Below are positions 1 through 64,000 of a DNA stretch of 64,000 nucleotides, piece by piece. The DNA is from Polytrichum commune (taxonomy: Eukaryota; Streptophyta; Polytrichopsida; Polytrichales; Polytrichaceae). Each line of letters begins with the position of its first letter. The first letter of the stretch is position 1. The notes beneath the pieces were generated by a model, which did no database searches, had not been told where the DNA came from, and saw only the letters and a list, made by a program, of their open reading frames with translations. The stretch spans positions 28,644,001 through 28,708,000 of the forward strand of contig OX485806.1 in assembly GCA_950295325.1 (NCBI GenBank), written 5' to 3'. The position numbers and the translations under genes were made by a program.

Positions 1-96
1 TGACTATCTTAACCATATCATATCATCACCATTCTTGTTGTCCTCAATGATCCAATATTCCAATTGTAAGGCTCACAACTACAATCTTTCTTCTAT

Positions 97-1700
97 ATGG
101 TGTGGGCTTCATTTTTCAGAAATTATTTAATAATTTACTTATCTCGATTTGATGTTAAACACACTATAGTAGAATGTTACATTAGTGCGCAAAATAAAAG
201 ATATGAATGTACTATGCATGACATTACATTTCACAATTTTACATGGGGTAAAGTCCACATGCACACACCTAACCGCAAATCTAAACATACAAATGAAAAC
301 CCAGAAACACAATTTTCAAGTCAAGCAGTGATGGCTTCAAGACATGACAAGCCACTCCATATTTTTGGACTTGTTGTTCACTTTAAAGCTACACTGATTA
401 TGGTATTTAGTGTAGCTTACTATCTGGAATCTCTTAAGGCTATAACATGTTACTATAGATGTCATTTTTAACCATCAAAGACTAAATAGGTTGTATGGAC
501 AATATACAACATAAATAACTTTACTTGGTATAAGCATACATTCTTAGCAAAAAATAAGTTATAGCATTGCATATTCCCAATAGTAAGTGAACATTGTAGT
601 GGTGACCATGTACAAGAAACTATGATGACCTTGTGCAGGCAATGGTGACCAAATAATAGTGGTGTAAGCCCACGCAATAACAACATAGTATTTGTGAAAA
701 ACGTCATATTCACGTGCGACTTTTTCTTTTTTCAAGACCGACTCAAATTCTAGTCTTGTGGAGTGCACTTCACTGACTTTGGACAAATTTGCATTTGAAA
801 CTAATTTTTCAATGGGCACCTATAGTGCAAGTTCATAGAGTAAAGAAGTCTTTTTGTACCACGAATGTGACATTTGATTGTTATCAAGAGTGTTTGAAGT
901 AACAATGAAGAACATAACATTCATGATATCAAAAAACTTCTTCCCTCATTATCACTTGCATAAGCTACTAGCACTTTGTAAACACATTCAAATATAGTTG
1001 GCAAAAGTTACCTCCAAAGACCAATTCAAGCATGCCTTACTTGTATTCAAAAAAACGGCATTTTGTCACATTTTTACATGCCGTGTCATGTTTTCACGAA
1101 TGCCATGTTCAATTCATGCGGACAACAATTATTCTATTGAGCCACTTTGTTTCCCAAAACTCTTCAATTGAAGAGAGCCGTCCTAATATAGTGGTACACT
1201 ATTTAGGAGCCCACAATAGATAGAAGAAAGTGTAGTCTAGTATGCCTTATTTTTTTCTTTTTTTATTGCGAATGCTTTGTGACCGTAACTTTTAAATTGT
1301 CTCCACTTCATTTCAGTGCAGGGACATGTACCTAATTTAGTGTGTATAGGGTATATTTTTGCAAGTTTTTTACTTGGGACTTGGGATGCTAAGTGAAGTG
1401 GTCCTAAGTACCCACCACCCAAAATATTGAACTCTAGCTTTCAAATGAAATAGGTTGCTAAGACTCATCACCAATGAACGGGGAGAACCAACAACAACCA
1501 AGAACAAACGAACTAGTTTATTTTCCCAAATTACCAATTCAAAAATAAAACTCTAAGATTCTATTTGAAGCCATATATCAAAAAAATCCTATTTTAGTTA
1601 TAACCACAAGAAAATTCAAAACATTTTGATGACAAACTGAGTGATAATATAGAAGTAAGAATAGTCAAGAAGCATGTCTGAAATTACCCCACAATGTCTC
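97..1700. other. Block A of the duplication, no gene recognised
   Basis: The longest reading frame, 97-471 (124 codons, plus strand), is open in both copies with only a few differences and has no domain I recognise. Such open frames are expected between recent duplicates and do not prove coding. The end of the block (near 1,396-1,408) reads like the right terminus of the PIF-type MITE found at 14,924-15,416, but I found no matching left end. Copy 1 carries about 200 bp at 1,036-1,265 that copy 2 lacks. Confidence 0.4.
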
Positions 1701-1764
1701 CACTTGTATAGTGTTACACAATTTGTGCATTGTAAACAAGGAAAACATAGAAGAAGATTAGATA

Positions 1765-2076
1765 ATGGAGACAAAAAATAAATTGAATAGAAGGATTGGT
1801 GAGGGAGAAAGAGGAGAAGGTAGTGAATTACGGGGCGAAAGGGCTGGAATTGCTGAAGTGAAGAGGAGGATATTAGCCACCGAAGATGCTCCAATTGTAG
1901 ATGAAGTAAATGATGAAAAAACAGATTTCTTTTTATTAAAAGAAACCAAAAACGCAAATGACCTTCTGCGGGAAGCCACAGTAATGTACGAATTGATGGC
2001 AGAAAGTTTGTGGCAATACAAACTCAGGCATAATTCAACTATAATAGACAGTGATAGTGACAGTGATAGTAGTTAA
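1765..2076 (+). CDS. Small acidic-tailed hypothetical ORF
   Basis: This is an ATG-initiated frame of 103 codons, rich in Glu, Lys and Arg, ending in a Ser-Asp repeat tail (DSDSDSDSS). I do not recognise a family. The charged composition and the acidic Ser/Asp tail look more protein-like than the surrounding frames. Its stop codon overlaps the stop of the minus-strand trihelix relic, so the two are exactly tail to tail. It lies in the copy 1-specific insert, so no second copy is available for comparison. It could be a terminal exon or a chance frame. Confidence 0.3.
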   Translation: METKNKLNRRIGEGERGEGSELRGERAGIAEVKRRILATEDAPIVDEVNDEKTDFFLLKETKNANDLLREATVMYELMAESLWQYKLRHNSTIIDSDSDSDSS

Positions 2077-2661
2077 AATTTTTCTAGGAGGGCAGTAAAA
2101 TTTTTGTCCATGTTCTTCAAAATATTTGTAGATTCCTGGAATGAAAAAAGAAGAGCTCCTGAATTACAAACAACTTGCTCTAACAAAAGTTCTATCTTCT
2201 CTTGAGTTTTTTTTCTTGTCTTGTGTGGAAGTTGTTGTTGAATTTGGTGTCGTAGCAGTTGTTGTCTGAGATGGAGGAGTAGATGGAATGACATCTTCAA
2301 GAGTTGTTTCTGTAGCACTTGCTGGAATCTGGTTGCGTACACTTGTTGTGTTGCCATACCATTCATCCATTTCAGTGAACCACCTGCATTCTTGATATCC
2401 GTCTGTACCTGAAATTTCATTAGCCCTTTTATTATTTCTGTAATCAGTTAGAAGGGATTTGTATTTTTTCTTACAGGACAGCCAAGACCTGTTCAACCCT
2501 TTGATTGCAGCTACCAACCGAATTTGCAGTTTGAGCCATGCGTTGACACATGTAAAAATCCAATAAAAAATGTCAAAGAAAAATGTCAAAACAGCATAAA
2601 CTAGATAAGTAAGTGATGTATATGAACGAAATAATTGAAAGAAATGTCGAATGAATTGGAT

Positions 2662-2725
2662 TGGAGTAGTGGTACGTGAATGAGGGACAGAAGGCTTTAC
2701 TCGAAAGTGAGCCGGGTTCGATTCC
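2662..2725 (+). other. Pol III A/B-box-like pair (possible SINE or tRNA relic)
   Basis: TGGAGTAGTGG at 2,662-2,672 matches the A-box consensus except for one base. GGTTCGATTCC at 2,715-2,725 matches the B-box consensus exactly, with tRNA-like spacing. The predicted T-stem pairs only partly, so this is not a functional tRNA. It lies just upstream of the polypurine tract of the LTR fragment and could also be chance. Confidence 0.25.
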
Positions 2726-3845
2726 TCTCGCGCGCGAGGCATCCGCAAATCGCGGAATCCCGAATGTCCCTGCGGCAACAGCCGACCCTGTTTTGGGGGA
2801 GTGTCGCGACCCTTGCTAGTTTTTCTCCACTTAGCTCAATCGCTTTCCAACTCTAGCAAGTGTCCCGAGCGCTAACCTGCACATCCCACGCACATGCATG
2901 GTTAGCTCCCAAAACCGCGGACCTTCAATCCCATATTTGGTCACCAAACCCTCCTACACATGCATTCGGGACTCTTTCCCCTTAGTAGATAACCCATCGC
3001 TAAGGTGGACTTCCATCCATGGAAGTCCACTCCCTACTTGGTCATAGTGTTGCTAGGACAACACTACAACCACCCGGAGCACATTGCCAAGTATGCTCCG
3101 GGGGGGTCGGTCGGCAAAGCCGCCTCACCCATATAAGCCTCTAGGACTTTTGGCGGGGCCCCTCCCCCACCGTCAACATCCCTTTTGTCTCTCTACCAAG
3201 AGTTGGGGCCAAGTAGACATTTTCCCTTAGCCGCTGGGTCTAGAAGCCTCCCTGCAGCTTCAGACCTTCATAACTTCCACGTGCGGTCTCTGAATCTAAC
3301 AACCAACCACTCTATCGTCATCTACATTTCACGTAGATCCCTATGGACACCTCACTTGCCCTATTCGGGCAAGTATTGAGGAAGTTATGCCTGTTTAAAC
3401 CTTTGCAGTCCCGGGAGCCACTCCCAGGCCCCTGCTGTTCCAGGGCGCTGTCCCGGGACAGCATCCCACTCAAAGTGCCATATCTCCTAGCTCACACCTC
3501 AGATTGAGGTGTTCTTTAGCATTCTAGAATCGGGACGCTATAAGCTACTCATAGCTTATGGCTTTACCCTCATGACTCCTAGTCTTTGTGGGTGGGAGGC
3601 GTTCTAAACGCCCGGGGCCCTCACCCACATTAGGATCACTTGGTCCCTCTCACCAATGGCGTCACAAGTCCCGGGTGTCACTCCGGGGTCCCCCTTGTGC
3701 CCATGGTGTTGCGGGCACTCCTCATGGAGAGGTGCGCGACAGGGAGGGGGGCATAGGGGCTTACGGCCAAGGCCAAGGCCTTCTACGGCCCATCATACAA
3801 AACATTCAAAACATTCAAAACATTCAAAACATTCAAAACATTTAA
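2680..3845 (+). mobile_element. LTR retrotransposon 3' end: PPT plus LTR
   Basis: A polypurine tract, TTTTGGGGGAG, at 2,791-2,801 is followed directly by TGTCGCGACCC at 2,802, the usual TG start of an LTR. A TATA-like CATATAAGCC lies near 3,128. The segment is GC-rich compared with its surroundings. Its right edge is uncertain: a run of AAAACATTC units at about 3,799-3,842 ends in CA just before sequence that reads as the trihelix exon. No internal domains (gag, RT, integrase) and no second LTR are visible, so this is a truncated element. It sits inside the intron of the trihelix relic and is absent from duplication copy 2. Confidence 0.55.
3799..3842. repeat. Short tandem repeat (AAAACATTC)n
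   Basis: About five copies of a 9-bp unit lie at the right end of the LTR fragment, followed by AAAACATTTA. Confidence 0.8.
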
Positions 3846-4311
3846 GGTTTTCAAGGTTTTAGTTTTTGGTCAAACAAATTGTACTTCTCTGAAAATTTAC
3901 CTTGTTTGTTTGCCGATTTTGCAAACACTTTTTCCATTTCTCCTTGAATAGCAATGAGCTGATGAACCTCAAAGTCCTTCTACTTCATTCTTCCCGTTTC
4001 CTCTTCATCTGATTCTCCAACTTCTAAAAACATCCGCTTTCCTCACCTTCTTTGATTCTTCTTTTGTTGTGCGCCCCCTCTTCTTCTTTGAATTCAAAAA
4101 TTCCAACTTCAATAGTGGAAAGAGGAGGAGGAGGAGGAGGAGGAAATGCACTCAAAGAAGATGGAAACAAACTAGGCCTCTGTAGCATTTCTGAAATTGA
4201 ATAATGAGGTTTGAAAATTAGAGCTGCCATTTCTTGCATCCACTCAGAATTTTGTGACCACTCTCCTTCTGACTCTCTTTGTGATCCCCCATCACCGCCA
4301 TAATCCTCCAT

Positions 4312-4964
4312 TTTCTACCTCAAAAATATCACACACTACTAGTTGAAGTACACCAAAACAGTGATGAAACGAACAAATACAAACGATCCATTTCTTGCAA
4401 AAAACCGGGCTTTTTCTACTATGCTTTCAACCATAATGGAAATATGTATTTACAGTATTACAGCCTTCTAGCTGTAGCCGAAGAAAATCATTAATTAAGT
4501 CGGAAAAAAAATCATTTAAAAATAATAATAAATCATTAAAACGGCATTTTTCTGACATGGGCCCTTGCTGTTTTTCCCAGACCACCTCTTTTGCTTGTGC
4601 CAACGGAAAACCCATTGGACCATGGCAGTGGATAGAGTAGGCTTAAAAATATATATTTTGTGGACCTCAACCTCCGTGGTCACTTTGCCATTTTTTCCTT
4701 GGTGTAAACCCAAGTCGTCCCGGAACGACTTCAACGTCCAATCACATCGCTTAGATGGCCGTGGGACGACTTCATGGTCCATAGTGTAAACCGCCCCTAA
4801 TATGATGCACTATTTTTTTTCCCGTGACATGGCCACGTGTACCTGCAATGGCTTAAAGTGTTGGTTTAAGCACTCTCTACCTTAGTGAACACTTTATAGA
4901 GCACATTTTTGTGAAGTTCTCCCCCAAAAAAGGCCTTCTTTGAGGGCCAGACAATTGTTTTCAA
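4312..4964. other. Upstream of trihelix relic, small hAT-derived remnant
   Basis: No gene is recognised. At 4,890-4,970 the sequence AGAGCACATTTTTGTGAAGTT and the following GGCCTTCTTTGAGGGCC resemble 12,620-12,680 inside the hAT relic there, so a fragment of the same family is present. A segment at 4,690-4,800 carries an inverted GTCGTCCC/GGGACGAC motif. Confidence 0.4.
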
Positions 4965-6205
4965 AATAAGGTCTGTACAGTGAACTCAATTGCACATGGA
5001 CGTGGCTGGTATCGCCGGAACTATGTCTGCAAGAGTGTCTTGTAGTCAGCGAACGATCATCGCATTACATTGCATAACCTCGCATCGCCATTTGTAGGCA
5101 CTCATTTTCATGATTCTCCACCCTGCATCCTCTCTCAAATCGATCTCTCAATCTGCCCGCAGGATCAGGTCCAGGCTCAATCAAGGTTAGAGCTAGGCTT
5201 CAGGAGATCCATCACCACGTGCACCGGCCGGGGGTTTAATTGGCCGTAACTCTTCATTACTCGGATCGTCGCCACAGACACCTCCCGTCCTCATCTCTCT
5301 CTAGTCGCTCCTGCAGGTGAATTCAGTGCCGATTGCTTTTATGATTGATGAGGTAGAGATGCTAGCGCCAGATTGCATTTGTTACTTGCCACAGGGTGGG
5401 TGCTTGCGAGTGCAGGTTAAGTTGGTAGAGACTAGTGTCATGGTGGGAAATGCTGCTGCTGCTGCTGCTCCATGTGGTGAAGTTCTTGAGCTGGGGGACA
5501 TTTGTAGAGGTTCCTTCTGACGCAAGAAGCAATACAACAGTAGTGCTACCCTCTTGTGCATTTGCTTTGTGGTTGGTTTATAGTGGAAATGTATGCTACC
5601 CCTTCTCTTGACCTGTGTGAAATACTTTTGTAATAGGACTGTGTGATTGTTTTCCCCTGTGGAGGTTTGAGGATCAGAAAATTTTGACACTTTGAAATCA
5701 TCCTGTGAGAAATGTCGACTTCCTGTTTCTGTGGGACAATGTAATTCCTGATCGTGTGCATTGGTGTCGGTGTTGTTTTGAGATGGAAATGCATGTGACC
5801 CTTTGTTCTCGACCTCTGGAAACTTAAGGTAGACTTGTGTTAACTGGATACTTTTTTTCTCTCTGCGCCCACCTCTTGTCGGCTATAACCATCATGCAAT
5901 TATTTTGTGCGAGATGATTAGCAGATCCAAATGGTGCCAGTAGTCATTTGCCTCCTCATTTTTGGAGCTCATATGAACATCTTATTCACTATCGAAGTGG
6001 AGATTTCCGTGCTCATTAAGTGGTCATATAGGTCCCCCAATCATGTTGACTTCTAGACTGGTTAGGATATTTTGAGTGTATGAAGCATGACTCCATGTCC
6101 TCATCATGTTTGGTGAGCACTGGGCCGGAGTAGTCCATACCATAGCGCCTAAAACAAGGGGGATTGATTCTTCTGCAACTTGCACAGGTTGCTTGCAATT
6201 TCAAA
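4965..6205 (+). other. Block B: CT-rich leader-like region with conserved small ORF
   Basis: The stretch 5,100-5,310 is CT-rich and leader-like. It contains a CTGCAG/GTG junction that looks like a splice acceptor. A frame follows at 5,317-5,520 (67 codons, with an Ala run encoded by GCT repeats) that is also open in copy 2 at 18,017-18,223. The two differ at a few residues and by one to two Ala codons. The product is unknown. Copy 1 lacks about 390 bp found in copy 2 after GGATATTTTGAGTGTA. This could be a non-coding transcript or the first exon of an unknown gene. Confidence 0.35.
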
Positions 6206-6266
6206 AATAAAACTCTAAGATTCTATATGAAGCCATATTTCAGAGAAAACCTATTTTAATTAAAAC

Positions 6267-6845
6267 CCCGGGTACGCAACTCCCATATTATACGCAGGGG
6301 GCATCGTACTTAAAACGGCTTAGAGGATAGCTTTTGTAAAAATTATATCAAATTAAAATGATCAAAAACTTGGGTGAAGACCAAATTAAATAAAATGAGA
6401 TGAAAAAAAAGTTGGGTAAAGACCAAATTAAACAAAATGAGATGAAATTTTTTTTGGGTAAAGACCAAATTAAATAAATGAGATGAAAAAAAAGTTGGGT
6501 TGCATATTTATTAAGCCTCCCATTAAAATTATAAGCCACGAATAGTTGCCTCCCATTAAAATTATAATTCATTCACAATGTTAAAATATTATTAAAAAGT
6601 CCAAAAAGTTGGGTAGTTTGACCTATGGTACCTGTATTAAAAAAATCATATAATTAGGTTTTTAATGCAATTATATGCTTCAAAATATATTCATTTCCTA
6701 TATATAATTTCATTTTTGGATTCCTTGTTAGAAGGGCTACAAGGGTTTCCTACATTAAAAAAAATAATATCACTCAATATTGGACTAAAACGCATTATAA
6801 GTGATTATAATTAGGACCATATAATACGGGAGTTGCGTACCCGGG
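6267..6845. mobile_element. hAT-type MITE with 8-bp TSD
   Basis: Terminal inverted repeats start CCCGGGTACGCAACTCCC at the left and are matched in reverse complement at the right, extending about 25 bp with one or two mismatches. The element is flanked by ATTAAAAC on both sides (6,259-6,266 and 6,846-6,853). An 8-bp duplication is the hAT signature. The matching place in copy 2 (near 17,195) reads straight through, giving an empty site. Inside are three 42-43 bp units (GGGTAAAGACCAAATTAAA core, 6,368-6,500) and a doubled GCCTCCCATTAAAATTATAA. It has no coding capacity. Confidence 0.9.
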
Positions 6846-7626
6846 ATTAAAACCACAAGAAAATTCAAAACATTTTAATGACAAACTGAGTGATAATATA
6901 GAAGTAAGGATAGTCATGAAGCACGTCTGCGACTAGCCCACAATGTATATGAGCCACAAAGCCTACATGCCACATGTATATGAGCATCATATGGCTCCCT
7001 CTTAGACTTTTTTTTCCTAGCAAGCTAATAATATCGTTAACATACATTCTAATATTTTCAAAATTTCTGAATAATAGAAGTAAATTGAAAGAATTGTAGA
7101 ATTCTACATCAAATCATAACAATTGTGAAACTAGTCCGAAAATCACAAAACATTCACACCCTGTGTGAGGTATGTATAAGAATACCGCGATAAAGACCAT
7201 GCGTGGGTATATTATGGAATGCAGAAGAGCTTCCTTAAAAATAGGTGAAAACTATGTGGGCAGAATATAAAATTGTGAAGCGTCACACATTAAGTGCATT
7301 ACCGCTTGCCCAGCAAATATATCCTATAACCTAGGAAGTTTCAAGATTGTCATGTGCACTACATAGTGGCCAACTCTGACCATATAGGATGTATGAACTT
7401 CTTGAGGGACAATCTATGTAAATGGATTGGATTGAATACAGAACAGATCTTAAAACATTGACACCTCTGTCAGATGTAGCATACATATAAAGTAGGCAAC
7501 CAAACCACAAATCTGCACAATTGTTGCACAAATGAGTCAATCCCTGTAACAAATCATGCAACTCAAATTGCGTACTTTGACACCAGCAACAAACCACACA
7601 AGACATATGTGAGGGGTATTTCTTAC

Positions 7627-9314
7627 CATGCACTGTAACAGGAGGCAGGAATTCTCCACTTGTTGTTTGCAAACACACCACACTCGGTAAAAGCATCAGG
7701 CTTGTATTTCAGCTGCTTTGTAAAACCGAGACTTCGCAACCCTTCCCTTACTCTCTTCACATCATCCATGTCCAGGTAATTCTTTGTGAACACACATATC
7801 ACATGCGTGTCATTGTCCTGATTTTTCATCGATACGTCGGCCAGGGTCCCAAGAATGCCACTTGTAACACCTTCTGCAACCTGCACAGTTTACCACTAAA
7901 TACTTCATTGAGTACATGCTACAGCTATTTAGTGGTAAACTATGCACAACACCTAGGACCTAGGTATACTGTGTATACATACCACTAAATGCATACAACT
8001 ACATGCACAGCACCTAGGACAAAATTTGTCACAAAGCATACTCAAGTCATGCTTACCTTCAATGCCAAAAAGCAGCAAGTCATAACAGTTCACCATGTCT
8101 TAAACCAGACAAGAACTACACAGAATTGTCACAAAGAAGCGTAGAGAATTCCTCTTCAACATGAACAAAGTGAACAACTCCAGAGAGAACACAAAACTGA
8201 GTCCTTCGTAGAATCTTGAGATTGTGGATTTGGACATAACAGAGAACCTGAGATGGAGAAATAAATATCACATCTTACAAGACACTCATATGACACACGT
8301 GATTCTATTCCTCAGTGGACAGGGTGGTGGAAATTTTCATAGCATATTCCAATAAAAGCAGATACAGCACGCATGGCAGGTTTAACCATGAAAAAGTTGG
8401 ACATAACCAAAATTGTTGATGTTATACAACTAAATACCTCAAAACCTTTTGATAGACTGATTGATGATAAGAGGTACATCCCATATCCGATAAAGCAAGG
8501 TCACCCATAAACCTGGAAAGACCTTATGCCTTCCATGTGAGTTAAATAAGCACAAGGCCACTATCAACACTTCCCAGAACCAACCTCAATATCTTCACTT
8601 TACCACATTGTACCAGAATAAGTTCACTGACTCCATTCTATCACTTCGCGCTCACCATCCAAAAACACATCAATAAAATTTGCAGGCAATCAAGACAATA
8701 ACATAATCTTCCAGGACAATTGGCATTATATTATAAAGTCGTTCGACATTTTCCCTTATTGAAGTCTAAAAACTCTTAAGAGGCTACTTGCATATGACCT
8801 GCAACTATGCATTAATCACAGATAACATCACAATACAGAGAAGATAATGATGCAAATTACCCGCTTTTTGGGAAACTATAAACCCTAAACCATAACCGTA
8901 AACCCTAAACCTCCTCACAAACTTTCCACCTCAACACCAAATTCAATTTGCAGGGACTAAACTGAATAGGATGAACAGCTCAAACAGTTGCAATAGTCTG
9001 AAACAAACCTTTGACCAATCCCTATCAACAGACGCAGGATCGGAGAAGATCATCCATTTGCCACCTAGTACACTGTACTCGACAGCGAGCGCATGCAAAT
9101 CTGTACAAGACACAGCATCATTTCTGCTCAAGCAGAGGCTGCTCCATGCTTTGGAAAGCCCAACACTATCCGCCTCTGACTCTTTGGTTGCAGAATCACC
9201 AGCAGGATTTAAGACATAAATCCAGGAGTCACTTGGAGCCGTGGTGCTTGAGGGTGGCCATCTTTGTAAGAACTGTTGCAGGCTCTGGACTTCCGGATCA
9301 TGGATGATTCTCAT
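7627..9314 (-). CDS. BLES03/UPF0696 (DUF1917) family gene, copy 1
   Basis: Exon 1 is 9,314-9,009 (306 nt, 102 codons, starting at an ATG) and ends at a GTTTGT donor. Exon 2 is 7,880-7,627 (254 nt), bounded by GCAG and GTAAGA. The phase is clean. Exon 1 ends in the GGKWMIFSDPASVDRDW block, and exon 2 continues with a VAEG segment and then VREGLRSLGF, LKYKPDAFT and NNKW, typical of this family, whose proteins have an eIF4E-like fold in known structures and an unclear role. A last exon supplying the C-terminus is expected below 7,627 but I could not place it. Copy 2 of the duplication has the same two exons with equal lengths. The segment TLADVSMKNQDNDTHVI in exon 2 departs from the family pattern more than copy 2 does. 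It may be a functional paralogue or an early pseudogene. Confidence 0.75.
7882..7946. other. Inverted repeat at BLES03 exon 2 splice acceptor (copy 1)
   Basis: GTTTACCACTAAATA and its reverse complement face each other across about 25 bases, so the transcript could form a stem of 15-20 bp. Read on the minus strand, the stem ends at the GCAG acceptor of exon 2, which has no clear polypyrimidine tract. The same structure is in copy 2 at 21,109-21,173 with a longer perfect stem. Confidence 0.8.
8876..8912. repeat. Interstitial telomere-like repeats
   Basis: AAACCCTAAACC-type units occur three times within about 37 bp in intron 1 of the copy 1 BLES03 gene. They match the plant telomere unit or telo-box. 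The segment lies in the 500-bp part of the intron that copy 2 lacks. Confidence 0.7.
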
Positions 9315-10320
9315 GTCTGGGGTTTAGGAGGTAGCCCAGAGTAAAAGCTGCCTGCAATTCCCAGCATCAACAACAAGCCATGCCACCTCTTCGCATACCA
9401 ACACGCACTATTTACTTGTCGTAAGTTGAAAGTTGTAAAACGAAGGCCAACAATTTACACAGGCCACCGTACATTCAAGAAAACTGCACTCACCCATGTG
9501 AATTGAAATACAATTCAAACCAGAAACAAACTCACCATAATCATGCCACACGGCAGCTAAGAATTGCAACAAACACCCTTGCCAAGTTTTGGTAGAATTT
9601 ACACCCACCTCAAACCTCTGTGCAGTTTGTTTCTATTTCGATGATCAGATCGCCCCCTTAGCCTTCTGCCGAACCTCACTCACTCAACGCCTGGATCAAT
9701 ATTCGCAACAGAAAGCTTCGATCAAACTGAGAAACGCTTTAAGTCATCGCGTGGACAGGACGCGAAAAGTTTGGGGACAGACGCGGTGGTGGCCCCACCA
9801 CGCCGGCCAGAGCTCCAGCGCCCCACCACGCCGGACAGGGTCCCTTTAGCGTCCGGCATTCTTCATCTAGGGCACGAAAGTGTGGTTTGAACGGGTACTC
9901 TACGATACTCTCTATTTACATCCAAAATTGCTGCTTTGTGATGGCTGGGCACCGTCTTTATGTGCCGCTGTTTTGAATAAACCACCAACAGATCCTGAAA
10001 TAGTTGCATAAACGTCACAGTGATTACAGTTGTCTTGTTGATCTTTTGCAATAGGAGCGTCGCTTGTTCTAGCTGACGCCTTGCTTTTTGTGGAGAGGTC
10101 GACGACATACTTGTTGTGAATGTGGTTGCTTTGAAGAAACCACCAACAAAACCTGAGACTGTCGCATCAAGCACAGTATCACAATTGATTTTGTGTGTTC
10201 ATGGTCATCTGTGTCTATGATCAGCCAAGATAGATTCGTATGTAGTTGTGATCGAAGATGCATGCTCATTTGGGTGGGCTGCACGTATTTATATATGATT
10301 TGGAAGCGATTTTTGATTAA
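9315..10320. promoter_or_regulatory. Probable shared upstream region of BLES03 copy 1 and the plus-strand unit at 10,321
   Basis: This stretch lies between the BLES03 start (minus strand) and a plus-strand transcribed-looking unit. It is almost identical to 21,960-22,950, apart from a 16-bp deletion in copy 2 near 9,800 within a GC-rich CACGCCGG repeat. At 9,985-10,010 and 10,138-10,165 a segment of about 50 bp around AAACCACCAACA recurs imperfectly. The inference of a divergent promoter rests on position only. Confidence 0.35.
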
Positions 10321-11098
10321 TTGCAGCATCAGCTACTCGAGGTTGCAACAATGACAGACGGCGACGGTGGATACGAAGCTGACGCAACACCGACCCTCGC
10401 TGGAACCCATCTCAAAACCCACCACCTACAAAAAGTTCCTGACCTCATCAGGAGCCTCGACCTACAAATGCAAGCCAGAAATTATGACCATATTAACCCG
10501 CACAGACTAATGCAGCATGATGCAGACATTCAAGTGTGTAATCATATGTTATTAATAGCCTGTTGAGGGTTAGGAACATCAAGTACTTCTTCCATGCGCA
10601 CCTTTTGATACACTAACGGCCTTAGTCCTGCAGATCGCCTTGTTTGAATGATTTATAAGTCGAGGTTTGAGTATTTGACGGATACACCCGAGTTTCTTGG
10701 AAGCAATCTATCCAACAATGTTGTAGAGATAATATTGATAAATTGTGGTATCTGCCATCAGCTTTCCTGAAGCTGGGAAGGGTACCTAACTTAGCCTTCG
10801 AGGATATATAGCGGTGGCGCTTTTCGGCTGATGATTATGCTACGATGATCCGTAGGTGTTCTTATCTACATGTTGAGCAGATCCATGTAAATGAAAACTA
10901 CTTTTGTATGTGTCAGTGTACAAATGTGTCGTGGACTCATGAATGTTCTATTGCAATAGAGTCAACCGTGAGTTTGATCACTCTTTGAGAAAACTTTCTA
11001 TCGAGAGCTCGTTAGCTCTTAATGTATCAGAGGCTTGGAGCCTATTTTCAAAGTTGGCGGAAACTTATAAGATCTCCTCTTTCCACCTGTCAGATTTG
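10321..11098 (+). other. Unit with conserved short ORF, three copies in window
   Basis: After CTACTCGAGGTTGCAACA an ATG opens a short frame beginning MTDGDGGYEADATP. The same leader and start recur at about 22,950 (near identical) and at 19,287, where the frame begins MPGGNGANIEAD and runs into a Pro tract. Downstream, all three share motifs such as GAGCAGAT, TTTGTATGT and GTGCAATGT-like stretches. The frames are short and diverge after about 15 residues. The unit may be a non-coding transcript or a first exon. I recognise no family. Confidence 0.35.
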
Positions 11099-11117
11099 GA
11101 GAAGCCATCGCCTTTAG

Positions 11118-11678
11118 CAGTGTTTAAGATTGAAACCCTCATATGAGTTTCATTTTGAAGGGCTCTCAAATTTCAGCCCTTCATCTAAAGGGTTAGTTCA
11201 AATCCAAGACGTCAATCCAAGAATATAGAAATGAAATACAAAACTTATATTAAACTTGTGCATGAATTATATGGATACATGTTTCCAGTGCACTGTGAAG
11301 AATTAAGAATCAACCATCTTACTCCACATCTTGTAGTGACAATAACACCATATTCGAAATTTTGGGAAAATTCCATGATTTTGGGAAAATACAGTTTAGG
11401 TTGAGTCGACCTAAAATGTACCCACTGGGTACATTTTAGGTCGACTCCACCTAAACTGTCATCAAATTGGGAGACTGGAAATCTCCCAAAATTTCGAATA
11501 TGGTGTTCAATGCTCTATGCTTGTTAGTTCTTGTGACGGGCAGATTACATTGAAGACTTCAAGTGACGTCTTCATTTTCAATTTGGGGTTGCGTTATGAA
11601 GGGTTATTTAGAGAGAGGTATATTTTGAAGGGCCAAATTGCGTTTGAAGGGCATTGAAGACTTCAGTCTTGAACACTG
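11118..11678. mobile_element. Non-autonomous hAT element with 8-bp TSD
   Basis: The left end CAGTGTTTAAGATTGAA pairs with the right end CTTCAGTCTTGAACACTG as an imperfect terminal inverted repeat. The flanks are GCCTTTAG on both sides (11,110-11,117 and 11,679-11,686), a perfect 8-bp target duplication. The interior matches the ends of the larger relative at 13,642-14,748 but lacks its transposase part. A fold-back element is nested at 11,344-11,507. Confidence 0.92.
11344..11507. mobile_element. Nested 164-bp fold-back element, 4-bp TSD
   Basis: The whole element is an inverted repeat with arms of about 82 nt. The outer 24 bp (AACACCATATTCGAAATTTT...) and the inner roughly 35 bp around GTCGACCTAAAATGTACCCA are essentially perfect. 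It is flanked by CAAT on both sides (11,340-11,343 and 11,508-11,511). The related hAT copy at 13,856-13,870 reads GTGACAATGC without interruption, which is an empty site. The superfamily is not clear from a 4-bp duplication and AACACC ends. Confidence 0.85.
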
Positions 11679-11689
11679 GCCTTTAGTCT

Positions 11690-11990
11690 TCAAAAAAACA
11701 TAACTCTCTTGTGTTTATAATATACTGGAGCTCGCTGTGCATGCTCATTTCTATATTTAAGTTAGATAATTGGGAGGGGGGGGGCTAGCTCAAAAAGGAA
11801 GGCCTCCAGATTGGTTGCATGGTTTACTGAAGTCTTACTACCCTATTGGTGGAGGTTATAAGTGTAGGATGTTTTTCCAGTTGCCGACAGTAACAAAATG
11901 CTTCCATTCCCTGTCTTCAGTTCATGGCCAACCAGTCAGACTCATAAATGCAAGCTGTAGTTAGGACGAGATTTGAGATGCAGGGCCATG
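11690..11990. other. Spacer with no gene seen
   Basis: This is AT-rich spacer with a run of G at about 11,772-11,784. No convincing reading frame or repeat is seen. Confidence 0.4.
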
Positions 11991-12721
11991 CCGTGTTCAA
12001 GTTTGAAGTGTGGACATGCATGCATTTCAAGGTGAATGGCTTCCAAATAATCACACTTCACTCGAACTTTCAAACCTTTTTGCGACACTTCACCAAACAA
12101 AAACACCAACTTGATATCGGCCATTTTGTATTAAACATGAAAATGTTATGATGTCTCACTATATTGAATAAGTACATGCAATAAAACGATGCACTAGAAT
12201 TATTTCGATTCCCTACATAATGCATTGATTCATCATCCAACTCCAAAGGCAAAGCCCCCCGGTTTTTGGTCGATTTCCAAGTGTCAAAAATTCTAGCCCA
12301 ATCCATATTTTCCATCGGAGGATTGTATAATGACACTTGCATTAATGCATCCAATGTGTCAAGTTTGAATCGACTTCTACAATCACTCTTCACCCAATTT
12401 TGTTTGGAAAATCCACCTTCGCATATAGTTGTGCTTGCCAAGTTGAAGTTCCAGTCGGCGCCAAGTCGAAGTTGTAGAGTCGAAATTGCAGGAGTTATTG
12501 GAATTTGGAAGTGTCTACTAGAGTGCCAAGATTGGAGTCCCACTAGGTTTCTATTTGCAAATTGGAGTCCCTGTTATTTTGTGACAAGCGATTTTTGGAG
12601 GGGCCTTCACTGGATACTTTGTAGAGCACATTTTTGTGAAGTTCCCATGAAAAGAAAAAGGCCTTCTTTGAAGGCCAAAATGACATTTGACACGTGTTGA
12701 AGACTTCAATATTGAACATTG
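11991..12721 (-). mobile_element. hAT transposase relic (C-terminal dimerisation region), second member
   Basis: A minus-strand frame at 12,543-12,070 contains CEGGFSKQNWVKS and LDTLDALMQVSL followed by FDTWK. It aligns with the copy at 13,830-14,225 and corresponds to the C-terminal hAT dimerisation region next to the RNase H-like fold. The right end, CTTCAATATTGAACATTG (12,704-12,721), is like the family terminus. The left end at 11,991 (CCGTGTTCAAGTTTGAAG) is more diverged, and no 8-bp duplication is seen. A palindrome GGCCTTCTTTGAAGGCC lies near 12,660. Only the last third of a transposase is present. Confidence 0.65.
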
Positions 12722-13641
12722 TGTGCGAGCGTGTGGTTTGAATTCTTTGGTGGTTTATTTTGATGTCAAAACCTATGATATATGGGAGGAATACGTGACA
12801 ATAAGGAGTGAGATTCAAACCGAGAACATCCGTTTCCCTAGGGGCTCGATTAGTTTTTGCTGAACAAGAAATGAAAAACATAATAAATACAGGAAACAAG
12901 TGAGGAGTGCCATTAACGAGGTTGATATGACGGAATTTAGAATTATAACTGCTATTGCTAGCACAGAATGTTCATTTCCTTTTTCACTCTTACTTTCCCG
13001 ACAAATGAGAACCGAAGTCTGCCCCTTTTTACACAGCCCAGAATTGGCATGGTATTGTCTGGTGCAATTGCTGAAGAACTGCATTTGAAGTCATGACCAT
13101 TCTTTCATTCAGGCGGACATTAAGTTCGCCCGTACGAACTATGGGGGTGTCAGATCCGGGCGGGGACCCGACCGAAAAATTGCTGCCCGCCCCACCCAAC
13201 TTCGAAAAAAATATTGCCCTTGCATTCTTGAAGGCCGTTTGATTACAAATCCCATATTGAGTCCACTTCGCTTTCAAGGTCTAAAATCCAATATATATGT
13301 GCACTTCCAATTAATAAATAAGCAATTCATTGGGATTTTATTCCGAAAATGAAACCATCAATGAAGCACATAATTAACTTGGAGGTCAAATAAAATTACA
13401 AAATCCTCATTAACATTGAGGTTCTAGTTTTTATGAGTTACCATTTGAAATTGTCTTTGTCATTCGAAAATGACACTTAAATTTAGTGTGCTGATTTAGT
13501 ATGTATATTTTATAATATTTTAGTAACGCCGCCTACTTTCACAAGTATTCATACACAATGCATGGATGCTCGGTCAACAAAAACTAATTTGGCATAGTTG
13601 TCAGTAACATCGTTGATTGTAGTATCTACAACATGCACGTT
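12722..13641. other. Spacer between two hAT relics
   Basis: No gene is recognised. A GC-rich patch at 13,150-13,200 contains GGGCGGGGACCCG and CCCGCCCC. The rest is AT-rich, with only short chance frames. Confidence 0.4.
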
Positions 13642-14748
13642 CAGTGCTCAAAATTGAAGCCCTCATATGAATTTCATTTTGAAGGGCTCTGAAATTTCAG
13701 CATTGCAATTGAAGGGCATATCTAAATCTAGGACGTCAATGGAAAATTTTCAAAGAAATATAAAACTTATATTAAAATTATGCATGATTTGCATGGTACA
13801 TGCTTCTAGTACAATGAAATAATGGAGAATCAACTATCTAACTCCACCTCTTGAAGTGACAATGCCCTACGCTTGTTGGTTACTGTAGCAGTTTTCCAAG
13901 TGTCAAAAATGCCATTCCAATCCATGAATTCAACTCCCAAACTGTTTAGGCTAACCCTCATCAATGCATCAAGTGTGTCAAGGTTTAGGCATGTTCTCCT
14001 TTCGCTCTTAATCCAATTCTGCTTTGAAAAACCACGCTCACAAACAGCAGTGCTAGTAGGGATCACAAGTATGGCTTGCCATAGCGACATTAGGGTTGGC
14101 CGATTGATCTTAAACTCTCGGTCACGGCCACAAAAAAACCCAATTTTCATGCATACTTCGGTGTTGACAAGCTGAAGATAACATCTCCACAAATTCGAGC
14201 AACTCCGCATTGGCTTGATCAACAAGAACAGAGCTCCACTTGAAATGTGTCACCAACCGGTTCAACCATTGCTCAGTTAAAGTGCCTCGATCCAATGCAT
14301 CCATGGGATAGTGTTTTAGGCTGAAAAACCTGGCCGCATTAAAAATGGGCAAGTCGGGGAAGCGATCATTTAGTGAGTCAATAACCTTTTGGACGTATAG
14401 TCTACCAAGGGTGATGCAATCCTCCAACGAGCCCCCTACATCACACCCGGGCATAAAGTCATAGTGCAAAGTATGCACTTTCTCACAACCAAACCTATCA
14501 ACATACAATTCCCATTTGGACTAATTCCCATCTGGATCTGAGATTTGGAGCCCAAAGTTAGACAGCCGGAGTTAAACGGCTACTTGAGATGATGAACAGT
14601 TTTTGAAGGGTACTATTTATCTAGCACTTCAAGTGAAGGGAGCACTTAGACATGAGGATTATGTTTTGAAGGGCTGTTTTCCTTGAGGTATTTTTTGAAG
14701 TCCCAAAACCCATTTGAAGGGCACTGAAGACTTCAATTTTGAGCACTG
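13642..14748 (-). mobile_element. Truncated hAT element with transposase C-terminus
   Basis: A perfect 18-bp terminal inverted repeat, CAGTGCTCAAAATTGAAG, bounds 1,107 bp. No 8-bp duplication is visible beside it. On the minus strand two overlapping frames (14,508-14,122 and 14,225-13,830) give the C-terminal part of a hAT transposase of the DUF4371/zinc-finger-862-like type: LNDRFPDLPIFNAARFF, then CERGFSKQNWIKSERR and LDTLDALMRVSL. A frameshift between 14,122 and 14,225 breaks it. The same segment occurs on the plus strand at 39,300-40,045, which supports the family assignment. The N-terminal two thirds are missing. Confidence 0.8.
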
Positions 14749-14923
14749 GTTACTGCAAAAGGTAGTTTGCACCTATTTTTGACACCTAAAGCTACTGCAC
14801 ATAGGTAATGGACACAAATCACATGCTACATGAATTCCCACGACCAAGTGAAAGCATAGCATGATGTGCATTGTATGTGTGCAATGACACATTCACCAAG
14901 ATATTATTGTTAAGGGCCATTTC

Positions 14924-15416
14924 ACACACGAGCCAAGAGCCGTGACCATGAAGTTGTGACAACCCAAAAGAAAGTGTCCGAAGGCCGTCCCAAGACACCT
15001 CCTAAATCATGTAGCGTGGTCACGGATCCTAAAGTGTAGTGTGAAGCCATATGTGACCGGGCCCTCAACCAAATGCTATTTCAATGAATATCTATTCATG
15101 CGGGTCCTCACACATGATAAAATAAAATAAATGATTCAACGGTTATGAGCATTCGGAGTGCCATGGTCTCCCGGTTTTGTGTTAGGCCTACTTCCAAGAG
15201 GTGGTTTTTGAAAATTGTCCAAGCGACCATGAAAGATGATCCATTTGATGCCATGTAAGAATCCATGTAGACTTTACATCCATCTTGCATTCACATGCTC
15301 CGTTGGTCCCTCAAGCATAGTGTGAAGTGAACTTGGGTTGGCTCCACCTTTTCCACCAATGAGAGTGCTTGAAGTGAAATGGTCACAAACTCTTAGTCTC
15401 GTGTGTGAAGTGGCCC
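14924..15416. mobile_element. PIF/Harbinger-type (Tourist-like) MITE, TAA TSD
   Basis: The ends read GGGCCATTTCACACACGAG and, inverted, GGGCCACTTCACACACGAG, a 19-bp terminal repeat with one mismatch. TAA flanks both sides (14,921-14,923 and 15,417-15,419), the 3-bp duplication typical of PIF/Harbinger. It is 493 bp long with no transposase. A diverged end of similar sequence is in block A near 1,396 and 16,990. Confidence 0.88.
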
Positions 15417-17661
15417 TAAGTTTCACTTACAGCTCACTCTAGGTGGGGTCCAAATAGAGGAATAATGTGGTTGAGGGTTGGGAATAAACATATCATGATT
15501 CTCAAAGGACGACGGCTTAATTCTTAATGTCATTTTAACGTGTGCGCCATGTTTTTTGTGCAACATTTACTACTTAGCTGGATTTCACAAATGAATTATC
15601 AAATATGATCATGCTAAATAACATGTTTTGGAGTACTCTGACTTAAAATTTCCGTAGGAAGAAATTGAGATATGTTATAATGTTTTCAAGTTCATGGTTT
15701 TGGAATCCACGTTGAAAAGAGAATTCAACAAGATACCTAATCGGATCTAAATTGGATCACTCTAAGTACCCAAACTTGACAAAATGTGAGGAATAGATGT
15801 GACTATCTTAACCATATCATATCACCACCATTCTTGTTGTCCTCAATGATCCAATATTCCAATTGGATCATATTGGATCAATGATCCAATATTCCAATAT
15901 TCTATATGGTGTGGGCTTCATTTTTCAGAACTTATTTAATAATTTACTTATCTCGATTTGATGTTAAACACACTATAGTAGAAAGTTACATTAGTGCACA
16001 AAATAAAAGAAATCAATGTACTATGCATGACATTACATTTCACAATTTTACATGGGCTAAAGCCCACATGCACACACCTAACCACAATTCTAAACATACA
16101 AATGAAAACCCAGAAAAACAATTCTCAAGTCAAGCAGTGATGGCTTCAAGACATGACAAGCCACTCCATATTTTTGGACTTGTTGTTCACTTTAAAGCTA
16201 CACTGATTATGGTATTTAGTGTAGCTTACTATCTGGAATCTCTTAAGGCTATAACATGTTACTATAGATGTCATTTTTAACCATCAAAGACTAAATAGGT
16301 TGTATGGACAATATACAACATAAATAACTTTACTTGGTTTAAGCATACATTCTTAGCAAAAAATAAGTTATAGCATTGCATATTCCCAATAGTAAGTGAA
16401 CATTGTAGTGGTGACCATGTACAAGAAACTATGATGACCTTGTGCAGGCAATGGTGACCAAATAATAGTGGTGTAAGCCCACGCAATAACAACATAGTAT
16501 TTGTGAAAAACGTCATATTCACGTGCGACTTTTTCTTTTTTCAAGACCGACTCAGATTCTAGTCTTGTGGAGTGCACTTCACTGACTTTGGACAAATTTG
16601 CATTTGAAACTAATTTTTCAATGGGCACCTATAGTGCAAGTTCATAGAGTAAAGAAGTCTTTTTGTATCACAAATGTGACGTTTGATTGTTATCAAGAGT
16701 GTTTGAAGTAACAATGAAGATCATAACATTCATGATATCAAAAAACTTCTTCCCTCATTATCACTTGCATAAGCTACTAGCATTTTGTAAACACATCCAA
16801 ATATAGTTGGCAAAAGTTACCTCCAAAGACCAATTCAAGCATGCCTTTCAATTCAAGACCAATTCAAGAATCCTTTGTGACCGTAACTTTCAAATTGTCT
16901 CCACTCCATTTCAGTGCAGGGACAAGTAACTAATTTAGTGTGTATAGGGTATATTTTTGCAAGTTTTTTACTTGGGACTTGGGATGCCGAGTGAAGTGGT
17001 CCTAAGTACCCACCACCCAAGATATTGAACTCTAGCTTTCAAATGAAGCAGGTTGCGAAGACTCATCACCAATGAACGGGGAGAACCAACAACAACCAAG
17101 AACAAACGAACTAGTTTATTTTCCCAAATTACCAATTCAAAAATAAAACTCTAAGATTCTATTTGAAGCCATATATCAAAAAAATCCTATTTTAGTTAGA
17201 ACCACAAGAAAATTCAAAACATTTTAATGACAAACTGAATGATAATATAGAAGTAAGGATAGTCATAAAGCATGTCTGCGACTAGCCCACAATGTCGCCA
17301 CAAAGCCTACATGCCACATGTATATGAGCATCATGTGGCTCCCTCTAAGACTTTTTTCCTAGCAAGCTAATAATATCGTTAACTTAAATTCTAATGTTTT
17401 CAAAATTTCTGAATAATAGAAGTAAATTGAAAGAATTATAGAATTCTACATCAAATCATAACAATTGTGAAACTAGTCCGAAAATCACAAAACATTCACA
17501 GCCTGTGTGAGGTAGGTATAAGAATACCGCGATAAAGACCATGCGTGGGTATGTTATGGAATGAAGAAGAGCTGCGAGAAAAGTCCACCACGTAGTGTGG
17601 TTGAAAGGATATAATGACAGGTAGAGCTTGCAAATGCAATAAAATACTCAATTGTTGTCAA

Positions 17662-19282
17662 AATTAGGTCTGTACAGTGAACTCAATTGCACATGGACGT
17701 CGGTGGTATCGCCGGAGCTATGTCTGCAAGGCAAGAGTGTCTTGTAGTCAGCGAACGATCATCGCATTACATTACATAACCTCGCATCGCCATTTCTAGG
17801 CACTCATTTTCATGATTCTCCACCCTGCATCCTCTCTCTAATCGATCTCTCAATCTGCCCGCAGGATCAGGTCCAGGGTCAATCAAGGTAAGAGCTAGGC
17901 TTCAGGAGATCGATCACCACGTGCACCGGCCGGGGGTTTAATTGGCCGTAACTCTTCATTACTTGGATCGTCGCCACAGACACCTCCCGTCCTCATCTCT
18001 ATATCTCTAGTCGCTGGTGCAGGTGAATTCAGTGCTGATTGCTTTTATGATTGATGAGGTAGAGATGCTAGCGCCAGATTGCATTTCTTACTTGCCACAG
18101 GGTGCGTGCTTGCGAGTGCAGGTTAAGTTGGTAGAGACTAGTGTCATGGTGGGAAATGCTGCTGCTGCTGCTTCATGTGGTGAAGTTCTTGAGCTGGGAG
18201 GGATTTGTAGAGGTTCCTTCTGACGCAAGAAGCAATACAACAGTAGTGCTACCCTCTTGTGCATTTGCTTTGTGGTTGGTTTATAGTGGAAATATCGCTA
18301 CCCCTTCTCTTGACCTGTGTGAAATACTTTTGTAATAGGACTGTGTGATTGTTTTCCCCTGTGGAGGTTTGAGGATCAGAAAATTTTGACACTTTGAAAT
18401 CATCCTGTGAGAAATGTCGACTTCCTGTTTCTGTGGCACAATGTAATTCCTGATCGTGTGCATTGGTGTTGGTGTTGTTTTGAGATGGAAATGCATGTGA
18501 CCCTTTGTTCTCGACCTCTGGAAACTTAAGGTAGACTTGTGTTAATTGGATACTTTTTTTCTCTCTGCGCCCACCTCTTGTCGGCTATAACCATCATGCA
18601 ATTAATTTGTGCGAGATGATTAGCAGATCCAAATGGTGCCAGTAGTCATTTGCCTCCTCATTTTTGGAGCTCATATGAACATCTTATTCACTATCAAAGT
18701 GGAGATTTCCGTGCTCATTAACTGGTCATATACTGTAGGTCCCCCAATCATGTTGACTTTTGGGTCTAGACTGGTTAGGATATTTTGAGTGTATAATCCA
18801 ATCTCCTTTAAACACGTGTCATTTCGGTGTCCTTCTTAGATCCACAACTAACCACATATCACACTCCAGTATGGGTGTCGAAATTCTTGGTCTATTGGAG
18901 GTAGGTATGTCTAGCTTATGTAAAAAGGAATGATGCTTTTCTCTGGGGATTTAAGGATCAGCAAATTTAATTTACATTTGAAATCATCGTGTGTGGATCA
19001 TGTGTGCGTGCAGCAACTTTTGCCTCTAGTGAGGGAATCAAAGGAAGGGGTTCATTTACTTAACCTCTACCCGTTTTTGTGTGGCATATCAAAGTCCTCT
19101 TTTGTATGCAATGGTTTTGTTGTTGTTTGAGGTGGAATTTATATTGATCCTTTTGTTCCTTGAAGCATGACTCCATGTCCTCGTCATGTTTTGTGAGCAC
19201 TGGGCCGGAGTAGTCCATATCATAGCGCCTAAAACAAGGGGGATTAATTCTTCTGCAACTTGCACAGGTTGCTTGCAATTTC
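17662..19282 (+). other. Block B in copy 2, with conserved small ORF
   Basis: This block is equivalent to 4,965-6,205. The 68-codon frame at 18,017-18,223 matches that at 5,317-5,520 with a shorter Ala run. An extra segment at 18,790-19,150 resembles 18,370-18,510 in the same block (GGATCAG...TTTGAAATCATC...GTGTG, then a GTTGTTTGAGGTGGAA-like end), so an internal degenerate duplication is present here that copy 1 has partly lost. Confidence 0.35.
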
Positions 19283-19286
19283 TACT

Positions 19287-20460
19287 CGAGGAGGTTGCAA
19301 CAATGCCGGGTGGCAATGGCGCAAACATCGAAGCTGATCCTCACCCCAACTCTGTGTGGAACCCATCTATACCGACACCGCCTCCTCCTCCACCACCGCC
19401 TTACAGCAAATGATGAGGTTACATAGTGCAGCAATATGCAGACATCCAAGTGTGTAATCCTATGATGATATGTAGGGAAGGGCAAGGAAGACCTAATTCC
19501 AAGCCCTTGCCTTGCCACGGTGATCCGGTGATTGCGTTTGCAGGGCAAGATTACTTGTCTTATGTGGCATAGTAGGCCAAAGGCAGATATATTGCTTTCT
19601 GCAGCCATCTTGCGGAAAAAGTTCAATGTCGAGTATGCTAATGTCTAGTATACCATCTACCTTTTGACAAACAGATGTTTTCAGTTCTGGGTACTTTGCA
19701 GATTGCAAGATCACGTTCACCAACTGAAGTTTGCTTGTGCCTGAGCTTCAACTCCAGTTTCTCGGAAGCAATCCATCCACGATTAGTGGACAAGTTAGTG
19801 CTGTCTGCAGCCATCAACACTTGAAGCTTCACTAGGACGAGGTTATAATCTTAGTACCTTACCCTTAAAATGGCAGTATTCGAGTGTGTATCTCCAATAT
19901 TGATGCTACCATAATCTGAAGGTTTATTGTGTACATGTGGAGCAGATAGCCTAGTTTAAATTTACCTTTGTATGTTCTGGTGTGCGAATGTGTTGTGAAT
20001 TCTCTGTTGCAATATTCAATCAAGTTGTCATCCTAGTATCTACTGCTATGAATGGGAAACATGGTTTTGGTAGTATGTGCAAAATCCATAATAGCCTTTC
20101 TTAGGTTGCTAATTAAGTCATAAGTATCACCTACCATGATGCCAGTATCTGTGAAGTACACAATGGACCTGCATTCAAGTAGGTTGTCTGAATGAATCAA
20201 GCAGGAGGTATGAGATGTGATGTTACATTGATAATGTATAGCTTAGAATATTGACTAGCTATTGACCACTGTTAATGCCATGGACCTTGAAAGCTAACCT
20301 ACTGCCACTTCCGTCTTTATAACCAGTTAGGGGTTTGTGACAGGGTAGTCTTGCTTGACATATCTTCAAGTATGAAAGGGTCACCCAAATATTTGGTTTT
20401 GTAACAAACAAAAATCTTATTGTCTGCAGATCAATGACAGAATTGATCAGTCGAAACTTC
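19287..20460 (+). other. Block B': older third copy of the 10,321 unit
   Basis: It starts with CTACTCGAGGAGGTTGCAACAATG and a short frame with a proline tract (PPPPPPPP). Later stretches (TGTACATGTGGAGCAGAT, TCAAGTTGTCATCCTA, AGGTTGCTAATTAAG) match the unit at 22,950-24,130 at low identity. The function is unknown. Confidence 0.45.
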
Positions 20461-20853
20461 CTTCAAAATGGGTGAAAACTATGTGGGCAAAATATAATAT
20501 TGTGAAGCGTCACACATTAAGTGCATTACCGCTTGCCCAGCAAATATATCCTACAACCTAGGAAATTTCAAGATTGTCATGTACACTACATAGTGGCCAA
20601 CTCTGACCATATAGGATGTATGAACTTCTTGAGAGACAATTTATGTAAATGGATTGGATTGAATACAGAACAGATCTTAAAACATTGACACCTCTGTCAC
20701 ATGTAACATACATATAAAGTAGGCAACCAAACCACAAATCTGCACCATTGTTGCACAAATGAGTCAATCCCTGTAACAGATCATGCAACTCAAATTGCGT
20801 ACTTTGACACCAGCAACAAACAATGCAAGACATATGTAAAGGATATTTCTTAC

Positions 20854-21959
20854 CATTCACTGTAACAGGAGGCAGGCATTTTCCACTTGTTGTTTGCATA
20901 CACACCACAATTGGTAAAAGCATCGGGCTTATACTTCAGCTCCTTGGTAAAACCGAGACTTCGCAACCCTTCCCTTACTCTCTTCACATCGTCCATATCC
21001 AGGTAATTCTTTGTGTACACACATGTCACATGCATGTCATTGCCATTAGTTCTAGGCGCTACCTTGGCCGAGATCCCAAGAATGCCACTTGTAACACCTT
21101 CTGCAACCTGCACAGTTTACCACTAAATACTTCATTGAGTACAGGCTACAGCTATTTAGTGGTAAACTGTGCACATCACCTAGGACCTAGGTATACTGTG
21201 TATACATACCACTAAATGCATACAACTACATGCACAGCACCTAGGAAAAAATTTGTCACAAAGCATACTCAAGTCATGCTTTCTTTCCATGCCAAAAAGC
21301 AGCAAGAGATAACACTTCACCATACTACACAAAACTGTCACAAGGAAGCGTAGAGAATTCCTCTTCAAAATGCACAAAACTGAGTCTTTCGTAGAATCCT
21401 GAGATTGTGGATTTGGACATAAAAGAGAACCTCAGATGAAGAAATAAATATCACATCTTACAAGACACTCATATGACACACGTGATTCTATTTGAACATG
21501 GTGGTGGAAACCTTCATAGCATATTCCAATAAAAGCAAATACAGCACGCAGAGTAGGTTTAACCATGAAAAAGTTGGACATAACCAAAATTGTTGATGTT
21601 ACTCAACTGAATAGGATGAACATCACAAACATTTGAAATAGTTTGAATCAAACCTTTGACCAATCCCTATCAACAGACGCAGAATCGGAGAAGATCATCC
21701 ATTTGCCACATAGTACACTGTACTCGACAGCGAGCGCATGCAAATCTGTACAAGACACAGCATCATTTCTGCTCAAGCAGAGGCTGCTCCATGCTTCGGA
21801 AAGCCCAACACTATCCTTCTCTGACATTTTGGTTGCAGTATGACCAGCAGGATTAAAGACACAAATCCAGGAGACACTTGGAGCCGTGGTGCTTGAGGGT
21901 GGCCATCTTTGTAAGAACTGTTGCAGGCTCTGGACTTCCGGATCATGGATGATTCTCAT
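20854..21959 (-). CDS. BLES03/UPF0696 (DUF1917) family gene, copy 2
   Basis: Exon 1 is 21,959-21,654 (306 nt) and exon 2 is 21,107-20,854 (254 nt), with the same splice phases and lengths as copy 1. Intron 1 is about 546 bp against about 1,128 bp in copy 1. Exon 2 reads GISAKVAPRTNGND and then VREGLRSLGF, LKYKPDAFTNCG and NNKWKMP. The AKVAPR block fits the family better than copy 1 does, so this copy looks closer to the ancestral sequence. The C-terminal exon is not located. Both exons are fully open. By eye, exon 2 differs from copy 1 at about 30 of 254 positions, far more than the neighbouring intron. Confidence 0.75.
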
Positions 21960-22949
21960 GTCTGGGGTTTAGGAGGTAGCCCAGAGTAAAAGCTGCCTGC
22001 AATTCCCAGCATCAACAACAAGCCATGCCACCTCTTCGCATACCAACACGCACTATTTACTTGTCGTAAGTTGAAAGTTGTAAAACGAAGGCCAACAATT
22101 TACACAGGCCACCGTACATTCAAGAAAACTGCACTCACCCATGTGAATTGAAATACAATTCACCCCAGAAACAAACTCACCATAATCATGCCACACGGCA
22201 GCTAAGAATTGCAACAAACACCCTTACCAAGTTTTGGTAGAATTTACACCCACCTCAAACCTCTGTGCAGTTTGTTTCTATTTCGATGGTCAGATCGCCC
22301 CCTTAGCCTTCTGCCGAACCTCACTCACTCAACGCCTGGATCAATATTCGCAACAGAAAGCTTCGATCAAACTGAGAAACGCTTTAAGTCATCGCGTGGA
22401 CAGGACGCGAAAAGTTTGGGGACAGACGCGGTGGTGGCCCCACCAGCGCCCCACCACGCCGGACAGGGTCCCTTTAGCGTCCGGCATTCTTCATGTAGGC
22501 CACGAAAGTGTGGTTTGAACGGGTACTCTACGATACTCTCTATTCAAATCCAAAATTGCTGCTTTGTGATGGCTGGGCACCGTCTTTATGTGCCGCTGTT
22601 TTGAATAAACCACCAACAGATCCTGAAATAGTTGCATAAACGTCACAGTGATTACAGTTGTCTTGTTGATCTTTTGCAATAGGAGCGTCGCTTGTTCTAG
22701 CTGACGCCTTGCTTTTTGTGGAGAGGTCGACGACATACTTGTTGTGAATGTGGTTGCTTTGAAGAAACCACCAACAAAACCTGAGACTGTCGCATCAAGC
22801 ACAGTATCACAATTGATTTTGTGTGTTCATGGTCATCTGTGGCTATGATCAACCAAGATAGATTCGTATGTAGTTGTGATCGAAGATGCATGCTCATTTG
22901 GGTGGGCTGCGCGTATTTATATATGATTTGGAAGCGATTTTTTATTGAT

Positions 22950-24130
22950 TGCAGCATCAGCTACTCGAGGTTGCAACAATGACAGACGGCGACGGTGGAT
23001 ACGAAGCTGACGCAACACCGACCCTCGCTGGAACCCATCTCAAAACCCACCACCTACAAAAAGTTCCTGATCCTCATCAGGAGCCTCGACCTACAAATGC
23101 AAACCAGGAATTATGACCATGTTAACCCGCACAGACTAATGCAGCATGATGCAGACATTCAAGTGTGTAATCATATGTTATTAATAGCCTGTTGAGGGTT
23201 AGGAACATCAAGTACTTCTTCCATGCGCACCTTTTGATACACTAACGCCCTTAGTTCTGCAGATCGCCTTGTTTGAATGATTTATAAGTCGAGGTTTGAG
23301 TATTTGACGGATGCTCCCGAGTTTCTTGGAAGCAATCTATCCAACAATGTTGTAGAGATAATATTGATAAATTGTGGTATCTGCCATCAGCTTTCCTGAA
23401 GCTGGGAAGGGTACCTAACTTAGCCTTCGAGGATATATAGCGGTGGCGCTTTTCGGCTGATGATTATTCTACGAGGATCCGTACTCCGTAGGTGTTCTTA
23501 TCTACATGTTGAGCAGATCCATGTAAATGAAAACTACATTTGTATGTGTCAGTGTACAAATGTGTCGTGGACTCATGAATGTTCTATTGCAATAGAGTCA
23601 ACCGTGGGTTTGATCCTTCTTTCAGAAAACTTTCTATTCAGAGCTTGTTAGCTCGTCATGCATCAGGGGCTTGGAGCCTATTTTCAAAGTTGGGTGAAAC
23701 TTATGAGATCTCCTCTTTCCACCTCTTAGATTTTGAGAAATTTTTAGGATGTAAACTAGGGTATGCGTGTGAGACCCATTGTTGTAAATTTTGGATCGGT
23801 CCTTGCAAGGTTAGCTTAGCGCACCCATCCTAGTAGGACAAGCTACAAAGTCAGTTTTCAATAGCATGACACCACACTTTGTGTATGGTAATTTAAGAAT
23901 TTTAAAAACTAGAATGATTTGTGTTAATTCTCATAGGCCTAGGGTTTGGGACTAAACCCATAGTTTCATCTAGTTTACTTTACAAATAATTTCAATGTTT
24001 AATCAACTTGTCATCCTACTCTCTAAAATTATGGGTAATTTGGTTATGGTAATCATGCATAAGAATTGCCTTCTAACTTGGTTGCTAATCTTGTTGATAT
24101 TTGGTGCCCTAATTGGATACGAGAGTAAAA
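22950..24130 (+). other. Copy 2 of the 10,321 unit, extended
   Basis: The frame starting MTDGDGGYEADATP at about 22,980 repeats that of copy 1, but a one-base difference makes it end differently (VPDPHQEPRP). The duplication homology with copy 1 stops near 23,727. Further similarity to block B' continues to about 24,130, so this copy preserves more of the old unit. No product is recognised. Confidence 0.35.
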
Positions 24131-24239
24131 TAGTTACAAACTGCAACACGTGACGCTTGTGATATGCTAAGCGTTACATTCAATGTTGTACACGCGTCAC
24201 CCTACTGCATGTTGTATCACAATTGCTCGTGCTACTTAC

Positions 24240-24420
24240 TAAGGGCCTGGCCGCACCCGGGGGTGCCAGCCCAGAACCGGTGCGGGCCAAGGCCTACCCG
24301 GAAACTCCCAACCGGGTAGGGAGGTTGGCCATCCCCTAGTGGCGGGTCCGAGTCGGAGTCCGCACCGGCTGGGTATGTGCCGGAGAGCCTCCACATTCAT
24401 CCGCAGTTTTCCGTCGCTTC
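24240..24420. other. GC-rich terminus-like segment
   Basis: GGCCTGGCCGCACCCGGGGGTG and the following AACCGGTGC resemble, in reverse complement, the stretch at 36,405-36,480. The two may be ends of one repeat family. No complete element is defined. Confidence 0.3.
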
Positions 24421-24952
24421 CCAAGCTTCGCTCTCTTTTCTCCCACGCTCCAAGATCCGCGTTGACTGAGGTTGATGGAGCATGCAACTGCGATTGACAC
24501 GGAGCTCCGACAGCTGCGATTTGGGTAATGTTTCATGGATAACGATGCATTTAAGCTTCAAAGTTGGATTTCTGTATCCTCGCAATGTTTTGTGCTTCCG
24601 GATTTCTTTGGGGTTGAGTTGGAAGCGATTTCATATCCTGAGAGAAGTGTGCTGGTCCTAGAGAATTCCCTGTCAATCTTTCTTCAGAACCAATGTTTGT
24701 GTTGTGAAGAAGAATCGTCTGGGTTTTAGTGAGGAGATTTGTGAAACGAAGATATTGGGAGTTCGTTTCTGGCTGGATTGTCGGTTGTTCTTGTGGGGGA
24801 ACCTGTGGCGGCTATATTGGAGTTTGGTGAAGGTTTGGAGGTAAAATTGACCACTTGTGAGTCGACCGTGCTTACAAAACGCATTCTTGCAAATAGGATT
24901 CGGCCACCCTTCTCGAAATCGGAAGCTGCTTTTGGGGGTGAAAGGTTTAGCG

Positions 24953-25540
24953 GTTTTTTGGGTAGCTCGTGAGCTTGTTTGTTTTAAGATTGGCTCCAGG
25001 CAGAGAGTGCATTTTCTGGGGATCTGCACGGAAGGTGCACACGGTGGATTTTCTGGAGTTCCGCTTCAATTGCAAAGCTTGACATTCTGTGGCGGTTTAT
25101 ATTGAGTCTTCTTCGGAGGTGATTTTACTGAAGACCTGACAGATAGACAGACAGATCGATCGACCAACGGACCGTGCCGGAATTACATTCTTGCAGTCCT
25201 ATTTGGCCACACTCGGGGACCAACGGACCGTGCTGGAATTACATTCTTGCAGTCCTATTTGGCCACACTCGGGTTTTTTGGGTAGCTCGTGAGCTTGTTT
25301 GTTTTGAGATTGGCTCCAGGAAGCGAGTGCATTGTCTGGGGATCTGAACGGAAGGTGCACACGGTGGATTTTCTGGAGTTCCGCTTCAATTGCGTAGCTT
25401 GACATTCTGTGGCGGTTTATATTGAGTCTTCTTGGGAGGTGAATTTACTGGAGACCTAACAGATAGACAGACAGATCGATCGACCAACGGACCGTGCCGG
25501 AATTACATTCTTGCAGTCCTATTTGGCCACACTCGGGTTT
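24953..25540. repeat. Direct duplication of about 265 bp plus a 55-bp third part
   Basis: Positions 24,953-25,217 recur at 25,273-25,540 with few changes. The last about 55 bp (from CCAACGGACCGTGC to CCACACTCGGG) occurs a third time between them at 25,218-25,272. The units contain a (GACA/GATC) run, CAGATAGACAGACAGATCGA. The surrounding frames at 24,535-24,729 and 24,778-24,972 are open but unrecognised, and the stretch could be the start of an unknown transcript. Confidence 0.85.
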
Positions 25541-25654
25541 TAAAGTTTTTTCAGCTCTTCTCGAAGTCACCGCAAATATTGTTCGTGAAGAATGTTCGAC
25601 GGTTGAAATTTGACACAGCTGCTTGAAGCTACGAGAGCTCGCTTGGGTGGAGTT

Positions 25655-25680
25655 TAGGGTTTAGAGTTTAGGGTTTAAGA
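25655..25680. repeat. Interstitial telomere-like repeats
   Basis: GTTTAGGGTTTAGAGTTTAGGGTTTA contains the plant telomere-type unit repeated with small changes. It follows directly after the 265-bp duplication. Confidence 0.7.
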
Positions 25681-26529
25681 TGACAATATGTAACTGGGTG
25701 GACTTGGAAACACTAGGATGTCGTCTGATTGTGTGCACAACATCTCCTCGGACATGGGGCATTATAAGGCAAACAGTCTCACAAAATGCCATTCAAAATA
25801 TCAGATGATTGAACTGGTCTGATGTTTTGCAAAGTTTCCATCGGGAAATGTCAATCAAAAAACTATTCATTGCGTAATTGCTGTCGTGAATTCGCAAAAT
25901 TTGTGTGGTTCTTGGAAACTTTGGCAACACTTCTGGATCTACTTTGTTTGCAAGGTAGGTTCTACAAGATTAGTCAGATAGGCACACCATGAAATGGGCA
26001 TGAAATAGGCCTTTCGAATCAAGCCTTCAAGATTATTGTACAGGAAATGTATGTGGGACTTATGTGGTCTACCTCCCTAATTGGATACCAATCTTTGAGT
26101 GGTGTATGGTAAGGTAAGGTTTGTAGTCAAGGATGGACATTACATGTGTACCGATGAAGTTGGAGTATGTGATCAACATACAGACATCATTCTAGGTTCA
26201 ATACATAGTTAACACATGTGCTTTGAAGATGAAGAGAGTGTTCACTTGGACCTGTTATGATGTTTGCTTCCCAAACTCGAATTGTGATACTTTTCATAAT
26301 CCGCATTTGCTACCAGATGAGACTTCCCCGACCAAAAGTTGTCTGTGGAGTTGGAAGTGCCCACAATTTCCCAAATCCATTGTCAATAGCCCATAAGTAG
26401 AGTGTGCAGATACGGAGCTCGAGCAATTTGGTCGCAACTGTGTAGTTATGACCTGAGTAATGTGAAGAGTAGACATCTCTAAATGACTTTTGCCATTTCA
26501 TGAGGTTTCCTGGGAAGATTTTTGGACAT

Positions 26530-27365
26530 AATCAGTCAAGATTCTAGTGTTTCCAAGTCCTTCCGTTTTCATGTCGACATCTTTCCGTTTTTCTTTATTG
26601 AGTTGAGGTATATTCTATGGACGCCTCTAAAATGATCAGTAATTTTCCTGGAGTATGGAAATTCGACCGGTTATTTCTCAAACTCAACTGGTTTCACCTG
26701 TAACTAGTGGTTGGTTCTCCCCGTTCTACGATTTCATCTGTGTTCTTGTTGACCAAGCTTTGGCAAACAAGGGACTCTGAAATTACGACATCACAGTTAC
26801 ATTTACATCAACAAAACCTTGGTGGTCCTGTGAGTGATACCTTATGTGTTGCAACGAGAACAGAAGCAACTAGGTCCATGACCTTGGCAGGCAAGAAGCC
26901 ACAAATGCCCCATGACAAACATTCGTATTAAAGATGACATTTGATTTGAGATTCGAGAATCATACTGTAGAGCGCTCCTTATTTCATCTTTATCAGTGCC
27001 GGACTATAGTTTCTACATGGAATTCAGTTACGTATCACCCAATGTACGAGTGAAACGTGGAAAAGTTTGAGGGGGAGAATACTTACATTTCTTTGTTGGA
27101 ATTGAGAGCCTTCTACAGTACGTGTAGATTCGCAAAACCTGCATTCCATCAAATACATGGTCCAGTGTACGGGGAGAACTGACCGGTCCACACAGCTGAA
27201 CCGGTTGAAGTTCAAGACTTTAGGAAACTTACCATAAGTTTAAGAGGAATCTATGGAATGTCCGTCAAATTAACAAAGAAATCCGAAAGATCACAACATG
27301 TAACCTGTTGGACCTGGAAACACTAGGATTTTCACCTATTATGCCCACAAATCTCCCTGGACACC
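26530..27365. repeat. Inverted pair of a dispersed repeat (left of Harbinger region)
   Basis: The unit GATCACAACATGTAACC-GGTTGGACTT-GGAAACACTAGGA with its upstream GGGGAGAACCGACT and AACCGGTTGA parts occurs in minus orientation at about 26,530-26,730 and in plus orientation at about 27,165-27,365. A third copy is at 34,020-34,240 (plus), and its end alone is at 25,690-25,755. Identity is moderate. The nature of the element is unknown. Confidence 0.7.
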
Positions 27366-27845
27366 GACATGATCTTGTCCAAAAGGTTGTTTTCACTCAA
27401 CCACAGTTTAGGAAACCACAATGGCCAAAACCTCAACCCAAAAAAACCCGTTGTCCAGTCTCACTCGATTGTGGGTCTGCATGCTATGAAAGTGCCCTGT
27501 GAAGTCAACATGCTCGATTTTTTGGTTTGTGATCTTTTCGATATATGTTTGCAGAGTGGAGGATTATTGGGAAGGGTACAAGTTGTTTTGCTACGCATAC
27601 TATTCGCATTCGTTCCAACACGAATATGAATTTCAGCAATCCAAATTGGGTTCGTGATTTTTCTCCATTGAATTGTTTTTTTGTGGTTGTTTTTGGTTCT
27701 TTCTTCTTTTCCGGGCTCCTATGAATCGATGTTGTGTGTAGCTTTTGAGGGCCTCCGCAATGGCTAAGTTTGCGCAGGGCAGCTTGTGTGGCGACGACAT
27801 TCTGGGTTGCCTCTTCCCTCCCATCATTTGCTCCGCACTACATGC

Positions 27846-30188
27846 ATGCAACTTCTACCTCTTGTGGAGATGTACTGCAAGTGGGAGTTGGAAGAGGACT
27901 GTAGCAACCTTCGGGCTCTCATGCTCGGGTTTGACTCCGAACTGGAGTTGGAAGCGCATGAATTGGGGCGCTCGCTTTTGTTTATGGTTCGGGATGACGA
28001 TATGGGTTTGAATAGTTTGCCGCAACGCGTACGCCCAATGTCACAGACCAACCCATTCGATGTTGTCAGGGAGAGGCTGACAGCAGTGGGCTCCGCTATT
28101 CGGGATCTCCATCCACAGGTGCACATACTTTCGGATTATTCTTCTTCTTCATATAAACTAGCCAAGAAATTTGTGGTGGCATTGAAGATGGGAACCAAAT
28201 TGTTTCATACTTGCAATGGCATTGAATTTGAAAACGAGGTGGATACAAAACACATTCGCTTTAATCGTGGATGGCATCTAAGATGTTTTCCATTTCCAAC
28301 ACACATATGGTTTCACACTCATTGTCATTTCCATGTCTATGTTGTGTGCTACTTGGAATCAAAATGTCAAAATTGTGTCGGCATTTCGTATCGTGTGCAT
28401 GGTGCTACGCTAAGTTCTTCCCTATGCACTATTGTGTTGCCTAAATCCCATTTTGTATGCAAGAAGGTTGCAAACTCAGAAGAAGAGGGAGTGCCTCAAT
28501 CTGACTCCGAACTGGATTCTCCTTCTCGGTGCCGCCCACCTCTTGATCTTCTTCCTTGTGAGCGCGACGAGCCAGCTCCACCTGCAATACCGACAATGTC
28601 TGACCTTCCAGGAAATGCTTTTGGCGGATCATGGTCTCCACCCTGCCTCCCCTCGGCTGCTCCATACGCTCCACATGTGGCCCCTTGCGCCGGACCGGCC
28701 AACATTCCCCTACACCTTGTACCGAACCCACATTCAATGGCCACACCCGACATTACCACCGCCATTCGCATTGTACTAGCATGCATTGATATATGTGTGG
28801 TTATGATTTCAATGTACATAACATCAACGGAGGCAAGTGAGGATCATTTTGCACATAGAAATAAATTGAGGAGGAGGAGGAATGAAGACGATGTGTATAT
28901 GTCATTACACAAGCAATTGGGACATGACCACGAAGACAATGCATTAGAACACCCACATGTGAAGCAAGTTTTTGACCTCTTTGCTTGGCACATTGGGGTT
29001 ATAGATGCAAAATGGTATGTGAAGCCTAGATCGACATGTTGGTTCGAAGAATATATTTTCAACATCTATACGCCCGATATGTTCTACGATATCCTGCGAA
29101 TGCGAAGGAGAATTTTTGACAGGCTAGTCCGCGACCTACGACCTTTCATACAAGGCCAACATACCCACTGGAGACAGCCTATCGGAGTGGAGAAGAAAGT
29201 AGTGGTTACACTATTCAAGCTCATGCATGGTGTCTCTATACCTTTGGTCGCCGACAAGGCCGCACTTGGCAAATCCACTGTGCATGGTATATTACGGCAA
29301 GTTTGCTCGGCCATAAACAACCACTTTGGACACTTAATTACATGGCCAGCTGGCCGTAGGTTGATGCGAATCGCGTCTGCCTTCCAGTCTAAGCAATGGT
29401 TTCCAAACTGTATTGGTGCTATAGATGGTTCGCATATTTATGTTGCGGCGCCATCAAATACTATTGTGGCGGCTGACCATCGCAACCGAAACAAGTCATT
29501 TTCTATCTTACTCCAAGGTGTTGTGGATAGCAAGTGCTATTTCACCTCCATCAACACCGGCCCGCCAGGATCCCTACACGACAGTGCGCACTTCAAGAAC
29601 ATGGAGTTTTACCGCAAAGTGGAAGAAGGAACAATGGGTGGGTTTCACGACGATCCATTGACTTGAGAAACTGGACTTCCATTTCCTTCCTATATTGTGG
29701 CGGACCGGGGGTACCCGCTCTTGAGTTGGTACATTACACCATTCAAGATGGGCCCCATGAGGCGGCCTCTTTCAAAAAAAAAGGCTTGGTTCAATCGAAA
29801 ACATTCCTCCACGTGAATGAGCGTTGAGAAAGGATTTGGCATATTGAAAGCAAGGTTTAAAGAGATTGGAACTAAATCATCACTGAAACTTGATTTTTTA
29901 CCTACGGTTGTACATTGTTGTTGTGTCTTGTACAACATATTGCTTGCCAGCAAAGACCGGACGTTGGATCAAATTCTAATGGATTGCCATCTTCCACCAA
30001 TGCACGACAACGACTTGCTACGTAGAGACGAAGAAGAGTGTTTTCAACTTCCAAGACCAATAGGTCTTGTGAGCAAAGAAAGAGCTTTACTAGAAGGACA
30101 AATGGCGAGGGAGGACATTTTGGACTATCTAGTACGTGTTCAAAACTCCAACCATATAGCAAGCCACCCGAGTACACAAAAAACTTGA
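27846..30188 (+). pseudogene. Harbinger-type (PIF) transposase, two in-frame stops
   Basis: From the first in-frame ATG at 27,846 the frame stays open to a TGA at 29,664-29,666, meets a second TGA at 29,814-29,816, and then continues to 30,188, all in one frame. The nuclease core is clear: a helix-turn-helix-like segment (VADKAALGKSTVHGIL), GAIDGSHIYV with the first catalytic Asp, VADRGYPL with the second Asp, and VEKGFGILKARF with the catalytic Glu. The plant PIF/Harbinger nuclease domain (DDE_Tnp_4) has this order. The N-terminal 200 codons are not transposase-like, and the frame from about 28,120 to 28,465 may be an unspliced intron. Both stops lie between the first Asp and the Glu, so the product cannot be active as read. 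No TIRs or TSD were found around it. Confidence 0.85.
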
Positions 30189-31308
30189 AGAGAAGCCACA
30201 ATTCAAGAGAGGAGGATAGAGCACAAAACCTTGTAAGAGCATCCATGGATGATGCCAACATCAACAAGGCGGTAGTCATGTTGCCCAAATTTTTGGTCCT
30301 CTCCACTTCCAATTCGTACAATTTTTTGTCCATGTTTGTGACTTCCGTCTCTTTTTGTGCAATTCTTGTCTCCCTCGCAGTGTCAAATGCCAACACTTCA
30401 CTCCTCCAAGCCCGTTTGTCCTTGTCTTGGGCCTCCACACGTGCAAGATACTCGAAATTAAAATCCTTCACAAAGTCGACCAAATTGTCAGTGCCCACGG
30501 CTTTCCTCTTGCGGCCCGTCGATCCAGGTGTGTCGTCTCCGGGTGTTCCATGGATGGGAGACTCGGATGCGATCGTGGCGGTGGTAATGGGGCTCCCCAC
30601 CCCAACAACAGAACGAGGACATGAAGTTGGAGGGGAGCGGATATAATCTCTCGCCACTGGCGGAGCTACGCGGTCGGAATCCACCACATCCGTGGCACAG
30701 CCAAAAATTTGTCTCTTTCCAACGAACCCTTCCATTTCGATGTACATGGATTCACTAAATTCCAACGACATTTTCCTGGTTTTGGACAACAGTTTCTTTT
30801 CCTCCCTACTCATTCCCCACCAATTAGCTGAACCTGAGCCCTCTATGTATTCTTTAAGTTTCTTGTAATCCTTAATTAAGCCATCCCACTTGTTGGTGAT
30901 TTGGTCCGTATCCCTAGCCCGGAAACCCACCACACCCATACAGCCTGCCAACACCAACTTCCATGCCGTGGTTCCATACACGAACTTGGCAAGAGACGGT
31001 TGATTACAATTATGCCTCCCGTCCCATTCAATTCGTTTCTGTCCGATGAGGACAAGCATTTCCGACTCGGTCCAGTTCGGCCCACGAACCTTGTGAGGAT
31101 GTGCAGATTGCGATTGCGAAGGAGCCGATGATGATCTTGCAGAGTTTGGTCCACTCGTAGCATGCACACCACCTCTTGCACTCGGCGGCCCAAAAGAAAG
31201 AGGAGGTTGATCGTCCATATACTCAGACACAAAGTCACCATCCACGTCGACGGGCACTTGGGTGGATGGACATTGTGAGCTCTCTCCCAAATGTACAATG
31301 TCATCCAT
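29902..31308 (-). CDS. Myb/trihelix-type protein, partner ORF of Harbinger transposase
   Basis: This intact 468-codon frame starts at an ATG. Residues about 76-190 form a Myb/SANT-like (trihelix) domain: GPNWTESEMLVLI, a W-K-L helix, ITNKWDGLIKDYKKLKEY and a W-W-GMS-x-EEKK segment ending in M-x-IEMEGF. A basic RKRK lies near residue 267 and a charged helical stretch follows. Plant PIF/Harbinger elements encode such a Myb-like protein, which helps the transposase bind DNA and enter the nucleus. The orientation is convergent with the transposase, and the last about 100 codons overlap the transposase 3' end on the other strand. The true end may be earlier (near 30,230, after the SSMDAL helix). 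Unlike the transposase it has no stop, so it could be a later host use or simply a lucky survivor. Confidence 0.75.
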   Translation of the reverse strand: MDDIVHLGESSQCPSTQVPVDVDGDFVSEYMDDQPPLSFGPPSARGGVHATSGPNSARSSSAPSQSQSAHPHKVRGPNWTESEMLVLIGQKRIEWDGRHNCNQPSLAKFVYGTTAWKLVLAGCMGVVGFRARDTDQITNKWDGLIKDYKKLKEYIEGSGSANWWGMSREEKKLLSKTRKMSLEFSESMYIEMEGFVGKRQIFGCATDVVDSDRVAPPVARDYIRSPPTSCPRSVVGVGSPITTATIASESPIHGTPGDDTPGSTGRKRKAVGTDNLVDFVKDFNFEYLARVEAQDKDKRAWRSEVLAFDTARETRIAQKETEVTNMDKKLYELEVERTKNLGNMTTALLMLASSMDALTRFCALSSSLELWLLFKFFVYSGGLLYGWSFEHVLDSPKCPPSPFVLLVKLFLCSQDLLVLEVENTLLRLYVASRCRALVEDGNPLEFDPTSGLCWQAICCTRHNNNVQP

Positions 31309-31771
31309 AATTCGTCACACAACCCAATCCGCGCATATGGGAGGTGAACAATCCAAATTTCTGCACTACTACAGGCACAAACATGCAGACAATTATTGAA
31401 TGCGTATTGAAAGGGACTTCCCCTCCTGAGTAGAAGCATAATCTCCAAAAAATTGTGCAGAAACTCTCGAAAGTGAAAGCGAGACATGGCATGTGTGTTC
31501 TCTTATACCTCAAATTCAATGTACTTACTAATTCGTACTTTGTGGATCATTCATACAGCTCAGTTAATTTTTCCAAAATCAAGTACAAGGAGAATATGAA
31601 TTTGGCCAGCACACCTTACTTTCTCCTTTACAATTCACACACGGCCTTCTGCTTCCCTGCGTCCTACAACTGCAACGAGAGTCCCTTCTTATACTGCATC
31701 TGCATCATCGAATGCAATATCCAGCTGCAAGAAGTGTCAGGCGATTCAACATTCACAAAAGTGTTCGAATA

Positions 31772-32105
31772 AACACACTCACAATGCAACATCTAAGAAA
31801 TAAAACGTATCTCCTCTTTACTCTCTTTCTTTCATGCCTGTCATTGCAAGAATATCCTTGCTACATCTCAACAAATGTAGTTCGCTCATAACAAGATACC
31901 TACTGTAACAAGCAGAACTTTCACATCCAAATTAAAATGTCTCTTCTTGATCCATCAGGTCATACGACCAAAAATTCAACAGACTCACAACGCAACATTC
32001 AAGAAAAATGGTGCAAATCTTCTCTACTCTCTTTCCTTGCATGCATGTTATTGCAAAAACATCCTTGCTACATCTTAACAAACATCGTCACCTCATAACC
32101 GAAGT
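31772..32105. repeat. Imperfect direct repeat of about 205-bp period
   Basis: 31,772-31,897 (ACACTCACAATGCAACAT... CTTTACTCTCTTTC... ATCCTTGCTACATCT) recurs at 31,979-32,105. No gene is seen from 31,310 to 33,770 apart from this and the following array. Confidence 0.75.
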
Positions 32106-32479
32106 CTATAGATTATCATATGACTGACTTTGAACGAATATAAAAAGTTCAGACCTATGGTTGTTCTTCGAATGAAGCAAGGGGAACTCATGCCTGAGCT
32201 ACTGCAGAAGCACCTGAACTTGACATGAGTGAATGGACAGACATGTATTGTATTCTTGCAAGTGAGTGCAAACCATCCATTCAATTAACTGAATCTACAT
32301 GACAGATCAATTAGTCAGTAGCCACACTACGAATAACTTCGTGAACGGACTCAAAGTATAACGACTCATGGCTGTCAAGCATCACTTTAAAACAGAAATT
32401 GTTGAGAGTCCCTCGAATATCAAGACGAAGCTCACATACTGGACGTTATTTCGGCTGGAGGCAAGTCTTACATTGGAAC

Positions 32480-33190
32480 CATTTTTTCCTTGATGAATAT
32501 AGTTTTCTTCTTTGTTGGATCTCAAACACAGAGCAGTTCTCATTGAACCTAAGCGTTGATTGAGCGAACCCTTTTCATATTTCAGTATTACCAAGTGGGC
32601 GGCATTGAAACATAAAATCATCATGTCTACATAAACTCTGGGGCCATCCACATGGTTTGTGTTTGTATTTTCTTCTGTTGCACCTAAACACTGAACATTG
32701 CTCATCAAACCTAAGTGTTGCAAAAAGGTCTGATTATGTGAACCCCTTTTTCAAAATTTAGTGTTACCAACTAGGCAGCATTGAAACATATAATTCATCA
32801 CATACAAATACACTCTAGAGGCATGCACACGGTTTGTTTTCTTGTTTGTTGCCTCCCAAGCATGTAGCATTGCTGTCATTGAACCTAAGTGTTGCGAAGA
32901 GGTCTGATGATGTGAACCCTTTCCATGTTTCAGTGTACCAAGTGGCAGCAATGAAACACGTAATAATTTATGTCTATAAACTCTGAAGGCATGCCCATGG
33001 TTTATCCCAAGCACGTACCTCTCATCGGTCCCAATTGTGCAAATAGATCTGATTATGTGAACCTTTTCAAAGTTCAGTGTTACGAACCGGCAGCAATGAA
33101 ACATGTAATAATTCATCTCTATAACCTCTATATAGACATTTACATGGGTTTTTGTTTTCTTCTCTGCTGCATCCCAAATGCGAAGCTGCG
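32480..33190. repeat. Degenerate tandem array, period about 146-172 bp, four units
   Basis: The core (A/G)TCTGATTATGTGAACC, AGTGTTACCAA, GGCAGCATTGAAACAT and CATGGTTTGTTTT occurs at about 32,566, 32,729, 32,901 and 33,047 with moderate identity. It looks like an old satellite-like expansion. It lies upstream of the isolated bZIP exon. Confidence 0.75.
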
Positions 33191-33776
33191 ACGGTGATCA
33201 AGATTGAGACTATGCCTTCATATGGTGGATACTTTAAAGCATGACCCCCTCTGTAAGATTGTCAATTGTCTGTAAAAAGACATGAGGAAAGATGGTGGTC
33301 AAAGAGCTTTGATATCACTTCCAAATGCAAGTGACCAGCTGTTAATGAATGTTGAGTCAGTGTCCATACATGCTCTTCAGTGCTTAATATCTTACCAGTG
33401 TGAACTCGATGTTTAGCTAATGATTCATTCCACATTGCTTGAACTTCCAGTTAAATCTTTTTTTGTCTCGTAGTTCTGAAATATGTAAAACCACAACCTT
33501 ATGTTTGGTAGGCATTGGTTCAAAGTTGTAGTTCGATATGATATCAATGCTAATATGTGAATATAGAGGTTTGTGATGATAGTGGTGCCCTTTATATATA
33601 ATGCTACATTGTGTCCTCATTGAGTCTGTCTGGGAAGTGGATTGATTGAAAACCATTGACATGGTCTACATTGTCTTCTTTGATGAAAACAGAAGATTGT
33701 TATATATATCAATGAGCAACCATAAAAATGTAGCGATGGGTTAATGGACTGACAAATGGGATGTGTGATGATGTAG

Positions 33777-33909
33777 GATTTTAGCCAACCGCCAAGCAGC
33801 TGCACGTTCAAAGGAGCGGAAGATGAGGTATATTTCGGAACTGGAACGCAAAGTGCAGGGCATGCAGACAAAAGCCACAACACTCTCTGCACAACTTGCG
33901 ATGTTACAG
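33777..33909 (+). pseudogene. Isolated group I bZIP basic-region exon
   Basis: A 133-nt exon has GTAG before it and GTTTGT after it. Translation gives [19 protein letters not shown] followed by ISELERKVQ and leucine-zipper heptads, the signature of plant group I bZIPs (VIP1/RF2a type) in which Lys replaces Arg in the basic region. The exon has no stop or frameshift, and its splice sites look intact. I found neither the preceding exon (ending in the PKRAKR segment) nor the following zipper exon within several kb. It may be a captured exon left by a transposable element, or part of a gene with very long introns whose other exons I missed. Third copies of nearby repeats flank it. Confidence 0.8.
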
Positions 33910-34019
33910 GTTTGTCAATGAAAGTTCAATTACTAGTTTTTTTCAATTACCTAGGTCAATTACTAGTTTTTATTCCATAAAATGTAATGTAACCCACAAG
34001 CCTGTAGCCTAGGCACTGA

Positions 34020-34240
34020 GTGGGGAGAACCGACTGCTAGTTACTGATGAACCGGTTGAGTTTGACAAATAACCTGTTGAAGTTCAGGAGTTCAGGAAAA
34101 TAACAGATCATTTTAGAAGAATCTGTAGAATATTCCTCAAATTAATAAAGAAAACTGAAAGATCACAACATGTAACCGGTTGGACTTTAAAACACTAGGA
34201 TTCCGACCGATTATGCCCAGAAATCACCCCGGCAGTGAGC
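34020..34240 (+). repeat. Third copy of the dispersed repeat
   Basis: It contains GGGGAGAACCGACT, AACCGGTTGAG, GATCACAACATGTAACCGG and AAACACTAGGATTCCGACC. It matches 27,165-27,365 in the same orientation and 26,530-26,730 in the opposite one, so the Harbinger region and bZIP exon lie between inverted copies. Confidence 0.7.
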
Positions 34241-34244
34241 CTAG

Positions 34245-35950
34245 TGAAAAATCAACATTGGTAATCTACAAACCCGTTGATCTATAGTGCCCACCAGAGG
34301 AAAGCTTCTTTGTTTCACAAATGGGTGTAGAATGCTACCTTTTCTCCTTCGTTTAATTTCAGAAACTTTGGAGCTAAAAATGTTCAAAAACTAAAACAAG
34401 TTTGGTTGAAGGAAGCAAACCCATGTCATTGGCCCCCTTGCTGAGAAGTTGATGGAAACACGAGTTGCTGAAATATGATCTGCCTCAGGATTCGAATGGC
34501 CTTGGATATATCAGTGTGAACGTCGATACGCACACTCAGATTCTTAATTTCTACAGCCGGTGAACAATTGGACACTCATCAGTGAACAAACAAACCCTTG
34601 GAAGTCTCAATTTTCAAAAAACCCTTGTAAGTCAGAAGGTTCATACCCACATCGCTTGTGATACCGACAGATTATAAGGCACCAGCTTCAAATTCAAAAA
34701 ACAGGACACCACTACCAACATTGATGGCAAACACCGAAACCCCAAACAAGAAACTTTCCGGGCAATAGGTCAGGGCTTCACGAGCGGGCAGAACCGCTGT
34801 TCGCCTCGCAGAGACTTGCTGTCGAAAATTCCCATAAGTGCCTACCCCCACTTCACCCAACACATAAAGCATGGGCATCGCTCAAGACCCAGAAAATTTC
34901 ACCGTAGACACTCAAGGACTGGACCCGCACAGCACGCATCTTCTTGGGCACATTGAGGATCGTCCGAAAGTTTTGTGGAATGAGAAGAAAAAAACCTGTT
35001 ACAGCCAGAGAAATCGCTGCGAGCCTTCTGATTCTGATTTACCCCACAGCCATCACTAAGTTGGCTCCAAACTTAACTTGGACTGCTACCCACCTACCTT
35101 ACTCACCGCCTGATCCAAGAAGTTGCAGCAAGCATATGTCACCCATGCTCGGGGGGGACACTGGCGAAAAACGTAGGAACTACGTGCGATAAAATATAGG
35201 GTCTTGTATAAAAATTTGGCGTAAATTTTGTAAAATTATTAGATGTAGAATAGGGTGCTCTGGGATTGTGAAACATGATTATATGTAATATAGCATTTGA
35301 CAAAACATGATTAAATTACCTAAGTGGTACATATAAAATAGCATGGAGAAAAAGTGATAGTTTCAAAAATTAAATACTTTGCCACCAAAATATAAAACCG
35401 GCCCCACTTTAGACCTTTCGGAAATTGCATAAATGAAAAAAAAAATGCCAGCTAATTGCCTAAATACATTAGGAAATGGGGTCTATCAACCGATAAATTT
35501 TGCACTCTCTAGGCCCACTCTCGGGTAAAAATTGAAAAATCCGAGCTACCTCCAAAAAGCTCGGCAATTAGCCGTTTCCTCTAGAGAACTCCCCGGACTC
35601 TGCTCCCGCCTTCTCTCGCCCCCGCCTCCATCAACCCTAGTTGGCAGACCTCAACTTGGTGCAAGAGTGGCACTCTGCTTCTCCGAGGCCCTGGAACAAT
35701 CGGAGGATTCGGCTTCCAAACAATCGAAAACAATCAAGCAATCACCACCGGAAGCCTGGACATATAAGTAATATAGGGTACCATAAAATCAACCATCCAA
35801 GAATTTATAATTACCAATAGGGTGCAAATAATCACAACAATTTACCATTATTTCAAAAATTAGCATCCCTTATAATCCTTTCTCATAGGTAAATACCCCC
35901 CATTTTAATAGGTCATTATCGCAGGTGTATGCAAAATATACAAGGGAGTG
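34245..35950. other. Region with no recognised gene
   Basis: Short frames exist at 34,878-34,672 (minus, 68 codons) and 35,532-35,771 (plus, 79 codons), the latter with a Pro-Ser stretch. Neither resembles a known family. The stretch 35,180-35,480 is AT-rich. Confidence 0.35.
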
Positions 35951-35968
35951 CCCCCCCCCCCCCCCCCC
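35951..35968. repeat. Poly-C run of 18
   Basis: This is a homopolymer C tract in otherwise mixed sequence. Its length may be unreliable in the assembly. Confidence 0.9.
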
Positions 35969-37770
35969 GAGCACCCATGTGTAACTGGACTCACCGCTCT
36001 GCAGATGATCGATCGGTGCTGGAATGGGTAGTCTTTGAAGAAGAAGAATGGTCATTTAGCAGTAGACAGACAGATCCCAATTGAAAGTGGTGAGACAGTG
36101 GCTTGAGTTATCTCTTCACAATTTCCTCTGCGACCGCTCCGCACACCGCCCGGCAGCCCTCGCACCCACCTCGCAAACCCCGGACACAGCTCCCGCACAT
36201 TGTGAGCATCTGCCGGAGCGGATGAAGTTCATCTCTGGTTGCCGGATTTTCATTCAACTCATCCAGGACTCAAGCAAAACGTTGGTATTTGCCAACGGTG
36301 AGAAAGCAGGGGAAAGAGCAGCTCTATGACTCTTTCCGGCAGGACACACAAGCCGACAAGCTCTGACAGCTACCACACTCCTCCATTCTGGCACCCGCAT
36401 GTGTGGTGCCAGTTAAGCCCCAAACACCGGTCCCGGCACCATAACCGGCATGAACACCCCGGGTGTGGCCCCCCCCTAAGTGACTCGGTAAGTAGGACAA
36501 GGATGCCTTGTCATAGTCCATAGCAAGACCCCTCGCATGCAATATATATAGTACTCCACAACTTTTGTGAATGGAGTAGATTGCATTCAAGTAATTTACG
36601 GTTGAATCAAGGAGGATGTGATGATGCTGTTGCACTTATGATATTCACTCCGGATTGCTTAATCTGTCAAGAGTAGAATCAATTAAGGTAAATGTTAGGG
36701 TTGGCTTCAGCTATTTGGGAGTTTCGGGCAGGCTTGTAATTTGTGAAAGTCCTTTGTTCACACCAAATAGACGAACTTGGACAATTTAGATCCGATGCAA
36801 GAAATTGTGAGGTATTTCATGTGCTCGACTAGCCACTGGCTCAGTGTTGATGCATTGGAACTTGATCAAAGCTTACCTCTTGCCACTGCTGTGTTTACGG
36901 TTAGTGAGGGACTTTGTGACAGAATGCTTGATTCAGATACCATGAAATAGTAAGGATTCGACCTAGCTTCTTGGTTTTTTAACAAATAGAAATCAAATAC
37001 TCTAAATAACAAAGAGAAAATTGGCGAGTGTAGCCCTCCTTTGAAACAATTGTACCCAAAGTTACTGTGCTGGAGGGACACTCAAGCACAATGTAACCAC
37101 ATCAGGCCAATTGTGATGCTCCAAGTTTTCATGGGGATCACATGGTCTTGGGATTTGTAATGACTAAGTAAAATCATCCATCGTGGATGAAGGCATTTTT
37201 TTTTTTTTTAAAGCCCCCACTAGGTTGAGGGCGGCTTATTCCAATTTGATTTTATTAGAATAATTAAGAGTCTTTGTTGCAGTGCGTATGTTTGACAAAG
37301 TTTTTGTAAGTTTTTCACTTTTGACACGCAAAAACTTGCACAAAAGAAAAAGAAAAAAAGTCAATTGACACGCGCAATTTAGAAGTTGACACATACTGTG
37401 ACTTGTGAAGGAAAAAACACACGTCAATTGACACACTCTAAATTGAAATGACACGTATTATTAGGAAACTTAAGTACTATAAAATGCAGCTCAAGTATCT
37501 GGAAAACATAACCCATAATAGTAGGAGAACTTCCTACACTCACTTACATGCTTAAGTTTAACCTTGTTCTTGTAATTTCCTTCGTAACCGGGAAGGCTCT
37601 ACAGTTGAGACGGTGATCAAAGAGGTGGTGGAGGCTAAGTACAAGGCTGACAAGATCATTGTTCCTGGTCTATTGTGGATGTATTTCCACAGTTGTTTTG
37701 TACAAGTGTGTGAATGAACAATTTGTCCCAACGGATCTCAAAGAGTGATGCTTTGGCTAGTTTAAAATTG
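35969..37770. other. Region with no recognised gene
   Basis: The GC-rich stretch 36,405-36,480 resembles the inverse of 24,240-24,300. A short reading stretch near 37,600-37,690 (REGSTVETVIKEVVEAKY...) looks coding-like for about 30 codons but lacks a start and splice context. Other frames are unremarkable. Confidence 0.35.
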
Positions 37771-37782
37771 GGTTAATTCTAA

Positions 37783-38459
37783 CACGGGTAGATCACTCTA
37801 AGGCATTTTTGTGCACCACGTGCGGCTGGGGTTTTTTTGTTTTGGGGCTATTTACCTTCAAGGGCTGAATTAAAGCCTCCCTATAATTACTTAAAATTTA
37901 AAATTGGCCCATTCGTTTGCACCCTTCCATTACTTATATTGTCCAAGTCATTGCAATTTTTTGTACTTTATATTCCTTTTAAGTAATAAAAGCTAATCTA
38001 CTTCCTAACGCAATTGATGAGTGTTGAGGGAAAGCATGGAAACAAAGAAGGGTGCAAACAGTAATACCATTGCAAACAGAGTTATGAAGAAAACACATAG
38101 GAGACCATAGCAAAAAAATATCATTGCAAATACTGTTATGATGAAAACACATAGGAGATGCCAACACAAATACCATAGTGGTCATTGCATTATCATCCAT
38201 CCCCGTGAGTCCTAAACCCATTTACATACTATACTAAACATACCTTCTAGGATCCTTATCTACAGCCCCTATATTAATTTTACAAAAAATTAATGGCCCA
38301 CGTTTTATGTCCATCTAAATTACTTATAATGGGATTGTCTACATTTAATGGCCCCTTCATTATTTGGAATTCCTTTATAATTTTTATTTCAAATGATTTT
38401 AATCCTCTCTATATTATGCCGCACGTCGTTTTTAAAATGCACTAAGTGATCTACCCGTG
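37783..38459. mobile_element. hAT-type MITE, copy 1, 8-bp TSD
   Basis: The ends are CACGGGTAGATCACT and its inverse AGTGATCTACCCGTG. AATTCTAA flanks both sides (37,775-37,782 and 38,460-38,467), a perfect 8-bp duplication. It is 677 bp with no transposase. It is longer than its sister at 39,396 because of an extra internal repeat of AACACATAGGAGA at 38,040-38,160. Confidence 0.92.
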
Positions 38460-38467
38460 AATTCTAA

Positions 38468-40045
38468 GGCGTCCTAGCTTGACACTAGATGATTTGAAGT
38501 AAACTTTGCATAGTGCAGATGGTACATCAGAATCTATGTTTGAGGTTGTCACTCGACCATTGGAGAAAATGCATTGGATGATTCTCAACCAAGTAGCTTC
38601 AACCACTGATGGGGCTTCTAGTATGACGAGACATTGTACGGCACTAGCAGCTAGAATGCGTGCAGAGGTTTCAACTCTTATGAATGTGTATTATATTACA
38701 CATCATGAAGCTTTAGCTGCAAGAGATGCAACTAGAGTTTTTCTAGGGTTCAAATGTTGGATTGTTTTGCCAACAAGGTTTATGAGTGGGTGGGCCGTAG
38801 TACAGAACGATGCAATGAGCTAAAACGATTGTCGAAGGATGTATTTAAAAAAGATTATCTAGTGGTTTTACAAATTCATGCAGTATGGTGGTTTTCTTGA
38901 GGTAATGTCGTGACTTGCTTACTACAGTGCATGCCGGCGGTATTAGAATTATTCAAAGATGAAGAGCCGCATTGGTATGAGATCATGTGCTCTTTTAAAT
39001 TCCATTTTTATTTGAACTTGCTTGTAGATGTTTTACACGAGTTGAATAAATTGAATATCAAATTTCAATATGATATGGTTGATGTCACAAATATTAGTGC
39101 AACCATCGATATCACTATTTTAATTTTATCGTGTCATTTTTTATCCGGGAATGGGCCTATGTTTGGTCGTACAAGCAAGAATTTGGGGAAAATTTTGAGG
39201 GAATCTTCAAGAATTCTTCAGTTGAGTGATGAAAACAATACAGAAGATTGTATTATTCATGCTTCGGCAACCGATGGGTCCAATGAACTACAACAATGCA
39301 TATTATTGGGTGCATCTTATGTGCAAAGAGTTGTTCATGCTTTGAATGATCGTTTCCCATACCTTCCAATATTCAATGCAGCCAAACTTTTCAGCCATGG
39401 GTAGATCACTCTAAGGCATTTTTGTGCACCACGTGCAGCTGGGGATTTTTTGTTTTGGGGCTATTTACCTTCAAGGGTTGAATTAAAGCCTCCCTATAAT
39501 TACTTAAATTTCAAAAATGGCCCATTTGTTTGCACCCTACCATTACTTGTATTGTCCAAGTCACTGCAATTTTTTATACTCTATATTCCTTTTAAATAAT
39601 TTTGGACAGACGGAAATCCCAATTATCATCCATCCCCGTGAGTCCTAAACCCATTTACATACCATACTAAACATACCTTCTAGGATCCTTATCTTCAGCC
39701 CCTATATTAATTTTACAAAAAAATAATGGCCCACGTTTTATGTCCATCTAACTTATTTATAATGGGATTGTCTACATTTAATGGCCCCTTCATTATTAGG
39801 AATTCCTTTATAATTTATATTTCAAATGATTTTAATCCTCTCTATATTATGCCGCATGTCGTTTTTAAAATGCACTAAGTGATCTACCCGTGTTTTCAGC
39901 CCTCGTAATAATCCAAGTGATGATAATGACCGAATCACAGATACCGAATTGTGGCTCGAAAGGATATTATTAAAGTTTCAATACACTAAAGAAGAAAGTG
40001 ATATGTGTAACGGAGAACTCCTGAAATTTGCGGAAACACTTTGAC
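38468..40045 (+). mobile_element. hAT transposase relic, interrupted by a MITE
   Basis: The plus-strand frames 38,506-38,823 and 38,910-39,404 read TTDGASSMT and then ALAARDATRVFLG, followed by a Cys/Trp-rich part and LNDRFPYLPIFNAAKLF. This matches the DUF4371/zinc-finger-862-like hAT family and the minus-strand copy at 13,830-14,508. A frame break lies near 38,823. After the MITE (39,396-39,892) the frame resumes as PRNNPSDDNDRI and a Trp-rich LWLERILLKFQY segment to about 40,045. Only the middle and C-terminal parts remain, and the hAT_C dimer helix is missing. Confidence 0.75.
39396..39892. mobile_element. hAT-type MITE, copy 2, inside transposase relic
   Basis: The ends are CATGGGTAGATCACT and AGTGATCTACCCGTG. 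TTTTCAGC flanks both sides (39,388-39,395 and 39,893-39,900), a perfect 8-bp duplication. The target is the transposase sequence, which reads through once one TSD is removed. It matches the element at 37,783-38,459 and is 497 bp long. Confidence 0.92.
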
Positions 40046-40264
40046 ATGAGTGTGAGAACAAAACAATATTTGAGGCTTGGCTAGGGGTGCATTTATTTTT
40101 AATCTATATTAAAATACATATTCTAAAATGCATTTTTTAAATACTCAAAGAAATTTGAGGCGTTTTTTAATGTCTTTTATTACAAATTCACTACTACATT
40201 TAGTCCAAGCCAGTAGAGTGAATATAAATACGCAGAACTTTGCCAATTGTTCCATATTACCATA

Positions 40265-41962
40265 TAGCATTAGTGCATTCACGTAGGTTTCAAGGAAGGT
40301 AGATCTACTTTGGATCACATCCTTACACTACAATCTCTATTCAAACAAGAGATATTTGCATGTTGATGTCTTTATTCTTTCTTTGTCAATTTCAAAAAAA
40401 ACTTTTGACACATTCCCGCGTGACAAGCTTTGGGAACGCCTCCAAAGACTAGGGGTACCACCTCATTTGCAACAAGATGTAAAAGCCATGGACACCGCAG
40501 TCCACACAAAAGTTTGAATAAACGGTGACACACATGGTGAAGTAATGTCCGACATCGGCGTTGAATAAGGATGTCCCCTCTCCCCCACACTATTTGGCTT
40601 GTACATTGATGAACTTGAAACATATTTGGATGAGATCGACAGGGGTTCTCCGTGCTTATTTAACACAGATTTGCCATTCTTCTTTTTGCCGACGATGTTG
40701 TTCTACTTTCTAGATCAGGCGCAAACCTACGATGACTTTTAAACAAGCTATATGAGTTTTGCACTTCTTTTGGCCTTGAAGTTAATATAGCTAAGACTAA
40801 AATTATGATATTTGGCCACAACAAAAAGAAATTAAACCAAAATGCATTTTACCTAAACAAGGAACAACTTGAGATCGCTCATGAATACAAATACCTTGGG
40901 ATTGATATTTATTCACATGATTACTTTGAGCCATCTGTAAAAGGCGAGGAATTGCAGGTATGAAAGCGTTGATGGGAACTTTAAAGGAAAGAAGCAGTAA
41001 TCGGCATCACATGTTGGGAATTAAAATCTCACCTATTCAAGGCTTTAGTGCTTCCTACTTTCACTTATGGCACTGAAATTTGGGGAGGTGACTTGAAAAA
41101 CTCTCATTGGAAAGTCTTTGAGAAGGGCATTAAGATGTATATGATGTCTCGCGTCAAAGTGCATTCTTCAACTACCTATCATATCTTACTGGCCAAATTT
41201 AGAGAACTTCTCATAGAGTTATACGCTCTCAAGCCTACTATGGTCTTTCAACAATAGATTGCCCACCTATCCCCCTCTTGGCTAGTGAATAAAGTAGCCT
41301 CACTATCCCAACGCTTGGCCAAACAAGGATTTAACACTTGGTACAAATCAACAACCATATGGAAGACATCATGGGGTTTATCTCATTGGGAAACCCATGA
41401 CAACCCAACCTCATCAAAAACAACATATGTTGATATCAACGAGTTTTTTCTTGCTAAAGAGTGGAACTCTTTCCATCTCTTTGGGAAGAAACTAGATTAC
41501 CTCCACCTCAAGGATTTTCTTAAATACGAATGGGAGTTGTACTTGAAGCCACCATTGACTCCACCACAACACAAGATCATTGTTGCCTACTACACCTCGA
41601 ACCATGGACTTGCCATTGAAACTAGACAATGGACCAGTATCCCTATCTCTAAAGATACTAGACTATGACACTTTTGCTCCTATAATGCAATTAAAAATGA
41701 GACACATATCGTGTTGAAATGTCCCCTATACAACCCCATTAAAGATAAGTTTCCATCACTATTTGAGAACGTAGTTCCAACGAGCCTCAAGTCTTTCTTT
41801 CAATTAGACCAACAAGTTAACATTAGCCCCTATCTCACGGAGCCTACCGCACTCCTCCACTCTAGAGAATTAATTGGTTTGAAACTATCTTGATGTACTT
41901 TCAATTCCATTAGCCTTTTCAGCTTTCCAGACAATAAAATCAATTTCATTTCATTTCATTCA
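40265..41962 (+). mobile_element. Decayed non-LTR (LINE) retrotransposon, 5'-truncated
   Basis: Fragments of a reverse transcriptase are seen in order: GFKEGRSTLDHILTLQ, RDKLWERLQRLGVPP, GCPLSPTLFGLYIDELE, an FADD catalytic motif in a shifted frame near 40,690, IAKTKIMIFGHNK and YKYLGIDI. A C-terminal domain follows at about 41,285-41,893, with CPLYNPIKDKFPSLFENV near the end. Stops and frameshifts break it repeatedly. The 3' end has CAATAAAATCAATTTCATTTC and further TTTCA repeats, typical of a LINE tail. No endonuclease or first ORF is seen, so the copy is truncated on the left. Confidence 0.85.
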
Positions 41963-44775
41963 TTGTAAGCATCCTTGCCAGGTCATGCCTTGTCAACTTT
42001 CTGATGTTTTGTAGAGTTAGTTAGATGGTGATAAAACAACACCCTAAAATCTTGCACAATAAGTACATATTGATTCTCAGAATGACCATTTCATCAAGCA
42101 TTAGGCTCGCGTGTCAATTTTGGCTCATCTACCAATAGGCTTGAATGCTAGTTACTTTTTGCATGTGAAACTCAAATAAGACATATTTTTGTACATTGAA
42201 ATCCCCTTTCAAGTGCTAATGAGAAACATCTAAGACTTCATCAACATAAATAACATCAAATACGCTTAGCACCTCCTACCTATGACAAGGTTTTTATTGG
42301 TACCTGATTTAGATTGTGTCATTTGTAACATACTGGACAAAACTTAATGCATACAATTAGGTTGTGCCCAAAAGTCATGCATATGTCTAGATCATGTCAA
42401 CAAAAGTGCACTTCCAATAACCAACTACATCAGGGGAGCTCTGATTTTCAATCTGGTATTTGTTGATGTTTCATAAAATTTGGATCATCCAGCACAAGGA
42501 TGATTTGACAGTCAAATTGATGGCACTATATTGAGGCCATGCCAATGAGAATTAAAAGGACAATTACAACAGTGCAATCATGCAATATGACCCAAATCTG
42601 ATTCACAGTTGGCCCCAATGGGGAATTTTACAGCGATGGAGTGTCTTCATGGAAACATAAAGAAACATTCAATCATGAAGCAATGCACACTATTCTTCGC
42701 TGGGGACACTTACGCTGCTATGTCAATCGGTATGCCAAAATCTAAGTGAAGTCTATCCAGACTTGCAGAGGCATTGAATCCATCCTGTAAACTTAAATGT
42801 TACCTATGTAGGCATGTGCACTACCTGCATACAACCAAACCAACAGACATAAAAAAAAAATCAGCCAATACAAAAAAGATGTCTAACTATAACACGCGCT
42901 GGGAGCAGAAATAGAAACTGAATTGTTTTCACAGACTTGAGCAGGTATTCTACCAACATTTAGAGCAAATTGAATATGTGAGAGGAAATCTTATTGAATA
43001 CAAAACAAACTGTAGACCAACTTGACAGAGATACCCCAGTAGTTGTAAATGCGGATCCTCAAGTACATTATTGGAACTATTTCCTCAATATTCCAAAGAC
43101 TTGTAATGAAAGCAGAAAAAAAACATTTATGCTTGAGTTTGTCTACTGGGACAAATATCGTCATCTTTATAAAATTCATTAAGAATCTTTATTTGTTGAG
43201 AATTCAAAAACGTTTAATAATTCTGATGTGTTAATTTATCCCTGTTTACAGTGACATGACATTGAAACTAAGTTGTGACTTCTTTATCATTGAATTATTA
43301 CTAGCAACATATAAACGATATCTTCCTGAGTCCAAATTTAGTGCTCACTATGATTAACCTCTATTCCCAAAGTGCAGAAATTTTCTTTGATACTCACACA
43401 GAAATACAATGGACTTTAATGTATTCACATCATCTGATTAACCTCAAACTGGTTTTGTACACAACTATTTACTCAAAATGGTTTTTTATCTACCCCTCCT
43501 CTCTGACACCTCAGTGAGAAGCAGTAAACACAAATGCTTTGAAATCACATGTACTCTGCCACACTTTTGGCATATTAGTCTCACTTTTTTCAGTTCAGTT
43601 GTCATTAGAACAACATACAAAAGCATATCTCCTTATTTCAATTTGCTTCAGCATTAAGTATCCTATAACATGACATAACAAGATCAAATCCAAGTTCATG
43701 GTTGATGTTCAGAAGAGAAATGGTGTTGAAAATAGAATACTTGCTTACGGCGCCAATCCCTTTAAAGCCATGAAGATATAGTAGGTAAAGAAATAATCTC
43801 CATATAATCTCAGACTCACCTAACCACTGTGAATCCATCACTGGGAATTATGTCTGATCTCACAACTGCCAAACTTCTGTACTGATTTGCACTATTCCTC
43901 TGCAAGGCATGCATCTGATAGTTGGTCATCAATTACATTGAAGTCAAAGAGCAAATAGTAATGTGTCAATATTAACTGGAAAGAGTAGAAAAAGTGTCAT
44001 TATCTTGGATCAATACTCCTCCTTAGACCTATTACACAAATTTAATAAAACCACACTGAAGGTGACTAGTACCTTCTTTGAAGCTCCTTCACAACAAACT
44101 ATGCCATTTGAGACGTGTCCACCTGAGAGACACTGCAGAGATGCAGAGCCATGACAACATCTCAGATTATCATTGAGAACAACCATGTTTAGCAGAAACT
44201 TACTTCACCTTCTCTGTGACTTAAATCTATACAAACTAAGGACCACTTCCACATATAAGGTGATTGAATTTCTTTTGCCAACTATTAAAATGTGTGAAAA
44301 CCAGACTTAATCCTAGCATGCTTTTATCCAGGCTCTTGACAACAAGGCATTCTTTACATTACAAAGAATTTTGATGCATTGATAGTCTCACAATGAAGAA
44401 TACAAGGAAAACAAGGGAGTAAACCTGGTCTACTCCATAACAAGCCACAGAAAGCTTTAAAGAAGATTCTGGGCTATACAAAACTGTGAGCTCAAACAAA
44501 TCAACAGTGACTTTCAAGAGGTGGCTTAGAAATGAATAACAATTAACAGCTCCAGAGTGACAGCCACTATAGTGTTTCATCAACATGTAAAAGTTTGATG
44601 TCTCATGTTGAGAGATCTTGCAATAACAGATATGTTGAACAAATGAGAGCTCATCTATAGACTATAGAGCTTCTTCACAGCGAGGAGGGCCTAAGCAGAG
44701 ATTTCTAGGGCCCAGTCCTGTCAGAATGCAGAATGTGGACTTAAGAAGAGATGGTCAAGGCTTTTGATAAAAGAC
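41963..44775. other. Intergenic, downstream of SIN3
   Basis: AT-rich sequence with no gene recognised. The part next to 44,775 is presumably the 3' UTR and terminator region of SIN3 (minus strand). Short frames up to 75 codons are of no recognisable type. Confidence 0.5.
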
Positions 44776-47700
44776 CTACCCGTCATTTAAAAGAGTCAAT
44801 CTTTGGTGAACCCATTCACCAAATCGCTGTCGCTGAACCTCCTTCAGTTTGTGCTCATCTCGATTGACCTTAGATCGCAGTGGTGTGCACCTCAAGAAAA
44901 TGTCTTCAGTGTCAAGAACATACGAGACCTTGGAAGTACGGCTTGAGATTTTGTACTCTAGTCCATTCACCACCCTCACATTCTCCATTGCGCTCTGAAG
45001 TGCAACATTTTCATCGTCGCTTGCATGCTTTTTCTTCCTATTTCTTCTCATAAAAACTCGATGATTCTGCATTGTTGGTATTGAAATGAAGAATTCATCC
45101 AAGTAACTTTGAAACGAGGACTCTAAGGCATGACCAGAAACTTCCAGTTTGTCTGACCCCCCTTCCATCAGCTGTATACACAACTCGCTTGTACTGGACC
45201 TGTGCTCAAGTCGATATATGTTTTCATCATGAAGGAGCACGCAGGCATTTGCATAATAGACCTGATCGACAGCTTCACCAGCGTTCTCATATGCATGAAG
45301 CAACAGTAGCTTGAGGGCAGCATCATCTGAAGCTGCAGCTTGTAACTGCTTCACGAGCTTGAATATGAGCTTGTCAAGAGTGAACAAGACATAAGACTGT
45401 GTGCCAATAATTGCCCTACACTCATCTTCAAATTTGGAGTTCTCCACTGAACCATCAAGTAGGCTGTAAAGCACCTGCATAAACCTTGAATACAAGTTGG
45501 GTGAAGCACCATCTTTTGTCTTCTTCTGAGCTGCCAGAGCTGCATTTTTCTTTGCTGATAATATCCGCTCATATAATGTTTGATGAAGCCTGAACACACA
45601 GTGCAAATATGAGAAAAAAAATTCACTCAAAAGCAAGTGACTGCAATCACACTAGTGTACTGATGCCTCCCCTCCTAAACTACAGAAAAATGATCCCACT
45701 TTCATATGTATTGTTACAAACCCCCAAACCCCTGGGCACGTTCTCTAAGGGTTTAAACATAAGGGTTTCACTATAGCAGCACAACACAACGTCTCCACAA
45801 AAGAAAAATAGTCTTTATGCTGATAGTAGTAACCGATTCCTTCACAGAGTACTCACACTTTGAATATGAATTCAATACAGGTTAGAAAAGCCACAGGTTT
45901 AGTGCACCAAACCTGAAAAGAATATAAAAGAGATCATTTCCATAGAATATTCTCCCATCTTTCCTTGGATGTGAACCAACCACCAGACCTTCAGAAAAGC
46001 CGGTGTATGCTGCCAAAGGCTTGCACAAAGAGAATGAACGATCTGGTGATGCTAGAGACGAGTTACCATCCCCATCCCCATCATCTGCATCTGCCATGCC
46101 TTCTGCTTCTCCTTCACTTTCTGCCTTTCCTTCCTGTTCATCATCCTCATCATCATCATCTTCATGCTCAGACTGCTCCTCACCTGATTCACTTCCAGAA
46201 ACCTCCTCACCAGCTTCTGTGGCATTATCACTGTCTTCAGTTGACTTTTGAGCACTTTCCTCCCCTTCATCATCTGCATCTGCATGTCACAGGTTTAGAT
46301 AGGGCGCACAGTCAGAAGGGCAGAAGCACACAATCATGGAAAACCACCTTTCAGAAGCTGGAGAACACATATATGTGCAAATCATCACTTTATCAGTGCA
46401 GTAAACAGATTAGAACTAGCAACATCATTTCATAGAAACTCTTAGAATGTCGTTCAGAAATCATAATTTGAAGTGGTATATATGACAAGGACACAAAAAT
46501 TGTGCAACAGGAGGAGGCTGCAGTACCTTGGTCATGATCCATTTCAGTTCCACCTACACCTTCCACATCCTCATCATCATGGCCAAAATCTTTCATGAGA
46601 CCATTTTCCTCGAGACCTTGAGAAGAATTGAACTTGGTTTTGTGTTTGTCCTCGAGTTCAGGAGAGGGTGAGAGTTCACCTTCTTCTCTGTCCCCCCTAC
46701 CGAGAACATCAACCCTGTCTATTTCCATTATTGAATCAAGATCCTCAGATCTTGACCCTATCCCCCTGCTCTCAGGAATAACTGCATTAAACCTCACTTC
46801 CACTTCTGCTTTCTCAGCTGCTGCATTGCCTTGTTGAGCCACTGCATTGTCAGTAGGCAACTCACCAGAGCTTCTTGGAGATACTCCCTGTGCTCCTGTG
46901 TTAGGCCTCATTTGTAGCACCAGCATATTTTCTAGTGAACCATCAGCTTGGGGCACAGAACCTGAACCAGCTACTATGCCAGGCATTTCCACATTTCCAA
47001 CATCAGCAGCTGTATCCTTACCAGCTTGGACACTTCCTGTTACCTCGGAAATTCTATATCCAGCAGCGCTTGGAGGCTCCGACCCACCATTCATGGTTGC
47101 AAAATGCCTCTTCCCTATATGATCCACAGAAAAATCGTCTAGGTTACTTGTAGCTGTTGCAAACTCTTCCATGGGAACATTAGCCTTCAGATCTGTAGCT
47201 GACCCAACAGCCTCCGGGGGTGTTGCTTCCCCTTCACTACCCCCACTGCAATTTGCAATTGCCTGACTCCCTCTTGGCTTCACCAAGTGCACTCGGGCAG
47301 CATCCTCCATGTCTTCTGCTCCATGTGCACGAGGGGGGATGCCAAACATCGGCTCTATGAATGTGGTCCATATCCGCATAATTTTCCCAATTTGCTCTGA
47401 AGATGTGCAGATTTCCTCTGATGAGTACTTGACGATCTGGTACAAATCTTCGTGTACAGAGATATCTGAGAATTCAAATGTTAAGTCAGGAAGTAAAGGT
47501 CTGCGATTGCCAGCTGCAATAGCCAGCATTGTGTCATCCTCCCTCCTCTTCTTGTCATTGATCTCTTTGATTTCAGATAGAAGTCCTTTAGTGCTGAGGG
47601 CCTTTTTGTCCTGCTGTCTGAAGTAAAAGCTGCGGTGGTCCAAAGCCCTGTAGCAGTTTTTGGCATAAACTTCTGCCCACACCTTATTCATGTCTGTGCG

Positions 47701-49881
47701 GCATTTGCTCCACTCTTCCTGCTTCTGCTTAAGCCGGATGTGTATAATTGGCATGGCTTTCGCTGTATTCTTTCGAAGCACATCAATAATATCCAACCCA
47801 TGATCACCATAGATGCGCTCAATGCACCTAAAGTTTATTTGAGAGAGGTAGTCATCTACACCGTTTGGATGCTCTTCCATCGCACTTGCATCCCCTTGCT
47901 TGTCAGCATATTCACCCACAACTTTTGCTGTCACTGCAGTGGACTCCAGCAGCATGTCCAATTCAAATCGGTCATCTTCACAACGGAACAAGCTCTCTTC
48001 ATACTGGTTCTTTCTCATGTGCTTGAAAGAGTAATCCTCACTACCTGAGGTCACAGAGACCCAGCTGTCATTGAGCACTGCATTACCCAATGGTGTCCGA
48101 TGAGTAGATACAGGCCTCGGATAGTGCTTTGGGAGCAGCCGGTAGCTTGGAGTGCACCGATCACAGTTTGACAGATCAAGCTCAGAAATAGGTTTGTTGA
48201 TGTGCTTGTCCTTGGAAGGAACCATAGAGACTTTATGACTCGCCTCCTTGACAGCATGATGTGGCTTTACATCTCTATCCTTATCACGGTCTCTTTCCCT
48301 ATCCCTCCCTCGGTCCCGTTCTTTTTCCTTCTCCCGGGTCCTATCTCTGTCTGTCTCCTTCTCTACCTTCACGGCTTTCAGTGGTGATTCTTCTACAAAA
48401 TCCCCCAACTTCCGGCCACTGTTGAAGACCCCTGCCAAATAACCCTCGACATTCTCACAATGTGTGAGGAACTCATTGAATCCCTCCATGAGATCAGCAT
48501 GCTTGCCCAAGATGTCACTGACAAGACTTTGCAGCTCAGCACGACTGATTATTTCTTGGCTGAAAATGTTAAGACATTTTAAAAATTCTTGATATGTATC
48601 CCGGCTCCGAAGCCGTGCTTTGACCTTATCAAAGAAAGGGTATTGCACAACGTTAGTTCCACCCTTGACCCCCCTCTTGTCATCGGCAGACACTTGAGGT
48701 CCAGGGCCAGGCAACCCTTCGCCTCCTTCACCACCCTGGGATTGCTTTCTGATAAGCTTGTCAGCCCTTCTTGCAGATTCCCTCTTACACCTATGCATAG
48801 AGTCAAAGTCTTTCTCCTTGTCCCGTCCTCCCTCATCCCTATCGCCCCTCTCCTTCTTCTCCCTGTCGTCCAATCATCCACCCATGGAAGACCGTCAGGC
48901 TAATTCTCAACATTACATAGTGGCGTGGCACGAAAGCAAGTTACAACTGAACGGAGAAACATAAACCCAATAAGTAAACAAGACTAGCCCAAAAAATGTA
49001 GAATGACGAAAGACATACCCTGCTTCCTTTTTGTCTCTGTCTTTCTTTCGATCTTTTTCGGCTCGTCGTTCCAGGTCCCGATCACGATCACGATCACCAT
49101 GCATGGCAACAGACTTCTCCTTCTTGGGGACAACAAGCTTCTCCCCAAACTGCTTTCCACGGACTCCAAAACTTTTGTCATCTCCATGGCGTGATGAATT
49201 ATGATGATGCACAGGTTTGGCGGCAGGATGATGGTGATGATGATGTGAAGCAGGAGCAGAAGCTATGGATGGACCTGTGGAGCCTGGGAGAAAGTAGGTG
49301 AACTCCTCCAGTAGATCGCCATGATTTTCAAACAGTGATGCCACTTCCTGGTAGACCTCATTGATACTCTTGTTACCCTTGCGGTACATGTTGAGAATCT
49401 CCAAGAATGCCTTGTATACTTGTTCATCCGTCTGAAACCTCGCCTTGATCTTGTTCACATAGTTGATCGCTTGATCGAACTCCACCGCAGGCTGCTGCTG
49501 CTGCTTCTTTAGGTCCTCCTCAACAAGAAGGGGGAGTGTAATCTCATAGCCCGGAGGAAGAAAGGTGTTGAAGCCCAGAATCAAATCCCTGTAGCCTTTA
49601 AAGAGCTCCTTCACTCGCCCAATCACTCCCGCCGTGTCTATCCTCTGCGCTTTAAAATCCTTCATCACTTCCAGAAACTCGTCGTACTTCTCCTTGTCAT
49701 CTTTAAATTGCTCCTTCACGGCTTTTAGATACGTAAGTGCATCGTCGCATGTCAGCCGCGGCCCGCCGCTTGCGGCAGTTTGGTTCGCGGCCGTCTCGGA
49801 AGACTCCGCCCTTGGCCCCCCCGCAGCTCGCTTCCCTTGCGGAAACACACCTTCATCATCCGCCCTCTCCCGTTTCTTCAT
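44776..49881 (-). CDS. SIN3: SIN3-like (paired amphipathic helix) transcriptional co-repressor
   Basis: Four exons read 49,881-49,019, 48,862-46,527, 46,273-45,913 and 45,589-44,776 (863, 2,336, 361 and 814 nt). They sum to 1,457 codons plus a TAG stop, with GT-AG introns of 156, 253 and 323 bp. Domains: PAH1 about residues 43-112 ([10 protein letters not shown] to the FNTFLPP end), PAH2 133-202, a His-rich linker, PAH3 360-425, the HDAC-interaction domain about 516-615 ([19 protein letters not shown]), then a long acidic/Ser-rich stretch and the Sin3 C-terminal region ([14 protein letters not shown] to about 1,240). Charged RDRDRD tracts link the domains. SIN3 scaffolds the Rpd3-type histone deacetylase complex in the nucleus. 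The start ATG is supported by the [11 protein letters not shown] opening, like plant SNL proteins. Only three introns is few for a plant SIN3. The gene looks intact. Confidence 0.93.
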
Positions 49882-51140
49882 CTTGCCTAATTGCTACACC
49901 TTCACCTTCCACCTCCTCCAAACCTACATATGTCTGGAAGCAGCAGCCCCACGCAAAATCCACCCGACCAGCACCACTTCCATGTCCAACAACACCAAGA
50001 TCCAACTTCCCCGCCCGTCCTTTCTCAATCGAACATTCCAAAAGCTCCAACACTCAACCTCTAGTCCTGTAAAGAACTCCCACACATGATAGTCACCCGT
50101 CATCAACCATCCCTCACCATATTCACAAAGAAAGAAAGCTCCAAATTTCTACACTTTCCAAATTTGCTGCGCCTTCCCCGCTCTCCAGAGCTACAAATGC
50201 CTGGAAGCAGACCTACGCAAAATTTCCACCCTAGGAGCACCGCTCGCATGTCCAACAACATCAACAACAACACCAAGATCCAACTCCCCCGTGCTTCCTC
50301 AATCGAACATTCCAAAAGTTCTCACCACTCAACCTCTACTCCAAACAACTCTCACACATAGTGTTCATCCGTCATCATCAACCACACCACAATCTAAGAA
50401 AAGACAGTACTATCCCTCACCATACACAAATAAAGCAAGCTCCAAAATTTCTCGCATAATCCTCTCCCCCACTCTACTCTACTCTACTCTATTGTACACA
50501 CTTCACCCCGCCCTCACAAACCCTCACTCCACTCTACTCCGCTCCATTCCACTCTCCGCCATAACCTCCCTTTTACCATCATCACTCCACATCCCGACGC
50601 ATTACCATAAATTCTCGTACTTTAAAAATTAAATATAATCCCCCTCTCGCTCTCTCTCACACATACACAATACACTTAAAGAAAACTCCAACCAAAAAGA
50701 TATAGACTCCCGCAATACGTACCTCCCTCTCCAAGGCAAACAACAACAAGAAGAAAGAACAAGTCCTTGCCAGAATGCCTGCGTCTGTCTGTGTGATCCG
50801 CTCCCAATTGCGACGGCCCGCCCTCGCCGCCAGCTTGTGGCGGAGCTCCCTAAGTGCAGCGGAACAAGTCGACGGCGAGTTTCGGCGACTTAGAAGAGCG
50901 AGAGAGGAGAGCTCAGACAGACGAGCGGACGGAAGGGGAAGAAGAGGATGAAGAAGAAGATGAAGAAGAATAAGACGAGAGAGAGAGAGCGAGAGAGAGC
51001 GAGAGAGAGGTGATGAAGTGAAGAGTCTAAATTAGCGGAAGAGAAAGACAAGAGTGAGCGAGAGAGAGAGAACAAGAAATGGAGAAGAGGAGGAGGAAGA
51101 AGAAGAAGGCTTCCTTCCTTCCCTCCCTTCCTTCGGTTCT
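49882..51140 (-). promoter_or_regulatory. SIN3 upstream region with CT/GA tracts and a duplication
   Basis: Read on the minus strand this is the SIN3 leader and promoter region. At 50,930-51,110 it has a long GA-rich run (GAGAGAGCGAGAG), the CT-rich tract typical of plant core promoters and 5' leaders when read from the other side. Between 49,905-50,110 and 50,170-50,385 a segment of about 200 bp is duplicated (CAACACCAAGATCCAAC, TCAATCGAACATTCCAAAAG). The exact transcription start cannot be placed. Confidence 0.55.
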
Positions 51141-51149
51141 CTTCTCTTT

Positions 51150-51638
51150 CTTTCTCTTCGTTGGGTTGCCTTTCCAGGCCCACTCCACTCTCACTCTCTC
51201 CCCCTCTTCCCACAACTGTCCTTTGAGAACGTTGTTTCCTCCCTCTTGGGAACAACAATACTTACGTTACATATATGCAGCCGACAAGTGTGTTCTCTTG
51301 CTTAACCCTTCCTTCACCCTTAACCCCTAGCTTAAATGCTTTTCAAGATCATGTTATGTTTGCAACTTAGTTCCCCACCAATGTGTAATATCTTCAAATA
51401 TGATGAGTTTCACAACTGTCCTTTGAGAACATTGTTTCCTCTCTTTTGGGAACAACACTACTTACATTACATATATGCAATTGACAAGTGTGTTCTCTTG
51501 CTTGACCCTTCCTCATCCTCAATCCCTAATTTTATGAGTTTTTCAAAAACATGTTATGTTTGCAACTTTCCCACCAATTTATAGTGTCTTCAATTATAAT
51601 GAATTTTTGAAGTTCCATGTTTTTGTCATTTTTTGTTG

Positions 51639-51705
<67 letters not shown>

Positions 51706-52060
51706 TGTCCTTTGAGAACGTCGTTTCCTCTTTTGGGAACAACACTACATATAGTAGATGACAAGTGTGTTCTCTTGTTTAACCTTTCCTTCACCCTTCA
51801 CCCTTATGTTAAAAGCTTCTCAAGATCGTGTTATGTTTGCAACTTTCCTGCTAAATTGTAGTATCTTTACTTATGATATAATTTTAAAGTTCCTTTCCTT
51901 TTTGTTCCTTTCTTTTTGTTGGTTGCATTTCCAAGCTCGTTCTTCTCGCTCTCTCTCCTCCCACGATTCTCCTTTGGCAACATTGTTTCCTCTATGTTGT
52001 AAACAACACTACGTTACATCCATGCAACCAAGTGTGTTATCTTGCTTAACCCTCTAATGC
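51150..52060. repeat. Repeat array, about 200-280 bp units (first four)
   Basis: The unit has a CT-rich lead (TTGGTTGCCTTTCCAGGCTCACTC), CCCACAACTGTCCTTTGAGAA, a 9-bp stem GTTGTTTCC...GGGAACAAC, ACAAGTGTGTTCTCTTGCTTAA and CAAGATCATGTTATGTTTGCAAC. Copies start near 51,205, 51,411, 51,706 and 51,955. Further copies are at 53,090, 53,380, 53,815 and 56,030. No coding capacity is seen. Confidence 0.88.
51641..51702. repeat. (TC)31 microsatellite
   Basis: This is an uninterrupted TC run of 62 bp, placed at the start of the third repeat unit. Confidence 0.98.
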
Positions 52061-52910
52061 TTGTGCAACCCGAAATGGGTTGCCACCTAATATTTTGATG
52101 GTGTTTGCAACCCACTAGGTGGCAATCTTACGTGGTTCCCACTACCACGTGGGCCAAAATAACATATAGAAGCTTCATACTCCCAAGCATGTAGAATTTT
52201 TTGTTAAGTTGGCATTGCTTGTTTCAGGAGGTGGTTTCACGTGTCGGCCAAATGTAGGAGCCAAATTTAGGAGCCAATATCTTTCAAATATCATGCCCAA
52301 TTTGCGTGGGGGTTTTTCCCCTGGGGATGAGATGACAGTTGTGCACGACTTGATTAAATGGATATGGAAACAAAATGAATGCACATGTTGCTTGCTCAAT
52401 AAAAAAAAAGTATATAAAAAAATTAAATCTTAAATTAAAAAAATTATATATAATGAATTATTATTTAATTTATAAATTATTATTAAAAACAACAACAACA
52501 ACCTCATGTGGCCCCTCCAACTTTGAGGGTGATAGACTTCATCTAAATTTTATTCCAAAAACCCCAAATTTTATGGCTCATTCGTCATTCACATAACATA
52601 TTATGGCAAAGTTGCCAACTTTCTAAAAGTTGTGACATGACCGAAATGGTCATGAAAAGAGAAATTTCATAATTTTATGTAGTTGCCCATCAGATGAAGG
52701 CCATGTTCATATGTCAATTTGACCTTAGAAAGTATGGTCCAATTGACTTCAAATTTTATCATAAATAATATATGGTAGTCTAGTTCACATTTGCGTGGTT
52801 GGATTTAAAATATAATAAAATAAAAGTTTATTTTCCTACATAACAAAAATAAATTAGCATTGGTGCTGGAAATGCCTGAAAATGAAATGTGAAGGCTTGT
52901 TTCCCTAATA
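52060..52910. other. Insertion splitting the fourth repeat unit
   Basis: The unit stops at CTTGCTTAACCCT near 52,055 and resumes at CTTCATCCTTCATCCTTAACCCC near 52,908. The intervening about 850 bp includes two GGGTTGCCACC/GGTGGCAA-like inverted segments at 52,075-52,150. CTAAT occurs on both sides, so a short target duplication is possible. No terminal inverted repeat is clear. Confidence 0.4.
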
Positions 52911-53079
52911 CTTCATCCTTCATCCTTAACCCCTAAGTGTTCTCCAAGATCATGTTATGTTTGCAACTTTTTGCCAAATTGTAGTATCTATAATTATGAT
53001 AAGAAGTCTTTTATTATCTAAATTTCAAAAAAAACAAATTATTTCGTTTTGTTGGTTGTATTTTTCCAAATCCACGCTT

Positions 53080-53980
53080 CTCACTCTCTCCTTCCACATT
53101 TGTTCTTTAAGAATGTTGTTTCCTCACTCTTGGGAACAACACTACTTACGGTACATAAGCATGTAGTAGTCAAGTGTGTTTTCTTGGTTAACCTTACACT
53201 CTTAACACCTCAATACTCCCTAAGGTCATGTTATGCCCGTAACTTTCCACCAATCTATAGTATTTATGATTGTGATAAGAATCTACATTTATGATGTTTT
53301 TAAAATGTGTTTTCTTCCATCTCCTCAATCTCCTTGTTGGGTTTTTTATTCAAGTGCATTCCTCTCACATTCTCCTCCCAAAATTGTCCTTTGAGAATGT
53401 TGTTTCCTCTCTCTTGGGAACAACACTACGTTAACATACATGCAACAATCACATGTACTCTCTTGCTCAACCCTTCACTCTTGACTCCTAGCAACTCCTC
53501 AAGGTCATGTCGTTTGTAGCTTTCCACCAATCTATAGAATCTATAATCACAATTCAAAGATGTTTAATTATGATAAATGTTCAATAATAAAACATCATTC
53601 TTTCTCTTTCTCTTTCTCTTTGTTAGTTGCCTTTCCAGCCTCACTCTTCTCATGCCCCAATCACACCAAACTTTGTGTCATGCTTCCATTCGTGAATTTG
53701 CTAGGGAGTATGTCAAAAAAAATAGATGTTGGCCCACCACTTTTCACACTATTACAACCTAAGATGCTGACGGATGGTGTTAGAAGTGGTTGGTGTGATC
53801 CACCCCTCACTCTCTCCTCCCACAACCATCCTTTGGGAACCTTGTTTCCTCTTTTTTGGGAACAACACTACTATACATACATGCAAATATTGTGGTTTCG
53901 TGTTCAATCCTTCACCTTTGCAAGCCCTGCAAGATCATGTTGTATTTGCAACTTTCCCAACAATTTCAGCGAATAATTAT
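53080..53980. repeat. Repeat array, further three units
   Basis: Copies at about 53,090-53,290, 53,380-53,570 and 53,815-53,980 share the TTTGAGAATGTTGTTTCCTC, GGGAACAACACTAC and CAAGGTCATGTT cores with the array at 51,150. Divergence is higher than among the first units. Confidence 0.85.
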
Positions 53981-54600
53981 ATCCGGAGCTAATTTATGAG
54001 TTATTTGGGCCCTTAGAATCCTTCTAGGCGTTGTCTACCCAAACCATCGCAACCTTTTGCCAACCATTCCGACCCTTCATGAACCGTTGCAACCATTCAT
54101 GGATCATCATTGTCACATGTTGTCACAAACGATATGCTACCCTAATTTGAAGTGTTGGTGCTTGGTATCAAATAATATTGTCAAGATAATTGGGAACCCA
54201 AAATAAAAGCATGCAATGTCCTATTGCCCAATGTCAAGGATGGGTTTTATCATCACCAATCAACTAGTAAGCCACCATGCATGATGTGTGAGTGGATTGC
54301 AGGATTCCTACGTTTTCACATGCAGTCAAGACCATTAGTCATTGGACCTTCCAGCAATTTGTTGCAATGGTCTAAGAGATGTGTGGAGTGACTAACCATT
54401 GTTTTTAAGGTTGCATGTGTATGGGTATCTAAGGTGGCAATACGTGAACTCTATTTAGTGGAGGGTGAGTGCTTACCAAGGATATATGGGTTCTGATGCA
54501 TGTGTAGGTAGTCTTCGTACAAGAAAGATGTTTGAGTGTAGTCTAGGTGAGCATTGACAATTTTAGGGGCTGCATGGGCAATGTTTAGGGAGAATCCAGT
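53981..54600. other. Spacer with no gene seen
   Basis: AT-rich spacer with no recognisable frame or repeat. Confidence 0.4.
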
Positions 54601-55560
54601 CTAGGATCGTGCATTCAAACGAGGGTTGAGGGTGAGACATTTCAATATGGTGAGATGATGGGTGAAGAGCATTTCACAAATTTGATTTAAGACTTTGTTG
54701 TGTTTGTCTATGTGGAGACCTTTAAGGATGGGTTTTGTACATGAGGCTATGAGGTGGGCTTGGGTTTCGCTTTGAATAGGCCATATTTGCATTTGGTAGT
54801 GGGGCAAAAGATGGAGAAAAGGTTTGTCGCTAAAAGGTGTTTTCTTTAGTTGCCCATGTACTGGCCATTTTATAATTCAATGGTTTGGGTGGTGTGGGTG
54901 GTGTGGGTAAGTGGGTTGGCCCAATATGGACTTGAGAGGGTGAGATAGAGGCGTTCATTGTCTGTTCATTTGTGGACAGAGGGGTGGTTTGGGATGGTGA
55001 CATTTCAGCTATGGTTATGGTATAAGGTAGACATGCCTAATTCAATCAATGAAATTATTTTGACACCTACATTTGGGTTTAGTTTATTAGTTTGTACACT
55101 AAACGCTCAACACCCTGATTGGACAGGACACCAAAACGACAAGTGTTTAAAACTTATGGAATTGATCCTAGTTCTTCGTATACATTTGCAAATGCATAAA
55201 ACTCTGAACCTCACAAGTCCAAGTAGTATAGGTAGCAAACATCAAAATGGAATGTCGAAGAAGGCCCATTTATCTTAGAGGGGGATATGTGTTGAGATTG
55301 CGTATGGGTTTTGTATGCTTCAAACTTTGTTGATTAGCAAGCTTGGTGCGATGAGCGAGATAGGGCTTGGTTTTGTTTAGCAATGGGTGGGGATGTTTTT
55401 GGGAAGATGTTGGACATGCATCTTCCTAGTAAGCATGTGAGTTTGTGTTGAAGTCTTGTTTGGGAAGGGGGGGGGGGTCTAGTATGTGCACGAGTCTTGT
55501 GGAACAATGGATATTGATGCCCCATGATGCCATAATGTCAAGAGTTTTGTGTAGGAGATT
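54601..55560 (-). mobile_element. Possible LINE reverse-transcriptase C-terminal relic
   Basis: The minus-strand frame 54,807-54,601 (ETQAHLIASCTKPILKGLHIDKHNK) resembles the C-terminal part of a plant LINE ORF2, where such a Cys/His-containing stretch follows the RT domain. Farther right (55,560-55,330 minus) the frames are broken and only suggest a continuation. No RT catalytic motif is seen. Confidence 0.35.
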
Positions 55561-56024
55561 GAGCCTAGGTGTTACCAACTTTGGAGTAAATTTGGGTTTG
55601 AGAGTTTATTAGGTGCATAGTTGTGAGCACATGAAGTATGCCTCAATTCCAAAGTTTACTTATATACTATTTGTAAGTGAGGGATGATCATTTTTGTGAG
55701 GATGCACTCAATGTCTTTGGGTTGTAGGATTAAGTTGCAAGCCTTAAAGATAAAAAAATTCTAAAGATGAACTTATAGATATTATGAAATTTCACATGGT
55801 TAACATGTATGAATCTATAATTATATATTTCAAGATGTGAAATCCGTATTTACATATGTTGCTTTAACTACAAAAAAAATTCAAGGATATCATAGTCACT
55901 AGTTAGGAATAGCAACGCGTAGCAATATATTGTGGTGTTTACAATTCTAATGAGTTTTTATTCTTTCTTTCCTTCCTTTTCTTTCTTTGTCTTCAATGGC
56001 TTGCCTTCCCATGCTCACTCCTCA

Positions 56025-56240
56025 CAATCTCCTCTCCCACGATTGTACTTTGGGAACCTTGTTTCCACACTCTTGGCATGGGAACAACACTATGTTACAT
56101 ACATTCATCAATCAAGTGTGCATTCTTGCATAACCTTGGGATAATCCTTCCCCCTTAACTCTTGAAATCTCTTCAAAGTCATGTTATGCTTGCAACTATC
56201 CCACCAATTTGTACTAGCTATCTATAATCATTATGATATG
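56025..56240. repeat. Outlying copy of the 51,150 repeat family
   Basis: TTTGGGAACCTTGTTTCC, GGGAACAACACTATG and CAAAGTCATGTTATGCTTGCAAC match the family core. This copy lies 2 kb from the array. Confidence 0.85.
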
Positions 56241-57235
56241 AGATTCATTTTTATGATGATTTTCAAAGTAATAACTATTGAATTAAATATAGGAAGACTT
56301 CAAAAGTAACATTTGCAATGGTGCTTCACAACTTCTCTTTTTTTGTAATAGGTTCTCAAAAAACTATCGGAATTGTTGCTTTTAATAATGTCTTAGAAAA
56401 CTCTCTATGGATGAGCTCAGGCCTTTAGCCTTAAAAAGCTCAAATGTTGGTTTTGATCCTATGATAAATATTGAAAAGCTCAATGGGGATGCAAATGAGT
56501 TTTTTTTTCTTCAAGAACTTATATTGATAGATGGCATGTGTGGTCGCATTTGCATAAATTAAAACATATCCCTTATAATTATATATATTTAAAAATATGC
56601 TTCAATCGGCGAACATAAGTTAAATGCAACATAGAAGCAAAGGTTAGATTTAACATATATTATTAGGTGCAACTTGAGTTTTTGAAAATCTTATATTTTG
56701 GTTAATTTAGTCACGTGGCATATCCACCAATACACTTTCAATATATCTGAAGTCCATGGAAAATATGTGTGTTCTTAGTATTTATTTGAATTTTCTAGCA
56801 TTGAAACACAATAAGAATTTAAAATAATTTTATATGTAAATATTATTCATTTAATTAATAAATAATGAAAATATATCTAAAACATTTATTTAAATATAAC
56901 CTCAGTCATATTTTCATGTGTGTTGTAGATAAGTTTTCATCCAATATACTCATGCCGTTCATAACCTTACTTGAACATGCAATATTCTAGAACTTATATT
57001 AAATAATTGGAACATTAAGAACTTGTAAGAAATCATACTATATTATGATACTCTAAAACCTACACAAATGTTGTATTTCTCACATTTGATTCCTCACAAA
57101 TATCACGTTTTCAATAAATTTTCACTCAAACTCTTCAAAATATCAATTTTCTTATGTAGCATCCATAAATAATCATCAAAGATGATCATGTTCTGGCACA
57201 CCATCACAAGTGCAAAGCACACGTACATATAGATG
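56241..57235. other. AT-rich spacer, no gene seen
   Basis: Low-complexity AT-rich sequence with no frames of note. Confidence 0.4.
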
Positions 57236-57239
57236 TTAT

Positions 57240-57950
57240 GCTATGTAAATTATATTTATTCTTTAAGCTTAAGCACACGGAGTTATATGAGTCATATGAA
57301 AACAAGAACCATATGAATGAGATCCTTACATCAGTAGCAATGACTCTACTTCAAAAAGCTTGTACTTTCAACCCTTGGAATGATCAATTATATACCCAAA
57401 AAAATCATACCATTGTTATGTTTAAAATGCTTGAGCTTTTAGAACGACGACTACATTGTTTTGGCACACCATTATCCTACATGTACCAAGCATATGTCCC
57501 GCCCGTACATGTGTATATCGACTCAATTTTATATAATTATTCACCTATGGAAAATTTTATGTTTTCTTCGATTTCAAAATGTTTACATGGACTTTTAACA
57601 AGTTCTATGAGAACAAAAACAACATGGATATGATCCTTAAACCAATACCAACAACTCTACTTCACAAACTTTTCACTTCCAAACCTTGTAACCTCTCGTT
57701 TTATAGCAAATGAACAATGCAGATTCCTATGGGAAAAAGACTTAGAGCTTTTAGAGCAACGACTTGACTCCCTTTTAGTGCACTATAATCTTTACGCATG
57801 CTAATTACATGCGAGAAATTCAACCTAAATCTTTACAATTATTGATCCTAAAGAATCAACATAGTTTTCAAGTCAAGAATGTTTACACAAACTTGAATGA
57901 GTTTCATGAAAACAAACATTGTGTGGATATCATCATCATTGTGCTATTTT
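57240..57950. repeat. Degenerate direct repeat of about 310 bp
   Basis: A segment with CATATGAAAACAAGAACCATATGAATGAGATCCTTA, ACAACTCTACTTCA and TTAGAACGACGACTACATT recurs from about 57,580 as CTATGAGAACAAAAACAACATGGATATGATCC and so on. A third shortened copy starts near 57,885. Confidence 0.7.
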
Positions 57951-58674
57951 GTATCATGCATACCACCACCACCAGGTGATAGTAGCATGCATGCGAAGTG
58001 ACTATTTACTCATGTTTTCCTTCAAAAGGAAATCAACATCAAGTCATACTTGAGTGAGACGAGTTATGGAAAAAAAAGAAATTGTTGTATGGAGTGAAAA
58101 ACACACATAACTCAAGAATGTTGAAGAAACAATCCAAAATGGTAGAGAAGCAATTTGAAACCCATTGTCCATCAAAACAAATATGTCTAGTCATTTTGAA
58201 GTATGGTTTTCAAATGGCATATGATAACTTATGTACACTGTATGAGTCAAGTTATCCCCTTTAGACACCTCTAACACACATTGATTTCTTGGACATGCTT
58301 TTCATTGCATGACTACTTTTATTTGTATGATTCTAAGAATGGGTGACGAGTATGAAAGGAGTAAATAATTTAGTTGACACTAAGTTAAATAACATTCCAA
58401 AGATAAATAATGAACATGTCATGGACTATCAACCCCAAATATATTACAATACTAAGTGGGCCTATATTCAGATAATACAGTGACCACAATCTAAGGCCCG
58501 ATTTCCCAAACATGTCAAGTTTACAATTCTTGTGTCATCACATAATTTACATAACTCTAGTTGTCTCCACATTTTATCATATATTTAGAAAATGCTTATC
58601 AAGGTTGGTATTTTACATTTGAGAATTGATCCTGCGTAAAAAATCAAGAGTTACAACCATGAATAGGTGAAATA
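57951..58674. other. Spacer with no gene seen
   Basis: AT-rich spacer. A short frame at 58,082-58,264 is unrecognised. Confidence 0.4.
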
Positions 58675-59263
58675 TACTAGAAGGGGTTTCCGGAGCTCAT
58701 AGAGCATATTGCTTTTGCCAATGAGGACTACACTAACCAACTAATTTGGTGTGGCACTAAAATTGGTGTGCCATGCTAATTGGAGTGGTCTTCATGACTA
58801 GTCACGTAACACCAAGTGTCATGTAACACCCTCTCTAGTTGGCACCTTGTGATTCTAAGACAATTGTTGTTCAAAGATGATGAACCACACTAAATCATAT
58901 GTTTAGTGTACCTAACAAAAGTGCATGAGGACATTAGTAATGTGAATAAGCCAACAAATGGTTATACTAAAAGGATTTTCCAGAGTTCAAAAAAAACATA
59001 TTGCTTTTGCCAATGAGAAGGACTAGACTAAACATTTAATCTAGTGTGACACTAAAATTGATGTGCCATGCTAATTAGAGCGGTCTTCACAACTTATCAT
59101 GTAGCAAAACGTGACATATGACACCCTCTCTAGTTGCCACCCAATGATTATGAGACAATTGGTGTGGGTCGATGATGATTAGTGTGGGCCACACTAAATC
59201 AGATGTTTAGTGTACCTAAACGGATGCACAAGGGCAGAAACAGTGTGAATAAGCCAGCAAATG
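58675..59263. repeat. Direct duplication of about 290 bp
   Basis: 58,675-58,963 (TATTGCTTTTGCCAATGAG, AATTGGTGTGCCATGCTAATT, ACACCCTCTCTAGTTG, TGTTTAGTGTACCTAA) recurs at 58,968-59,263 with about 85-90% identity by eye. No coding content is recognised. Confidence 0.85.
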
Positions 59264-60379
59264 ATTTAACTCTGCAAAAATATGAAGTATTGGAGGGATC
59301 CACCTCACCCAGAGCTTCAACTCTCTAAATATTTCTAGTTCTATATATTTCTAATTGATAAATTCCAAGTTATCCAAATTCAGAGGCAGCGTGCAATCAT
59401 TTCTCAAAGAATAGTTCCAGTCAAATTACCTTACTTGAAGAATCATCACAAGAAAGATTTCAGCACTGCAAGAGGCATTAGCCCCCACATCCATATAGTG
59501 ACGGTATACCAGTTCCATCAAACTTGTTGCTCAAAACATCTGCACTTTTGACAACTGTGGACACAAATCTATTCAAAGAAAGCTGGCAGTGAATAGAGTT
59601 GATTGCATAAGTTGGCACAACTGATATCAGTACATATAGTGATGCCATATGCATAAAAATGCTCATGATGGTTTCACACCCAAGTTAGCTTGCTGGATGA
59701 CCTGAAACCTGTGGTATTTCAAATGGTAAATTCTCAGGAAAAACGGCAATGAAATGATGTTCTAAATACATCACTTTTGAACCACCAAAAGAAGCGCTCC
59801 CATTCACACTTTGGAGCAGGTATGCTATGACAACATTGGCACTGTCCCTGCTTTAGTTTGAAAATTTGATGTATGAGTCAAAGAAAACAATCATGTGCCT
59901 GATTCATATGCAAGGCAAGAAAAAGATCTTCGTAATTGACAGAGTGCTACTTCCTCTAGTGATTGAATTTGTAAAAGGGTTGTTCCCGTGTGTTTGGGAA
60001 TCCATAGGAACTCCTGGGAACCCCATACAGTTGCAAGGTCACTACAACTGACCTTGTACAGAATTCATGAATCCAGAACTTGAAAGAGCTGACATGCCCT
60101 GACCACTTGACTTGTTGGCTACATGATGCAAGGCCATACAATTACTTACATTGGCAGTCCATGCTGCAACTTGACTAAACTACTCTGATATTCTCAAATG
60201 CAGCTCGGACATTTGCAATAGGTGAGAAGAGGATAAAAGATTCAAGAGGGTTGACTTAAGCAGGAACTCAGTGGGCACCAGGTGAAGAAGTAACCAGATC
60301 AAAATTAAAAGGAATGCACCAGCCTCTCCCTCAGAGATTGCCCCTCTACACTATCTGAGGTAACTAACTGTAGGAAAAC
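59264..60379. other. SufC downstream region
   Basis: No gene is recognised. The last several hundred bases before 60,380 probably include the 3' UTR of SufC (minus strand). Confidence 0.45.
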
Positions 60380-61979
60380 TCAAGTTGATGTTCCTTTCAC
60401 TGCATTGTACCCCCCAGCTTCAAGTTGTGTTGCTAATGACATATCTCCAGTTTTGGTAATCCGCCCTGCCTCCTGCATCCCCGAATAAATAATACGTGAG
60501 ATCTTTCACAAAGAGCAGAAGCTCCGTCCCCCATAATAAGTTAGCAAGAAAAAGTAGAACCAAATACGTCCACACAAGTCAAACTGCAAGCACCCACTCA
60601 GTGCAGAAAATAACCATGAAAATCATAAGACTTGATACTTTGAACTCTACAATTCCCCAGTTTTAAGAATTTGGAATAATATTTCCAGTCAGAACCTAGT
60701 GACAGATATGGATGATACCAAAATTGGAGTACCATAGATAACAATATAGGATATGCATATATTCGTCTAGAATGTGTTGTTCTCTGCATCATTTTCAGTT
60801 GATATGTACCTTGGGCAACAAGTACAGCCGACAGCTTTGGATTTTTAGGAGAGAAAATTATTTGGCTCCTTGACTTACCATGATGTGCACGTAGGTTGGC
60901 TTGATGTACTCCAATAGGCGCTGGTAATGAGTGATCATAAGGACAGCGTTGCTTTCCTTCTGTAACCCAACTACTGCTGTTGCAACATCCCGTAAAGCAT
61001 CAATGTCCAGGCCAGAGTCAATCTCGTCCAAGATCGCCAAATCTGCCTCCAGCACCTGTACAGTCCCCCAACCACAATCATTTACTGCTTCCACATCCAC
61101 CACTGAATCTACAACATAGGAAAGCAACAACCATGGACATGTACTAAACATTGACATTATAAGTCATCTGAGCAGTCCCGACTGTAAATCATGGAACGTG
61201 AAAAGCACGACTTTGAAGAGAAAAAAAACTTCAGGACAATTGTTGACTGGGGAAATAAGACTTGCATTGCCACAACAAATAAATAATTCTCATTGTTGGT
61301 TGATATTGGTGCGTACAGGCTTCAGATTTAGTTATTTGCAGACACATATTTCTGTCATCTGGAGTTATTGTACTTTACAAGGATAGAGTTTTTCCTCTTG
61401 CATTAAGATTTGAACCCCTGAATAAAGTAGTGGTCCATGAAATCTCTTTACAGGTTTTGAAACTTTTGAAAGGTCTAGAGTCAACTTCATTCAACAGAGG
61501 AATTGAAGGGCGAGGAAAAGACACTTTACAGTGCAAGAACCCTGTACTACAATAGATCTCGCCCAAGACATCTAGCCACTGGAAATGAGATACACACTTA
61601 GAAGGTTTTTTCATTAAATTTCTCCTCTCCTGTATCATAAGCTTCAACTCTTCAGGAATCCAGAACACCAAGACCTATGCCTACATAGGTGTGAACAACC
61701 AAGCTTTACTGCGACGGTTGTTCATCATACAGAAGATAATTGTCTCGTACCGAAAGTTGCAAAATCTCATTTCGTTTCTTCTCTCCACCACTGAAACCCT
61801 CATTAACATTCCGATCTAAGAATTTGGGATCCATGTTGAGAGCTGTCAGCTTTTGCGATACAACTGCATAGAACTGTTCAAAAGTCAACATCAGGTCAGG
61901 GCCAACACAACATGGCATATCCCAAGAATTCCTTGCAACAATTCAAAATACTATAGCTCATATTTTAATCCAAATTTTA

Positions 61980-62010
<31 letters not shown>

Positions 62011-64000
62011 TAAAAACAACAACAACAACAACACAACAGAGAATCCATAATTCCTTATCAGTATTCACTGCCTTTGAAATACCACAAAAGAATCAAATAC
62101 TACTCTGTTTGTAGGTGTGCACACAAGGTTTTGCATGCTGCCAAGAAACTCAGGATGCAGAAATGGCTTCATTGACTGGTTGCTCTTGTTTGACAAGAAG
62201 CCCAAGCTTCCAATTTCAGCAGGAACTTCAAGGCTCACTAGAATGAACCTCTTACTCATACTTAACTTAGACTAAGATGTAGAGTATGAGAATCTAGAGA
62301 CTTGTCAAGATAAATCAACACTGACAAAATGCAATCCTCCTTCTGATTCCTCCATTGAAGTTGCCGTGAAGAAAATTATTCTCATAACATGTCCAATCTG
62401 GGACAACATAAAGTGAACATGATATACCTCAAGTGGACCAAGCTCTGGAAGACTCAGTGCCGCTCGTCGAGCATTGCAAGCCATCCGCAAAAAGTCCATG
62501 TTGCTTACTCCAGGAATCTCCACAGGAGACTGAAAACTCAAAAAAAGCCCATTATGACTTCTTTCAGCTGGCTCTTTGTCCAGGAGATCCTCCCCTTTGA
62601 AAATAGCAGACCCCCCTGTGACCTCATAATCAGGATGACCGACAAGAACCTGCAATTACAGTACAGGCCAAGTCATATTATCAGTACCTCCTCCTGCTCA
62701 CTGAAAGTTTGAACATACCCTGTCTTGTGACAGTCCCATGACAGCATCCTGTAGCATCAAATTTATGGAAGATAAGAGGATAGAACAAAAAGTGGAAATG
62801 GAAACATAAGAATAAAAATGAATGATACAAGACATTCAGGTTGAGAATCAATGCCTTAGACAATGTGCTCTTTCCTGAGCCATTCCTTCCCATAATTGCA
62901 TGAACCTGCAAGCAACAAATTGCTGCAAATCAGTCCACCCGTGACAACCAAAGTGTGTAAATCTTCCCCTCAACTTTCATTCTTCACGGTCCAGATCACT
63001 TTTTTTAAAGCACATTCACAACATAGGTCCATTAGGCTTCAAACAGATGAAATGAAAAAAAATCCTCCTTTAAACTGCATTTCTTGCTAGCTGTGACAAC
63101 ACAACAAATGTGAACCTGAAACCTATACACTTCGATGAAGCGTATAAGTGTAACCAGGCATAACAAAATTCATCAACAAGGCCACTGGCAACAACATGTC
63201 AAAACCCCTGCACAACCCTAGAAATGGTCTCAACAATTTGCAAGCCAATTCCGTCCATCAGAATACCGAATTGTCAATGATGATATAGTTATCCAATAAC
63301 TCAACATGACGTTTGGTAGGGAGTTGGTTGTTTTGCATACAACACCTTCCATGTTCGCCAGGTTTCAGTGCATGCTTGGAGTTAGCATGGAGGTTCGAAC
63401 GAAGAACATTCTATATGGGTTCATTGAGGGTCAGTCATTTTGGCATGCCAAGAGGTGCTAAATGAGTTTGGCCCTCAATGGACCTCACGAGATAGGTTGC
63501 TCTTCATTCAAATTCAAACACTACTTCCGGAGAATGCACAGTCATAAGTGGAAAGAAATCATTGGTTTTGTGCAATCAATGGAAGATCGTAGGGACCAGT
63601 TCCCGACAGAAAGTCCCATTGATTTAAAGGATAACTCTAATAGCACGAGACAAGACATTTATCATGAAGTGAACTGCCTCTCATTCTATCAATCCGAAGT
63701 TCCATGCGATGAAAGCATCACACGTACCTCCCCTTCTCGAATTACGAGGTCCACGCCCTTCAGAATCTCCATCCCCGTCTCCCGCACCACGGCTCTTAAA
63801 TCCTTGACCTCCAAAAGCACGGCAGGGCTCCCTTTCTCGGCCCTGTTTTCTACATCGAGCTGTTGGGACGTAGCGACAGCAGACACAGCCACGGAGTTGC
63901 ACCTCCGACTCCATTTCCTAAGGTTCACGAATCCAGAGTGTTCAGCACACAACCTCGCCCCTCGCAACGCTCCTGTTGCAGCCCCTACTCTCCACGCCCC
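60380..64000 (-). CDS. SUFC: Plastid SufC-type Fe-S assembly ATPase (ABCI6), 5' end off window
   Basis: Six exons are visible: 64,000-63,728 (partial), 62,905-62,855, 62,649-62,428, 61,873-61,751, 61,055-60,879 and 60,472-60,380. Exons 2-6 are 51, 222, 123, 177 and 93 nt, each a multiple of three with phase-0 joints. They encode GRNGSGKST (Walker A), the Q-loop region [24 protein letters not shown] (ABC signature), [12 protein letters not shown] (Walker B) and the switch His in [10 protein letters not shown]. The end is [10 protein letters not shown] to a TGA. Exon 1 has a Ser/Arg-rich leader, suiting a plastid transit peptide, and opens beyond the window. SufC drives the SufBCD scaffold for Fe-S cluster assembly in the plastid. 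The exon 2 donor reads AAG|GC, so intron 2 is GC-AG. A 30-bp open segment (GATGCTGTCATGGGACTGTC...) inside that intron has splice-like borders. Confidence 0.93.

Follow-up and report, generated by a model that had tools for sequence, protein, structure and literature searches.

The three BLES03 (PF08939) genes of a tandem array in Polytrichum commune are probably paralogues that diverge under selection against homogenising exchange, one of them, copy B, possibly having become a re-tooled protein or a pseudoenzyme. The window, which is the whole 64,000-nucleotide stretch analysed here (contig OX485806.1, positions 28,644,001 to 28,708,000 of assembly GCA_950295325.1), contains copies B and C, and copy A is placed just beyond it. 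Relationships among the copies are mosaic, and each copy has its densest cluster of private changes in coding sequence. Ectopic gene conversion or unequal exchange would homogenise the array, while selection would keep and drive amino-acid differences in one short segment per copy. If true, this would be a compact example of paralogues held apart by selection against homogenising exchange.

Array layout and exchange between copies

A preliminary description of this DNA recognised two BLES03 genes in a recent duplication; both (copy 1, here B, and copy 2, here C) are indeed BLES03 genes, in an array that has three. On the minus strand, copy B comprises exon 1 (9009-9314, 102 codons), an intron of 1,128 bp (7881-9008) and exon 2 (7623-7880, including the stop codon); copy C, on the same strand, comprises exon 1 (21654-21959), an intron of 546 bp (21108-21653) lacking a long stretch found in A and B, and exon 2 (20850-21107, including the stop codon). 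Splice sites are identical in place and the open frame is 187 amino acids in each; B and C are each 86% identical to A. Open reading frames listed in the duplicated units established no other gene there, and exon and intron divergence are compared on the BLES03 genes alone. Contig C47, 99.993% identical to contig C4 over 30,045 bp, holds exon 2 of B unaltered. An assembly error behind this exon was set aside on that ground, though C47 may share reads, and its copy of B is probably not independent support.

Divergence between B and C changes from segment to segment, from 1.2% in about 1.1 kb upstream (13/1057 sites) through 3.9% in exon 1 (12/306), 5.0% in the 3' flank (20/397) and 6.2% in the intron (34/546) to 11.7% in exon 2 (30/256), where it is about twice that of the intron. 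Much of what had been estimated by eye is borne out by these counts: exon 2 is more diverged than the introns, at about 30 sites, well above either flank, and the roughly 12 differences in exon 1, said to be nearly all amino-acid changing, are 12 of 12 nonsynonymous. The proposed 1-4% for introns and flanks holds upstream but understates the intron and the 3' flank.

Which copy holds the private changes differs between upstream region, intron and 3' flank (chi-square p=1e-11), so that the array is a conversion-like mosaic, in data that do not separate conversion from unequal crossing-over. Across the 5' flank (9315-10400) B resembles C most and A stands apart; a 2,873-bp tract without any B-A difference (4797-7669), which ends inside exon 2 of B, is a recent conversion or exchange tract. 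Exchange among the copies is real, and its role is that of a homogeniser.

Private clusters and tests for selection

The excess of B in exon 2 belongs to one 20-codon block and not to the whole exon, because the unconverted remainder has private changes at the intron rate. In this block (exon 2 codons 12-31, protein residues 114-133; 7788-7847, minus strand), whose limits, like those of the other private blocks, were picked after inspection of the data, 14 of 60 sites are private to B, compared with 7/153 elsewhere in the unconverted exon and 23 of the 546 three-way aligned intron sites (p=0.82 for the latter two). All 10 codons of the block at which B differs from both A and C are nonsynonymous. 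Clustering in one stretch, already suspected, is confirmed by a single 60-site window with 17 of the 30 exon-2 differences between B and C, a count reached by none of 2000 shuffles. Over codons 10-30, A and B are separated by 14.3 nonsynonymous and 0.7 synonymous differences; outside these codons dN/dS is 0.31 (A-B) and 0.36 (B-C), values that alone are not significant (p=0.08), and elsewhere in exon 2 most B-private changes are synonymous. A frameshift was rejected as origin of the block, as the aligned codons are in register save for a one-codon indel within it.

Comparable clusters occur in the other two copies. The densest in A covers exon 1 codons 1-14 (10/42 sites), with a 15-bp telomere-like insertion preceding the start codon, and that in C covers exon 1 codons 29-49 (21813-21875, minus strand; 9/63 sites private to C), its private sites falling in seven codons that are all nonsynonymous; only two private changes of B lie in exon 1. 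Among 5000 shuffles, one matched the 60-column maximum of C and none that of A or B, and in noncoding sequence the best windows contain 5 (A), 7 (B) and 6 (C) private changes against 10, 14 and 9 in coding sequence. The weakest cluster is that of C (24/5000 shuffles at 42 columns). Coding sequence makes up 562 of 2559 columns, yet the densest cluster lies there in every copy.

Selection, tested on three sequences from this one species, is clearly favoured as positive in exon 1 and is favoured post hoc in the B block. Among 26 substitutions in exon 1 there is no purely synonymous codon change, all 19 variable codons being nonsynonymous, and codon maximum likelihood puts dN/dS at its bound (likelihood ratio test p=0.0005). 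Multi-base codon changes push dN/dS upward; with single-base codon changes only, all 14 alter the amino acid (p 0.028-0.011 across kappa 1-3). The density of nonsynonymous change in exon 1 exceeds that of the upstream flank (p=3e-6) and is not higher than that of the intron (p=0.11). Both exons together give a dN/dS of 2.67 (p=0.013), while for the whole of exon 2 it does not rise above 1 (1.43, p=0.43), the pairwise values there being 1.02 and 0.94 for pairs with B and 3.43 for A-C. Positive selection, one of three explanations offered earlier, thus fares well for exon 1 and less so for exon 2 as a whole, where the pairs with B sit near 1 rather than clearly below it.

Clustered mutation in each copy, by error-prone repair or template switching, combined with relaxed constraint after duplication, could give rise to such patterns with no need of positive selection. 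The changes are clustered, several codons changed at more than one base, indels lie near two blocks (the insertion at A and the one-codon indel in B), and exon 1 is transversion-rich (transition:transversion 9:17, compared with 54:42 at noncoding sites). Mutation of this kind would have had to strike coding sequence hardest in every copy, to leave no synonymous change among the variable codons of exon 1 and to keep the frames open, and we consider it unlikely as the explanation.

It is improbable that short conversion tracts, donated by diverged BLES03 paralogues since lost or unassembled, account for the odd stretches. The array is mosaic, and in its intron and exon 2 B looks like a more ancient lineage than A and C; however, a normally constrained donor would carry synonymous changes, of which codons 10-30 have almost none between A and B. 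Searches of the assembly by PF08939 profile (E<=0.001, 15 candidates scored) gave no diverged fourth paralogue, and searches with exon-1 protein, exon-2 DNA and exon-2 protein (each at E<=10) gave no fourth copy, the BLES03 loci being A, B, C and their duplicates on contig C47; only the best candidates were scored, so that a copy split by introns or far diverged could escape. An additional exon-2 protein match on contig C3 (E=1.55, with an internal stop codon) was taken as chance. The third copy sought earlier as a source of the odd stretch does exist, as A, and takes part in exchange, but it sides with C in the block and lacks that stretch.

Parallels in other duplicated genes

Selection opposed to exchange between paralogues is a pattern of known kind. 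For exon 5 of the human red and green opsin genes, duplicates that undergo gene conversion, a divergence peak is described where a site is selected (Teshima and Innan, as presented in PMC3924837). Set beside that account, the BLES03 genes are likewise tandem paralogues with less diverged flanks and introns, an exonic peak over likely functional sites and signs of exchange; they also show a nonsynonymous excess, in blocks delimited post hoc and not in exon 2 as a whole. Unlike the opsins as described there, the BLES03 array has three copies with a separate peak in each, an intron itself 4-6% diverged, and sites whose function is predicted only, without a species series. The accelerated segment switch in exons (ASSET) described for snake venom genes in PMC2711939 resembles the present case, as far as that description goes, in altering short exon segments while introns stay more similar; BLES03 is not a venom gene, and its blocks are dense substitutions rather than a swap for unrelated sequence.

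Proposed catalytic residues in copy B

All three proteins resemble BLES03/C11orf68 (structures 1ZTP, 2Q4K), with Pfam scores of 127.8 (A), 116.8 (B) and 120.9 (C) bits against a cut-off of 23.1 and with GKW and YKPD motifs in each; copy A, as query, matches the human structure chain 1ztp_A over residues 11-186 (E 6e-20). A phosphothreonine lyase role for BLES03 has been predicted in silico only (PMC4159009), and the published active-site numbers agree with the letters of the 1ZTP chain. In human numbering, K159 is conserved in 92% and Y175 in 96% of homologues, and each in 81% in archaea (PMC4159009, Table 2). A and C retain this proposed pair; B, unlike the family, does not, having aspartate for K159 (exon 2 codon 15, D117) and phenylalanine for Y175 (codon 31, F133), while the equivalents of K128 and K204 are kept (in B as K86 and K162, with A and C sharing the motifs). 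By replacing the one pair and sparing the other, the block may alter or abolish the predicted enzymatic activity, making B a re-tooled protein or possibly a pseudoenzyme alongside active-looking A and C.

In exon 2 the changed copy is mostly B, as had been proposed. A agrees with C in the block, and with B residues placed into C the Pfam score falls at K, P and Y (by 3.8, 2.5 and 3.1 bits); the proposal fails at one site, where B has the family-like isoleucine and A and C have threonine (+4.0 bits for isoleucine). Decay of B after loss of constraint, another of the earlier explanations, could account for the family-conserved residues lost, but it fits poorly because the frame is open, the splice sites are intact and dN/dS is low outside codons 10-30; with so few private changes in exon 1 and mostly synonymous ones in the rest of exon 2, we regard it as very unlikely.

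A more specific version of the favoured reading, in which selection removed the catalytic pair from B while exchange kept much of the surrounding gene like that of active-type A and C, with B perhaps a decoy or regulator in dehydro-amino-acid chemistry and the other two copies moving apart at different surfaces, is speculative and doubtful. A human enzyme making dehydro amino acids was still being sought in 2025 by the authors of PMC11775630, according to the text of that paper. Copies with and without the proposed pair in a similar background would offer a direct natural comparison. Prokaryotic homologues, too distant and rare to serve as outgroups, were inspected for these residues only: one locus occurs in the genome contigs and 2 of 371 genomes searched in its phylum have one (one being the same genome), and by eye the K159 equivalent is present in both homologues and that of Y175 in one of the two.

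The BLES03 array

A search of the 408-Mb genome with the PF08939 (BLES03) profile returned four matches on contig OX485806.1, corresponding to three genes, and two on a second contig, C47. The latter (30,045 bp) is 99.993% identical to the region holding the first two BLES03 genes; with two differences over 30 kb it is, judging by sequence, probably an unpurged duplicate, and the array is therefore counted as three genes. All lie on the minus strand: copy A just outside the window (OX485806.1:28637963-28639613), copy B at window positions 7623-9314 and copy C at 20850-21959. Each has two exons with splice sites common to all three, and the open frames (188, 187 and 187 residues, respectively) score above the Pfam cut-off (127.8, 116.8 and 120.9 bits). 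Human BLES03 (1ZTP) is matched by copy A with an E value of 6e-20.

Several smaller features accompany these genes. In copy A the leader is separated from the start codon by a telomere-like insertion of 15 bp, close to the divergent block of that copy; AAACCCT repeats are present and were read as telomere-like, which would accord with a land-plant origin. Adjoining the intron 3' splice site in B (7882-7946) and C (21109-21173) is an inverted repeat with 21-nt arms spaced 23 nt apart; one arm overlaps at its end with the CAG acceptor, which looks as though it came from the terminus of a small transposon. Elsewhere in the window (27786-31308), a DDE_Tnp_4-matching frame is neighboured on the opposite strand by a Myb/SANT-like one (slightly under its cut-off); we take the two to resemble a PIF/Harbinger pair. 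Pieces of a Sin3-type co-repressor gene (PAH, Sin3_corepress, Sin3a_C) lie at 44776-49881 on the minus strand; this gene and the introns mark the genome as eukaryotic.

Divergence and its clustering

Pairwise divergence among the aligned genes (in the order A-B, A-C, B-C) is 2.5, 2.5 and 1.2% over about 1.1 kb upstream, 5.2, 7.8 and 3.9% in exon 1, 5.6, 4.0 and 6.2% in the intron, 10.2, 4.7 and 11.7% in exon 2, and 0, 5.0 and 5.0% in the 3' flank. The preliminary description had counted about 30 B-C differences in 254 positions of exon 2, in agreement with 11.7% over 256 sites; its 1-4% for introns and flanks underestimates both the intron and the 3' flank. Divergence also varies along the intron: counted in 300-bp steps, A-B differences rise to 24/300 at 8200-8499, close to the value for the step holding most of exon 2 (26/300).

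In exon 2 copy A groups with C, so that most private changes there (sites at which one copy differs from both others) belong to B: 21 of 256 sites, whereas A has 3 and C has 7, a pattern hidden in a two-copy comparison. Those of B are absent from codons 1-11 and 72-86, occupy 14 of 60 sites in codons 12-31 (the B block; window 7788-7847, protein 114-133), and take up 7 of 120 in codons 32-71. Outside the block, the unconverted part of B exon 2 carries private changes at the intron rate (7/153 and 23/546, p=0.82); the block, its limits picked after inspection, exceeds that rate (p=2e-6). The concentration in one stretch noticed earlier is recovered by scans with no place chosen beforehand, which land on the B block for B-A and B-C differences (0/2000 shuffles) and for B private changes (0/5000).

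Exon 1 has clusters of its own, with 10 of 14 private changes of A in codons 1-14 and 9 of 10 of C in codons 29-49. In every copy the maximum window falls in coding sequence, though this makes up only 562 of 2559 columns; that of A, at 60 columns, includes 20 columns of leader. The C cluster is the weakest, reached by 24/5000 shuffles at 42 columns and 1/5000 at 60.

Tests for selection and exchange

All 19 variable codons of exon 1 are amino-acid changes, in keeping with the earlier remark that nearly all differences there were of this kind. By counting, dS is 0-0.0075 and dN 0.052-0.105 (Fisher p=0.022 for A-B, 0.003 for A-C and 0.048 for B-C), and under a three-branch codon likelihood model dN/dS reaches the upper bound allowed (p=0.0005), with 2.67 for both exons together (p=0.013). 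Multi-base codon changes violate the independence assumption; of the single-base codon changes in exon 1, all 14 alter the amino acid (p from 0.028 at kappa 1 to 0.011 at kappa 3). Nonsynonymous density in exon 1 is above that of the upstream flank (26/239 vs 33/1054, p=3e-6) but, a point against selection like the multi-base changes, shows no significant excess over the intron (43/546, p=0.11).

Also against selection, exon 2 taken whole is compatible with a dN/dS of 1 (likelihood 1.43, p=0.43; counting 1.02, 3.43 and 0.94 for A-B, A-C and B-C, none significant), so that dN/dS per exon, the check proposed at the outset, points to an excess in exon 1 but not in exon 2 as a whole. For codons 12-31, a post hoc block, the likelihood estimate is at the bound (p=0.0014), and for the rest of exon 2 it is 0.49 (p=0.20). 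Counting over codons 10-30 gives 8.05 for A-B (p=0.015) and 4.81 for B-C (p=0.08), with 0.31, 2.12 and 0.36 for A-B, A-C and B-C in the remainder.

Copies A and B show zero differences over 2,873 bp (window 4797-7669), a tract ending within B exon 2; elsewhere their units differ by some percent. The nearest pair is B-C upstream and A-C in the intron and exon 2, while downstream A is identical to B. Private changes shift accordingly over upstream, intron and 3' flank (p=1e-11; upstream vs intron alone, p=0.005). Such a mosaic bears the signature of exchange between the three copies, via conversion or unequal crossing-over. Gene conversion from a third paralogue had been offered as one explanation for the odd stretch, and finds no donor: among the best-scoring candidates, exon 1 and exon 2 queries against the genome match the three copies and their C47 duplicates, plus one chance-level match to the exon 2 protein query. 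As far as these searches can show, the odd block did not arise by exchange.

Proposed catalytic residues and precedents

Khater and Mohanty used fold, docking and simulation to propose phosphothreonine lyase activity for BLES03, naming K159 and Y175 as the catalytic residues, K204 as a possible proton donor and K128 as binding phosphate (human numbering; PMC4159009). Table 2 there gives conservation among homologues of 92, 96, 99 and 98% for K159, Y175, K204 and K128, and 81, 81, 90 and 100% in archaea; the residue numbers cited from it agree with the letters of the 1ZTP chain as aligned with copy A. All four putative active-site residues are kept in A and C. In copy B the putative catalytic pair is replaced, K159 by D and Y175 by F, and K128 (as K86) and K204 (as K162) are retained. 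The K159 equivalent is kept in 2/2 archaeal homologues and the tyrosine in 1/2.

Residues were also swapped singly between copies and scored with the Pfam profile (change in bits). Placing B exon 2 residues into C costs 3.8 for K to D, 3.1 for Y to F, 2.5 for P to M, and 1.9, 1.8 and 0.9 at three others; codons 70 and 66 give 0.0 and +0.3. T to I gains 4.0: here it is B that still has the family-like residue, an exception to the earlier view that B is the copy that changed, which holds for most of exon 2. In exon 1, giving B the residues found in C or A produces both losses (Y33C -3.2, E45M -1.1, H74D -1.0, L35F -0.1) and gains (D40H +0.1, A48K +0.3, L35R +0.6, G84C +1.6, D29V +1.8); the odd copy out is therefore not always the one that departed from the family.

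Selection keeping duplicates different under gene conversion produces a divergence peak, as described for opsin exon 5 (PMC3924837), and the BLES03 array fits the same kind. Venom genes, too, are described with change confined to exon segments (PMC2711939). Titles and abstract openings among the matches listed include no publication on selection between BLES03 paralogues. Authors of a 2025 paper were still searching for a human enzyme with the predicted BLES03 activity (PMC11775630). What looks new here is where the peak of one copy falls, over the residue pair proposed as catalytic in a family whose function is itself predicted.
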